A stretch of DNA of 39,618 nucleotides from Turicibacter sp. (lineage in GTDB: Bacteria > Bacillota_I > Bacilli_A > MOL361 > Turicibacteraceae). This document shows positions 1-39,618 of this stretch, one piece after another (within the stretch, counting starts at the first letter, position 1; the number at the start of each line of letters is the position of its first letter). The translations under genes and the position numbers were made by a program. The notes beneath the pieces were generated by a model. That model was not told the origin of the DNA, did no database searches, and saw nothing but the letters and a program-made list of their open reading frames with translations. The stretch lies in assembly GCA_009787345.1 (NCBI GenBank), contig WRGF01000210.1, positions 1-39,618 of the forward strand. Direction: 5' to 3'.

Positions 1-17
1 CCCGACCGGGGCTTTTT
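1..17 (+). terminator. 3' part of an intrinsic terminator (cut by window edge)
   Basis: The window opens with CCCGACCGGGGC followed by TTTTT, which looks like the loop, right arm and T-run of a GC hairpin whose left arm begins outside the window. It would end a plus-strand gene upstream. The next ~105 bases hold nothing I recognise before the istA remnant. Confidence 0.4.
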
Positions 18-122
18 GCGTTACATAAACTTTGATACGGCAATTATACCATGGGAACCGGGAAGGGTTAAAGCCGTGTTGTTATTTGACGCTTACCTTT
101 TTCATATCACCCTCTATCTTAA

Positions 123-914
123 GTAACTCTTTATACTCCTCAGAACTGGATATTAGCCGCACTGAGAAACAAAAAAATGTTTTCTCTAGAGGAATTGAAC
201 CAGAATATCCGGGTTAAACTGGCAGAGTTCAACAGCCGCAGCTTTCAAAAGCGGGAAGGAAGCCGTGAATCCGTGTTTTTGACAGAGGAAAAGGATTATT
301 TGATTCCCCTTCCGGACAAGCCTTTCCAAATCTCGGAGTGGAAGACCGCCAAGGTTCAGTTCCATTACCATATTGCAGTCGACAAGATGAAATACAGTGT
401 CCCCTACGAATACATCAAACATACCGTAGATGTCAGGATGACTGCCGGGACCATCGAAATTTTTTACCGTGCTTTAAGGATTGCCTCCCACCCCAGGCTG
501 ACAGGAAAGCCCAACCAATACAGCACGCTCCATGAACATATGCCCCCTAACCACCAGCATCAGGCTGAATGGGATGCCGCCCGTTTTATAAACTGGGCAA
601 AGCGCATCGGTCCTAGCACAGAAAAGGTAATCCGGCCTATTCTTGATTCAAGCCAGATTGAGCAGCAGTCCTATAAATCCTGCATGGGCATTCTGCGTTT
701 GGGGGATAAACATGGCGTCCTAAGGCTAGAAAAGGCAGCTGAAAAATCCTTGACTTATACAGGCAGGCCCAGCTATAAGAATATAAACATGATATTAAAA
801 AACGGCCAGGATACGCTCCCGACCGATACTTATGCCCCACGAAGCCAGAAAAACAGCGACGAATTTGTGATTTCACGGGGATCAGCTTATTATGGAGGCG
901 ATGAATCATGTTAA
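123..914 (+). pseudogene. istA: IstA transposase of IS21 family, 5'-truncated
   Basis: IS21 transposases are usually about 400-520 aa. Here only the C-terminal half is left. The reading frame is open from 123, just after a TAA at 120-122. IstA-like sequence is visible from about position 141 (WILAALRN followed by FSLEELN), before the first ATG at 177. The conserved C-terminal region follows (FNSRSFQKREGSR, then the beta-barrel-like HYHIAVDKMKYSVPYEY segment). The catalytic DDE residues lie upstream and are absent, so this cannot be an active transposase. The 3' end overlaps the istB start codon at 908, the usual coupled arrangement in this family. A free-standing gene starting at 177 would be a fragment. 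Confidence 0.85.
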
Positions 915-1652
915 ACCAGGAAACCATCAGGATTTTAAGGGAGCTAAAGTTGGGGGTCGTTAGCGGAGGACATGCAGCGTCAGCAGGACGACCCACTGGT
1001 CAGGGGACTTTCCTTTGAAGACCGGTTCGGGTTGCTCATAGATGCCGAGTATGCCCGCAGGCAGAACAATAAAATCGCCAATTTAATACGCAAAGCCCAT
1101 TTTCAAGATAAGGGAGCCTGTTTGGAAGATATTAAATATTTTCCTGACAGAAATTTAAATAAGACGGAAATTGCTTCCCTTTCTTCAGGCGTGTACTTAG
1201 AAGAAAAGAGGAACATTATTATTTTGGGAGCAACAGGAGCCGGGAAATCATTTTTGGCACAGGGGCTAGGTCTATCCGCCTGCCGAAAAGGGAAGAAAGT
1301 ACGCTACATCCGGCTACCGGAGCTATTGGTCGACTTTTCCATAGCAAGAGGTGAAGGGACTTATCAAAAACTCATGTCGGAATATAAAAAATATGATTTG
1401 ATCATCTTGGACGAGTGGCTCTTCCATCCTCTGTCCGATAATGAGGCAACCGATCTATTGGAAATAATACAGGCTCGGTACCAGAATGGATCGATTATCT
1501 TTTGTTCCCAAATAGCAACGGGAGGGTGGGTCGATAAGCTAGGTGCGGTCAATGTAGCAGAAGCCATCATCGACCGTATCCTTCATAATTCTTATGAGAT
1601 AAGGATTGAAGGGCAGGAATCGATGAGAAAGAGAACCGGGATTAAGTCCTAG
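908..1652 (+). pseudogene. istB: IstB helper ATPase of IS21, single-base frameshift near codon 16
   Basis: IstB is the AAA+ ATPase that helps IstA select targets. The natural start is the ATG at 908, overlapping the istA stop, which gives MLNQETIRILRELKLG as in intact IstB proteins. The matching continuation (SLAEDMQRQQDDPLV) lies in another frame. One base therefore appears to be lost or gained near the GGGGG run at 952-956. The downstream frame, with its first ATG at 972, is open for 226 codons. It keeps Walker A (GATGAGKS) and Walker B (LIILDEW), and the total length of about 247 aa equals a normal IstB. A sequencing error in the G run is the main alternative, and a short product from 972 would lack the N-terminal IstA-contact region. 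Confidence 0.85.
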
Positions 1653-1656
1653 TAAC

Positions 1657-1695
1657 AGCCACGCCCCAACGAAAACCTTCTGTTGGGGCGTGGCT
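1657..1695 (+). terminator. Perfect 14-bp hairpin after istB
   Basis: AGCCACGCCCCAAC (1657-1670) is perfectly complementary to 1682-1695 around an 11-nt loop. No clear T-run follows. It may end the istAB transcript or be part of the IS end. The 3' arm runs into the first TGGCTCA end repeat. Confidence 0.6.
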
Positions 1696-1756
1696 CATAT
1701 TGTATCGGAAGGTGGCTCAACACACTCCGGAATAGTGGCTCAATTTCGGCGGAATA
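1691..1756 (+). repeat. Three spaced IS21 end repeats
   Basis: TGGCTCA occurs at 1691, 1713 and 1736, each followed by a CGGAA block (1706, 1728, 1750), giving a 22-23 bp period. IS21-family ends are known to carry multiple terminal repeats that bind the transposase. These match that design and mark the right end. Confidence 0.75.
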
Positions 1757-1898
1757 TTCACCTCCTAATAAAAAGTGCAAGCCGCCCGCTTACGGATGAA
1801 ACTTGATTGGTAAAACCCATTCTATCCCATGAAACTTAAACCAGCCTGAAAAGGGATTTAAGGTTAATTTTAGGTAAACCCTAAATTGTCCATGAAAA

Positions 1899-1933
1899 AA
1901 CCGCCTGCACGAAGGGGAATGTGTCAGGCGGTT
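1899..1933 (-). terminator. Intrinsic terminator of the minus-strand reductase gene
   Basis: On the minus strand AACCGCCTG...CAGGCGGTT closes around a ~14-nt loop and is followed by six T residues. It sits just below the stop of the gene at 1941-2849. The stretch 1757-1898 holds nothing recognisable. Confidence 0.85.
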
Positions 1934-1940
1934 AAAATCA

Positions 1941-2849
1941 TTATTTTATGGCATCCTTTACGGTTTCACTGGCATCCCTTGGTTCCCATCCTAACTCCCT
2001 GGCCCGCTCATTGGAATGGGTATATTTTCTGCCAAGCATGGGGACGAGGGCACGAAGGGGCTTTTGGAATTTTGCGAGGCCCCTCAAGAAGAAGTCAGGC
2101 AATACCACGGGAGTTTTGCCATAAAGCCGGCTTATCTGGGCAAAGGTCAAATCATCGTTTTTGGCGATGTACCGCTTGCCGATGCTTTCGCTGTTTTCAA
2201 GGGCTAGGATGTGAAGGGTGGCTAAATCCCTCACATCGGTGACTTCAAGGGTGATGTTCGGGACGAAAGGGGCGGCATGGATTTGGTCCAAAACTTGGCT
2301 TGTGGAGCGGTTTTCAGTAAGTGAGGGGCCAAACACCGCACCTGGAAGGATTGCCGTCAAGTCAATCCCATATTTTTCAGCCAAGAGCCAGCCCTCTTTT
2401 TCCGCTTCCAATTTAGATAGCCGGTAAGCATTCAGTTCCGGATTGGCAGGGTCTGACCAAAAATCATCTGAAATCACGCCAGTTTCCTTAGCTAACGGGG
2501 TGGCGGCCGCTTGGCTTGAAGTGAGGATGACGCGCTTGATACCTGCCTGGTGGACAGCCTCAAAAACATGGGACACCCCAGCCACTGCTTCTTGGACCAA
2601 GGCCGGGTCATTGGGATTTTCGCCCCCAAGGGGGCTAGCTACATGAAAAACCGCCTCGATTCCTTCCATCGCCCCTAACCAGCCATCAGGACTTGAAAGG
2701 TCTGCTTCCTTATAGGAAACCTTTTCAAAAATCTTCGGTGCCCGGCTTAAATTCCTAACCGTCCCCACCACCTCATAGCCCCGCTCCAACAACTGCTGGA
2801 TTAAATGAAGCGCCACAAAACCATTGGCACCCGTCACCAAAACTTTCAT
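1941..2849 (-). CDS. NAD(P)-dependent epimerase/reductase, extended SDR family
   Basis: A 302-aa protein of the extended short-chain dehydrogenase family, in the branch of dihydroflavonol-4-reductase/aldehyde reductase-like enzymes. It starts with the nucleotide-binding beta strand and glycine motif (MKVLVTGANGFVALH). It has a second conserved segment VFHVASP, and the catalytic Tyr-Lys appears as YRLSK. The substrate cannot be told from sequence; reduction of a carbonyl with NADPH is typical of this branch. The frame is open upstream to 2990, but the ATG at 2849 has the GGATG-type ribosome site and starts exactly at the Rossmann fold. It is a single-gene unit with its own terminator, divergent from the split acetyltransferase. 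Confidence 0.85.
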   Translation of the reverse strand: MKVLVTGANGFVALHLIQQLLERGYEVVGTVRNLSRAPKIFEKVSYKEADLSSPDGWLGAMEGIEAVFHVASPLGGENPNDPALVQEAVAGVSHVFEAVHQAGIKRVILTSSQAAATPLAKETGVISDDFWSDPANPELNAYRLSKLEAEKEGWLLAEKYGIDLTAILPGAVFGPSLTENRSTSQVLDQIHAAPFVPNITLEVTDVRDLATLHILALENSESIGKRYIAKNDDLTFAQISRLYGKTPVVLPDFFLRGLAKFQKPLRALVPMLGRKYTHSNERARELGWEPRDASETVKDAIK

Positions 2850-2954
2850 CTGCATCATCCTTTTTTTGATTATTATGCCCCAGTAAGCCGGGCATATTCT
2901 ATTCTGAAGGCGGCTGAATTCTATAATTAACCTATGGATTTGCCGGTGGGGATG

Positions 2955-2963
2955 TGCTATGAT
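2955..2963 (+). promoter_or_regulatory. Extended -10 promoter of the split GNAT gene
   Basis: TGCTATGAT (TG-n plus TATGAT) lies 33 bases before the ATG at 2996, with a GGGAGG ribosome site at 2981-2986. No good -35 is seen, as is usual for extended -10 promoters. Confidence 0.5.
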
Positions 2964-3099
2964 GGTCGTAATCATTATTTGGGAGGACACCTAACATGGA
3001 ATATTTCAAAGCAAGGGAAGAGGATTTAGCATTCATCGCCGAAATGCTGGATTTCAGCAATAACAACGGTAGTTATGGAAGGGGCTACCCAAAAGGTGA

Positions 3100-3147
3100 T
3101 TTACAGGGACTTACCTATGAATATGTCGTGTACAAAATGCTACTTTT
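3100..3147. other. attL of the prophage
   Basis: The core TATGAATA lies at 3116-3123, with the predicted central dinucleotide GA at 3119-3120. The element-side arm ACAAAATGCTACTTTT (3132-3147) is the exact reverse complement of the arm at attR (14028-14043), and both arms lie exactly 8 bp from the core. This symmetry is typical of attP half-sites of large serine integrases. The host-side half is acetyltransferase coding sequence. Confidence 0.88.
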
Positions 3148-3157
3148 AAGATATACT
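3129..3157 (+). promoter_or_regulatory. Integrase promoter overlapping the att arm
   Basis: TGTACA (3129-3134), a 17-bp spacer and TATACT (3152-3157) lie 30 bp before the integrase start. The -35 and spacer overlap the integrase-binding arm, so integrase bound at attL/attP could repress its own gene (inference). Confidence 0.55.
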
Positions 3158-3186
3158 GATTTCTAGTGTAGACGGAGGTAGTGGAA

Positions 3187-4737
3187 ATGGACGGAAAGAT
3201 TGATATTAAGCGTGTTGCGATTTATTCTAGGAAGTCTAGACCCGATGAGACGGAGGATGCTTTGAAACGGCAATTACAAGTTTTGGTGGATATGGCACAG
3301 GCAAATTCATGGGAATGGGAAGTTTTTCAGGAAGTGGGTTCTTCCATGAGCATGGACGAAGCTGTTCGTCCAGAACTTAATAAGATGCTTCGGAAAATCC
3401 AGTCTTATGATTTCGATGGGGTTTTGGTGACTGATGCGGATCGATTAAGCAGGGACATGGAGCATTCTGCCTACATGAAAAAAATGTTTTCCAATTATGG
3501 GGTTAAGCTGATTACGACTACTAAGGTTTATGACTACAACAGTCAAGAGGACGATTTAATGTCTGATATGATGGCTATTATCGCTAAGCAAGAATACCTT
3601 AATATCAAAAAACGTTTGAAACGGGGCAAGAAGGCATCAGCTATGGAAGGGAAATTTCAGGGGAGGGCACCTTTAGGGTACAAAAAAAACCGTGATTCCG
3701 TTCGCCTAGAGGTGGATGAATTAGAAGCCCCTCTCGTTCGCAGAATATTTGCTATGTATCTCGCAGGACAGTCAACACCTGAGATTGCCAGGGTTTTAGA
3801 ATTAGAGGGGACGCGTTCTCCCAATGGGGCTGTATATATGAAGTCACATGTCGGGAAAATACTCAATAGCGAAGTATACATCGGAACTGCAATCTATGGA
3901 AAATGCATGGTGTCTAAGACAGAGATGACACCTAGCGGTAGCCTTCGGCGAATTAAAAATGATACAGAAAATCAAATTCGTGTAGAAAATGCCCACGAAC
4001 CTATTATATCATTAGAGGATTGGGATGCTGTGCATAAAATCAGGAAGTCAAGGGCATCAATACCCATTGCAGGAAGAATTGCGAAAAATCCATTCAGTAA
4101 TTTAATTACCTGTGCGATTTGTGGTAAGGGACATACATTCCAACGGAATCGCAAGGATTTAACTATAAGGGTGTCAAGTTGTGAAACGCCAACCTATCAT
4201 AAAGACGGCACCTATACACTTTGTGCAAACCAGTCTTGTAAATTTGAAATATTGAAAGAAGGTATTTATGAGGAACTTTCCAAATATGTTGAAAGACTGA
4301 AAGACCATTTGGATCAGATCCGCTCAAAAACCGATAAGAATGCTCCATATTCACCAGATGCAGACATTAAGAAATGCCAGGCTGAAATCACGAAGCTTGA
4401 GACCCAGATCAAAAAAACCTCTCAAGCCTTTATTCTGGACATGATGGATGAATCGGAAGCCCAGCTTCAAATCAAGCAGAGGAAACAAAAAATTGGGGAG
4501 TTGCAAGTTAAGATTGAGAAGCTTCAAAACATGCAAGAAGAGGACAGCATTAAACCCCTGGAAGTATTTATTGCCCGTCTGGAATCCATCTTAAATGGCA
4601 CATCTGATATGGAATCACGAGATTTGAACACGCTATTTAAGTCTTTCATTGAAAAAATAGAGTACCGCCGATTAGGTCGCAAAAAAGGAGACTTTAAGGC
4701 CCCTATTGAAATACATATCTATTATAAAACCCTTTAA
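3187..4737 (+). CDS. Large serine recombinase (phage integrase)
   Basis: A 516-aa site-specific recombinase that would catalyse integration and, with a directionality factor, excision. The N-terminal resolvase domain holds the catalytic Ser14 in YSRKS, the DADRLSRD segment and the long linking helix. A recombinase domain follows (about 160-270, GYKKN...LVRRIFAMYLAG). A zinc-ribbon comes next (CAIC, then two later Cys near C-A-N-Q-S-C), and a coiled coil at roughly 400-480. That is the standard large-serine-recombinase order and length. ATG 3187 is chosen over GTG 3181 because GGAGG at 3173-3177 is then 9 bases away. The gene sits about 65 bp from the core, as usual for these enzymes, and ends in its own terminator. 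No directionality factor is recognised; the small ORFs at 4872, 5050 and 6960 are candidates. Confidence 0.95.
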   Translation: MDGKIDIKRVAIYSRKSRPDETEDALKRQLQVLVDMAQANSWEWEVFQEVGSSMSMDEAVRPELNKMLRKIQSYDFDGVLVTDADRLSRDMEHSAYMKKMFSNYGVKLITTTKVYDYNSQEDDLMSDMMAIIAKQEYLNIKKRLKRGKKASAMEGKFQGRAPLGYKKNRDSVRLEVDELEAPLVRRIFAMYLAGQSTPEIARVLELEGTRSPNGAVYMKSHVGKILNSEVYIGTAIYGKCMVSKTEMTPSGSLRRIKNDTENQIRVENAHEPIISLEDWDAVHKIRKSRASIPIAGRIAKNPFSNLITCAICGKGHTFQRNRKDLTIRVSSCETPTYHKDGTYTLCANQSCKFEILKEGIYEELSKYVERLKDHLDQIRSKTDKNAPYSPDADIKKCQAEITKLETQIKKTSQAFILDMMDESEAQLQIKQRKQKIGELQVKIEKLQNMQEEDSIKPLEVFIARLESILNGTSDMESRDLNTLFKSFIEKIEYRRLGRKKGDFKAPIEIHIYYKTL

Positions 4738-4744
4738 TCCTATG

Positions 4745-4769
4745 AGCCGATGCATGTCGGCTTTTTTTT
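4745..4769 (+). terminator. Intrinsic terminator after integrase
   Basis: AGCCGA (4745-4750) pairs with TCGGCT (4757-4762) and is followed by eight T residues. It separates the integrase unit from the replication operon. Confidence 0.9.
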
Positions 4770-4799
4770 GTGCCTTTGAAAATTACGTCATTTACGTCG

Positions 4800-4828
4800 T
4801 GGTTTGGCGGAGTCTGTCGCTATATAAT
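4800..4828 (+). promoter_or_regulatory. Promoter of the replication operon, sharing a motif with the virion promoter
   Basis: TGGTTT (4800-4805) and TATAAT (4823-4828) are separated by 17 bp. The -35 sits inside GTGGTTTGGC, which recurs in the same place relative to TATAAT at 6891-6920. Upstream lie two TTACGTC copies. The shared layout suggests one regulator acts on both promoters. Confidence 0.6.
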
Positions 4829-4871
4829 CAGGGGGTATCAAATCACGGGAGGTTTTGAAGGGGGTGAAGTG

Positions 4872-5006
4872 ATGGCGGATCAGGAGAAAGCAAAGAGGCC
4901 GAAGGCTAAGGTGAGCGTGACGGTGACTTCGACGGGGACATTGGACTTGGAGAAATTCATTGATGTGGCTATGAGCCTGCCTTCTTTTCACAAGAGCCTG
5001 GCTTGA
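4872..5006 (+). CDS. Small basic phage protein, 44 aa, unknown function
   Basis: The ATG at 4872 follows an AAGGGGGTG ribosome site; the frame is open further upstream but without a start supported by a ribosome site. The N-terminal third is Lys-rich (residues 1-13), then a Ser/Thr/Val-rich strand-like segment, then a short helix ending FHKSLA. It has no cysteines or membrane segment. As the first gene after the replication promoter it could be a DNA-binding accessory of Rep or an excision factor, but nothing in the sequence proves this. I do not recognise a family. Confidence 0.6.
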   Translation: MADQEKAKRPKAKVSVTVTSTGTLDLEKFIDVAMSLPSFHKSLA

Positions 5007-5049
5007 CTTGGATTTCCCTAGGATTTTAAAAAAATAAGGAGTGGTCGGT

Positions 5050-5283
5050 ATGACGGTTAATGAGGTTTATTTGGCGGAACTGGGGCGTGTCCATGCATTG
5101 ATGGATGGGGCACTTTCCTTATTGATGGAAGCGGATTTTGAGTATACCGAACCTTTAAGGGAACGGTTATTGGTGGCGGAGCTTAATCAGCTGATGGGCT
5201 ACAACAAGCGGTTGGTGGCTTGCCTGGAAAGCCATTTGAAGTTTCGTGAAATTTATTTTTCTGGGTTTCCTTCATGGGATTGA
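5050..5283 (+). CDS. Small helical phage protein, 77 aa, unknown function
   Basis: AAGGAG at 5036-5041 lies 8 bases before ATG 5050, so this start is preferred over GTG 5041. The protein looks all-helical and acidic in its first two thirds (VYLAELGRVHALMDGALS...). It has one Cys and ends in an aromatic tail. Its 3' end overlaps the rep start by ten bases, so it is probably translated together with rep. No family is recognised. Its position fits a replication accessory protein. Confidence 0.65.
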   Translation: MTVNEVYLAELGRVHALMDGALSLLMEADFEYTEPLRERLLVAELNQLMGYNKRLVACLESHLKFREIYFSGFPSWD

Positions 5284-6383
5284 CGATGCTCATTGACTGG
5301 GTGACGGCGACTTTCCATCATGTGACGGTGGATGAGGTGAAGTTGCTTTTGAACCTGGAGGAACAGCTTTGGGAGGAAGGCGGTAGGTTTCGCCAACATG
5401 GTTATCTTACTTCGGAGTCCATTGGTGGGATTACCCTATCCTCGGGTTCCGATCATGAGGGCATGAAGCATACGGTGAACGTCGTAGTTTCAGGAAATGG
5501 GTGCCGATTTTTGGAGGAGCATATTAAAAGTTGGCCTGAACTTTTCCAAAGTTTTTATTTAAGCTGTGAGGAACATTCGAGGAAGCTAAATTTTACCCGC
5601 ATTGACCTGGCTATTGACGATCGGCGGGAAGCGGATGAACTGACCATGGCCATTGATTGGCTCCATGATAAAATCGTGAGTGGCGAATGCAAGACGCGGA
5701 TCAAGAATGTGGCCTTTAAGAATGGTAGGAAAATCAGGCAACCTGGCGAGGAAGAGGAAAAGAATGAAGAACTATTAACCCTTGGGAGCCGAAGCAGTGA
5801 AACCTATATCCGTATTTATAACAAGCGATTGGAACAGCTGTCAAAGCTTAGGCAGGCACCAAAAGATAAGCAGGAAGAAATGCGTCGCTTGATCCCAGAC
5901 CGTTGGGACCGTTTGGAGATTGAAATCAAAGGGGATAAGGCCAATCAAGTCGGGCGGATGGTTGCCGATGATTTGGATATGTCCCATCTGGCCCTTGGGA
6001 TTTTAAACAACAACTTGGAATTGGTGGATAGGACTTACCTGAAAAATGGGGCTTTGAAGAAAAAGCGGTCTTGGGTGACCAATCCGAAATGGAAGGCTTT
6101 CATCGGTGAGGTGGAGAAAATAAAGCTGGTGACGGAGCCTAAGAACCTGAATCTGGAACAAAAAATCCTGTACATTGAAAAGGCCCATGGGAAAACCCTG
6201 GCGATGATCGACAGGGCTGAAAAAGGGCTGACCGTCCTGAAAAAAGATGATTCCAATCAGTTGATTGGCATGTCGCGTCCTAAAATACTGGATACCATCA
6301 TCCGTGAAAGCAAGGACAAGTTGGACACTAAGGATTATCATCTGGTAGCAGAATATGTGGCCCATCATCAAAAAGTAGAATAG
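5274..6383 (+). CDS. rep: Rolling-circle replication initiator, Rep_trans family
   Basis: A 369-aa protein of the replication initiation factor family (plasmid pT181 RepC, Tn916 Orf20 and several Gram-positive filamentous phages). Visible motifs are DWVTATF at the N-terminus, FTRIDLAIDD near 107-116 (acidic metal-binding strand), SETYIRIYNKRLEQ near 175-188 (strand with the nicking Tyr and YNK) and RLEIEIKG near 213-220. These proteins nick one strand at the double-strand origin and stay bound to the 5' end through tyrosine, which for a filamentous phage would start viral-strand synthesis. The start is either ATG 5274 or ATG 5286; the second begins MLIDWVTA, closer to family starts. It overlaps the preceding ORF and ends at a hairpin shared with the convergent regulator gene. 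Confidence 0.92.
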   Translation: MGLTMLIDWVTATFHHVTVDEVKLLLNLEEQLWEEGGRFRQHGYLTSESIGGITLSSGSDHEGMKHTVNVVVSGNGCRFLEEHIKSWPELFQSFYLSCEEHSRKLNFTRIDLAIDDRREADELTMAIDWLHDKIVSGECKTRIKNVAFKNGRKIRQPGEEEEKNEELLTLGSRSSETYIRIYNKRLEQLSKLRQAPKDKQEEMRRLIPDRWDRLEIEIKGDKANQVGRMVADDLDMSHLALGILNNNLELVDRTYLKNGALKKKRSWVTNPKWKAFIGEVEKIKLVTEPKNLNLEQKILYIEKAHGKTLAMIDRAEKGLTVLKKDDSNQLIGMSRPKILDTIIRESKDKLDTKDYHLVAEYVAHHQKVE

Positions 6384-6387
6384 GAAA

Positions 6388-6418
6388 AAAACAGGTTGGA
6401 TGTGCTCCTTCCTGTTTT
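6388..6418. terminator. Bidirectional terminator between rep and the regulator gene
   Basis: AAAACAGG (6388-6395) pairs with CCTGTTTT (6411-6418), with A-run before and T-runs after, so it can serve both convergent genes. Confidence 0.75.
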
Positions 6419-6424
6419 CGGGTT

Positions 6425-6724
6425 TTATAGGGCTGTTGTTGCCTGGGCAACGAGATAAAGGTAACAGCTGTAAAGACCATAACTGACGCAAAGCCAGCCG
6501 AAGCACCCAGCGTAGATTTGGTCCATGGTGCAGTTCAGCCTTAGGGTAATGAGGTAAGCCACGTCCCCTGGCAATTTGGCATACCCGCCTTCATAGCGTT
6601 GATATTGTCGCGGATCTTTGAGGCCAATCCCCATTCCTACCAGTTGCTCTTGGGTGTAACCTTCTGCTGTGCGTAGCGTGATTAAGTTATCCGCTACCAT
6701 GTCTTTATTTGCTCTTGTGTCCAT
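6425..6724 (-). CDS. XRE-type HTH regulator with hydrophobic tail, 99 aa
   Basis: ATG 6724 follows AAAGGAGTG. Residues about 9-60 form an XRE-like helix-turn-helix (DNLITLRTAEGYTQEQLV ... YQRYEGGYAKLPGDVAYLITLRL). The residues after it are unusually hydrophobic and aromatic (GCFGWLCVSYGLYSCYLYLV), which may be a membrane segment or a dimer interface. It is the only gene on the minus strand inside the element and reads away from the virion operon across a repeat-filled intergenic region. This is the classic place for a lysogeny repressor. I infer that it controls its own promoter and the two plus-strand phage promoters. Because of the tail, a membrane-tethered regulator sensing phage assembly is conceivable but unproven. 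Confidence 0.75.
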   Translation of the reverse strand: MDTRANKDMVADNLITLRTAEGYTQEQLVGMGIGLKDPRQYQRYEGGYAKLPGDVAYLITLRLNCTMDQIYAGCFGWLCVSYGLYSCYLYLVAQATTAL

Positions 6725-6754
6725 CTTTATCACTCCTTTGGAATTAATAGGGTA

Positions 6755-6881
6755 ATTATACATTAAATGCTAAATTGGCATTGTCGAATTTTGTTTGAGT
6801 TCGTAATTACGACAAGGTTGTCGTCTTTTTGTGTCGAATTTCACGAAGTGGATTTTTCAATTTTTGGTAGTGGATTACGAC
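6755..6881. promoter_or_regulatory. Candidate operator cluster of the phage regulator
   Basis: A minus-strand -10 (TATAAT, at 6755-6760) precedes the regulator gene. Next to it lie TGTCGAATTT at 6782-6791 and again at 6832-6841, exactly 50 bp apart. Between them is the palindrome ACGACAA-GG-TTGTCGT (6809-6824). ATTACGAC recurs at 6806-6813 and 6874-6881. The repeats sit between the divergent regulator and virion promoters, as expected for a lysogeny switch. Confidence 0.6.
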
Positions 6882-6891
6882 GGAAGTGACG

Positions 6892-6920
6892 TGGTTTGGC
6901 AGGGGACGCCTTGGTATAAT
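6892..6920 (+). promoter_or_regulatory. Promoter of the virion/assembly operon (extended -10)
   Basis: TGGTTT (6892-6897), a 17-bp spacer and TATAAT (6915-6920), preceded by TG-n at 6912. It shares GTGGTTTGGC and the spacing with the promoter at 4800-4828. Confidence 0.7.
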
Positions 6921-6959
6921 TAACGTGTAAGGAAAATTAAGAAAGCGGTGGTGAGTGAG

Positions 6960-7142
6960 ATGAATAATGTAAACGTGTATGACAAGTCGGAGCATGTTCA
7001 GTCCATCTATGTGGCCGAGCGTTTTTCCCAGAAGAACCAGTCCATGTATTATGTGTTGGTGGTGGAGTTCAAGGACGGGTATGTGATTGATACGTTTTTG
7101 AACCAGGACAAGAAGCGGATCATGGAGACTTATGGTTCCTAA
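6960..7142 (+). CDS. Small phage protein, 60 aa, first gene of virion operon
   Basis: ATG 6960 follows GGTGGTGAG. The sequence alternates polar and hydrophobic residues in a way that suggests a small beta-rich domain (SIYVAERFSQ, YYVLVVEFKDG, YVIDTFL). It has no membrane segment and no cysteine. In Ff-type phages a small beta-barrel ssDNA-binding protein (pV) is encoded upstream of the coat genes and no other pV candidate is seen. This ORF is therefore a possible pV counterpart, though it is shorter than the 87 aa of Ff pV and I see no diagnostic motif. It overlaps the next ORF by 11 bases. Confidence 0.7.
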   Translation: MNNVNVYDKSEHVQSIYVAERFSQKNQSMYYVLVVEFKDGYVIDTFLNQDKKRIMETYGS

Positions 7143-7401
7143 TGAGGGTTATGATTTAGTGGATTTGCCGGAAATCTTAGATGAGGTTTTAGAGGCTGAA
7201 AGCTATGAGTCCGTTGAAGTCTTGGAAATCAGGGATTACAGCGAACTGGTGATGGCCGTTGAACAGATTCAGGAGTCTTTGGAAGTGGTTCAGATGGCTT
7301 CCCTTGCCCATTATGTGTTTTTGGCGGGGATCTTGCCGGGTGCCTTTGTCCTGTTTTGCATTTATAAGATCCTTCGGCGGTTCACCATGAATTATCGGTA
7401 G
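7132..7401 (+). CDS. Small single-span membrane protein of the phage, 89 aa
   Basis: It overlaps the previous ORF and has GGAGA just before the ATG at 7132. Residues 1-55 are strongly acidic and helical (many Glu and Asp). A membrane segment follows (about 59-79, HYVFLAGILPGAFVLFCIYKIL), ending in a short basic tail RRFTMNYR. The charge pattern, acidic outside and basic inside, follows the positive-inside rule with the N-terminus out. A minor virion-tip protein (pVII/pIX role) or an assembly scaffold in the membrane would fit its place just ahead of the major coat gene. No family is recognised. Confidence 0.7.
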   Translation: MVPNEGYDLVDLPEILDEVLEAESYESVEVLEIRDYSELVMAVEQIQESLEVVQMASLAHYVFLAGILPGAFVLFCIYKILRRFTMNYR

Positions 7402-7413
7402 GCTTTCCAGCTT

Positions 7414-7441
7414 ACTGCCCGAAAATTGGTTTTCGGGCAGT
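7414..7441 (+). repeat. Perfect 12-bp hairpin upstream of the coat gene
   Basis: ACTGCCCGAAAA (7414-7425) is perfectly complementary to 7430-7441 around the tetraloop TTGG. No T-run follows, so it is not an obvious terminator. Candidate roles are an RNase-processing or stabilising hairpin for coat mRNA, or a packaging hairpin of the viral strand. Confidence 0.75.
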
Positions 7442-7493
7442 TGGGTGGGCGGTGTACAACGTGTTGCCAATTTGTTTGAAGGGAGGGATTGCC

Positions 7494-7640
7494 ATGTTTC
7501 AGATTACTGCTGACATGCTTCAGCCGATTGTGGATTCGGTGACGACCAATGTGCCGATTGTTGCGGGCGTTGGGATGTCCATCATCGCAGTGGGTGTCGG
7601 GATCCGTTTTGTGATCCGTACCATTAACCAGTTCATGTAG
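7494..7640 (+). CDS. Major coat protein, pVIII-like, 48 aa without leader
   Basis: GGGAGGG precedes ATG 7494. The product has the layout of mature filamentous-phage coat proteins. An amphipathic N-terminal part has two Asp (residues 1-19), then a Gly/Val/Ile-rich membrane helix (about 20-36, VPIVAGVGMSIIAVGVG), then a basic C-terminus with two Arg that would face the DNA. The length matches mature Ff (50 aa) and Pf1 (46 aa) subunits. No cleavable signal peptide is present; phage Pf3 also makes a leaderless coat protein. It lies between a strong hairpin and a terminator, which fits separate high-level expression. The call rests on size, charge layout and position, not on a sequence match. Confidence 0.8.
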   Translation: MFQITADMLQPIVDSVTTNVPIVAGVGMSIIAVGVGIRFVIRTINQFM

Positions 7641-7659
7641 TTTCCCTTGGGTGTTGGCG

Positions 7660-7682
7660 GGCAGACCGCTTTAGCGGTTGCC
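7660..7682 (+). repeat. Hairpin just after the coat gene
   Basis: GGCA-ACCGC (one unpaired G) pairs with GCGGT-TGCC around TTTA. Flanking CCCTTGGG and CCCAGGG can extend it. It may protect the 3' end of coat mRNA. Confidence 0.55.
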
Positions 7683-7724
7683 TGGCAAGCCCAGGGAATC
7701 CCATGAAGGGTTCAGGACGATTTC

Positions 7725-7753
7725 AAGCCGTAGCCGGGAGGTTGCGGTTTTTT
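7725..7753 (+). terminator. Intrinsic terminator between coat and adsorption protein genes
   Basis: AAGCCGTAGCC (7725-7735) pairs with 7740-7750 through eight Watson-Crick and three GU pairs, loop GGGA, followed by six T. Ff phages also have a terminator after gene VIII; here it should likewise cut expression of the downstream minor proteins. Confidence 0.7.
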
Positions 7754-7783
7754 CAATCCATCGGCAAGAAAAGGAGGCTTATC

Positions 7784-9574
7784 GTGAGAAAACCAATGAA
7801 ACTGATGCTTTGCTCGCTGTTGTCGCTGGTGATGTTTGTCACCCCGGTGATGAAGGCCCATTCCCTTGCCCTGACCCTGGGGATCGGGCTGGCCATCAAG
7901 TCGGCCCCTGCCTGGGTGCCTTTGGTTGGGAAATATTTGTTTTCGGCAACTTCCGTGGCGGGCCTTGCTTATGGGTCGGCCCATCTGACCCATGCAAGCG
8001 GTGCGATGGATGAGATTTCGGCGTTTGCCGAGAGGCTTTGGCAGGACGCTCCCCGCCACATCGAGGAAGCCCTGGCGGAGAAAATCCTGTTGGCACAGCT
8101 GGCGGGGGACAATGTGGTCAACCTGACGGAGGAGGTTTGGCAGTGGTTTGTGGAAGCGACGGCCAGTTCATTGTTGGAACTGGCTCCCCGCCATGCGTCA
8201 GAGGAACATTTCTTTGAGCTGTCCCGCCTGTTTGATGGGTATTTTACGTCGCCCTGCACCAACACGGGGATGTTTGTTTCCTGCGGGGTGACCCTTGGGA
8301 ACCCGTCCAACCCAACTGACCTTGGAATCTGGGCAACGCTCAATGGGCAGTTCCAATTTATGACGGGGTTTGACCATAATGCGGAATCTGCGTTGCGGAT
8401 CAATCTGGTGTTTGACCGCCAAAACCAAAACGTGGTGGTGATGAGGCACACGAACCATGCCCATTTCAATGTCATCCAGATGCCACCGGCCAGTTCGGTG
8501 GTGGGCTGGCAGAACATGAGCCATTCAACGGCTTCGTTTCGGGAGGCCATGGCCCGGGGGTTTTACTTTTCCTTGTCCCTGGAGTATTTTCCCCAGGTGG
8601 GCGAGTTATTGCCCCTGAACTGGGCGATCCCCGCCATTGAGTCGGTGAGCGGGCTTCGCTATGCGTTGAACAATGAGTCCATGCGGGACCGGATCGAAAC
8701 ATTCCCCTTGGATGTGACGAATGCCATTAATTCGGTGCGGGAGAAATCGGGGGGCGGGATTGCCATCCCTTTGGAGGATGCCATCCCCCATCACAACGGG
8801 ATCCCTTTGAATGTGGACCGTGAGCTTGGGCTGATGTTTCCCAGTGGCATCCCTTTGACCGATGAACAACAGCGGGAGGTTGCCTGGCCTGGCCTTGGGT
8901 TTCCTGCCATCGAGGACGGGGGCTGGACCACTGCCGACCGGGTGACGGATACGGTTCCCCCTGGCGTGATTTCCCCACCTGTAACTGCCACGCCTGAACT
9001 GGCGGGGATTTTGGGGTTTTTACAAAGCATACTGAATGGGATTTTGGCCATCCCAGGGGGGATTATCCAGGGCTTGACGAATATCTGGAACGCTGTCCTT
9101 GCCATCCCTGGATCAATTGCGGGCGGGATTGCCAATGTCTTTGATTGGCTCCAGTCTTTCTTTTTCATCAATGAACTGGAACTGGACGGGCTGTTGGATT
9201 TGGACTTGGACGTGCCGACAGAGGTCTTGCCCGAACTGCCTTGGCTGTCGCCTCTCTTAGAGCGGGGCAGGGATTTCTTGTTTGATGTTTTCAATATTTA
9301 TCAGTTCGTCCTTGATTTCATTTCGGGGATCTCCAATTATTTCGGCAATGCCATGGCCCTTAATGGTCGCAATACCCAAAGCCATAACCTGCCTGAAAAC
9401 GTAAGCTGGGACATTCCTTTGGTGGGGACGTTGGATCTGCCGTTTATGAACCCTTACTTTTTGGAGGTGATGAGGCACACCTGGCGAAACCGCATTGGCT
9501 CCATGTTCATTATCCTGACGGGTTTGGCTCTTGTCCGCAAGTTTGCCAGTTTCCTTAATTCCGTCAAAATTTAG
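7784..9574 (+). CDS. pIII-like adsorption/minor coat protein, 596 aa
   Basis: AAGGAGG at 7771-7777 lies 6 bases before GTG 7784, which starts a typical signal peptide (basic KPMK, hydrophobic MLCSLLSLVMFV, small residues near 24-29). The long exposed part has a single Cys pair (158 and 167), which could form a disulfide. Proline-rich linkers follow near 370-420, then a Gly/Ile-rich hydrophobic stretch (about 425-475, repeated AIPG motifs). The C-terminal region ends in a membrane anchor (SMFIILTGLALV) and a basic tail. Signal peptide, large exterior, C-terminal anchor and position between the coat and pVI-like genes match pIII of filamentous phages. The hydrophobic repeats could insert into the membrane during release. 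The frame extends upstream to 7703 but across the terminator. Confidence 0.8.
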   Translation: MRKPMKLMLCSLLSLVMFVTPVMKAHSLALTLGIGLAIKSAPAWVPLVGKYLFSATSVAGLAYGSAHLTHASGAMDEISAFAERLWQDAPRHIEEALAEKILLAQLAGDNVVNLTEEVWQWFVEATASSLLELAPRHASEEHFFELSRLFDGYFTSPCTNTGMFVSCGVTLGNPSNPTDLGIWATLNGQFQFMTGFDHNAESALRINLVFDRQNQNVVVMRHTNHAHFNVIQMPPASSVVGWQNMSHSTASFREAMARGFYFSLSLEYFPQVGELLPLNWAIPAIESVSGLRYALNNESMRDRIETFPLDVTNAINSVREKSGGGIAIPLEDAIPHHNGIPLNVDRELGLMFPSGIPLTDEQQREVAWPGLGFPAIEDGGWTTADRVTDTVPPGVISPPVTATPELAGILGFLQSILNGILAIPGGIIQGLTNIWNAVLAIPGSIAGGIANVFDWLQSFFFINELELDGLLDLDLDVPTEVLPELPWLSPLLERGRDFLFDVFNIYQFVLDFISGISNYFGNAMALNGRNTQSHNLPENVSWDIPLVGTLDLPFMNPYFLEVMRHTWRNRIGSMFIILTGLALVRKFASFLNSVKI

Positions 9575-9585
9575 GAGGTGGTGGA

Positions 9586-10005
9586 ATGACGGTTGTTTTA
9601 GCATTTATCGCCAAAGCCTTTGTGGCACTTAAGACGTTTTTGTTCAACCAGGGGCTGACGGCCAGCATTATTTTCTCGGTGGTGACCCAGCAAAAATTCA
9701 GGAATGCACGGCAGGCTTTGATGCTTCCCATCCTGATTTTGTTTTATACGACGCTGATCGTGTTTGTCACGTCCCTGATGTCCACGTTGGTGACGGGGAT
9801 CGACGGGTTCTTTGCCCAGTTCGCGGGAACCCTGACACTGTGGCACTGGATCAATGGGAACATCAATTATTTTTTCCCGATGGATACGCTGATTTCCTGT
9901 ATCCTTATCTTGCTGACGTTCCATTATACGGATTTTTCCTTAAGGGCGTTCCGGTGGGGCTGGTCGGTGATGAACAGCCTGTTCCAAAAAATTTTCAAAC
10001 AATGA
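9586..10005 (+). CDS. pVI-like multispan membrane protein, 139 aa
   Basis: AGGAGG precedes ATG 9586, 11 bases after the pIII-like gene. Three to four hydrophobic segments are visible (about 2-18, 45-68, 85-113). A short hydrophilic stretch lies between the first two (QQKFRNARQ) and the tail is basic and amphipathic (RAFRWGWSVMNSLFQKIFKQ). Ff pVI (112 aa, three spans) lies directly after gene III and caps the same virion end. Order and topology agree here, although no sequence motif is shared that I can see. Its TGA overlaps an ATG at 10002, so translation is probably coupled to the Zot gene. Confidence 0.75.
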   Translation: MTVVLAFIAKAFVALKTFLFNQGLTASIIFSVVTQQKFRNARQALMLPILILFYTTLIVFVTSLMSTLVTGIDGFFAQFAGTLTLWHWINGNINYFFPMDTLISCILILLTFHYTDFSLRAFRWGWSVMNSLFQKIFKQ

Positions 10006-10019
10006 AAGAGGGTTTTAGC

Positions 10020-10730
10020 ATGAAGCCAAAAAAGGTCATTTATTATTCGGAAGTTGGGTTTTTCCAAAAGCTTGGGCGGTTTCTTTGGCTGAAGGCGAAG
10101 GATTTTCGTCTGGCACTCAAAGATAAAAACACGGATTTCAAGGAGTTTGGGCTGACCCTTTACTGCGGTCGCCAGGGCGGTGGCAAGACGACGGCCATGA
10201 CGGAGTATCTGGAGCGGATGAGGCGGAAATACCCTGGGTGCGTGGTGCTGACCAATTACGGCTATGCCAACCAGGACCGGGAGTTTCAGGATTGGAACGA
10301 TTTTTTTGAGGTACGGAACGGGCAGAAGGGTGTGATCTTTGCCATTGACGAGATCCAAAATGAGTTCAATTCCACGGCTTGGCGGAATTTTCCCGAGACC
10401 CTGCTGTCGGAGATTACCCAACAGCGGAAACAGCGGGTGAAGATCATTGCCACGTCCCAGGTGTTCGGGCGGGTGGCGAAGCCTTTGCGGGAGCAGTGCT
10501 ATGAGGTGGTGGAGTGCCGGACCTTCCTCGGCCGTTGGACGTTTACACGGGCATTTGACGCCTATGAGTACAACCACATCGTGGACAACCCGGAAAAGAA
10601 AAGCAAGCTGAGGAGGCTGTGGCGAAAGTCATTCGTGCAGGACGCGGGGCTTCGGGCACTTTATGATTCTTATGCAAAGATTGAGCGGATCCAGAGGCAA
10701 ACCTTTGTGGAACGTAGCGAAAGGGTTTAA
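10020..10730 (+). CDS. zot: Zot/pI-type assembly ATPase, 236 aa
   Basis: This is the morphogenesis motor that all inoviruses carry. Walker A is GRQGGGKT (50-57). Walker B is VIFAIDEIQ (D110, E111), and sensor-like IIATSQVFGRV follows. The aromatic-rich segment after it (CYEVVECRTFLGRW) is typical of the Zot domain. Ff pI is 348 aa with a membrane span and a periplasmic domain that contacts the pIV secretin. Here the protein stops soon after the ATPase domain with a basic tail and no clear membrane span, as might be expected in a host without an outer membrane. AAAGAGGG supports ATG 10020; ATG 10002, overlapping the previous stop, is the alternative. The strong terminator behind it closes the virion operon. 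Confidence 0.92.
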   Translation: MKPKKVIYYSEVGFFQKLGRFLWLKAKDFRLALKDKNTDFKEFGLTLYCGRQGGGKTTAMTEYLERMRRKYPGCVVLTNYGYANQDREFQDWNDFFEVRNGQKGVIFAIDEIQNEFNSTAWRNFPETLLSEITQQRKQRVKIIATSQVFGRVAKPLREQCYEVVECRTFLGRWTFTRAFDAYEYNHIVDNPEKKSKLRRLWRKSFVQDAGLRALYDSYAKIERIQRQTFVERSERV

Positions 10731-10739
10731 GGACAGCAA

Positions 10740-10765
10740 AAAACCGCTCCCAACGGGGCGGTTTT
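10740..10765 (+). terminator. Intrinsic terminator of the virion operon
   Basis: AAAACCGC (10740-10747) pairs with GCGGTTTT (10758-10765) with an inner CCC/GGG; an outer ACAGC/GCTGT pair extends it. Confidence 0.9.
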
Positions 10766-11093
10766 CGTGCTGTTTAGGGTTTTGGGCAAGGGGAACCCGG
10801 CAGGGCCGGGGCCACTTGCTTGCTTTTTATCTTTTACAGTGGAGCGTTAGCGAAACGGCAGGAACGTAAGACCCGAAGGGAGTGGACGCAGACGCAGGCT
10901 CCCATGAGGAAATTTAGGCAAGGCATGGACTTCATCCGATGGTGACGCATCTTTTGACCTTTTCATTAGCCAGTGAGACAACCCTGGTGGCGGGCTTTGC
11001 CTTGCTTCAAGGATTGGAATGCGACTGCCTCGGAGCGTAAGCGGAGAATCCTTAAATCGGGTTTTAATCTTTTATGGACAGGAGGCCAGTTAA
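10766..11093. other. Structured noncoding region, candidate phage origin/packaging signal
   Basis: No plausible gene is seen in these 328 bases. They hold a GC hairpin CCCGGC-AGG-GCCGGG (10796-10810) and three copies of GGA(G/A)CGT(T/A)AG at 10841, 10861 and 11032. The tandem GACGCAGACGCA lies near 10885, and the inverted pair GCAAGGCA (10918-10925)/TGCCTTGC (10998-11005) further on. Filamentous phages keep their origins and packaging hairpin in one intergenic region; this is the only long GC-rich gap in the element. The function is inferred from structure and place only. Confidence 0.5.
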
Positions 11094-11243
11094 ATGATAA
11101 CAGAAATCGTGGTGTGTGATGGGTGCAATCAGGAGACGGTTAGGCATGAGGCTCAGGCAGTTTATGATGGTGGCGGGGTTTTTGTTTTGGCTTTTTGTTT
11201 GGGGTGCTGGGAGAAGATGGCGGGGTGTCAAAAATCTGGGTGA
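11094..11243 (+). CDS. Small zinc-finger-like protein, 49 aa
   Basis: CAGGAGG lies a few bases before ATG 11094. The product has two CxxC knuckles, CDGC near residues 8-11 and CLGC near 35-38, plus a further Cys at 45. This suggests a single treble-clef or ribbon zinc site. In between is a short Gly-rich turn (YDGGGVFVLAF). Such tiny zinc proteins are common in Gram-positive phages and plasmids, usually with unknown function. It is the last gene with phage-like base composition before the AT-rich cargo. Confidence 0.65.
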   Translation: MITEIVVCDGCNQETVRHEAQAVYDGGGVFVLAFCLGCWEKMAGCQKSG

Positions 11244-11256
11244 ATCCTAAAATTGC

Positions 11257-11289
11257 ATATATCCCCCATTACTAATAGGGGGGTATATA
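11257..11289. repeat. 11-bp hairpin at the border of the AT-rich cargo
   Basis: ATATATCCCCC (11257-11267) pairs with the GGGGGGTATATAT side from 11278, with one GU pair and a 10-nt loop. Base composition turns sharply AT-rich here. The following 11290-11612 contain no gene I can support; a TATAAT at 11567-11572 may be the -10 for the immunity gene. Confidence 0.6.
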
Positions 11290-11612
11290 TGTAAAAAACA
11301 AAATATTACTTTATTTTTGAATAAATGGCAAATTTCGACAATATATCCTTTTTTTATATGTTAATATTCTATTGTTAATTATTTTATTGCGTTAATTTAT
11401 TTGTACTTAATACGCTGAAGGGAATGTCGCTTTTTTCTCCATAGAATTCCAGATGCCTTTTGTAGCGATATGATGAAATCAAAAATCATGGCTTGGGAAA
11501 TAGGAACAAATTCCTTTTTTAAGCTATTCACCGTAATGAGCTTTTATATATCAACTTGACGCAGACTATAATTATTTAAAATTCAAAATTTACAGAAAAT
11601 AGGTGGTCTAAA

Positions 11613-12473
11613 ATGGAAATGACAAAAATTTGGCAATATGGAGAACCCGATGAGTATGAGTTGGAGGATTTAACCCAAGAAAAGATATTAAAAGTTGAAA
11701 ATGAACTAGCAGTAAATTTACCTATTACATATTTGGAACTACTAAAGAAAAAAAATGGAGGAAGGCTCTATACTCCTATGTTGTTAGATAATGTTTTTCA
11801 AACTGATGAATTAATTGGAGATACAGAGGAAGTACAAATCGAATATTTTTTAGGTGTTAGTGATAAAAATTGCGAAGGCATTTTACAGTCAAAGTTTTTA
11901 ATTCAAGAATGGGAACTTCCAAATAAAATCGTTTTGTTTTCGGGTGATGGTCATTGGTGGCTTGCATTTGATTATAGGAACCATAATGGCTCAAACCCCC
12001 CAATTGTATATCTAGATTCAGACTATGCTATGGACGAAATTGTAGCTAATAGCTTTGATGAGCTGATTAAAAAATTGAAACCTAAGCCAACGGAATTTTA
12101 TGAACTTACAATACCAGAAATTGATTATAGTCCAGCCTCTATTGAAAGTACCTTTAAGAAGGGAAAGGATATTTATACTATAACTTCTGGATTTCGTATT
12201 TTATCACAACAAGGTTATGAAATCAACTGGTTAGTAGAAAAATTAATACTAATTGCCCACCACTCAGATTTTTTATCTGTATTTTCTTGTGAGTATTATC
12301 TTTTAGAGCGTTTGAAAACCGTAAAGAAGAGTGAACTAAATATAGGGCTAATGAATCAGTTATTAGAAAAATTATTAACCTACCCGTCAAAAAAAAATTA
12401 TGATATAAATGAGATTGTCATTAGGGAGGCAAGGAAAATTCAAAAATTATTTCTTGAAAACTTAATTGATTAA
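11613..12473 (+). CDS. SUKH/SMI1-KNR4 family immunity protein, 286 aa
   Basis: AGGTGG precedes ATG 11613. Residues about 18-155 match the SMI1/KNR4 (SUKH) pattern. There is an N-terminal helix with ENELAVNLPITYLELLKKKNGG, the turn FLGVSD, then KIVLFSGDGHWWLAFDYR and the acidic strand IVYLDSD. SUKH proteins are the commonest immunity proteins of bacterial nuclease toxins; they bind and block the toxin's catalytic domain. The remaining ~130 residues are helical and unfamiliar. The gene stands 29 bp before the toxin gene, so immunity is made first, the reverse of the more usual order. It is AT-rich unlike the phage core, pointing to separate acquisition. Confidence 0.85.
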   Translation: MEMTKIWQYGEPDEYELEDLTQEKILKVENELAVNLPITYLELLKKKNGGRLYTPMLLDNVFQTDELIGDTEEVQIEYFLGVSDKNCEGILQSKFLIQEWELPNKIVLFSGDGHWWLAFDYRNHNGSNPPIVYLDSDYAMDEIVANSFDELIKKLKPKPTEFYELTIPEIDYSPASIESTFKKGKDIYTITSGFRILSQQGYEINWLVEKLILIAHHSDFLSVFSCEYYLLERLKTVKKSELNIGLMNQLLEKLLTYPSKKNYDINEIVIREARKIQKLFLENLID

Positions 12474-12502
12474 TTATTTATAAACTGGGAGGATTTTACA
12501 TT

Positions 12503-13603
12503 ATGAAAAAAGAATTCAGCAAATTTTTGAGTATATTTTTATCATTTTCAATATTTTTTAATCTATTATTAACGAGCCAAATTGCTGTAACTGCTGTGGA
12601 GATTGATGTTTTAGTAAGGCAAGAACGTATTGTCGGTGGAGTAATTATCGGTAGTGGTCCTGGCGGTACTCCTGTTGTTAGCGGTCCTATTGGCGGTACT
12701 CCTGTTGTTAGTGGGCCTATTAGCGGTGGTAATATCATTGATGAATTAGATGAATATTTTGATATCACCTTATTTGAACACTATTCCCTCGAGGAACTAG
12801 TTAAACTCGGTTTTTTCATTGATATTGATGAAGCAGTTGATAATTATCTGGATTATTTAGAAGGAGGTTATGCTCTTACTTATAAAGAAATGGTAGAAAG
12901 AGGGTATTATACTACTCTTGAAGAAGCTGAATTCTTCACAAATTTACCAGACCAAGAATGGAAGGAAATTTCTTTATTACTAGAAGATGAATATGCTTGG
13001 TATATTCTTCCTGACTTATATTTAAGCAGTAAAGGAATTATTAGCTACTTTGAATTATTTGAACAGCCATATACTCTTATTTCTCAAGATGATTGGATAT
13101 GGGATACCTCTGTTCGTCCTCAAGAACGAATAATCTGGTTTGTTATCCCTGCAAAATTTGCAGTAACAAAAACATTTCTTAAAGCTGGTGGGGTTACAGG
13201 TGTTAAAGTAAGACAGACTCTTGCTAATGGTTCTCAGCGGTGGATTCCAGTAATAAATGGACATTTGCGAGGACAAGTAGGTGCATTTGGAGTTCGCTAT
13301 AACATGGCTGGCTTTCCTATTTTTGCTTCTAGGTTTACTATGAGATTAAAAAACGCAGACTTAAAGCAAACTCGCGGAGTGCATATTAGTCGAGCGAATG
13401 CAGCCTTACGACAGCAATTTAACAGAACTGCTGGTAGAATGGGATTTAGTGAGGTTCAAATAAGGGACATTCAAGCTGGAATAACACCACGAGGACTAAC
13501 ATGGCATCATCATCAAGATAGGGGAGTTATGCAATTAGTTAATACAGCTCATCACCAAGCTAATCGTCATACAGGTGGTTTTGCAATATGGGGAACAAGG
13601 TAA
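12503..13603 (+). CDS. Secreted nuclease toxin with C-terminal WHH/colicin-DNase-like domain, 366 aa
   Basis: GGGAGG precedes ATG 12503. A clear Sec signal peptide spans about 1-31 (KKEF, then a long Phe/Leu core, then AVTA). A Gly/Pro-rich linker with two copies of GGTPVVSGPI (about 53-74; exact 30-bp DNA repeat apart from two bases) follows. Next is an acidic helical region (80-190) and a basic C-terminal region. The last 36 residues carry WHHHQDRGVMQLV followed by H-x4-H-TGG (W334-G359), the signature of the HNH/ENDO VII-fold nucleases of the colicin-DNase/WHH group; the histidines should bind the catalytic metal. It is a stand-alone secreted toxin rather than an RHS or LXG protein. Export to the medium is inferred from the signal peptide. 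How it enters targets is unknown. Confidence 0.85.
   Translation: MKKEFSKFLSIFLSFSIFFNLLLTSQIAVTAVEIDVLVRQERIVGGVIIGSGPGGTPVVSGPIGGTPVVSGPISGGNIIDELDEYFDITLFEHYSLEELVKLGFFIDIDEAVDNYLDYLEGGYALTYKEMVERGYYTTLEEAEFFTNLPDQEWKEISLLLEDEYAWYILPDLYLSSKGIISYFELFEQPYTLISQDDWIWDTSVRPQERIIWFVIPAKFAVTKTFLKAGGVTGVKVRQTLANGSQRWIPVINGHLRGQVGAFGVRYNMAGFPIFASRFTMRLKNADLKQTRGVHISRANAALRQQFNRTAGRMGFSEVQIRDIQAGITPRGLTWHHHQDRGVMQLVNTAHHQANRHTGGFAIWGTR
12661..12720 (+). repeat. Two tandem 30-bp repeats in the toxin linker
   Basis: Positions 12661-12690 and 12691-12720 are almost identical and each encodes a GGTPVVSGPI unit. Copy-number change would alter linker length without a frameshift. Confidence 0.85.
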
Positions 13604-13701
13604 ATTAAATTTATCATTAACTTAACTAAATCACTCTTAATACCAATATTGATTCAAATGATTTGATCGTTCAGAATGAGATATATTATTCAAAAATAAA
13701 G

Positions 13702-13729
13702 AAACCGTACAGTGTGTTCGGTTTTTTTT
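13702..13729 (+). terminator. Intrinsic terminator of the toxin operon
   Basis: AAACCG (13702-13707) pairs with CGGTTT (13719-13724) and is followed by eight T. The region 13730-13995 is AT-rich and shows no gene or clear signal. Confidence 0.8.
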
Positions 13730-13995
13730 GTCTCCATACTCTGGACATTTTTAAACTAATTTCTTATCTCATCGAATAGCTAACTGGATAATCCAACCTA
13801 ATTTAGCCTATTTAGAGGTACCCTTAAGATAAAAAACTTTTAACTGTTGATTTTATCAACTTTTTGGACATACGAATTAAAATAGAATTTTGTTTGCCAA
13901 CTATTTATATGGTTTGGCTTCAATTATTCCAATATTCAATTACAATCTCAATGAAGTCCTTAAGGATTTGTTTACTTAAAAAATGGTCAAAAACG

Positions 13996-14024
13996 TTGAT
14001 GTTACGATGAAAAAAGGGTATACT
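13996..14024 (+). promoter_or_regulatory. Outward-facing promoter at the right end of the element
   Basis: TTGATG (13996-14001), a 17-bp spacer and TATACT (14019-14024) read across attR into the split acetyltransferase and the VOC gene. In the circular form the same promoter would lie about 100 bp before the integrase gene. Confidence 0.55.
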
Positions 14025-14027
14025 AAT

Positions 14028-14059
14028 AAAAGTAGCATTTTGTTTACTACTTATGAATA
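14028..14059. other. attR of the prophage
   Basis: The element-side arm AAAAGTAGCATTTTGT (14028-14043), 8 bp, then the core TATGAATA (14052-14059) with GA at 14055-14056. It mirrors attL exactly in spacing. Host coding sequence resumes at the core. Confidence 0.88.
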
Positions 14060-14816
14060 CGAGGAAGATGGCACGACCCTTCTTGAAAATTTTTACATCA
14101 TCGGCGACCGCCTGGGCATTTTCGGGATTTACGATAAGGATTGGGGGCTTTATATCCTCGGCCCGGTCTTTAAGCCTGTGCACCATACAGTGGAAAACGT
14201 CGTGGGGATTTTTGAACAAATCACGGCCCTTGAGGAGTTGGAAGGGAAGGAAGTGGACGTGGATGTGGTGGAGGCCAATGATGTGATGCTAAAAGCCCTT
14301 CCACAAGCGGGATTCGAAAACTCTTACAAAGGGGTTGCCATGAGTTACGATTTGCGAAAGCATGAGGCAAAGGAAATCCCCTACAAAATCGTGGAAGTCA
14401 CCTTGGATGACCGTGAATACTTAGAGGAAATCCATCAGATTTTTTTGGAAGGGCTTGATTTTTGGTCCCGCCGAAAAAGCTTGGACGACTTGGTTGAATG
14501 CCTGGAGGACGGCTCTAAGATTGCCATTTTGCTTGAAGGCGAAAAGGTGGCGGGGGCAGGTGTCTGGAACTTCGATGGCACCCTAAACGAAGGGGAAATG
14601 GAGTACCTTTGCGTGGCGAAAACGTCCCAGGGCAAGGGCTATGGCAAATCGCTTTTGGATTATGCTGCCAACCAGCTTGCTTTGAATGTAACCTTGCCAG
14701 GAGAAGCCACCTGGTTCTTGGATACGGCACAGGAAAACGTCAACGCCATCGAATTTTACACGCATTATGGCTTTGCAGTGGATTATTACCGCAGTTCGTT
14801 CAGGAGGCAATTATGA
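14052..14816 (+). pseudogene. 3' fragment of the GNAT acetyltransferase split by the prophage
   Basis: 254 codons of the host gene whose first 40 codons lie at 2996-3115. It carries the second half of an N-terminal domain (FYIIGDRLGIFGIYDKDWG) and a complete C-terminal GNAT fold. In that fold EYLCVAKTSQGKGYGKSLLD holds the acetyl-CoA loop Q-x-x-G-x-G and ENVNAIEFYTHYGF is motif B. The frame is open back to an ATG at 13983 inside the element, but no ribosome site supports it and the promoter at 13996-14024 lies downstream of it. The fragment is therefore probably not translated well. Base composition returns to that of the host here. Its TGA overlaps the start of the VOC gene, so the two were an operon. 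Confidence 0.85.
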
Positions 14817-15208
14817 CCAAAGGCTTAATCCATCATCTCGAAATCTACGTTTCCAACCTGCAAAAATCCACCGAATTCTGGGGCTGGTTATTGGGGGAAC
14901 TCGGCTACGTCCCATTCCAATCATGGGAAGGGGGCAGCAGTTTCAAACAGGGGGAAACGTATTTGACCTTTGTCCAAACAGAGGACCGTTTTTTGGATAT
15001 TCCCTATCATCGCTGCCGAACCGGGCTCAACCACTTGGCATTTCACTTGCCGGATAGGGGTGAGTTGGATGCCCTGACGGAAAAACTGAAAGACAGGGGA
15101 ACCAACATCCTGTATGCCGACCGCCATCCCCATGCGGGAGGGCCTGATTACTACGCCGTCTTTTTCGAGGACCCCGACCGGATCAAGGTCGAACTGGTCG
15201 CTAAGTAG
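14813..15208 (+). CDS. VOC-superfamily (glyoxalase/dioxygenase-like) protein, 131 aa
   Basis: It starts in an ATGA overlap with the acetyltransferase stop. The fold is the paired beta-alpha-beta-beta-beta of vicinal-oxygen-chelate proteins. The first metal ligand is in IHHLEIYVSNLQKSTEFW, a second module starts LNHLAFHLPDRGELDALTEKL, and the C-terminal FFEDPDRIKVELV supplies the usual Glu. Members include glyoxalase I, fosfomycin- and bleomycin-resistance proteins; the substrate cannot be named. Because it depends on the upstream gene for transcription and perhaps translation, the prophage may lower its expression unless the element's outward promoter replaces the native one. Its end overlaps the convergent gene by 8 bases. 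Confidence 0.82.
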   Translation: MTKGLIHHLEIYVSNLQKSTEFWGWLLGELGYVPFQSWEGGSSFKQGETYLTFVQTEDRFLDIPYHRCRTGLNHLAFHLPDRGELDALTEKLKDRGTNILYADRHPHAGGPDYYAVFFEDPDRIKVELVAK

Positions 15209-16355
15209 CCAGGCTATCCAAAATATCTTTCACAACCTGGTTATCCTCGGCAACAGTAGTAGCCGTCAACGTCAGGCGGTTGCCCGTAGCGACGCAGCCG
15301 AATTGATAGGGAAGCCCAGGCTCGGCACCCAGGGCGAAACTCAGATGATCCACTTGGCGGGAAACTTCATCCGTCAAGTTGATATTTCCTAAATTAGATA
15401 AAATGGTCGTATACCCGGCGCTCTCCCTTGTGCCAATGAGGCGGATGAGGTGCTTTTTGATAAACAGGGGCACATAGTCCGTGAATTTTGCCAACCGTTC
15501 CATTTCGCTGATTTTTTCTTGGATAAACTCCCCATCAATCTGCCCCAGTTGCTTGCCTATCCCTTTGGCGACTTCTATGAAATCATCGCTTTCCACCATG
15601 GTGATGGATTTTGCGGTCACAAAATTCCGCAGGCAGGCAGTTGGGAAAAAGCGCCGGCAATCCACTGGGATGCTCATGGTGATGGGGTGATTCAGACCTT
15701 CCAACGCCCGCATTTTTGAAAAGCCCCTCAAAATACTGGCGGAAAGGTATTCCGTAACATTCAAGCCAAAGGATTTAGCCTTGGTTTTTAATGCGTTCAA
15801 ATCATAAGTCCGGCTGATGGTTTTCGGGTCAGCGGGTTGAAAATAAGGGACATAGGCCTTTTTCTTAGGATGGGAGGGTGTTTTCCTTAAATCCGCATGG
15901 GTACGGTAGCCGTCAATCGCTTCATCAGGATGGGGCAACGTTACTGGCAAGGAGGAATTTCCCAAAAGCTTAAAATAGTGTTCCAATAGGCTTGAAATCA
16001 TTTTAGACAGGCTCCTGCCATCGCAAACCGAATGATGGACTTCCATGGTCAGGTGCTTGTCGCCATGAAGGATTCGGGTCAGGGCTTCCCCCTTCTTAAA
16101 AGCCTTCGCCGGCTGAGAGGTTAGTTCGGTACACTGTGGGGTAAGGGCACCCTCCATCCGCTCATGCCGGTACCAAAACAACCCGCTTTTTATCCGCACA
16201 TTCAAGTGGGGATACCGTTTGCCCAAACTGGTGGTTGCAGCCTTTAAAACTTCGGGGTCGATAGCCTCCTTCAGATGGGCGGTTATGCTAAAATATCCGG
16301 GATGGGCCTGGCGGTCCAGGCTTGCGTAAAATTGTCCTAAGTGGTCGAGTTTCAT
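15201..16355 (-). CDS. Condensation/alcohol-acetyltransferase-like acyltransferase, 384 aa
   Basis: The protein has the HHxxxDG signature of the CoA-dependent acyltransferase/condensation superfamily as HHSVCDG (H107-G113). It also shows the N-terminal LGQFYASLDRQAHPGYF and a late structural segment near LSNLGNINL, as in alcohol acetyltransferases and PapA-like proteins. The bridging DFGWG-type motif is not obvious. It would move an acyl group from CoA or a carrier to an alcohol or amine; the substrate is unknown. It is divergent from a MerR-type regulator, with a palindromic operator in the 74-bp gap, so that regulator very likely controls it. A ribosome site AGGAGCGAT precedes the start. 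Confidence 0.8.
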   Translation of the reverse strand: MKLDHLGQFYASLDRQAHPGYFSITAHLKEAIDPEVLKAATTSLGKRYPHLNVRIKSGLFWYRHERMEGALTPQCTELTSQPAKAFKKGEALTRILHGDKHLTMEVHHSVCDGRSLSKMISSLLEHYFKLLGNSSLPVTLPHPDEAIDGYRTHADLRKTPSHPKKKAYVPYFQPADPKTISRTYDLNALKTKAKSFGLNVTEYLSASILRGFSKMRALEGLNHPITMSIPVDCRRFFPTACLRNFVTAKSITMVESDDFIEVAKGIGKQLGQIDGEFIQEKISEMERLAKFTDYVPLFIKKHLIRLIGTRESAGYTTILSNLGNINLTDEVSRQVDHLSFALGAEPGLPYQFGCVATGNRLTLTATTVAEDNQVVKDILDSLAT

Positions 16356-16376
16356 TTGTCATCGCTCCTTTTGCTG

Positions 16377-16404
16377 TGCTATACTAGGAGTATAAACTAT
16401 AGCA
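16377..16404. promoter_or_regulatory. Nested palindromic operator of the MerR-type regulator
   Basis: TGCTATA (16377-16383) and TATAGCA (16398-16404) form an outer perfect inverted repeat. Inside it TATACT-AGG-AGTATA (16380-16394) forms another. Both lie between the divergent start codons. MerR-family proteins bind such dyads within the promoter spacer. Confidence 0.75.
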
Positions 16405-16429
16405 TAATGCCAGAGTCAAGGGGTGCAAG

Positions 16430-17224
16430 ATGGAAAAAAATAACTTATTGAAAATCAGCGAATTTGCCAGGCTTACCGACGTCAGCATTTACTCCCTGCG
16501 CTATTACGAGCGGATAAAAATTTTGGAACCCGCCTACATCGACCCACAAACCGGCTATCGGTTTTATGCTTCCCAACAGGTTTTTCATATCATGCTTATC
16601 CAATTTTGCGTTGAACTGGACATCCCCTTAAAGGAACTGGCCCGCTTCACCGATTCTAAAGGCATCATCGACAGCCCTTCCCTTTTAGCCCACGGAAAAA
16701 AGCTGGCCACCCAGAAATTAGGGAAAATCCAGCTGGGCTTGGCATTCATCGAAAGCATCGAAGAAAGGTCAAGGAAGATTCAAACAGCGGATAGCCAACA
16801 GCATAGCTACACCCAAGAATTCCCTGAAAAATACCTCCATGTCATCCCGTACGAATTGCCTTTCGGGGGCATCCATCAATTCGAGGAAGTGGCAAGGGCT
16901 TTCCTAAAATTTGAATATGGCGGGGACGATGATTATGGGGCATTCTCGGAATTTGGCCTGTTGAAAATCTGCACCAAAACCCAGAGCAAACGGTATTTAT
17001 TTGCGGAACTGGCACAGCCCAAGGAGGGAATCCAGATGGTGGTGCTCCCAAAAGGCGACTGGCATTGCCGGCAAAACACGGACATCGCCATCGAGCACAC
17101 CCAAGAATTATTTGCGGGATATTTAAAGGAAGGCAAGTCCTACATCGCCGTGGAAACCGCCTTTTTTGCGGGGGGATTTGAAATCGGACATCCCGTTAGC
17201 GAATTGCGGGTGATAAAGAATTAG
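16430..17224 (+). CDS. MerR-family regulator with GyrI-like ligand domain, 264 aa
   Basis: Residues 6-75 are a MerR winged HTH (LLKISEFARLTDVSIYSLRYYERIKIL ... GYRFYASQQ). A linking helix follows (80-130). The C-terminal part (about 135-262) looks like the GyrI/SOUL-type ligand-binding domain found in BmrR-like regulators (GGDWHCRQNTDIAIEHT is typical of that fold's end). Such proteins bind bulky hydrophobic or cationic drugs and switch on a neighbouring gene, here probably the divergent acyltransferase. ATG 16430 has GGGGTG ahead. No terminator is visible behind it. The 213 bp to the next gene show nothing beyond short frames. Confidence 0.85.
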   Translation: MEKNNLLKISEFARLTDVSIYSLRYYERIKILEPAYIDPQTGYRFYASQQVFHIMLIQFCVELDIPLKELARFTDSKGIIDSPSLLAHGKKLATQKLGKIQLGLAFIESIEERSRKIQTADSQQHSYTQEFPEKYLHVIPYELPFGGIHQFEEVARAFLKFEYGGDDDYGAFSEFGLLKICTKTQSKRYLFAELAQPKEGIQMVVLPKGDWHCRQNTDIAIEHTQELFAGYLKEGKSYIAVETAFFAGGFEIGHPVSELRVIKN

Positions 17225-17437
17225 GGGAGGGGTGCACATGGAATGGATGGGGTCTTATACTTGCTGAAATGGGTATTAAGGAAAGTCAGGTTAATCAGAG
17301 CCGTGGTGAATGCCCAGCCCGGTCAATGAAAGGCGGAAAGCTTCCACTTATCCCGTGCCTACTTATTGCACACCGCTATAATTAGCTCTGATTTTGGGCA
17401 TACTCTAAATACGATTCAAAAAAAGGAGTTGGCCAGC

Positions 17438-17668
17438 ATGAATGCCGGACAGAAACAATTTTTAGCCTTTATGATGGAACGGGCTGAGGAGGAAAAGGCA
17501 ACTGAAGTGCAGGGGATTTTACACGAAACCTTTGCTGCCCAAAAAGGAGCGCCCCTCTCTCGCAAGGAATTCGAGGTATTAAAGGACCGCCTCACCAAGC
17601 TGATGAAGCCCCAGAATGTCCCCGAAGTCAACCGGGCCATGGACCATTATGGCCGGGATTTGGATTGA
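17438..17668 (+). CDS. Small helical protein, 76 aa, unknown
   Basis: AAAAGGAG precedes ATG 17438. The sequence is polar and helical (FMMERAEEEKATEVQGILHETFAAQ, then EFEVLKDRLTKLMKPQ) without cysteines or membrane segment. No family is recognised. It converges with the spore protein gene and shares a perfect bidirectional terminator with it. That neighbour makes a role in sporulation possible, but nothing in the protein itself shows it. Confidence 0.7.
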   Translation: MNAGQKQFLAFMMERAEEEKATEVQGILHETFAAQKGAPLSRKEFEVLKDRLTKLMKPQNVPEVNRAMDHYGRDLD

Positions 17669-17680
17669 TTTCAAACCCCA

Positions 17681-17722
17681 AAAATAGGATAATCCCAATG
17701 GTTTTCGGGATTATCCTATTTT
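17681..17722. terminator. Bidirectional terminator (16-bp perfect stem)
   Basis: AAAATAGGATAATCCC (17681-17696) is perfectly complementary to 17707-17722. A- and T-tracts at both sides let it work for both convergent genes. Confidence 0.93.
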
Positions 17723-17727
17723 ACGTT

Positions 17728-17943
17728 TTAGACGGCTTTCGTACCCAGGGCTTTCACGATTTTTGCCACGATGGCCTGGCGGTCGGATTCATCGCTGGCG
17801 GCCCAGAGGACTTCAAACAAGACGCCCAGTCCCGGAAGGGTGGATTCTTCCCCGGATTCGATGGCATCCAAAATCGTTTCCTGCACTTCATCGAAGCCGC
17901 ATTCGTCCATATTGGCCAATACTGAGTGTTTAAGGGCTTTCAT
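17728..17943 (-). CDS. sspI: Small acid-soluble spore protein SspI
   Basis: A 71-aa protein, the same length as B. subtilis SspI. The family signature SGEE-x4-LPGLGVLFEVLW is almost intact (SGEESTLPGLGVLFEVLW), together with the N-terminal LKHSVLANM and ETILDAIES. SspI is a minor spore-core protein made only in the forespore under sigma-G. ATG 17943 is used; a TTG one codon earlier is possible, with GGGAGG upstream. A sigma-G-like promoter lies just ahead. This is the strongest sign that the organism forms endospores. Confidence 0.9.
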   Translation of the reverse strand: MKALKHSVLANMDECGFDEVQETILDAIESGEESTLPGLGVLFEVLWAASDESDRQAIVAKIVKALGTKAV

Positions 17944-17980
17944 CAATTCATTGCCTCCCTCATGTCAAATTTCACCTTTC

Positions 17981-18010
17981 TAGTATGCTTCCAAACAAGG
18001 GATTTATGTA
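17981..18010 (-). promoter_or_regulatory. Sigma-G-type promoter of sspI
   Basis: On the minus strand TACATA (18005-18010), a 17-bp spacer and CATACTA (17981-17987). CATnnTA is the forespore sigma-F/G -10 form and -ATA fits the -35. It lies about 38 bp before the start codon. Confidence 0.7.
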
Positions 18011-18104
18011 TTTAGCATCCTCCGCCAAAAAAAATCTTTTCGCCTGCAAATTTGTCTGAAAATCCCGAAAATGCACATCCTAATAGTATAGCCACTGGTT
18101 TTTC

Positions 18105-18133
18105 TTTGCAAAATTGCCAAAGTGTAGTAAAAT
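18105..18133 (+). promoter_or_regulatory. Sigma-A-like promoter of the flippase gene
   Basis: TTTGCA (18105-18110), 17 bp, TAAAAT (18128-18133), 46 bp before ATG 18179. Confidence 0.5.
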
Positions 18134-18178
18134 GGTAAGGATTGTATGCAGCACGTTCGGTAGAAAGTAGGTTTTTAT

Positions 18179-19843
18179 ATGGGGAATCGGTTTTTAAAAG
18201 GTGCCATGATTTTGAGTATCAGCATGTTTGCGACCCGTTTGCTGGGGGTTGTCTACGTCATCCCGTTCCAGCAGATGGTCGGGGAAACGGGGATGGCGCT
18301 TTACAGCCACGCATATAATATTTATGGGCTGTTTTTAAGCCTTTCCACATTGGGGATTCCTGTGGGGATGGCAAAATTTATTTCGCGGTATAATGCTAAG
18401 GAAGACTATTTCACATCGCGGCGGATATTTCGGTTCGGCCTGATTTTCATGACCATATTAGGGGTTGTCGGCTTTACGATTTTATACTTTATCGCGCCGT
18501 TGTATGCGAGGTGGGTGCTTTCGGGCGTCCCGGTGGCCGAGCAGTACCATTCGGTTTCACAAATTGCCACCGCCATCAGGGCCGTCAGCTTTGCCCTCAT
18601 CATTATTCCTCCCATGGCGATTTTTAGGGGATTTTTCCAGGGAAACCAGGACATGGTCCCTTCTTCGATTTCACAATTCATTGAGCAGTTGGTCCGGGTT
18701 GTCTTCATCATTGCGGGGACTTTCTTCATCATCCGGGTGCTGGGCATGTCTACGGAAGCAGCCGTCTCTTTTTCAGTATTTGCGGCCTTATTGTCGGGGA
18801 TAGCGGCCTTCTTGGTCCTTTTGTATTATTGGATGAAGAACAAGCGCAAATTCGATGCGCTCCTTAAAACATCAGACCCCACCCAAAAGTCGCCCGATAT
18901 TTCCCATCTGTTTTTGGAACTGATTTCTTATGCAATCCCATTTGCCCTTTTAGGGCTTGCTGCCAATGCTTACATCATCATTGACAACGGGACCTTGTTG
19001 GGCGGATTGGAGCATTACGGTTATAATAGCCTTCAGGCAACAGCGGCCCAAGGGATTTTTACCGGTTCTTTGTTTAAGATTATCATGATCCCGGTTTCCT
19101 TTGCCATCGCATTTGGGCAGCCCCTTGTTCCGGAGCTGACCCGGTTTTTGACGGCCGGCAATGGCAAAGAAGTCCGCCGGGTGCTTATCCAGGCTATTCA
19201 GCTGACCTGTTTTATTACCATTCCGGCAGTCATCGGCCTGACCATCCTGTCCCATCCCATCTATGTCATGCTCTTTGGCAGGGGCTATGAGGAGATGAAC
19301 ATCATGGGCGGGGAAATTTTCAGGGTCGGCGCATCCATCGGCTTGTTCATGGCCCTTTACAGCATCGTCATGGCCATCTTGCAAGGCATCGGTGCCCAAT
19401 TTTATGGCATTGCGCTTTTGGCAATCTCCTTGGTCATTAAGTTTGCTGGGAATGTGCTTTTATTGCCCCGCTTTGGTGTCTGGGGGGGCGTTATCGCCAC
19501 CAATGCGGCCTTTGGCTTTTGCATTGTGGGAAGCCTTTTCATCATTAAAAAAAGGACCCACCTGAAATTCGGGATCCTCATTAGGAAGCTGGCGCCTACC
19601 TTTATTTTTTCAGCCATCATGGCATTGGTGGTGGGCGGCGGGCGCTTCGTGTTGTACCGGGTATTCCCCTTCAATGAAACGTCCCGCTTATCGGGCATCA
19701 CCTACATCGCCGCCCTTGGGTTATTGGGGATTGCCACCTATTTTGGGCTTGCGTGGTACTTCGATGTGTTTCAGTCCCTCTTTGGATTCAGTCCTTCTTT
19801 AAAAGGGCTCCTCAATCGGCTAAGACGAAGAAAACAGGAATAA
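18179..19843 (+). CDS. murJ: MurJ/SpoVB-family lipid II flippase (YtgP-like), 554 aa
   Basis: A polytopic MOP-superfamily protein with about 14 membrane segments. The N-terminus KGAMILSISMFATRLLGVVYVIPF and the segment FRGFFQGNQDMVPSSISQFIEQLVRV are typical of the Bacillus YtgP/SpoVB group. Members flip lipid-linked peptidoglycan precursors across the membrane; SpoVB does this for spore cortex and YtgP for general wall growth. Which role applies cannot be decided by sequence alone. The nearby rsuA-trmB-murC genes match the ytgP neighbourhood of Bacillus, hence the murJ call. The C-terminus is basic (NRLRRRKQE). It ends in a 14-bp perfect terminator. Confidence 0.88.
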   Translation: MGNRFLKGAMILSISMFATRLLGVVYVIPFQQMVGETGMALYSHAYNIYGLFLSLSTLGIPVGMAKFISRYNAKEDYFTSRRIFRFGLIFMTILGVVGFTILYFIAPLYARWVLSGVPVAEQYHSVSQIATAIRAVSFALIIIPPMAIFRGFFQGNQDMVPSSISQFIEQLVRVVFIIAGTFFIIRVLGMSTEAAVSFSVFAALLSGIAAFLVLLYYWMKNKRKFDALLKTSDPTQKSPDISHLFLELISYAIPFALLGLAANAYIIIDNGTLLGGLEHYGYNSLQATAAQGIFTGSLFKIIMIPVSFAIAFGQPLVPELTRFLTAGNGKEVRRVLIQAIQLTCFITIPAVIGLTILSHPIYVMLFGRGYEEMNIMGGEIFRVGASIGLFMALYSIVMAILQGIGAQFYGIALLAISLVIKFAGNVLLLPRFGVWGGVIATNAAFGFCIVGSLFIIKKRTHLKFGILIRKLAPTFIFSAIMALVVGGGRFVLYRVFPFNETSRLSGITYIAALGLLGIATYFGLAWYFDVFQSLFGFSPSLKGLLNRLRRRKQE

Positions 19844-19850
19844 AAAAATC

Positions 19851-19898
19851 AAAACCCCATGGGAAATGCCAGTAATTTTGGCAGTCCCATGGGGTTTT
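19851..19898. terminator. Bidirectional terminator with 14-bp perfect stem
   Basis: AAAACCCCATGGGA (19851-19864) pairs perfectly with 19885-19898, with A-rich left and T-rich right flanks, between convergent genes. Confidence 0.92.
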
Positions 19899-19902
19899 AA
19901 AT

Positions 19903-20958
19903 TTAAAACAAGTGGTGGGTCGAGTGTTCCAATTGTTTTTCCAAATCGTTCATCCGTTTCGTCAAATCATTGATTTGGCGCTGCATTTCTACCAGTTCCC
20001 CGTCGCTGGATACATGGGGTGCCGTCGTGGGTGCAGGGCGGCTTTTTGGGGCATGATAGTTAATTTTCGGTGCTGGCTTTTTAGGTACCCCATGTGCCGG
20101 CTGGGCCTCGGGGACCAACTCCTCTGTCCGTGGTTGGGGAGTGGGCAAGGGATGCATTTGTTGGACAGGCGGTGTGGGTGCCATTGGTTGGCTAGGCGCT
20201 GGCGCAGCAGGACGGTCAATTGGTTGCGGGGCTGCGGGGGGGTTAATGGTCAACTGCCCGGTTTGGGGGTTGATGGAAATTTGGGGCTGGTTGAAGGCGG
20301 GGCCCTGGTTAATGGGCATCTGGGGATGCATCGGTTGAAGGTTTTGTTGGGGCACTTGCATCTGGTTATTCATTTGAGCCGGCATGGGCGCCATGTTTTG
20401 TTGCATCGCAGCAGGCATGGGTGTGGGCATGGCCTGCGGCATCGGCTGTGGCATGAGCTGTTGCGGCATCGGTGAAGGCATCATCTGCTGCATCCCTTGT
20501 GGCATCCCCTGAGGGGGCATAGCTTGTTGCATGTTTGGCATTTGCCCCGGCATCTGTGGCATGGGTTGCATCTGGTTGGGGAGTGGTTGCATGGGCATGC
20601 CCTGCCCTGGCATCATCTGCGGGTACATCTGTCCCATTCCCTGCCCTGGCATCATCTGCTGCGCCATGGGGTTCATCATCATTTGCCCGGGGGGCATCTG
20701 ATAAGGGTTGTACATCGCTGGCTGCGGCATGTTTTGGTTTTTAGCCATATTATTTAGTCCTCCCATCTGTGTCATTCCCGAAAAATCTTGGTTTCCAGCG
20801 GGGCGGTCCATCACTGGATAAGGATAGCCCGGCGGGCTGCCTGGCAGTGCTTGCGGTTTCGAGTTTTGGTTTGCCATGAACTGGTTCATGTAAAATTGTT
20901 CCATTTGGTCAATTTTGGGAGGGGGCGTGGATTTTTTGAAGAAATCAAACACTGACAT
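19903..20958 (-). CDS. Met/Pro/Gln-rich low-complexity protein with C-terminal coiled coil, 351 aa
   Basis: AAAGGAGG lies 10 bases before ATG 20958. The N-terminus is a short conserved-looking helix (SVFDFFKKSTPP, then MEQFYMNQFM). The middle (about 75-300) is dominated by Met, Pro and Gln in loose MPQ/MPG units without cysteines. The end is a coiled coil with heptads (MQRQINDLTKRMNDLEKQLEH). No membrane segment or signal peptide is seen. The composition resembles spore-coat or surface scaffold proteins, and a spore gene is nearby. That is only a suggestion; I do not recognise the family. Long open frames on the opposite strand come from the low-complexity codons. Confidence 0.75.
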   Translation of the reverse strand: MSVFDFFKKSTPPPKIDQMEQFYMNQFMANQNSKPQALPGSPPGYPYPVMDRPAGNQDFSGMTQMGGLNNMAKNQNMPQPAMYNPYQMPPGQMMMNPMAQQMMPGQGMGQMYPQMMPGQGMPMQPLPNQMQPMPQMPGQMPNMQQAMPPQGMPQGMQQMMPSPMPQQLMPQPMPQAMPTPMPAAMQQNMAPMPAQMNNQMQVPQQNLQPMHPQMPINQGPAFNQPQISINPQTGQLTINPPAAPQPIDRPAAPAPSQPMAPTPPVQQMHPLPTPQPRTEELVPEAQPAHGVPKKPAPKINYHAPKSRPAPTTAPHVSSDGELVEMQRQINDLTKRMNDLEKQLEHSTHHLF

Positions 20959-21104
20959 AGGCTTAAACCTCCTTTCGGGAACTTTATTCGAGGGTATGCC
21001 TGATGTATGTTCAGCCATGCCCTGGGCTAATATATACTATGATTATGGGCGGGATTGTGCTATTATAATTTATAGCTATTACACTATATGCGAGGATTGA
21101 TACT

Positions 21105-21824
21105 GTGAGAATTGATAAATACCTGGCCCATGCCGGTTATGGCAGCCGAAACGACTGCAAGCAGCTCTTAAAGGACAAAGCGGTCCAAATCGACGGCGTA
21201 CTGGTCAAAGATGCCAAAACGAAGGTCGACATCCAGGCCCAGGTGGTGACGGTGCGGGGGACGGTGGCTGAGTACAAAGAGTTCATCTACCTCATGATGA
21301 ATAAGCCAGGGGATTGCCTGAGCGCCACCAAGGACAAATCCGGGCGGACGGTCATCGACCTGCTTAGCGAAGATTATTTGAAATACGCGCCTGTGCCTGC
21401 GGGGCGCCTCGACCGGGACACGGAAGGGCTCATGCTCTTGACGAATGACGGTGCCTTGGTCCATGGGATTATTTCCCCTAAAAAAGAGGTTTACAAACGT
21501 TACGTAGCCAAAATTTCCGGGGAACTGACCGAAGAAGGCAAGGCGAAGCTTGAATCGGGCGTCCAAATCCTAGACGGGCAAAACGAACCTTTTACGACCA
21601 AGCCTGCTAAGGTAGAAATGCTAGGAGATGGCTTAGTGGGAATTGAGATTGCCGAAGGAAAGTTTCACCAGGTGAAGCGGATGTTTGCTTCGGTGGGGTG
21701 CAAGGTCACCTACCTGAAGCGGGAAGCCATCGGGGCTTTGGAACTAGATCCCGCCTTAGGGTTAGGGGAGTGCCGCGAACTGACAGAAGAAGAATTGGGA
21801 TTGATAAAGGACATTAAAAAATAG
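21105..21824 (+). CDS. rsuA: 16S rRNA pseudouridine synthase RsuA family
   Basis: 239 aa. The N-terminal S4 RNA-binding domain (RIDKYLAHAGYGSRNDCKQLL) precedes the RsuA catalytic domain. The entry motif is YLMMNKPGDCLSATKD and the active-site motif is GRLDRDTEGLMLLTNDG, whose second Asp-containing GRLD carries the nucleophile. FHQVKRMFASVGCKVTYLKR is the conserved late block. It isomerises one uridine of 16S rRNA (U516 in E. coli). GTG 21105 follows GAGG by 8 bases. It heads a run rsuA-trmB-thioredoxin with gaps of 21 and -14 bases. Confidence 0.92.
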   Translation: MRIDKYLAHAGYGSRNDCKQLLKDKAVQIDGVLVKDAKTKVDIQAQVVTVRGTVAEYKEFIYLMMNKPGDCLSATKDKSGRTVIDLLSEDYLKYAPVPAGRLDRDTEGLMLLTNDGALVHGIISPKKEVYKRYVAKISGELTEEGKAKLESGVQILDGQNEPFTTKPAKVEMLGDGLVGIEIAEGKFHQVKRMFASVGCKVTYLKREAIGALELDPALGLGECRELTEEELGLIKDIKK

Positions 21825-21845
21825 CAGCGAAAGCAAGGTGGCAGC

Positions 21846-22514
21846 ATGAGATTAAGAAAAATAAAAGGGGCGGCAGAGTTTATTGCCTCCCATCCAGGCA
21901 TCGTTATCGGGGATCCAAAATCCCTTAAGGGCAAATGGTCGACAGCATTTGAGAAAGACCAGCCCTTATCCATAGAAGTGGGCATGGGGAAAGGGCAGTT
22001 CATCATCGGGATGGCCCGCCTGCACCCGGAACAAAACTTTATTGGCATCGAAAAATTCGACTCGGTCTTGATCCGTGCCATTGAAAAAATCCTCGAAAGC
22101 GAACCCCTTCCCAACCTAAAGCTATTGATGGTGGATGCTGAAAACCTAAAGGACATCTTTGAAGCAGGGGAAGTGGCCCATGTTTACCTGAATTTCTCCG
22201 ACCCATGGCCAAAACCCCGCCATGCCAAAAGGCGCCTGACCCACGAGGCGTTCCTAGGCATTTATAAAACCATCATGGACCCGTCGGGCACACTGGCATT
22301 TAAAACCGATAACCGCCTGTTGTTTGAATATTCCTTAAAGAGCATCACGGATTTCGGCATGGGATTAAAGGACGTGGCTTTCGACCTTCATGCACGGGTG
22401 GGACTGGAATGGAACATAAAAACCGAATACGAAGAAAAATTCAGCGCCCTCGGGCAACCGATTTACCGCTTAGAGGCACTATGGAAAGAAGGAAAGCCAA
22501 ATGAAAGAAATTAA
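21846..22514 (+). CDS. trmB: tRNA (guanine-N7-)-methyltransferase
   Basis: 222 aa, normal for TrmB, which methylates G46 of tRNA with S-adenosylmethionine. The SAM site is EVGMGKGQFI. FIGIEKFDSVLIRA and the signature NFSDPWPKPRHAKRRL follow, and a late EYEEKFSALGQPIYRLE block is also conserved. It overlaps the next gene by 14 bases, so they are co-translated. Confidence 0.95.
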   Translation: MRLRKIKGAAEFIASHPGIVIGDPKSLKGKWSTAFEKDQPLSIEVGMGKGQFIIGMARLHPEQNFIGIEKFDSVLIRAIEKILESEPLPNLKLLMVDAENLKDIFEAGEVAHVYLNFSDPWPKPRHAKRRLTHEAFLGIYKTIMDPSGTLAFKTDNRLLFEYSLKSITDFGMGLKDVAFDLHARVGLEWNIKTEYEEKFSALGQPIYRLEALWKEGKPNERN

Positions 22515-22809
22515 ATCCGTCAAGGAGTTTGAAGAAGCCAAAGGCAAAAAATCAGTGATGATGTTCACCGCCGGCTGGTGCCCCGATTGCGTGGCCGTCA
22601 AACCCGTGTTGCCGGACATCGTGTCAAATTTCCCGGATTATGAATTTTACTCCGTCAACCGCGACGAGTTCATCGACCTGTGCCAAGACCTCAACATCTT
22701 TGGCATCCCGAGCTTCGTCGCCTATGAGAATAACTTGGAGCTGGGCCGCCTGGTCAACAAGGACCGAAAAACCCAAGAGGAAATCGAAACCTTCATCAAA
22801 GGTTTGTAA
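22501..22809 (+). CDS. Thioredoxin-like protein (YtpP type)
   Basis: 102 aa with a single thioredoxin fold. The active site is WCPDC (Cys27, Cys30) instead of WCGPC, which changes redox potential. The cis-Pro is in FGIPSFVAYE. There is no signal peptide, so it is cytoplasmic. Bacillus has an equivalent gene (ytpP) in the same neighbourhood. It ends with a long-loop terminator. Confidence 0.88.
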   Translation: MKEIKSVKEFEEAKGKKSVMMFTAGWCPDCVAVKPVLPDIVSNFPDYEFYSVNRDEFIDLCQDLNIFGIPSFVAYENNLELGRLVNKDRKTQEEIETFIKGL

Positions 22810-22811
22810 GG

Positions 22812-22869
22812 AAAAAGCAGATGGCAGCGGGTTTTCCCATTAGGAATCCCACCGTCCCCTGCTTTTTTT
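22812..22869 (+). terminator. Intrinsic terminator with a branched loop
   Basis: AAAAAGCAG (22812-22820) pairs with CTGCTTTTT (22859-22867), T-run to 22869. The 38-nt loop can fold on its own (GGG/CCC pairs). Confidence 0.7.
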
Positions 22870-22976
22870 GTCGAAATGCGGGAAGTAAGCCCCAACACCT
22901 TGAGAAACCCCCTCCCCTTCGTGTATAATAAGGCAAAGGGCAATCCATTGCCATGAAAGTCGTAAGGTGTGAGAAA

Positions 22977-24635
22977 ATGAAAAAAATTTTTGATATTGAA
23001 AAAGTCGGCTTTGGTGACGAAATGGGCGAACCAGTAACCACCAACCGCCTGACCAACCACGATATATTGCCCCAGGCCAAAAGGCAGTCTTGGGAATCTG
23101 CTAAAACCGAAGCAAGCCATAAGAAGGTGGCTGATGGGGCCAACCTGAAATCCTGGCATTCAAAAACCATGGAAACAGCCCCAGTCCCCGAAAACAAAGT
23201 GCCCGCTTTTAAACCGGCCGCATCCCCTAACCAGAGGGCGGCATCGGTGGAAAACAGCTTCGTGCCAAGGCCAGCCATCAAGGAACCTTCCGAAAAAGCA
23301 GTGCCAAAAGCAGTTGCCACGGGAAAAAAAGAACCTTCGCCGTTCAAAGCGGTCGAATTTATCTCCCCCATCAGCGGAAGCCGCCAAAAAAAACCTGAGA
23401 AACTCCATTTGGCACATGGGCAGTATTTGGTAGGCCGCCGGGAACTCATTGCCCGGGAAACGAAAGCCGCCCCAGCAGCAGACGAAGCGTTTGTTGAGGA
23501 AGTAGTCAACCTTGCAAAAACCCCAGTCGAAGTTTCCAGCTATTACGAATTGCCGCCCCTTCAATTATTGCCGGAAGAAAGCAGTTTAAGGAAAACGCTG
23601 GCAAGCCCAGATGCCATGCTTGTAAACCACCCCTTGATGCTTGCCCTGGGAACCGATTCAAAGGGGAGCGGGGTCATTGGGAACCTAGGAAGGCTTGGCC
23701 ACCACTTAAATGACGGTGAGAAACCCGGGTTGTTGGATGCCCAGGTTTTAGGGATGCTCTTTAAGTCAGGCCCTGCGGATTTGCGTTTGGTGATGATGGA
23801 TAGCATGGAAAATCCGTTGACGGGTTACGAGGGGCTTCCCCATTTGGCACTGCCAATTTTAAGGGGAAAACCCCGGTTGAAAGCCGGTTTGGAATGGCTT
23901 ATAGATGAATGCCAGCGCCGCTTGCGGCTGCTCCAGTCTGAAAACGCAGCCCATATCGAGGCTTTTAACGAGCTAAGGCCAACGTTTGACCAAGAATATG
24001 ACCGCCTGCCTTATTTGGTGGTTGTGTCCAACGACTGGGAACAAGCCAAAGGGCTGCCGCAAGTCGCAGGCTTGCTTTTAGACGGCCCAAAAGCCGGCAT
24101 CCATTTCCTTGCGTCATCCCATCAACAAACTGCTGGTTTCGGCTCCCTTTCTAGGACAGGCTATTGGCAGTTTGAAGGGGAAGCCATCACGTTAGAGAAT
24201 GCCGTTGCCACTTCCGATGATGTAGAAAAGGTCATGGAACACATTAAAAAGCAGCTGGAGTTGGTTTACCTGCTGGATGCATTAGCCATCGAATCCCTTC
24301 CCTTGACCGAGGAGGATGAGATAGACCCAGGCCTTGAAGGGATCCAAATCCCAAAAATCCCCCCAAGGCAGCCAGAAGCGACGGTTGCCGAATCAAAGCC
24401 AGTGGCAGAGGTTAGGGAAGTTTCCCAAGAAAGCCTCTTCGAGTCCATGGAGCTGTTTTTGGATAAAAACCATGTCAGCTATAGCCTGCTGCAAACCAAA
24501 CTGGGCTTTAGTTATGCCCAAGCGGTGCGGGTCGTCGGGGAGCTTTACAAACGGGGATGGGTTGGGCAGTCCCCTAAGACCCCTTATTGGGAATTGAACC
24601 TGTCCCAAAGCGAATACCTGGAAATAACGGCTTAG
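22977..24635 (+). CDS. FtsK/SftA-like protein with degenerate ATPase motifs, 552 aa
   Basis: The C-terminal 60 residues match the FtsK gamma winged helix that reads KOPS/SRS DNA (ESMELFLDKNHVSYSLLQTKLGFSYAQAVRVV). The central part follows the FtsK motor layout: LRLVMMDS at the strand after Walker A, GLPHLALPI, LEWLIDECQRRLRLL and LPYLVVVSNDW in the Walker B place, then AGIHFLASSHQ. But the P-loop is replaced by GTDSKGSGV without GK(S/T), and Walker B lacks the Asp-Glu pair. The first ~185 residues are a disordered Lys/Pro/Ala-rich linker with no membrane span. It sits directly before murC, where Bacillus has sftA (952 aa). I infer a shortened paralogue that binds DNA but does not hydrolyse ATP. 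Confidence 0.8.
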   Translation: MKKIFDIEKVGFGDEMGEPVTTNRLTNHDILPQAKRQSWESAKTEASHKKVADGANLKSWHSKTMETAPVPENKVPAFKPAASPNQRAASVENSFVPRPAIKEPSEKAVPKAVATGKKEPSPFKAVEFISPISGSRQKKPEKLHLAHGQYLVGRRELIARETKAAPAADEAFVEEVVNLAKTPVEVSSYYELPPLQLLPEESSLRKTLASPDAMLVNHPLMLALGTDSKGSGVIGNLGRLGHHLNDGEKPGLLDAQVLGMLFKSGPADLRLVMMDSMENPLTGYEGLPHLALPILRGKPRLKAGLEWLIDECQRRLRLLQSENAAHIEAFNELRPTFDQEYDRLPYLVVVSNDWEQAKGLPQVAGLLLDGPKAGIHFLASSHQQTAGFGSLSRTGYWQFEGEAITLENAVATSDDVEKVMEHIKKQLELVYLLDALAIESLPLTEEDEIDPGLEGIQIPKIPPRQPEATVAESKPVAEVREVSQESLFESMELFLDKNHVSYSLLQTKLGFSYAQAVRVVGELYKRGWVGQSPKTPYWELNLSQSEYLEITA

Positions 24636-24653
24636 GCCGGGAGGAGTTATGTT

Positions 24654-25952
24654 ATGAAAGACAAATTTCATCTAATTGGGATCAAAGGGTCGGGCATGAG
24701 CGCCCTGGCCCACATCCTTCACGATATGGGCCATGAGGTACAGGGCTCGGACTTGCCAGAGCGCATGTTCACCCAAATCGGCTTGGAAGCCAAGGGCATG
24801 GCCCTTTATCCCTTTGGGCAGTCAAAAATTGAGCCCGACATGAAAGTCATCATTGGCAACGCCTTTAAGGACGACCATGAAGAAGTGTTGCAGGCAAAAA
24901 ACGCAGGTGCCAAAACCATCCGTTACCATCAATTTTTAGGCGAGCTTATTGAAGGGGCAACTTCCATCGCTGTGTCAGGGACCCATGGCAAGACGACCAC
25001 CACCGGTTTGTTGTCCCATGTCCTGCGCCTGAACCACCCCACATCCTTTTTAATCGGGGATGGGACTGGAAAAGGGGTCAAGGACGGGAAATATTTCTCC
25101 TTTGAAGCCTGTGAATACAAACGGCATTTTCTCGCTTATCACCCGGATTATGCGATTATCACCAACATCGAGCATGACCATCCGGATTATTTTGCAGATT
25201 TGGATGACGTCTTGTCAGCATTTGATGCCTTCGCAGCTCAAACCAAAAAACAAGTCGTCGCCTGTGGGGACGACCCGGCGGTCCTGGCCTTAAAGGACCT
25301 GTCGAAAGTCATGACCTATGGGTTTGGGGATGGCAACCGGGTAGTGGCTAAAAACATCCTGAAAAATTCCAAGGGCACTGCTTTTGATGTTTGGATCGAT
25401 GCTAAATTCTATCATACCTTTGAAACGCCATTTTTTGGGGATCACATGGTACTCAATAGTTTGGCGGTCATCGCTGTTTGCTTCCTTGAAGGGATGGAAT
25501 CGTCCGTGGTGGAAAAAGACCTGGCTTTATTTGCCGGGGTCAAGCGCCGCTTTGCGGAAAAGAAATACCTCCATCAGGTCATTATCGATGATTACGCCCA
25601 TCACCCAACGGAAATAGCGGTGACGTTAAAGGCGGTCCGCCAAAAGTACCCGGATAAAGAGCTGGTCGCAGTATTCCAGCCCCATACCTTTACCCGGACC
25701 AAGACTTTCATTGACGAATTCAGTGAAAGCCTGAACCTGGCAGACCATGTCTACCTGACCGATATTTTTGGTTCGGCACGGGAAACGGGCGGTGAAGTCA
25801 GTATTGATTCCCTCATCGAAAAATGCCGCAATGGGGTATTGGTCACCGAGGAAAACATCGGCATGCTTTCCAAGCACACCGAAGGGGTACTGGTGTTCAT
25901 GGGTGCCGGGGATATCAAAAAATATGAGGAAGCCTATTACCGGCAAGCATAG
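24654..25952 (+). CDS. murC: UDP-N-acetylmuramate-L-alanine ligase
   Basis: 432 aa, normal for MurC, which adds L-alanine to UDP-MurNAc in the first peptide step of peptidoglycan synthesis. The N-terminal nucleotide-binding motif is HLIGIKGSGMSALA. The ATP loop is GTHGKTTTT, and the central NIEHDHPD plus DDYAHHPTEI mark the Mur ligase centre. GGGAGGAG precedes ATG 24654, 18 bases after the FtsK-like gene, so the two form an operon, probably with ytxH. Confidence 0.95.
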   Translation: MKDKFHLIGIKGSGMSALAHILHDMGHEVQGSDLPERMFTQIGLEAKGMALYPFGQSKIEPDMKVIIGNAFKDDHEEVLQAKNAGAKTIRYHQFLGELIEGATSIAVSGTHGKTTTTGLLSHVLRLNHPTSFLIGDGTGKGVKDGKYFSFEACEYKRHFLAYHPDYAIITNIEHDHPDYFADLDDVLSAFDAFAAQTKKQVVACGDDPAVLALKDLSKVMTYGFGDGNRVVAKNILKNSKGTAFDVWIDAKFYHTFETPFFGDHMVLNSLAVIAVCFLEGMESSVVEKDLALFAGVKRRFAEKKYLHQVIIDDYAHHPTEIAVTLKAVRQKYPDKELVAVFQPHTFTRTKTFIDEFSESLNLADHVYLTDIFGSARETGGEVSIDSLIEKCRNGVLVTEENIGMLSKHTEGVLVFMGAGDIKKYEEAYYRQA

Positions 25953-26049
25953 CCTTGCTGGATGGGATAGACGGGCCAAAAAAAATGTTCATAATTTTGT
26001 TTGGCTTGGGCAGTATAATAAGTAGCAAAATGAAAGGAAGGGACTTGCC

Positions 26050-26628
26050 ATGAAAAAAAGAAATATTTTTGTACTAGGAACCCTTATTGGGGCCGTAACT
26101 TCATTGTTGTTCTCACCGAAATCAGGTAAGGAACTGCAAAAAGACCTGTTGAAAAAATACGAGGATGCCCAGGAAAAAATCAAAAACCTGGACAAAGATG
26201 AAGTGAAAGCTTACTTCGATGCCAAGCTGGAAGATGTCAAAGCAAGCATCACGAATTTCGACTGGGACCAGTCCAAGGCTGACATCGAGTTGAAATTCAG
26301 CGACATCAAGGAAAAAATCAACGACATCCTAGGAAGCCTCGAAGATGCCAAATCCGATTTGGCAGGGGATGCCCAAGGGTTGAAAGAAGAATTATCCGAT
26401 GACTTTACCTTAGTTATCGACACGGTCAAAGACACGGCCCAAAATGTCAAGAACACAGCTGCCGATGTTGCCGACACCTTCAAGCACGATGCCGAGGCAG
26501 TGGTTGAAACAGTCAAGACAGTGGCACAGGACGTAAAGGTCGCTGCTTCAGAAATCGCCGAAACCATCAAGTCCGATAAAGATGAAAACGAAGAAGTTGA
26601 AATCGAGATCGAAAAAACTGAAGAATAA
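26050..26628 (+). CDS. ytxH: YtxH-family membrane-anchored helical protein, 192 aa
   Basis: The N-terminus is the YtxH signature: a short Lys-rich start, one membrane helix with glycine (FVLGTLIGAVTSLLF), then SPKSGKELQKDL. The rest is one long amphipathic helix rich in Lys, Asp, Ala and Val (repeats like VKDTAQNVKNTAADVADTF) and an acidic end. It resembles LEA-like stress proteins. YtxH follows murC in Bacillus as well and belongs to the general stress group there. AAGGAAGGG precedes the start. Confidence 0.88.
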   Translation: MKKRNIFVLGTLIGAVTSLLFSPKSGKELQKDLLKKYEDAQEKIKNLDKDEVKAYFDAKLEDVKASITNFDWDQSKADIELKFSDIKEKINDILGSLEDAKSDLAGDAQGLKEELSDDFTLVIDTVKDTAQNVKNTAADVADTFKHDAEAVVETVKTVAQDVKVAASEIAETIKSDKDENEEVEIEIEKTEE

Positions 26629-26635
26629 TCCTCCC

Positions 26636-26682
26636 AATCCGCAAGGTTCAAGCGATAAATTTCGCTGCCTTGCGGATTTTTT
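26636..26682 (+). terminator. Terminator of the murC-ytxH unit
   Basis: AATCCGCAAGG (26636-26646) is perfectly complementary to 26668-26678 and is followed by T residues. Confidence 0.92.
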
Positions 26683-26692
26683 CAAAAAACTT

Positions 26693-26747
26693 ATCCCCTG
26701 CGGTATATTCCGGCTTAATAAACCGTAATATACTGCAGGGGATTTTT
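26693..26747. terminator. Second tandem hairpin with T-run
   Basis: A stem of about 21 bp with two mismatches (26693-26713 with 26723-26743) followed by five T. It lies 11 bp past the first terminator, so it is either a back-up or the end of a small transcript. Confidence 0.75.
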
Positions 26748-26806
26748 CAGTGGCAAGGGCTGTTTCCAGAAGTTGCTTTCAAACCCAATTTGTGGGTATA
26801 CATGAC

Positions 26807-26848
26807 AAAACCTGAAAATCCCACGGCTTTAGGGATGTTCAGGTTTTT
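26807..26848. terminator. Third tandem hairpin with T-run
   Basis: AAAACCTG (26807-26814) pairs with CAGGTTTT (26840-26847), inner ATCCC/GGGAT, T-run after. Read on the minus strand it has an A-rich/T-rich flank too and may serve the convergent gene at 26854. Confidence 0.75.
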
Positions 26849-26853
26849 CAGCA

Positions 26854-27060
26854 TTAATAACTGGCACAGATCGTATAACTATTAAGGAAATACTGGGGCA
26901 CCATCTTGACGGTACAGGGCTTGATCATTTCCGCCAGCTCATAGGCGTAATTGATGACGTATTTCATGGATTCATGAAGGTAAAGCACCTCGTCGAGTTC
27001 CGGGTCGTAAAGCCCCCATTTTCCATGGGAATAACAATATTGGACATACAGATTTTTCAT
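26854..27060 (-). CDS. Small protein, 68 aa, unknown
   Basis: AGGTGTGAG precedes ATG 27060. It is aromatic-rich with a pattern YVQYCYSHGKWGLYDPELDEVLYLHESMKYVINYAYELAEMI, two strands around GKWGLYD and then a helix, and two later Cys. The small beta-beta-alpha layout resembles DUF-type cytoplasmic proteins, but no family is recognised. It is a lone gene between the triple terminators and the HTH-TPR regulator. Confidence 0.6.
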   Translation of the reverse strand: MKNLYVQYCYSHGKWGLYDPELDEVLYLHESMKYVINYAYELAEMIKPCTVKMVPQYFLNSYTICASY

Positions 27061-27126
27061 CCTTCTCACACCTTTTTCTTTCCTGTACTGTCCCTTGATT
27101 ATACCAAAGCATACCGGAAGAATTTG

Positions 27127-28467
27127 TCAAATCACCAACTGATGGTTTAGGCTTTTTTGAAAGGTTTTGGCAAGCTCCGCAAATGCATCCAGCGCCTGGT
27201 TGATTTCAAGGATTTGCTGGTTTTTCCGTGAACCTTTCACCTGGCCGACTAAAAAATCAGCATAAAGGTGGACGAAATCGTGGTCTATGTTTTCCTGGGC
27301 CGACCCAAATGCTTTTTTCCAGTAGACGGGGGAATGCTGTGGGTGCGAAGGGGTTTGGCGGGCTTGGAAATAGGCGAGCTTGAAACGGGTGCATTTATCG
27401 AAACGATGGCCTGTGAGATAGGGATGGCCCATAAGGCCCTGAAGTTTTTTTTCCTTTTGATGATAGCTGTACAGAGCCGCCAGGCGGATGAGGCACGCTT
27501 CAAATAGAGCCTGGTCGCCGTATTTTTTACTTAGCATCAAAGACCGGGTAAAATGGGTTTCGGCATCTTTTGGCTGGTTGGATAATTGGGAAGAAATCCC
27601 TAATAGCATGAGCAGATGGGCTTTTTGGCTACCCTCCATTTGGCTGGACAATGTTTTTAGCCGGGCAAGCATAGGGCCAGCCATGGCAAGGACCTCGTCC
27701 TTCAAGAAACCCTGGCACTGGAGGAGGAGGCACTGGATGTGGCTAAAGGCATAGCCGCCCGATAGGAAGTGCTGTTCGGCAACACGGAGGAGGGGATGGA
27801 ATTTCCAGTCCAAAGGGCTGCTCAGCAAATGGCGGGCCAAAACCATGTTGAGGTAAGGGTCTTGGAGCCGGGAATAGCGGGCCATCCTCAGGGCGTTCAG
27901 CAAATAGTAAGCACTGTCGTAACCAACATAATAGCAGCCGATGCATAAGTAATATAGCCTTAGTTCGCTAGGTGAAAGGTAAGGTTCCAATTTGGAAAAA
28001 TAGGTTTGGACCAAACATTGGCCAAGGGCCGGCATCCCCAAGATGACATAAAGGATAAGCAACAGGACTTGTTTTTGGAAGCCCTCGGCCATGCCGTCGA
28101 TAACCAGCTTTAGCTTTTGGGATTTGTGGCCCCAAAGCATGGGATAATAGCGCTGCAGCCAAGGGCCGTCCGCGTTTTGTGAAAATACAGCCCCCACCCT
28201 TGTTTTTAACTGTTGGCAAATGAGGCTGTCCTCATCCCAGGCTGTCTGGAGGCTTTCGATCTTACTGAGGAAGGACGGGTCGCAAATCCCCTTCGTAGCT
28301 TCCTCTTGGGTCATCCCTTTGCGGATCCTTGCCTCTTTAAGATAAAAACCCGGTTCTTTTGTGTCACCGCTGCCCACTGTCAGGGACTGGCGGCCATCCG
28401 CCTCACCGGTGCGTTCCTTGATGATCTGGTCGGACTGCTCCAAAAATCGCTTCGTTAACCCTGTCAT
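27127..28467 (-). CDS. XRE HTH plus TPR-type regulator (Rgg/PlcR-like architecture), 446 aa
   Basis: AGGGGTGGAG precedes ATG 28467. After ~38 polar residues comes an XRE HTH (about 39-95, FYLKEARIRKGMTQEEATKGICDPSFLSKIES). The remaining ~350 residues are helical pairs with TPR-like spacing (for example SQLSNQPKDAETHFTRSLMLSKKYGDQALFEACLIRLAALY). Proteins with this design (Rgg, PlcR, PrgX, NprR) often sense short exported peptides. No peptide gene is obvious nearby, so peptide sensing is only a possibility. The frame upstream to 28608 overlaps the mrp terminator and is not used. Confidence 0.8.
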   Translation of the reverse strand: MTGLTKRFLEQSDQIIKERTGEADGRQSLTVGSGDTKEPGFYLKEARIRKGMTQEEATKGICDPSFLSKIESLQTAWDEDSLICQQLKTRVGAVFSQNADGPWLQRYYPMLWGHKSQKLKLVIDGMAEGFQKQVLLLILYVILGMPALGQCLVQTYFSKLEPYLSPSELRLYYLCIGCYYVGYDSAYYLLNALRMARYSRLQDPYLNMVLARHLLSSPLDWKFHPLLRVAEQHFLSGGYAFSHIQCLLLQCQGFLKDEVLAMAGPMLARLKTLSSQMEGSQKAHLLMLLGISSQLSNQPKDAETHFTRSLMLSKKYGDQALFEACLIRLAALYSYHQKEKKLQGLMGHPYLTGHRFDKCTRFKLAYFQARQTPSHPQHSPVYWKKAFGSAQENIDHDFVHLYADFLVGQVKGSRKNQQILEINQALDAFAELAKTFQKSLNHQLVI

Positions 28468-28552
28468 GGCTCCACCCCTATTTTTTCCATTTATTGTAAT
28501 TTTAAGTATAGGGGTAGCCGTCCCCGAAGGCAACCGCTTCGACAAAACAAAT

Positions 28553-28587
28553 GAAAAGCGGTGTGGAGTAGTCAGGCTCCGCACCGC
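28553..28587 (-). terminator. Intrinsic terminator of mrp
   Basis: On the minus strand GCGGTGCGGAG pairs with CTCCACACCGC (one GU) followed by TTTTC, 14 bases after the mrp stop. Confidence 0.8.
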
Positions 28588-28600
28588 ATTCAGCAAAGAT

Positions 28601-29611
28601 TTAGGCAAATTCTTTTAAGACTTTATTGGCAAGGCCAAGGTAGTTGACGCCGATTTCATCATGCATCTCGTAGATGGATGGGTTTTGGCGGTTGCCTGGC
28701 TGCCCGATTGGGATTTGTGCCAAAAGGTCTACTTTCAGGGCCTTGGCAACTTCTTCGGCACCACCGCTGCCAAAGATTTCTTCTTTGGCACCGTTGACCG
28801 GGTTGTTGTAATAAGACATGTTCTCAACCACGCCAAGGACGTTGTGCTTCAGCGACTGGGCCATGTATCCCGATTTGACGGCAATATGGGAAGCCGTCGG
28901 GTGCGGCGTCGTGACGACAATGACATGGGCCTCAGGGATTAAAGTCTGGACATCCATGGCGACGTCACCAGTCCCTGGCGGCAAGTCGATCAGGACAAAG
29001 TCCAGGTTCTCATCCCAAGCCGTTTCCTTGAAGAAAGTGGAAAGCATCCTGCCAAGCATCGGGCCGCGCCACATGAGGGGCTTGTCGTCCTCCATCAAGA
29101 ATTCAGCGGAAATTACTGGCATGTCGTAAGCCATCGGGGGAATGATTTTATTTTCATCGTTGACGCGCAGCTGATACTGCGGGACTTGCATGATGTTGGG
29201 GATGGACGGGCCGTAAATATCTGCATCGATGATGCCCACGCTTTTTCCAAGGCGCTTCAAGGCAACTGCAAGGTTTGCCGTCACGGTGGATTTCCCCACA
29301 CCGCCCTTTCCGGAAGTGATGGCGATGTACTTTGTATGGCGCTCAAATTCCACAGGCGCTTTTTTCAAGGCTTCATAAGAAATTTTAAGCCCCTTGAAAC
29401 CATGGTCTATCTTGACGATTTTAGCAACTTGGCGGGTAAACTCCTTTTCCTCGCGGCCACCGGTTTCGCTTAAAGCGAGGATAAGGGTAACTAAAGATTC
29501 TTCTTCATCCACATGGACGTGGCGCACAGCGCTGTTTTCCCCTAAAGGCTGCTTGGTCCGGGGGTCTAGCAAGGCTTCAAGGCTTTGTTTGATCTGCTCT
29601 TTTTTGCTCAT
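28601..29611 (-). CDS. mrp: Mrp/ApbC-family P-loop ATPase (SalA-like)
   Basis: 336 aa. An N-terminal MIP18-like domain (1-85) precedes a ParA/MinD-type ATPase. Walker A is SGKGGVGKS (100-108), with GIIDADIYGPSIP (switch I) and DFVLIDLPPGTGD. Mrp proteins carry Fe-S clusters through a C-terminal CxxC placed after ENMSY. Here that place reads NNPVNG without any Cys, as in Bacillus SalA, so cluster transfer by the usual route is unlikely. SalA in B. subtilis represses scoC and so affects protease genes. AGGAGGAG precedes the start. Confidence 0.9.
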   Translation of the reverse strand: MSKKEQIKQSLEALLDPRTKQPLGENSAVRHVHVDEEESLVTLILALSETGGREEKEFTRQVAKIVKIDHGFKGLKISYEALKKAPVEFERHTKYIAITSGKGGVGKSTVTANLAVALKRLGKSVGIIDADIYGPSIPNIMQVPQYQLRVNDENKIIPPMAYDMPVISAEFLMEDDKPLMWRGPMLGRMLSTFFKETAWDENLDFVLIDLPPGTGDVAMDVQTLIPEAHVIVVTTPHPTASHIAVKSGYMAQSLKHNVLGVVENMSYYNNPVNGAKEEIFGSGGAEEVAKALKVDLLAQIPIGQPGNRQNPSIYEMHDEIGVNYLGLANKVLKEFA

Positions 29612-29690
29612 TTATAATCTCCTCCTAAATATCAGGTAGCAATGCTTCTCACTTTCATTATACCTTACTTCGCGTGTTTAGGGAAAAGAT

Positions 29691-30875
29691 TTACTCCTTA
29701 AGCAGCGGGAAGCGGGTAAATTCGTCAACGTTGAGGCGGGTCCAGGCGCGGGAGCCGAGGGCAAAGCCATAGGCAGCCGTGACCTTTTGCTCGTGTTTGA
29801 GGATGGGATGGGCAGATGCCGAAAATTTGGACATCAAAGGGACTGGCATCGTTTTCTTGACCCGGTTCAGGTAAATTCGCCCGGAAGTTGACATGCCGAG
29901 GATGCGGACATAAGGGACAGGCCTTTCAAGGCCGATGTTATTGATAAATTCCTGGGTCGTCCCCGTCAGGATGTGGGCACAGATACGCTGCAACCGGGTA
30001 CGGGTATACCGCTTCGTTTTCACAAGGCCCAAAAATTCCTCGAAATCCATGGCGCGCAGGGCATTTTCATAAAAGCGGTTTTCCAGTCCTTCTTTCATGT
30101 CATGGATTTTCCTAAGCCCTTCAATGCCTAAGGTCAGGATGTTTTGGCGAAGTGCTTGGAAATAGGGCTCCCAGCTTAACACGGCACCATCGGCTTCCAA
30201 CTTGGCGAGCACCGTTTCGGGGATGAAATCATGGACGGGGGCCTTGGCTGCCAAAAGGTTGCGGATGGCAGTCGCACTGGTGATGGACTGATGGGAAGGG
30301 GCCTGTTCCTGATAGTGGCTATGGAGGCGGGGAATGGTATCCACCTCCATCGGGTAACCCAGTTCCCGGTTGGCACGTATGTATTGTATGCCGAGCGTGT
30401 TGTTGGGCAGCTGGTCCATCTCGCCATAAGTCCCCATCTGGGCCAAGGCCATGGACTGGGCCCGGGGTACGTTATAGCCTAAATCAACGTATTGGCGCAG
30501 CTTTTCCTGGAATTCATGGGATGCGGTCAGGTTCTCCAGTCCGCAAAGCTGTGAAATATTGCCGCTTTCAGAACCAAATACTAGGCATTCCACCTGTAAA
30601 TGTGATAAAATAGAAACTGCTCCCCGCGCAAATATTTCCCCTTGCTGGACCCCGTAGGCGTAAGGAAGCTCGACCACGAGGTCGATGCCCTGGTCAAGGG
30701 CCATCTTGGCCCGGCTCCATTTATCGGCAATGGCAGGTTCGCCACGCTGGGTAAATTGGCCGCTCATGACCGCAATGACCGTATCGGCCCCAGATTTTTT
30801 CTTGCTTTCTATCAAGTGGTGGAGATGGCCGTTATGAAACGGGTTGTACTCTACGATGAGGCCAAGTGCCTTCAT
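29691..30875 (-). CDS. tmcAL: tRNA(Met) cytidine acetate ligase TmcAL (YlbM)
   Basis: 394 aa. The nucleotidyltransferase motif HNGH (14-17) stands in LGLIVEYNPFHNGHLHHL. SGQFTQRGEPA and a late KRYTRTRLQRICAHIL are also conserved. TmcAL makes acetyl-AMP from acetate and ATP and acetylates C34 of elongator tRNA-Met. It is divergent from yceD-rpmF, exactly as ylbM is from ylbN-rpmF in Bacillus. AGGAGG precedes the start. Confidence 0.93.
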   Translation of the reverse strand: MKALGLIVEYNPFHNGHLHHLIESKKKSGADTVIAVMSGQFTQRGEPAIADKWSRAKMALDQGIDLVVELPYAYGVQQGEIFARGAVSILSHLQVECLVFGSESGNISQLCGLENLTASHEFQEKLRQYVDLGYNVPRAQSMALAQMGTYGEMDQLPNNTLGIQYIRANRELGYPMEVDTIPRLHSHYQEQAPSHQSITSATAIRNLLAAKAPVHDFIPETVLAKLEADGAVLSWEPYFQALRQNILTLGIEGLRKIHDMKEGLENRFYENALRAMDFEEFLGLVKTKRYTRTRLQRICAHILTGTTQEFINNIGLERPVPYVRILGMSTSGRIYLNRVKKTMPVPLMSKFSASAHPILKHEQKVTAAYGFALGSRAWTRLNVDEFTRFPLLKE

Positions 30876-31012
30876 AAATGACCTCCTTGCATGGCCGGCT
30901 GGGCCATTGAACAGATTTCTAATTTATTATAGCAGAATTTCTGGAATATAACGAGCCATGTGGGGAGAGAATAAAGAAAACCAGGCGGTTTGGGAGTTTT
31001 TTTAAACATGTG

Positions 31013-31041
31013 TTGACAGGCGATGCAAAATTTTGTATAAT
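31013..31041 (+). promoter_or_regulatory. Consensus sigma-A promoter of yceD-rpmF
   Basis: TTGACA (31013-31018), exactly 17 bp, TATAAT (31036-31041): both hexamers are perfect, as fits a ribosomal protein gene. Confidence 0.93.
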
Positions 31042-31070
31042 AAAGGCTGTTGCAATTAGAGGTGATTGTG

Positions 31071-31589
31071 ATGAAATGGGCGATTGCTCAACTGATAAAA
31101 CAAGGTTCCGAGGTATTTGAAGTCCATGAAACCGTGGATTTTTCAAAACTTCTGAAGCCAAATGACGAAATCCGGCATATTTCCCCTGTGAAAGTGGATG
31201 GTACAGGGCAGCTCCAAGGCAAGAAAGTGGTGTTCAACCTTCACATCGAAGGCGAGATGACACTAGGCTGTGCCTTGACGCTTGACGATGTACCCTATCC
31301 TTTTGAAGCGGATTTATTTGAAATCTTCGTCCTTGACAGCGAAGCATACGATGAGGAAACCGATGACATCTTAGTGACATCGACAGTCCTTGAGCTGGCA
31401 CCTGTCATTTGGCAAAACATCTATTTGCAAAAACCTTTGCGGGTTGTAAAAGATGGGGCATATGAAGAATTAAAAAAACAGGGCATCGAACTTGAATCGG
31501 AAGAGGACCTTTTAACCGAGGCTACATCTGAGGAACGGGTCGATCCCCGCTTGGCTGTTTTATCCAAACTGCTGGGTGACAAAGAATAA
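31071..31589 (+). CDS. YceD/DUF177-family protein
   Basis: 172 aa. The family block LTLDDVPYPFEADLFEIFVLD follows CALTL and precedes the acidic VLELAPVIWQNIYLQKPLR segment. YceD is nearly always encoded before rpmF and is linked to 23S rRNA accumulation and ribosome assembly. ATG 31071 has GAGGTG ahead; a TTG at 31050 is less likely. The C-terminal LAVLSKLL is the usual family end. Confidence 0.9.
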   Translation: MKWAIAQLIKQGSEVFEVHETVDFSKLLKPNDEIRHISPVKVDGTGQLQGKKVVFNLHIEGEMTLGCALTLDDVPYPFEADLFEIFVLDSEAYDEETDDILVTSTVLELAPVIWQNIYLQKPLRVVKDGAYEELKKQGIELESEEDLLTEATSEERVDPRLAVLSKLLGDKE

Positions 31590-31640
31590 GGCCTTTAGGC
31601 TTTGCCTGATGGTATATAACCTTAACTAGGAGGTGTCGAA

Positions 31641-31820
31641 ATGGCTGTACCACAAAGAAGAACATCTAAAACTGCGAAGCGCAAGCGTCGTACTCACTTC
31701 AAACTTGAAGTCCCAGGTATGGTTGCCTGCCCAAGCTGTGGTGAAATGAAATTGTCTCACCGTATCTGTCCGGCATGTGGATCTTATAAAGGACGCGAAG
31801 TCCTAAAAACTGCTGAATAA
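31641..31820 (+). CDS. rpmF: 50S ribosomal protein L32
   Basis: 59 aa: [21 protein letters not shown] and the zinc ribbon CPSC ... CPAC (a Cys4 type). L32 sits near the peptide exit region of the 50S subunit. AGGAGGTG precedes ATG 31641. The Cys+ form binds zinc; some Bacilli also have a zinc-free copy, not seen here. Confidence 0.97.
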
Positions 31821-31821
31821 T

Positions 31822-31849
31822 TTTTGTTAATGGGGCCCCATTAACAAAA
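31822..31849. repeat. 28-bp perfect palindrome after rpmF
   Basis: TTTTGTTAATGGGG joined directly to its reverse complement, with no spacer. It begins one base after the rpmF stop codon, just ahead of the terminator. Confidence 0.92.
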
Positions 31850-31851
31850 GC

Positions 31852-31877
31852 AAACCAGAGCGCTGCTCTGGTTTTTT
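31852..31877 (+). terminator. Intrinsic terminator of yceD-rpmF
   Basis: AAACCAGAGC (31852-31861), loop GCT, GCTCTGGTTT (31865-31874), then T residues. Confidence 0.95.
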
Positions 31878-32002
31878 TGCGTCTATCGACCCCACTTCCC
31901 AATTGGCAACATGCTTTATCGTTCATTTTCCCGCAAAAAGCCATATTTTTTGGAATTTAAGCCAAATTCGTCGAATATGCTTTTACGAGGAGGCGATTTA
32001 GA

Positions 32003-33814
32003 ATGGCTCAAATGACAAGATGCGCCCGGTGCGGGGCATTTCGCTGCCCGTGCCTGGATTCATGCGGTTGCAGCCGCAATTGCAACTGCCAGTGGGACCC
32101 GGTTACCGGACGGGTGCCGGACCGGGTATACATGGACGGTGCCCCACAAGGCCGCCAGGGCAGTATGCAAGTAAGGTCCAACTATGGGGAAAGTACTTTT
32201 AGTGGGAATGTACTGACACCCAAAAAGGTAGAATCAGGATTTTCCCGGTATGAGGAAAAACCAAATTATCAACATCCTATGGGAGGAAACGTAGGAGGGC
32301 TTAGCTACCATCAGCCCCAAAGCCAGCCGCAGAGCCAACAAGCAGCCGCAGCTGCTGGAAAAACCGTTGTTGGGCCAACCGGCCCCCAAGGCGCCCAGGG
32401 GCCGATGGGCCCTAAAGGCGACACGGGACCGGCCGGTGCCGCCGGAAGCATCGGCATCCTTGCGGGATGCTACGATTCATTGGATGAATTAAAAGCGAAG
32501 CAGGTAAACCCTGCTGCCGGAAAATTCTTCTTGGTCAATCGGGAAATCTTCTTTTGGGATGTCACCAAACATGGTTGGATGAGCGCAGGCTATTTTGATG
32601 GCAGCAATTGCTTAAAACAAGATCATGCGACCTTATTCAAAGCTGGGAAACAAGGGCCGATGGGTCCAGTTGGAAACCAAGGCCCTGTTGGTCCCCGGGG
32701 AGAAATAGGGCCTACTGGATCAACGGGGCCGCGCGGTCCTCAAGGATTTCCAGGGGAACCAGGAGTGCCGGGTATGACTGGCTCAATAGGGGAGAGAGGC
32801 CCGCGGGGGCATCAGGGGCCGCAAGGTTTTCCGGGTGAAAAAGGTATCCCAGGGATTCCTGGAGCCACGGGGCCGACGGGATCCATGGGGATGCAGGGAT
32901 TACCAGGATTTTCAGGTGCTACAGGGCCTACGGGTCCTATGGGTCCTATGGGTATGCAAGGAGCTCCAGGGATTTCAGGAGTAAAGGGGCCGACGGGATC
33001 CATGGGTATGCAAGGATTACCAGGGATTCCAGGAGCTACGGGGCCTATAGGTATGCAAGGGGCTCCAGGGATTTCAGGAGCTACGGGTCCTATGGGACCT
33101 ATGGGAATGCAAGGATTACCAGGGATTTCAGGAGCTACGGGGCCTATGGGACCTATGGGAATGCAAGGATTACCAGGGATTTCAGGAGCTACGGGGCCTA
33201 TGGGACCTATGGGAATGCAAGGATTATCAGGGATTCCAGGAGCTACAGGCCCTACGGGACCTACAGGAAAGCAAGGAGTTCCAGGCGCACCAGGAGTAGC
33301 GGGAACCCCTGGACCAATCGGTCATGCAGGGATACAAGGTCCAACAGGAGCCCAGGGAGTTGCGGGGCCGACTGGACCTGTGGGCGCTCCAGGAAAAGCG
33401 GCCGCCCATGCCCATTTTGAAAGTTTCGAAAATTCGGATTGCTCCAATGCGGTATTCGCAAGGGAGCAGATCATCGGCATCCGCTATGACGGAAAAGTCA
33501 TTTACCGCCGTGCGATGCACGGCTGCATTACCTGCGCAGCCAACCAAAATTCCATGTTGCTATTTGGCCAACCAAGCCCTAAGGCATCTCAAATTGTGGA
33601 TGTCGGCGGCGAATTCTCCATTGCCTGTTCCGATGCCTATACGCCTGCTTCCTTCACCAATATAGCCGTCCCCGGATGCGTCGAGTTGGGAAACCTGTGC
33701 GCATCAGCCTACGTCATCCGAAATTACGAAGGCCAGCTGGCTTTTATGAGCTGTTCAAGCGTCGAACGGGTCAATTGCCCGTACCACATCTGGGTCACAT
33801 ACTTAAAAGATTGA
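32003..33814 (+). CDS. Collagen-like protein with Cys-rich N-terminus, 603 aa
   Basis: CGAGGAGGC precedes ATG 32003. Residues 4-32 hold nine Cys in short pairs (CARC, CPC, CGC, CNC), a possible metal or cross-linking knot. A short Gly-X-Y block (about 123-147) is followed by a ~65-residue globular insert with two Cys. Then comes a long Gly-X-Y block (about 217-465) rich in GPTG/GPMG/GIPG. The C-terminal ~135 residues form a globular head with several Cys (SDCSN, HGCITC, CELGNLC-like). There is no Sec signal peptide or LPXTG anchor. Bacterial proteins of this plan occur on spore exosporium/coat filaments (BclA-like), and the spore-forming host fits; surface location is inferred. It is a single gene with its own terminator. 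Confidence 0.85.
   Translation: MAQMTRCARCGAFRCPCLDSCGCSRNCNCQWDPVTGRVPDRVYMDGAPQGRQGSMQVRSNYGESTFSGNVLTPKKVESGFSRYEEKPNYQHPMGGNVGGLSYHQPQSQPQSQQAAAAAGKTVVGPTGPQGAQGPMGPKGDTGPAGAAGSIGILAGCYDSLDELKAKQVNPAAGKFFLVNREIFFWDVTKHGWMSAGYFDGSNCLKQDHATLFKAGKQGPMGPVGNQGPVGPRGEIGPTGSTGPRGPQGFPGEPGVPGMTGSIGERGPRGHQGPQGFPGEKGIPGIPGATGPTGSMGMQGLPGFSGATGPTGPMGPMGMQGAPGISGVKGPTGSMGMQGLPGIPGATGPIGMQGAPGISGATGPMGPMGMQGLPGISGATGPMGPMGMQGLPGISGATGPMGPMGMQGLSGIPGATGPTGPTGKQGVPGAPGVAGTPGPIGHAGIQGPTGAQGVAGPTGPVGAPGKAAAHAHFESFENSDCSNAVFAREQIIGIRYDGKVIYRRAMHGCITCAANQNSMLLFGQPSPKASQIVDVGGEFSIACSDAYTPASFTNIAVPGCVELGNLCASAYVIRNYEGQLAFMSCSSVERVNCPYHIWVTYLKD
33077..33238 (+). repeat. Three 54-bp tandem repeats in the collagen region
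   Basis: Near-identical units start at 33077, 33131 and 33185; each encodes 18 residues (six Gly-X-Y triplets, GATGPMGPMGMQGLPGIS-type). Weaker copies lie before them. Copy number probably varies between strains. Confidence 0.9.
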
Positions 33815-33828
33815 CGAATATGGGAAAG

Positions 33829-33855
33829 CCGATCCGTTTTGGGTCGGTTTTTTTT
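33829..33855 (+). terminator. Intrinsic terminator of the collagen-like gene
   Basis: CCGATCC (33829-33835) pairs with GGGTCGG (33841-33847), one GU, loop GTTTT, followed by eight T. Confidence 0.88.
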
Positions 33856-33916
33856 CTTTACAAATGGGAATGATAAGAGTAAAATTCAAAGAGAAAGCAA
33901 GAAGGAGATGAACCCT

Positions 33917-34837
33917 ATGAAAAAAATCGACATTGGCAAAAGCGGCCTGAAGGCTTCAGAAATCGCACTAGGATGCATGAGGATGGCGGGGCTAGAAGTG
34001 GCGGATGCTGCTAAAAGCATTTCGGCTTCCCTAGAAAATGGGATTGACCTGTTTGACCATGCCGATATTTACGGCGGCGGGAAATCTGAAGAAATATTTG
34101 CTAAGGCCATCAGGGAACTGGGCGTCAAGCGGGAAAACATCATCGTAGAAACCAAATGCGGGATCAGGCCGGGCATTTCCTTTGACTTTTCCAAGGAACA
34201 TATCATCGGCTCCGTTGAAAACAGCCTGAAGCGCCTGGAGATGGACTACGTCGACCTATTGGCACTCCACCGCCCCGATACCCTCATAGAACCTGAAATC
34301 GTGGCTGAGGCCTTTTCAGAGCTTCATGGCCGGGGACTAGTCCACCACTTCGGCGTCAGCAACCAGACACCGGGCCAGATGGCCCTATTGCAAAAATACA
34401 GCGACCAAAAACTGACTGTCAACCAATTGCAGTTTAGCGTGATGCATACCGGCATGATCGACGCCGGCCTCAATGCCAACATGACCAATGACCCTTCCGT
34501 CAACCGGGATGGGGGCATCTTGGATTACTGCCGCTTGCATGACGTGACGATCCAGGCGTGGTCACCTTATCAATACGGTTTCTTTGAAGGGGTGTTCCTG
34601 GGGAATGAAAAATTCCCTGAAGTAAACAAGGCCATCGATAAAATCGCCAAAAAATACGGCGTGACCAATACAGCCATTGCTACAGCCTGGATCCTTCGCC
34701 ATCCTGCAAAAATCCAAACGGTAGTCGGTTCCATGAACCCTAAGCGCCTGGCTGAAATTGCAGCTGGTTCTAAAATTGCCCTGACACGTGAAGAATGGTA
34801 CGAAATCTATATGGCTGCCGGCAACGTATTGCCTTAA
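33917..34837 (+). CDS. Aldo/keto reductase (YdhF/YcsN type), 306 aa
   Basis: AAGGAG lies about 8 bases before ATG 33917. The catalytic tetrad is visible: D47 and Y52 in FDHADIYGG, K80 in ETKCG and H118 in LALHRPD. The NADPH-binding end is VVGSMNPKRLAEI. The SNQTP and QLQFSVMH segments match the YdhF-like oxidoreductase branch. It reduces carbonyl compounds; the substrate is unknown. The next gene follows after 30 bases and may be co-transcribed. Confidence 0.92.
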   Translation: MKKIDIGKSGLKASEIALGCMRMAGLEVADAAKSISASLENGIDLFDHADIYGGGKSEEIFAKAIRELGVKRENIIVETKCGIRPGISFDFSKEHIIGSVENSLKRLEMDYVDLLALHRPDTLIEPEIVAEAFSELHGRGLVHHFGVSNQTPGQMALLQKYSDQKLTVNQLQFSVMHTGMIDAGLNANMTNDPSVNRDGGILDYCRLHDVTIQAWSPYQYGFFEGVFLGNEKFPEVNKAIDKIAKKYGVTNTAIATAWILRHPAKIQTVVGSMNPKRLAEIAAGSKIALTREEWYEIYMAAGNVLP

Positions 34838-34867
34838 AGAAAACTGGCCATACCGAAGGGAGACATT

Positions 34868-35749
34868 ATGGAAAAACTCATACAAGAAATAGCGTCAAAA
34901 GCACTAAACCTGAAAAAAGAAGAAGTGAAAATTTCCCACCGCCTGATGGGGGGCATGTCAAACCTGATGTACGTCGCCGAGGCTGCGGGGGAAAAATACA
35001 CCGTGCGCATCCCTGGGAAAAACGCAGAAGCCTTCGTGGACCGCGTCGAGGAAAAGGCCAACATCGCCATCGTCGAGCCGTTGGGGATCAACAATGAAAC
35101 CTTATTCTTGGATACGGCAACCGGTTATAAAGTTGCCAAATTCGTGGAAGGGACGCCTATCGGGGAATTAACCGACAAAGTGGGGAAACTTCCGGAAATT
35201 GCCTCCCTGCTCAAAAAACTCCATGGGTCGGGGCTGAACGCGGACAAAGATTATGCACCATATGAGCGCCTGGCTGCTTACGAAGCCCTGGTTAGGGAAA
35301 AAGGGGTGGAACACAGCCCGCGTTATGAGGCACTAAAGGATGAATTCCTGACTTACCGGCCACTCCTTGATGCAGCCGAAAAGGTCATCTGCCATAATGA
35401 CAGCCAAGTTTCCAACATGGTCGTTTCCGGGGAAAAAACTTATTTGCTGGACTGGGAATTTGCGGGGCAAAACGATCCGCTATACGACGTGGCTTGCGTA
35501 GGGAACCAGGATTTCTCCCTCGCTGAGGAATTTTTGCCCATTTATTTGGGACGCAAACCAACTGATGAGGAATGGCGCCGCCTTTATGCTTGGCGGGCAT
35601 TCCAGTGCCTCCAATGGCACAATGTAGCATTATTCAAGGACCTCATCGGGCTTAGCGCCGACTTAGGGATAGACTTCAACAAGGTGGCTGCGGCTTATCT
35701 TGATAAGGCGGAAGGATTTTTGAAGCAGGCGCGTGAGGCCCGTGCTTGA
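34868..35749 (+). CDS. Phosphotransferase of the choline kinase/APH family, 293 aa
   Basis: A protein-kinase-like small-molecule kinase. The glycine-containing N-lobe reads HRLMGGMSNLMYVAEAAGEKYTVRIPG. The catalytic loop is CHNDSQVSNMV (D for the base, N for metal), and the metal-binding DWE is in YLLDWEFAGQNDPLYDVA. The last segment resembles LicA choline kinases and choline/ethanolamine kinases more than aminoglycoside enzymes, so phosphorylation of choline, ethanolamine or a sugar is likely. A ribosome site AAGGGAG precedes the ATG. It overlaps the upstream extension of the M15 peptidase frame. Confidence 0.87.
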   Translation: MEKLIQEIASKALNLKKEEVKISHRLMGGMSNLMYVAEAAGEKYTVRIPGKNAEAFVDRVEEKANIAIVEPLGINNETLFLDTATGYKVAKFVEGTPIGELTDKVGKLPEIASLLKKLHGSGLNADKDYAPYERLAAYEALVREKGVEHSPRYEALKDEFLTYRPLLDAAEKVICHNDSQVSNMVVSGEKTYLLDWEFAGQNDPLYDVACVGNQDFSLAEEFLPIYLGRKPTDEEWRRLYAWRAFQCLQWHNVALFKDLIGLSADLGIDFNKVAAAYLDKAEGFLKQAREARA

Positions 35750-35843
35750 TTTTTTCATACCCGTGCCCGACTTGCCATATACTTTCATAAATGCCCAAAA
35801 TGCCATTCAAGATTTATCACAGGGAGGGGAGGGGGTGGACGTA

Positions 35844-36425
35844 ATGGAACATTTTTTTAGCCAGTCATTGGAAGAGCGTTTTGGCCCGGGGTACGCCGGC
35901 CGGGTCTACACAGATGCCAAGGTCATGCCCCATGAAAAGCTGCGTTACCTCTCGGTGGTGCATGTTGGATTCGATGGGAAAGACCATTTAGGCGAACTGA
36001 TAGTCCATGAGGAACTAGCACTGGAGGTCCTGGATATTTTTAGGGAACTATATGACCTCCGCTTTCCCATCGAAAAAATACAGCTTGTTAGTGAATATGG
36101 CTATAGTGACGATTTGTCAATGGCTGACAACAATTCAAGCGGCTTTAATTTTCGAAAGGTGGCTGAGACGGACCAGTTGTCGGAGCATGCCTTTGGGCGT
36201 GCTATCGACATCAACCCGCAAATCAACCCCTACATTCTCGCAAGCGGGGAAGTGCTGCCGCCAAGCAGCCTTGCTTATTTGGACCGGGAGTCGCACGCAC
36301 CGGGCAAGATTTTGGAAGGTTCCCCCATTCTTGAGGTCTTTGGGAAGCGGGGGTGGTTTTGGGGTGGGGACTGGACCCACATAAAGGATTATCACCACTT
36401 TGAGAAGCCAGCTGCATGGGATTGA
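35844..36425 (+). CDS. M15-family peptidoglycan peptidase (D-Ala-D-Ala carboxypeptidase/endopeptidase-like)
   Basis: 193 aa from ATG 35844, which follows GGGAGGGG; the frame is open back to GTG 35733, overlapping the kinase gene by 17 bases, so a longer form is possible. The zinc site is HAFGRAIDINP (His and Asp) and the final WGGDWTHIKDYHHFE, the classic WGGxW-x4-D-x2-HFE end. YLSVVHVGFDGKDHLGELIVHEELA and NNSSGFNFR are conserved blocks of the M15C/Peptidase_M15_4 group. It would cut peptide stems of the cell wall. No signal peptide is seen with either start, so its export route is unclear. Confidence 0.85.
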   Translation: MEHFFSQSLEERFGPGYAGRVYTDAKVMPHEKLRYLSVVHVGFDGKDHLGELIVHEELALEVLDIFRELYDLRFPIEKIQLVSEYGYSDDLSMADNNSSGFNFRKVAETDQLSEHAFGRAIDINPQINPYILASGEVLPPSSLAYLDRESHAPGKILEGSPILEVFGKRGWFWGGDWTHIKDYHHFEKPAAWD

Positions 36426-36437
36426 CCAAATAGGCTG

Positions 36438-36471
36438 AAAGGCCGCTGCAAAAAATTGCGGCGGCCTTTTT
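36438..36471 (+). terminator. Intrinsic terminator after the M15 gene
   Basis: AAAGGCCGCTGCAA (36438-36451) pairs with 36456-36469 with one GU pair and a 4-nt loop, followed by T residues. Confidence 0.92.
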
Positions 36472-36530
36472 ACATAGGGCAGGGGATATTGCCCATACTA
36501 ATCCGAGACGATTTTTTTAGGAGGGAAAGT

Positions 36531-38510
36531 ATGTTTGAGACCATTTTAGTTATTTTCCTCATTATTTTGCTGTCCAACGTCGCCGCCCGTTTTATCCCCA
36601 TCTTGTCGGTGCCCATCATCCAGGTGATGATGGGAGCGGCCATGATCATGTCAAATCCCCATCTTCACCTGAACTTGGATTCCCATCTTTTTATGCTGAT
36701 TTTCATTGGGCCCCTTTTATTCAACGATGGGATGCATGCTAATAAAAGGCATCTTTGGCATAAGCGAAAAGCCATTTTAGCCATGGCCTTTAGTTTGGTG
36801 CTCATCACCGTCCTCGGGATTGGTGTCCTAATCCATGCCCTGTTGCCGGATTTGAGCCTTCCCATCTCTTTTGCCCTGGCGGCCGCCCTCTCGCCAACGG
36901 ATTATGTAGCAGTCAGCTCCTTGTCTAAAAAAATTGATTTGCCGGCGAGCATCTCCCCCATAATTGAAGGCGAAGGGCTTATCAATGATGCGACGGGGCT
37001 TGTTTCCTTTAAATTTGCTTTGGGGGCTGCCCTGAGCGGGGTGTTTTCCATTTGGCAGGCTGAAGTTAGTTTTTTAGTGGTGGCATTTGGCGGGATTGCC
37101 GTCGGCTCGTTGATCCAATTGATTATTTTCAAGGTTGAAAATTTTATATCGGGCCTTGGGATGGAAGACCTTGCGATTGAAGCGCTGCTGCACCTGTTAA
37201 GCCCCTTCATCATCTATTTTGTTTCTGAAGAGGTTTTTGATTTTTCCGGGGTTTTGGCAGTGGTCGCAGCGGGGATGCTTTATACCTTCTTGAAAAAACA
37301 CCATGTGAGCAAAAACCAAAAAATTAGCGAGATGACCGATAATATCTGGACGGTCTTGGTGGTCATCCTCAATGGGCTCGTATTTACCATCGTCGGCATC
37401 AACCTGCCAGCCATTATCCGGGAATACTTGATTTACGGGCGCCCTTTAGTGCGGGATATGGTTAATGTCATCATTATTAGCATAAGCCTGTACGTCCTGA
37501 GGTTTTTATGGGTCCTTTTTATTTATAATGGCAACTTGGAGAAATCAGGGACGAAAAAACATCGGGTCAATACGAAAGAAGCAGTTTTAACAACCCTTTC
37601 AGGGGTCCGGGGAGCTGTTACCCTAGCGACCGTCCTCTCAGTCCCGGTTGGACTCGGCAAGGCTTCGGGCTTTCCTGTGCGGGAACTCCTGTTATTTTAC
37701 GCCGTCGGGGTCATCGCCATCACCATGTTGGTCGCCACCCTGCTATTGCCTAAGCTCGCGAAAAAAGATGCCGCCATGGAAGAAGGGTTCAACGAAAAAT
37801 TCCGCAAATCCCAAATTGCGGTCTGGAAGGAAACCATTGTCGAACTCCAGCATGAAAACAACGGAAATGTCTACATCCAGGCCCTTATCAGCGAGTACCG
37901 CTCCCAAATCTTCAAGATTAAAGAAGCCCAAACGACCTTCGGTGCCGTTTTATTTACCTGCCGGGAGGATCGTTTGCTAAAACTCGAACTCCTCCAATTA
38001 GAAAAATCCCATACCGAGCAGTTGGTACGGGACGGGGAAGTTTCCATTGCTTTAGGGTATTCCTATATCCAGGTCCTGGAACGGAAGATGTCCCTTATCT
38101 CGAAATCTTCCAAGTATAAGGCATACGCTAAAAAAATTGGGAAGTCAGTGGGGTTTTTCAAAACGGCGGCGGGAGCCAAGCGACGGGACCAGATCATGCA
38201 GTACCATGGTCTTGGCTATAAGAATGGCCAATACCTCATCGGTTGGCTAAAAGATAATTTGACCGCTGAAAATGCCTTCCTGTATAAAAAATACATCCAA
38301 TACTATGAATCCACCCGAATCCTGCCAAATGACATGATGAAAAGCCAGTTTAATTCCCGGGAGATGAAGAAATACAAAGTCAAATCCCTCCAAATCGAAC
38401 GAAATACCATCCAGCATTTTTATGAAGAGGGCAAGATCAACTGGAACATTGCTTCAACCCTTCGGAAAAACCTGAATTATTCCGAAGCGGAAATCCTACG
38501 GGAAAGCTGA
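36531..38510 (+). CDS. CPA1-family Na+(K+)/H+ antiporter (NhaK/NhaP-like), 659 aa
   Basis: AGGAGGG precedes ATG 36531. About 12 membrane segments occupy residues 1-410. The family marks are LLFNDGMHA, ALSPTDYVAVSS, EGEGLINDATGLV (the ND ion-binding pair) and SGVRGAVTLATVLS. The last ~245 residues are cytoplasmic, charged and helical (for example ELQHENNGNVYIQALISEYRSQIF), as in NhaK-type antiporters, and probably regulate transport. It exports Na+ or K+ in exchange for protons, serving pH and salt balance. A 16-bp-plus terminator follows, shared with ispH. Confidence 0.92.
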   Translation: MFETILVIFLIILLSNVAARFIPILSVPIIQVMMGAAMIMSNPHLHLNLDSHLFMLIFIGPLLFNDGMHANKRHLWHKRKAILAMAFSLVLITVLGIGVLIHALLPDLSLPISFALAAALSPTDYVAVSSLSKKIDLPASISPIIEGEGLINDATGLVSFKFALGAALSGVFSIWQAEVSFLVVAFGGIAVGSLIQLIIFKVENFISGLGMEDLAIEALLHLLSPFIIYFVSEEVFDFSGVLAVVAAGMLYTFLKKHHVSKNQKISEMTDNIWTVLVVILNGLVFTIVGINLPAIIREYLIYGRPLVRDMVNVIIISISLYVLRFLWVLFIYNGNLEKSGTKKHRVNTKEAVLTTLSGVRGAVTLATVLSVPVGLGKASGFPVRELLLFYAVGVIAITMLVATLLLPKLAKKDAAMEEGFNEKFRKSQIAVWKETIVELQHENNGNVYIQALISEYRSQIFKIKEAQTTFGAVLFTCREDRLLKLELLQLEKSHTEQLVRDGEVSIALGYSYIQVLERKMSLISKSSKYKAYAKKIGKSVGFFKTAAGAKRRDQIMQYHGLGYKNGQYLIGWLKDNLTAENAFLYKKYIQYYESTRILPNDMMKSQFNSREMKKYKVKSLQIERNTIQHFYEEGKINWNIASTLRKNLNYSEAEILRES

Positions 38511-38514
38511 CCGG

Positions 38515-38557
38515 AAAAAAGAGGGGCAAATGCAACCCGCATTTGCCCCTCTTTTTT
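38515..38557. terminator. Bidirectional terminator between the antiporter gene and ispH
   Basis: GAGGGGCAAATGC pairs perfectly with GCATTTGCCCCTC around AACCC, with six A before and eight T after. Confidence 0.95.
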
Positions 38558-39502
38558 TTAATGCTTGCGCTTGAATAAAATTTGGTCTGGGCGTACTTTG
38601 CTGGTGGTATCCCAAGTTTCTGGCGCCTTTTTGTCGTACTGTTCCAAAAAGGAGATGACTTCTTTGGTAATGGCAGTAGGGGTTGAAGCCCCCGAAGTTA
38701 CAGCGACGGTATCAATGCTATCCAGCCACTTTAAATCAAGCTCATCCAAGGAAGCAATCCGTTTTGCGGGTACGTCAGCAAGCTCTTCCGACACCTGGGC
38801 CAGACGCCCGCTGTTGTTGGAGTATGGGTCGCCCACAACGAGGGTCAGCTGGGCGGGCTTCGCTTTGGTTGCCACCGCTTCTTGGCGGATTTGGGTGGCG
38901 TTGCAGATTTCCTTGATGAACGCAGCCGTCGGGTATTTTTCCTGGATGGAGCGGGCCAGTTTGGCAACATCCCATAAGCTCATGGTGGTTTGGTTGGTAA
39001 TCATCAGCTTATCGGTCCCCACTTTTAACGCTTCAAGCCCGGCTAAATCCTGGATCAAATGCACGGTCCCCGGTGCAACCCCCAGGGCCCCTTCCGTTTC
39101 GGGATGCCCCTTTTTCCCAATATAAAGGATTTCATAACCCTGGCTGGCATAATCCTCGATCAAACGGTGGGTGGTCAAAACATCCCGGCAACTGGCGTCG
39201 ATGCAGTTCAGCCCCATGGCCTGTGCTTTTTCCTTGACGGCAGGGGAAATGCCATGAGCGGTAAAAATAACGGTCCCCTCTTTGATGGTATCCAAAAGTT
39301 CCATCCGGGTTTTGGATTTATCGTCTACCGTGATGACGCCCAGGTCCACCAGTGCCTTTGTAATGTGTTCGTTATGGACAATCATCCCCAAAATGTGGAT
39401 GGGCCTTGGCACGGAAGGGTCCATCGCAGCTTCTTGGGCCATATTTAAGGCATCGATGACGCCATGGCAATACCCGCGGGGGGTTATCTTGATTACATTC
39501 AC
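38558..39502 (-). CDS. ispH: 4-hydroxy-3-methylbut-2-enyl diphosphate reductase
   Basis: 314 aa, normal for IspH, the last enzyme of the MEP isoprenoid pathway, which makes IPP and DMAPP. The three cluster-binding cysteines are Cys12 (GYCHGV), Cys105 (DASCRDV) and Cys200 (EICNATQ). Other active-site marks are IVHN (His43), TAHG (His83), HPETEG and SGASTP near the end. GTGAGGTGA precedes the start. It shows that the host uses the MEP pathway, as Bacillus and Listeria do, unlike most lactic acid bacteria. Confidence 0.95.
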   Translation of the reverse strand: MNVIKITPRGYCHGVIDALNMAQEAAMDPSVPRPIHILGMIVHNEHITKALVDLGVITVDDKSKTRMELLDTIKEGTVIFTAHGISPAVKEKAQAMGLNCIDASCRDVLTTHRLIEDYASQGYEILYIGKKGHPETEGALGVAPGTVHLIQDLAGLEALKVGTDKLMITNQTTMSLWDVAKLARSIQEKYPTAAFIKEICNATQIRQEAVATKAKPAQLTLVVGDPYSNNSGRLAQVSEELADVPAKRIASLDELDLKWLDSIDTVAVTSGASTPTAITKEVISFLEQYDKKAPETWDTTSKVRPDQILFKRKH

Positions 39503-39612
39503 TATAATTCACCTCACCTAATTATAACACAAAACGCTTTTGGACAAAATAAACTTGATTTAATGTCGAATATTTGGTAGCATTAGCACGGTGTGTTAAA
39601 ACGAAGGAGTCG

Positions 39613-39618
39613 ATGAAA
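39613..39618 (+). CDS. First two codons of a gene running out of the window
   Basis: GAAGGAG at 39603-39609 followed by ATG AAA at the very end. Only the start is visible, so no function can be given. The 110-bp gap from ispH must hold two divergent promoters. Confidence 0.5.

What the first reader, a model, noticed from the sequence alone, without database searches (positions are those of the whole stretch)
3119..14055. Complete inovirus-like prophage in a spore-forming Gram-positive host
The element combines a large serine integrase, a Rep_trans rolling-circle initiator and a full set of virion-layout genes (pVIII-, pIII-, pVI-, Zot/pI-like) in the order of filamentous phages. It lies within exact ends in a chromosome that also encodes SspI. 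Filamentous phages are well known in Gram-negatives, and few are characterised in single-membrane bacteria. All genes look intact, so virion production may be possible.
Basis: partly seen in the sequence, partly recalled or inferred. Interest (0 to 1): 0.93.

Follow-up and report, generated by a model that had tools for sequence, protein, structure and literature searches.

The report
Filamentous prophage carrying a bacterial DNase
A spore-forming, single-membrane bacterium carries a complete-looking filamentous (inovirus-type) virus inserted cleanly into one of its genes, and the virus also carries a predicted secreted DNA-cutting toxin with its matching antidote, so it may arm its host against neighbouring bacteria.

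Summary
Window 3116-14051 (10,936 bp) is a mobile element inserted in an acetyltransferase (GNAT) gene, bounded by an 8-bp identical core; its inner ends form an attP-like palindrome. It encodes a large serine integrase, a Rep_trans initiator, an HTH repressor and an inovirus morphogenesis block in canonical order: pVIII-like, pIII-like, pVI-like, Zot/pI ATPase. Zot passes the Pfam cut-off, its predicted fold best matches the Neisseria Zot domain in the PDB, and its relatives (up to 69% identity) lie in the same gene order in Streptococcus, Jeotgalibacillus and Clostridia. The host genome has Spo0A and lacks Omp85 and secretin, so a single-membrane spore-former is supported.

The inovirus core is not new to databases: an IMG/VR contig equals window 5286-11243, but lacks integrase, ends and cargo. 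Most likely this is a temperate filamentous phage extruded without a secretin and carrying an antibacterial toxin-immunity module. Virion production, excision and toxicity were not shown. Overall: a new variant of a known kind.

The parts
3116..14051 (.). whole integrated element (10,936 bp)
   Evidence: 8-bp core at both ends; interrupted GNAT restored by joining the flanks
2996..3115 (+). 5' part of the interrupted GNAT gene (outside the element)
14052..14816 (+). 3' part of the interrupted GNAT gene (outside the element)
   Evidence: Acetyltransf_1 1.4e-11; junction alignment
3116..3148 (+). attL: core plus inner arm
   Evidence: complementary to the attR arm
14027..14059 (+). attR: inner arm plus core
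3187..4737 (+). large serine integrase (start ATG 3187; ORF from GTG 3181)
   Evidence: Resolvase 7e-26, Recombinase 5e-23; phrog_95 integrase 9e-99
4872..5006 (+). small ORF, unknown
   Evidence: no family
5050..5283 (+). small ORF upstream of rep, unknown
   Evidence: no family
5274..6383 (+). Rep_trans rolling-circle initiator (start may be ATG 5286)
   Evidence: PF02486 2.3e-34, PF18106 4.9e-6
6425..6763 (-). HTH repressor-like gene, divergent from the structural block
   Evidence: HTH_3 0.005, below cut-off
6960..7142 (+). small ORF in the position of the relatives' 85-99 aa first gene; possible ssDNA-binding protein (position only)
   Evidence: no family match
7132..7401 (+). 89-aa ORF with C-terminal hydrophobic segment; minor coat candidate
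   Evidence: weak match to the syntenic gene in L029, 9e-3
7494..7640 (+). pVIII-like major coat protein, 48 aa, one hydrophobic segment, basic C-terminus
   Evidence: homologues at the same place, best phmmer 2e-9; 22-40% identity in alignment
7784..9574 (+). pIII-like minor coat/adsorption protein with signal peptide and C-terminal hydrophobic anchor (start GTG 7784)
   Evidence: 28-38% identity over 64-126 aa to syntenic proteins, phmmer to 5e-8, alignment
9586..10005 (+). pVI-like small membrane protein, three hydrophobic segments
   Evidence: position, hydropathy, 3e-3 to L029
10020..10730 (+). Zot/pI-like morphogenesis ATPase, 236 aa, without the C-terminal part of M13 pI
   Evidence: PF05707 5e-5, above cut-off; relatives up to 69% identical; best PDB fold match Neisseria Zot N-domain 2r2a
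10731..11093 (+). non-coding, strongly folding interval; candidate replication/packaging region (inferred)
   Evidence: DNA fold of 10728-11093 z -2.49, 0 of 100 shuffles as stable
11094..11243 (+). small ORF, unknown; last gene before the GC drop
   Evidence: no convincing family
11613..12473 (+). SUKH (SMI1/KNR4) immunity protein, cargo
   Evidence: PF09346 4.3e-18; similar to SUKHs next to related nucleases
12503..13603 (+). predicted secreted DNase toxin: signal peptide, unique middle, C-terminal Colicin-DNase/WHH nuclease; cargo
   Evidence: PF12639 1.7e-21, PF14414 1.2e-11; N-terminal hydrophobic segment
13870..13909 (+). degenerate second attR-like half-site
   Evidence: 30/40 identical to attR; best of 100 dinucleotide shuffles 27

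Best explanation
A temperate inovirus (filamentous ssDNA phage) of single-membrane Bacillota, integrated by its own serine integrase into a GNAT gene and carrying an antibacterial toxin-immunity cassette as cargo. Shown by sequence: element ends, gene set, gene order, families. Inferred: the integrase excises a 10.9-kb circle; Rep_trans nicks it and drives rolling-circle replication to ssDNA; pVIII-like subunits in the membrane coat the DNA as the Zot ATPase extrudes it, with the pIII- and pVI-like proteins at the tips. No secretin is needed because there is no outer membrane. The SUKH protein protects the lysogen while the exported nuclease kills or inhibits related cells lacking it, favouring lysogens and penalising loss of the prophage.
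For: Ends and restored target gene; attP-like symmetry; Pfam/PHROG hits; Zot relatives with the same gene order in Bacillota; pVIII alignment; Zot fold match to 2r2a and Inoviridae Zots; no Omp85 or secretin in the host, Spo0A present; SUKH and nuclease families; the same nuclease-SUKH pairing in a Bacillus velezensis LXG locus and on a tailed-phage contig, with SUKHs related to this one; Tox-WHH with Imm-SUKH, including Sec/T2SS-type export, described in PMC3482391.
Against: No circular junction in the own genome or IMG/VR. No recognised ssDNA-binding protein. pIII model uninformative, pLDDT 36. The immunity gene lies upstream of the toxin, unlike the related pairs. The toxin's N-terminal part has no relatives found, so entry into target cells is unexplained.
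Confidence: 0.8

Rival explanations
1. An integrative mobilizable element: serine integrase plus a MobT-like relaxase (the Rep_trans protein) that moves by borrowing a conjugation system.
For: NCBIfam's best match to Rep is MobT, 91 bits, far below its cut-off of 600.
Against: The rest of the element is an inovirus virion block with syntenic relatives; no coupling protein or VirB4-type gene was recognised among the element's proteins scanned; the ATPase is Zot by family and fold.
Confidence: 0.05
2. A defective inovirus kept by the host for its toxin-immunity cassette; the integrase may work but no virions are made.
For: No circular form seen; GC falls from about 0.53 to 0.32-0.35 at the cargo, so the cargo is foreign to the core; no assigned ssDNA-binding gene.
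Against: No truncated or frameshifted gene in the core; symmetric att ends; ribosome-binding sites before most genes.
Confidence: 0.25
3. The SUKH-nuclease pair works mainly as an intracellular addiction module rather than as a secreted weapon.
For: The immunity gene comes first, as in many toxin-antitoxin operons.
Against: The nuclease begins with a signal-peptide-like segment followed by a low-complexity linker, fitting export; a related domain sits on an exported LXG toxin.
Confidence: 0.2

Closest known systems
IMG/VR contig IMGVR_UViG_3300028325_000019
   Same: Identical to window 5286-11243 over 5,958 bp: the inovirus core of this element
   Different: Lacks integrase, att ends, SUKH and toxin genes
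Inovirus prophages of Streptococcus, Jeotgalibacillus, Lacrimispora and Clostridia (e.g. L008, L026-L030, L040)
   Same: pVIII-pIII-pVI-Zot order, Zot 50-69% identical
   Different: In many of those mapped a putative replication gene lies downstream of zot rather than upstream; no relative of this toxin or SUKH; a related serine integrase was seen near only three loci (L067, L088, L096)
Enterocloster/Hungatella inoviruses (PMC10061712)
   Same: Inovirus prophages in spore-forming Gram-positives; secreted particles shown for Enterocloster
   Different: No nuclease-immunity cargo noted in the passages read
M13 and Pf1
   Same: Gene order and Zot/pI-type ATPase
   Different: M13 pI has 341 residues from the P-loop to the end; this monoderm group has a median of 193 and a maximum of 205. 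M13 has its own secretin pIV
Tox-WHH/Imm-SUKH polymorphic toxins (PMC3482391) and MuF toxins of tailed phages (PMC5576092)
   Same: C-terminal WHH-type nuclease with SUKH partner (PMC3482391); toxins carried on temperate phages of Bacillota (PMC5576092)
   Different: Here on a filamentous phage, with a signal peptide, a novel N-terminal part and the immunity gene upstream

Membership tests
Inovirus (Tubulavirales) | pI/Zot-type morphogenesis ATPase | tested here: met
   PF05707 above cut-off; relatives; fold
Inovirus (Tubulavirales) | Short single-segment major coat protein (pVIII) | tested here: met
   Syntenic homologues, alignment A3; virion role itself untested
Inovirus (Tubulavirales) | pIII-like protein with signal peptide and C-terminal anchor | tested here: met
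   structure model failed
Inovirus (Tubulavirales) | Rolling-circle replication initiator | tested here: met
   PF02486 2.3e-34
Inovirus (Tubulavirales) | ssDNA-binding protein (pV-like) | tested here: inconclusive
   Candidate 6960-7142 by position only; no family
Inovirus (Tubulavirales) | Filamentous virion with circular ssDNA | not testable with these tools
   Needs culture
Polymorphic toxin system (Tox-WHH/Imm-SUKH) | C-terminal nuclease domain | tested here: met
   PF12639 1.7e-21, PF14414 1.2e-11
Polymorphic toxin system (Tox-WHH/Imm-SUKH) | Adjacent SUKH immunity gene | tested here: met
   PF09346 4.3e-18; related SUKHs pair with related nucleases
Polymorphic toxin system (Tox-WHH/Imm-SUKH) | N-terminal export signal | tested here: inconclusive
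   Hydrophobic N-terminus by hydropathy only; no signal-peptide predictor was available
Polymorphic toxin system (Tox-WHH/Imm-SUKH) | Toxicity neutralised by the partner | not testable with these tools
   Needs expression assay
Integrative mobilizable/conjugative element | MobT-type relaxase above the family cut-off | tested here: not met
   91 bits against 600
Integrative mobilizable/conjugative element | Coupling protein or T4SS genes | tested here: not met
   None recognised among the element's ORFs scanned

The most novel reading that the evidence does not exclude
A filamentous phage of a single-membrane bacterium that converts its host into a killer: a phage-encoded, Sec-exported DNase with its own immunity gene, the antibacterial counterpart of toxin conversion by filamentous phages of Gram-negatives. 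The module was acquired as a low-GC cassette that may itself have come in through the same integrase's att-like sites.
Probability: 0.45. Interest if true: 0.7.

Novelty: new variant of a known kind. Interest (0 to 1): 0.55.

Why it matters
Only a few Gram-positive hosts are reported to release inoviruses (PMC10061712). This element has exact ends, an apparently intact gene set and its own integrase, so excision, extrusion without a secretin and toxin conversion can all be tested. The shared absence of the C-terminal part of pI in this monoderm lineage gives a concrete hypothesis for how filaments leave cells without an outer membrane. In PMC6813254 all but one of the recognised inovirus toxin-antitoxin pairs came from proteobacteria-associated inoviruses; this is a different class of toxin module, on a Bacillota inovirus.

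Tried and rejected
The pIII structure prediction gave pLDDT 36 and was not used. A hydropathy count for a membrane segment after the ATPase was dropped as evidence because the same measure also missed M13 pI; residues after the P-loop were used instead. Rfam found nothing credible. The 11282 att-like site is not significant (25/40, reached by shuffles); only 13870 is. Circular-junction searches found nothing. Toxin relatives: none in 391 other genomes of the phylum; one related nuclease on a tailed-phage contig. No SUKH relative was found in IMG/VR by peptide patterns. Assignment of 6960-7142 as ssDNA-binding protein could not be supported.

Full report
Anatomy and ends. The element runs from 3116 to 14051. 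The octamer TATGAATA stands at 3116-3123 and 14052-14059. Joining the outer flanks gives an open 294-aa acetyltransferase that aligns through the junction with a paralogue in the same genome (42%) and with a homologue in a genome of the same family (31%). The two inner ends, read as attP, form a palindrome with 24 of 30 matching positions (shuffles: mean 15.2, maximum 20 of 500). This is the pattern expected of a large serine integrase, and such a gene (Resolvase 7e-26, Recombinase 5e-23; phrog_95 9e-99) lies just inside the left end.

Phage genes. Rep_trans (2.3e-34) follows, then a divergent HTH gene, then in one direction two small ORFs, a 48-aa pVIII-like protein, a 596-aa pIII-like protein with signal peptide and C-terminal anchor, a pVI-like membrane protein and a Zot ATPase (PF05707 5e-5, above cut-off). 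Zot relatives at 50-69% identity occur in Streptococcus, Jeotgalibacillus, Lacrimispora and several Clostridia, and more distant ones in many more. Many carry a pVIII homologue (phmmer to 2e-9) and, in fewer cases, a recognisable pIII homologue in the same order. The Zot model (pLDDT 77) has as its best PDB match the N-terminal domain of Neisseria Zot, 2r2a (E 1e-7, TM 0.52-0.64), and as its best viral match an Inoviridae Zot. No conjugation gene was recognised.

Host. The genome (3.1 Mb, 99.7% complete) has Spo0A and no match to Omp85 or secretin, searches that ring in 7 and 6 of the 14 control genomes respectively. A single-membrane spore-former is therefore supported; its name is not known. 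Within its class, 5 of 395 genomes including this one have a Zot match below 1e-20, and none of the seven other genomes of its family does, so the element is sporadic.

A shared feature of the lineage. From the P-loop to the end, 93 of these Zots have a median of 193 residues and a maximum of 205; M13 pI has 341, and Pf1's 424-aa protein has its P-loop near the N-terminus. In M13 this extra part holds the membrane segment and external domain (established knowledge, not tested here). Its absence fits extrusion without a secretin; this is inference.

Cargo. At about 11250 the GC content falls from about 0.53 to 0.32-0.35, and the last 2.8 kb carry two genes: a SUKH protein (PF09346 4.3e-18) and a 366-aa protein with a signal-peptide-like start, a Gly/Pro repeat linker and a Colicin-DNase/WHH domain (1.7e-21 and 1.2e-11). 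Both lie inside the att ends. Related nuclease domains sit next to SUKH genes in a Bacillus velezensis LXG locus and on a 39.8-kb tailed-phage contig, and those SUKHs resemble this one (7e-8, 1e-6). PMC3482391 lists Tox-WHH with Imm-SUKH and with T2SS-type export among its routes. No relative of the toxin was found among the fetched inovirus loci or in 391 other genomes of the phylum. A second, degenerate attR-like sequence at 13870 (30/40; 100 shuffles reach at most 27) lies between the toxin gene and the true attR, hinting at an earlier integration event.

Novelty. The core is catalogued: an IMG/VR contig equals window 5286-11243 exactly. Inoviruses of monoderm hosts were proposed as separate families in PMC6813254 and secreted particles were shown in Enterocloster (PMC10061712). 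What is added here is the exact element with its integrase and att sites and the toxin-immunity cargo. MuF toxins on tailed temperate phages of Firmicutes (PMC5576092) show that phages can carry such modules. The literature searches run here returned no paper whose title or abstract reports a nuclease-immunity module on a filamentous phage; this is weak evidence, since most of those papers were not read and many journals are not held.

Limits. Excision, replication, particle formation and toxicity are inferred. The ssDNA-binding protein is unassigned, and pVI rests on position and hydropathy.

Noticed in passing
window 13870-13909: Degenerate second attR-like half-site 150 bp from the true attR, with a weaker, non-significant one at 11282 on the minus strand: possible trace of tandem integration that brought in the cargo.
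   Followed up: partly
window 10020-10730 and relatives L002-L100: Zot ATPases of this monoderm lineage end about 200 residues after the P-loop, lacking the C-terminal part found in M13 pI and the longer Pf1 protein.
   Followed up: partly
window 177-1652: IS21-type genes (IstB 1.7e-52, Mu-transposase C-terminal domain) left of the element, apparently an incomplete copy at the window edge.
   Followed up: no
window 32003-33814: Collagen-like GPTGP-repeat protein, reminiscent of exosporium proteins of spore-formers.
   Followed up: no
window 19903-21018: Protein of 371 aa very rich in M, P and Q.
   Followed up: no
window 10728-11093: Non-coding interval after zot that folds far better than shuffles (z -2.49).
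   Followed up: partly

Follow-up and report, generated by a model that had tools for sequence, protein, structure and literature searches.

What does a gene of the FtsK family of DNA translocases encode once its motor has been dismantled, and does selection still hold on to it? This question is raised by a gene in the window, the whole stretch of 39,618 nucleotides analysed here (contig WRGF01000210.1 of the Turicibacter sp. assembly GCA_009787345.1), which comes from a 3.1-Mb draft genome in 221 contigs that is 99.7% complete. The original prediction described an FtsK/SftA-like protein that stands in the sftA place before murC and has lost its Walker motifs. Two features define the locus:

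22977..24635, plus strand: degenerate sftA gene, 552 aa (PF01580 and FtsK_gamma matches; synteny and alignment with Turicibacteraceae SftA).
24654..25952, plus strand: murC, the neighbour that fixes synteny (three Mur ligase domains; 72-75% identity to Turicibacter MurC).

The order trmB-thioredoxin-sftA-murC-ytxH recurs with the same neighbours in five Turicibacter genomes, in which a complete soluble SftA is encoded between thioredoxin and murC (open frames 800-965 aa long, containing GQTGSGKS and IDELADL); the window gene is therefore sftA, as had been proposed. Its start codon is the ATG at 22977, since Turicibacter orthologues begin with MKKRxIFDIEK at the equivalent position and the AAGGTG at 22964-22969 fits; an upstream ATG at 22953 was rejected on the same grounds. 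Orthology was argued from synteny and N-terminal motifs and not from a tree: the window protein does fall beside the Turicibacteraceae SftAs, but its branch, about 10 changes per site long, joins another long one (that of genome G006, described below), and the tree was thus not used to prove its position. The family comparison covered seven genomes from two other genera and one genome of the window genus; no same-genus relatives were found, a contig scan with the N-terminal alignment matched only Turicibacter sp. UBA7094, and no relatives turned up among the viral contigs searched. This sequence evidence identifies the 552-aa protein as the SftA, in syntenic position, of a genus of Turicibacteraceae.

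Family membership was also clear from profile and similarity searches. FtsK_SpoIIIE (PF01580) matched with an E value of 2.4e-11 and 43.9 bits, against a curated cut-off of 24 bits, and the alignment was limited to profile positions 58-165 of 221, starting just past the Walker A part. In phmmer comparisons with structures of FtsK from E. coli and P. aeruginosa (E about 1e-13), a four-residue gap fell exactly at the P-loop. The EssC family model scored 12.9 bits, for a single domain, below its cut-off of 778. Five features record what has happened to the motor:

23571..23585, plus strand: alpha-domain deletion junction, residues 199-203, between LL198 and L204 (alignment A1).
23586..24140, plus strand: remnant of the beta (RecA-like) motor core, residues 204-388 (AlphaFold pLDDT mostly 73-91; Foldseek).
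23700..23729, plus strand: destroyed Walker A site, HHLNDGE----KPG, residues 242-251 (family alignment; alignment to 2iut).
24009..24041, plus strand: destroyed Walker B, PYLVVVSNDWE vs PYILIVIDELA (family alignment).
24294..24425, plus strand: low-complexity linker that joins motor remnant and gamma domain, enlarged by an insertion of 34 aa (alignment; pLDDT 32-40).

The losses were inventoried in alignment A1, which sets the window protein against seven family SftAs (8 members in all). The whole alpha domain, about 99 aa, is gone in a single break, LLKEP...[alpha]...LKEIL having become LL-PEESS-LRKTL. Relative to intact orthologues, the P-loop GQTGSGKSV reads GE----KPG, four residues short and without GK(S/T), and the Walker B VIDELAD reads VSNDWEQ, with Asp-Glu lost, exactly as the Walker motifs had first been read; a pattern search for the canonical P-loop G-x4-GK[ST] found none anywhere in the window protein. 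The observed loss is confirmed, and neither a P-loop elsewhere nor a lack of FtsK similarity speaks against it. The distal motor shows further deletions of 6, 24 and 11 aa and its later strands are gone. Intact Walker A and B and a present alpha domain, taken here as the marks of an active translocase, are thus absent, and, judged from its sequence, the window SftA is almost certainly incapable of translocation and would be expected to lack ATPase activity in vitro. The pattern is hardly explained by an error of assembly or sequencing in which fragments of an intact sftA were fused: the genome is indeed a draft in 221 contigs, but Walker A and B are altered by many scattered substitutions and not by gaps alone, the frame is open throughout, and no intact sftA lies elsewhere in a genome that is 99.7% complete, so we give this explanation almost no weight.

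Motor-domain landmarks, which had been described as kept, survive in part, as a core with the FtsK motor fold from which the distal RecA half has been deleted together with the alpha domain. In an AlphaFold model built from the 8-sequence alignment, with an overall pTM of only 0.48, residues 190-388 form a confident core (block means mostly 73-91) and the gamma domain is confident too. The best Foldseek matches of the whole model were FtsK motor domains (6t8b/2ius; E 2e-16 to 1e-15, TM about 0.5 of target), and the predicted core still matches this fold. The window protein therefore shares the motor fold of its remnant and its gamma fold with the FtsK/SpoIIIE membrane translocases (the FtsK of the same genome, E. 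coli 2ius and P. aeruginosa 6t8b) and is unlike them in having no membrane helices, no ATPase site and no alpha domain.

FtsK-type domains without catalysis are already known in type VII secretion (PMC11154593), where the degenerate ATPase domain of EccC5 (its DUF) is thought to act in pore opening and closing. The likeness lies in catalysis lost and a domain kept as a structural or regulatory module; unlike the window protein, EccC5 is a protein-secretion motor, with further active domains in its chain and no gamma domain, and is not a division protein. This precedent, together with the resemblance of the RecA-like remnant to an FtsK motor subunit, would favour the idea that the window protein serves as a regulatory subunit, an inactive partner in a hexameric ring of FtsK or another motor. 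We consider this very unlikely because deletion of the alpha domain and the distal motor strands makes a ring interface improbable and because work on B. subtilis reports no colocalisation of SftA with SpoIIIE (PMC5357621). A literature search found no example of a motor-dead SftA.

The C-terminal domain is the other part of the protein with a confident predicted fold:

24426..24632, plus strand: FtsK gamma winged-helix domain with an altered KOPS-reading helix (PF09397 E 5e-6; pLDDT about 80; Foldseek; residue alignment).

The match to FtsK_gamma scored 26.6 bits by hmmscan, below the curated cut-off of 30.6, and 30.3 bits in the genome search, passing the cut-off only when neighbours in frame were counted; the predicted fold matches 2ve8 with a TM of 0.77 of target. 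The DNA-reading gamma domain had been described as kept, and this stands for the fold but is weakened by changes among the residues that read DNA. KOPS recognition in E. coli and V. cholerae FtsK depends on N1296, R1300 and E1303, and a triple alanine allele abolishes it (PMC2533119); R1300, E1303 and E1306 have also been named for KOPS reading (PMC2680272). In E. coli numbering, the phmmer alignment gives N1296 as A, R1297 as Q, E1303 as G and E1306 as Y, with R1300 kept. Because two of the three KOPS-contact residues are changed, sequence-directed reading of the chromosome is doubtful; from its sequence, we consider sequence-specific reading by the window gamma domain unlikely, and weak DNA contact possible.

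These substitutions bear on another interpretation, in which a non-translocating protein senses chromosome position by sequence-specific gamma binding and signals to the septum or to MurC. The kept gamma fold, the retained R1300 and the adjacency to murC, which the original prediction had taken as a functional hint, all fit such a nucleoid-reading regulator. Yet both N1296 and E1303 are lost, E1306 is a tyrosine, without a hexamer there is no assurance of several linked gamma domains at each site, and the adjacency is that of the ancestral sftA locus, found equally with intact SftA in Turicibacter, and so carries no special information; we therefore regard a regulator of this kind as quite improbable.

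A further gamma domain was seen at L071:5574-6341 (plus strand; G000:C221), in a protein of 255 aa (266 aa from an upstream ATG at 5541) in which a domain resembling methylglyoxal synthase (PDB 6f2c, E 3e-16) is fused to an FtsK gamma domain (PF09397, E 9.7e-12). This makes a third gamma domain in the genome from which the window comes, and no such fusion was seen in the seven other family genomes. The methylglyoxal-synthase signature, which we take to be GGDxQ, reads PEPGRAQSE in this protein, and its enzyme part may be inactive.

At its other end, the window gene carries a set of retained features:

22900..22929, plus strand: sigma-A-type promoter of sftA, TTGAGA-18-TATAAT (11/12 consensus positions).
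22964..22969, plus strand: Shine-Dalgarno sequence AAGGTG, 7 nt before the ATG (read directly; upstream region conserved in relatives).
22977..23021, plus strand: conserved N-terminal motif MKKIFDIEKVGFGDE, common to Turicibacter SftA (alignments).
23352..23426, plus strand: VEFISPISG...LAHGQY motif, residues 126-150, in the disordered N-terminus; proposed to be divisome-binding (family alignment).

Promoter-like matches in the region numbered 2, against 0.1 in shuffles, and the elements TTG(A/T)GA and TTCnTGTATAAT align across all five genomes of Turicibacter. These five also share the N-terminal motif KKIFDIEKVGFGDE, with I4-K9 and G11-E15 invariant in alignment A2; KKIFDIEK is absent from the other sister genus, so the motif is not universal. 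In the second motif, EFISPISG...LAHGQY, residues F128, S130, P131, I132, G134, A146, G148 and Y150 are invariant in all eight family members. A short F[VI]SP[IVL]xG motif, for example of the F[VI]SPIFG type, was also observed in the N-terminus of 17 of the 23 other class-wide SftA-type homologues examined, a count that covers this class, to which every member of the phylum-wide sample belonged as well. A literature search found no paper that names the SPIxG-type motif or assigns it a function.

The N-terminus has no hydrophobic or transmembrane helix, and its pLDDT is about 30 over residues 1-140. The suggestion that a disordered linker had replaced an N-terminal membrane part does not hold: SftA never has such a part, and the N-terminus of intact orthologues is equally soluble and low in complexity and usually longer, so that the ancestral linker would, if anything, have been shortened here. 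Low-complexity sequence also makes up most of a 371-aa protein encoded at 19903-21018 of the window (minus strand), with Met/Pro/Gln-rich repeats and a coiled-coil-like segment at its end.

In B. subtilis, SftA (YtpS/YtpT), of which Turicibacter has an orthologue, is a soluble, septum-associated FtsK-like translocase that is recruited by FtsZ (PMC5357621), SepF and FtsA helping to bring it to the Z-ring; cells that have lost it are elongated, and division is blocked when it is overexpressed in an ezrA mutant (PMC11790237). The window protein resembles it in its locus before murC, in a soluble, low-complexity, motif-bearing N-terminus (by comparison with Turicibacter), and in its beta remnant and gamma domain, and differs in lacking the alpha domain, Walker A and B and the distal motor strands and in its altered KOPS-reading helix. 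A separate complete FtsK, for which the original prediction had advised a search, is present in the same genome (C144, 767 aa, with GATGSGKS and IIDELADL), as is SepF.

How unusual the loss is can be judged from relatives. Walker A is kept in all 82 class-wide homologues examined (78 recognised by pattern; the other four, which carry a GG variant, by eye). One further family member shows erosion of a different kind: in the SftA of G006, from sister genus g3 (L032:3765-5708, minus strand), Walker B reads ISELAD (Asp to Ser), ATQRPT has become ATAEPT and the gamma domain is absent, with 84 nt between the sftA stop and murC, whereas the alpha domain and the P-loop GQPGAGKS are retained. In its congener G007, SftA is intact over the part that the contig covers. 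Since different parts were lost in the window lineage and in G006, SftA erosion in this family probably happened more than once, each time beside an intact membrane FtsK.

Such erosion could mean that this family, having FtsK, no longer needs sftA and is losing it, and that the present frame is a functionless late stage of a dying gene. The complete FtsK in the same genome, the different losses of G006 and an identity of only about 25% between the window SftA and its relatives agree with this. Identity to Turicibacter is 69-75% for TrmB and MurC, 60-62% for FtsK and 44-56% for Trx and YtxH but only 24-28% for SftA; for comparison, identity between Turicibacter SftA and intact homologous motors from other families of the class is mostly 46-52%. 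However, all indels of the window sftA relative to family SftAs are net multiples of three, and in a neutral simulation 0.1 substitutions per site produced about five stops and left none of 400 simulated genes open, the frame never being left open at this level or above. A frame that stays open through in-frame indels at about 25% identity, where simulation closes it, argues that neutral decay is not the explanation. Codon choice is also above random (0.045 log-odds per codon vs -0.111 +/- 0.022 for random codons encoding the same protein), the base composition of the codon positions resembles that of a gene, and the sequence has kept its promoter, Shine-Dalgarno sequence and N-terminal motifs as well as a gamma domain that is predicted well. 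We therefore consider a dying gene unlikely; a pure pseudogene was likewise judged unlikely from the open-frame simulation. The most economical reading, with one genome of the genus compared, is that the protein is produced and under selection; constraint outside the motifs is weak, given the extremely long branch.

Taken with the losses described above, this leads us to favour, with some confidence, an SftA orthologue that lost its translocase machinery and that selection retains in a non-translocating, putatively septal form. Its disordered N-terminus would dock on the Z-ring (SepF/FtsA/FtsZ), with KKIFDIEKVGFGDE and EFISPISG..AHGQY as the short conserved motifs involved; what is left of the motor could be a small folded spacer or interaction module, the gamma winged helix might make at most a weak or altered contact with DNA or protein, and chromosome pumping would be left to the intact FtsK, so that docking and not pumping would be what selection maintains. 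We infer septal docking and a division-related role from the retained ancestral N-terminal motifs. Whether this is a natural separation-of-function protein of the FtsK family, an SftA that shed DNA translocation and survives as a septal adaptor, we regard as evenly balanced.

A natural motor-less SftA whose promoter, frame and N-terminal motifs are kept points to these motifs as the function of SftA besides DNA pumping, with KKIFDIEK... and EFISPISG...AHGQY as testable peptides. Outside type VII secretion, the protein offers a clear-cut example of a pseudotranslocase of the FtsK family, which can be compared with a partly eroded relative (G006) and with intact ones. If our reading is true, the divisome-facing motifs of SftA would carry a selectable function that is independent of DNA pumping.
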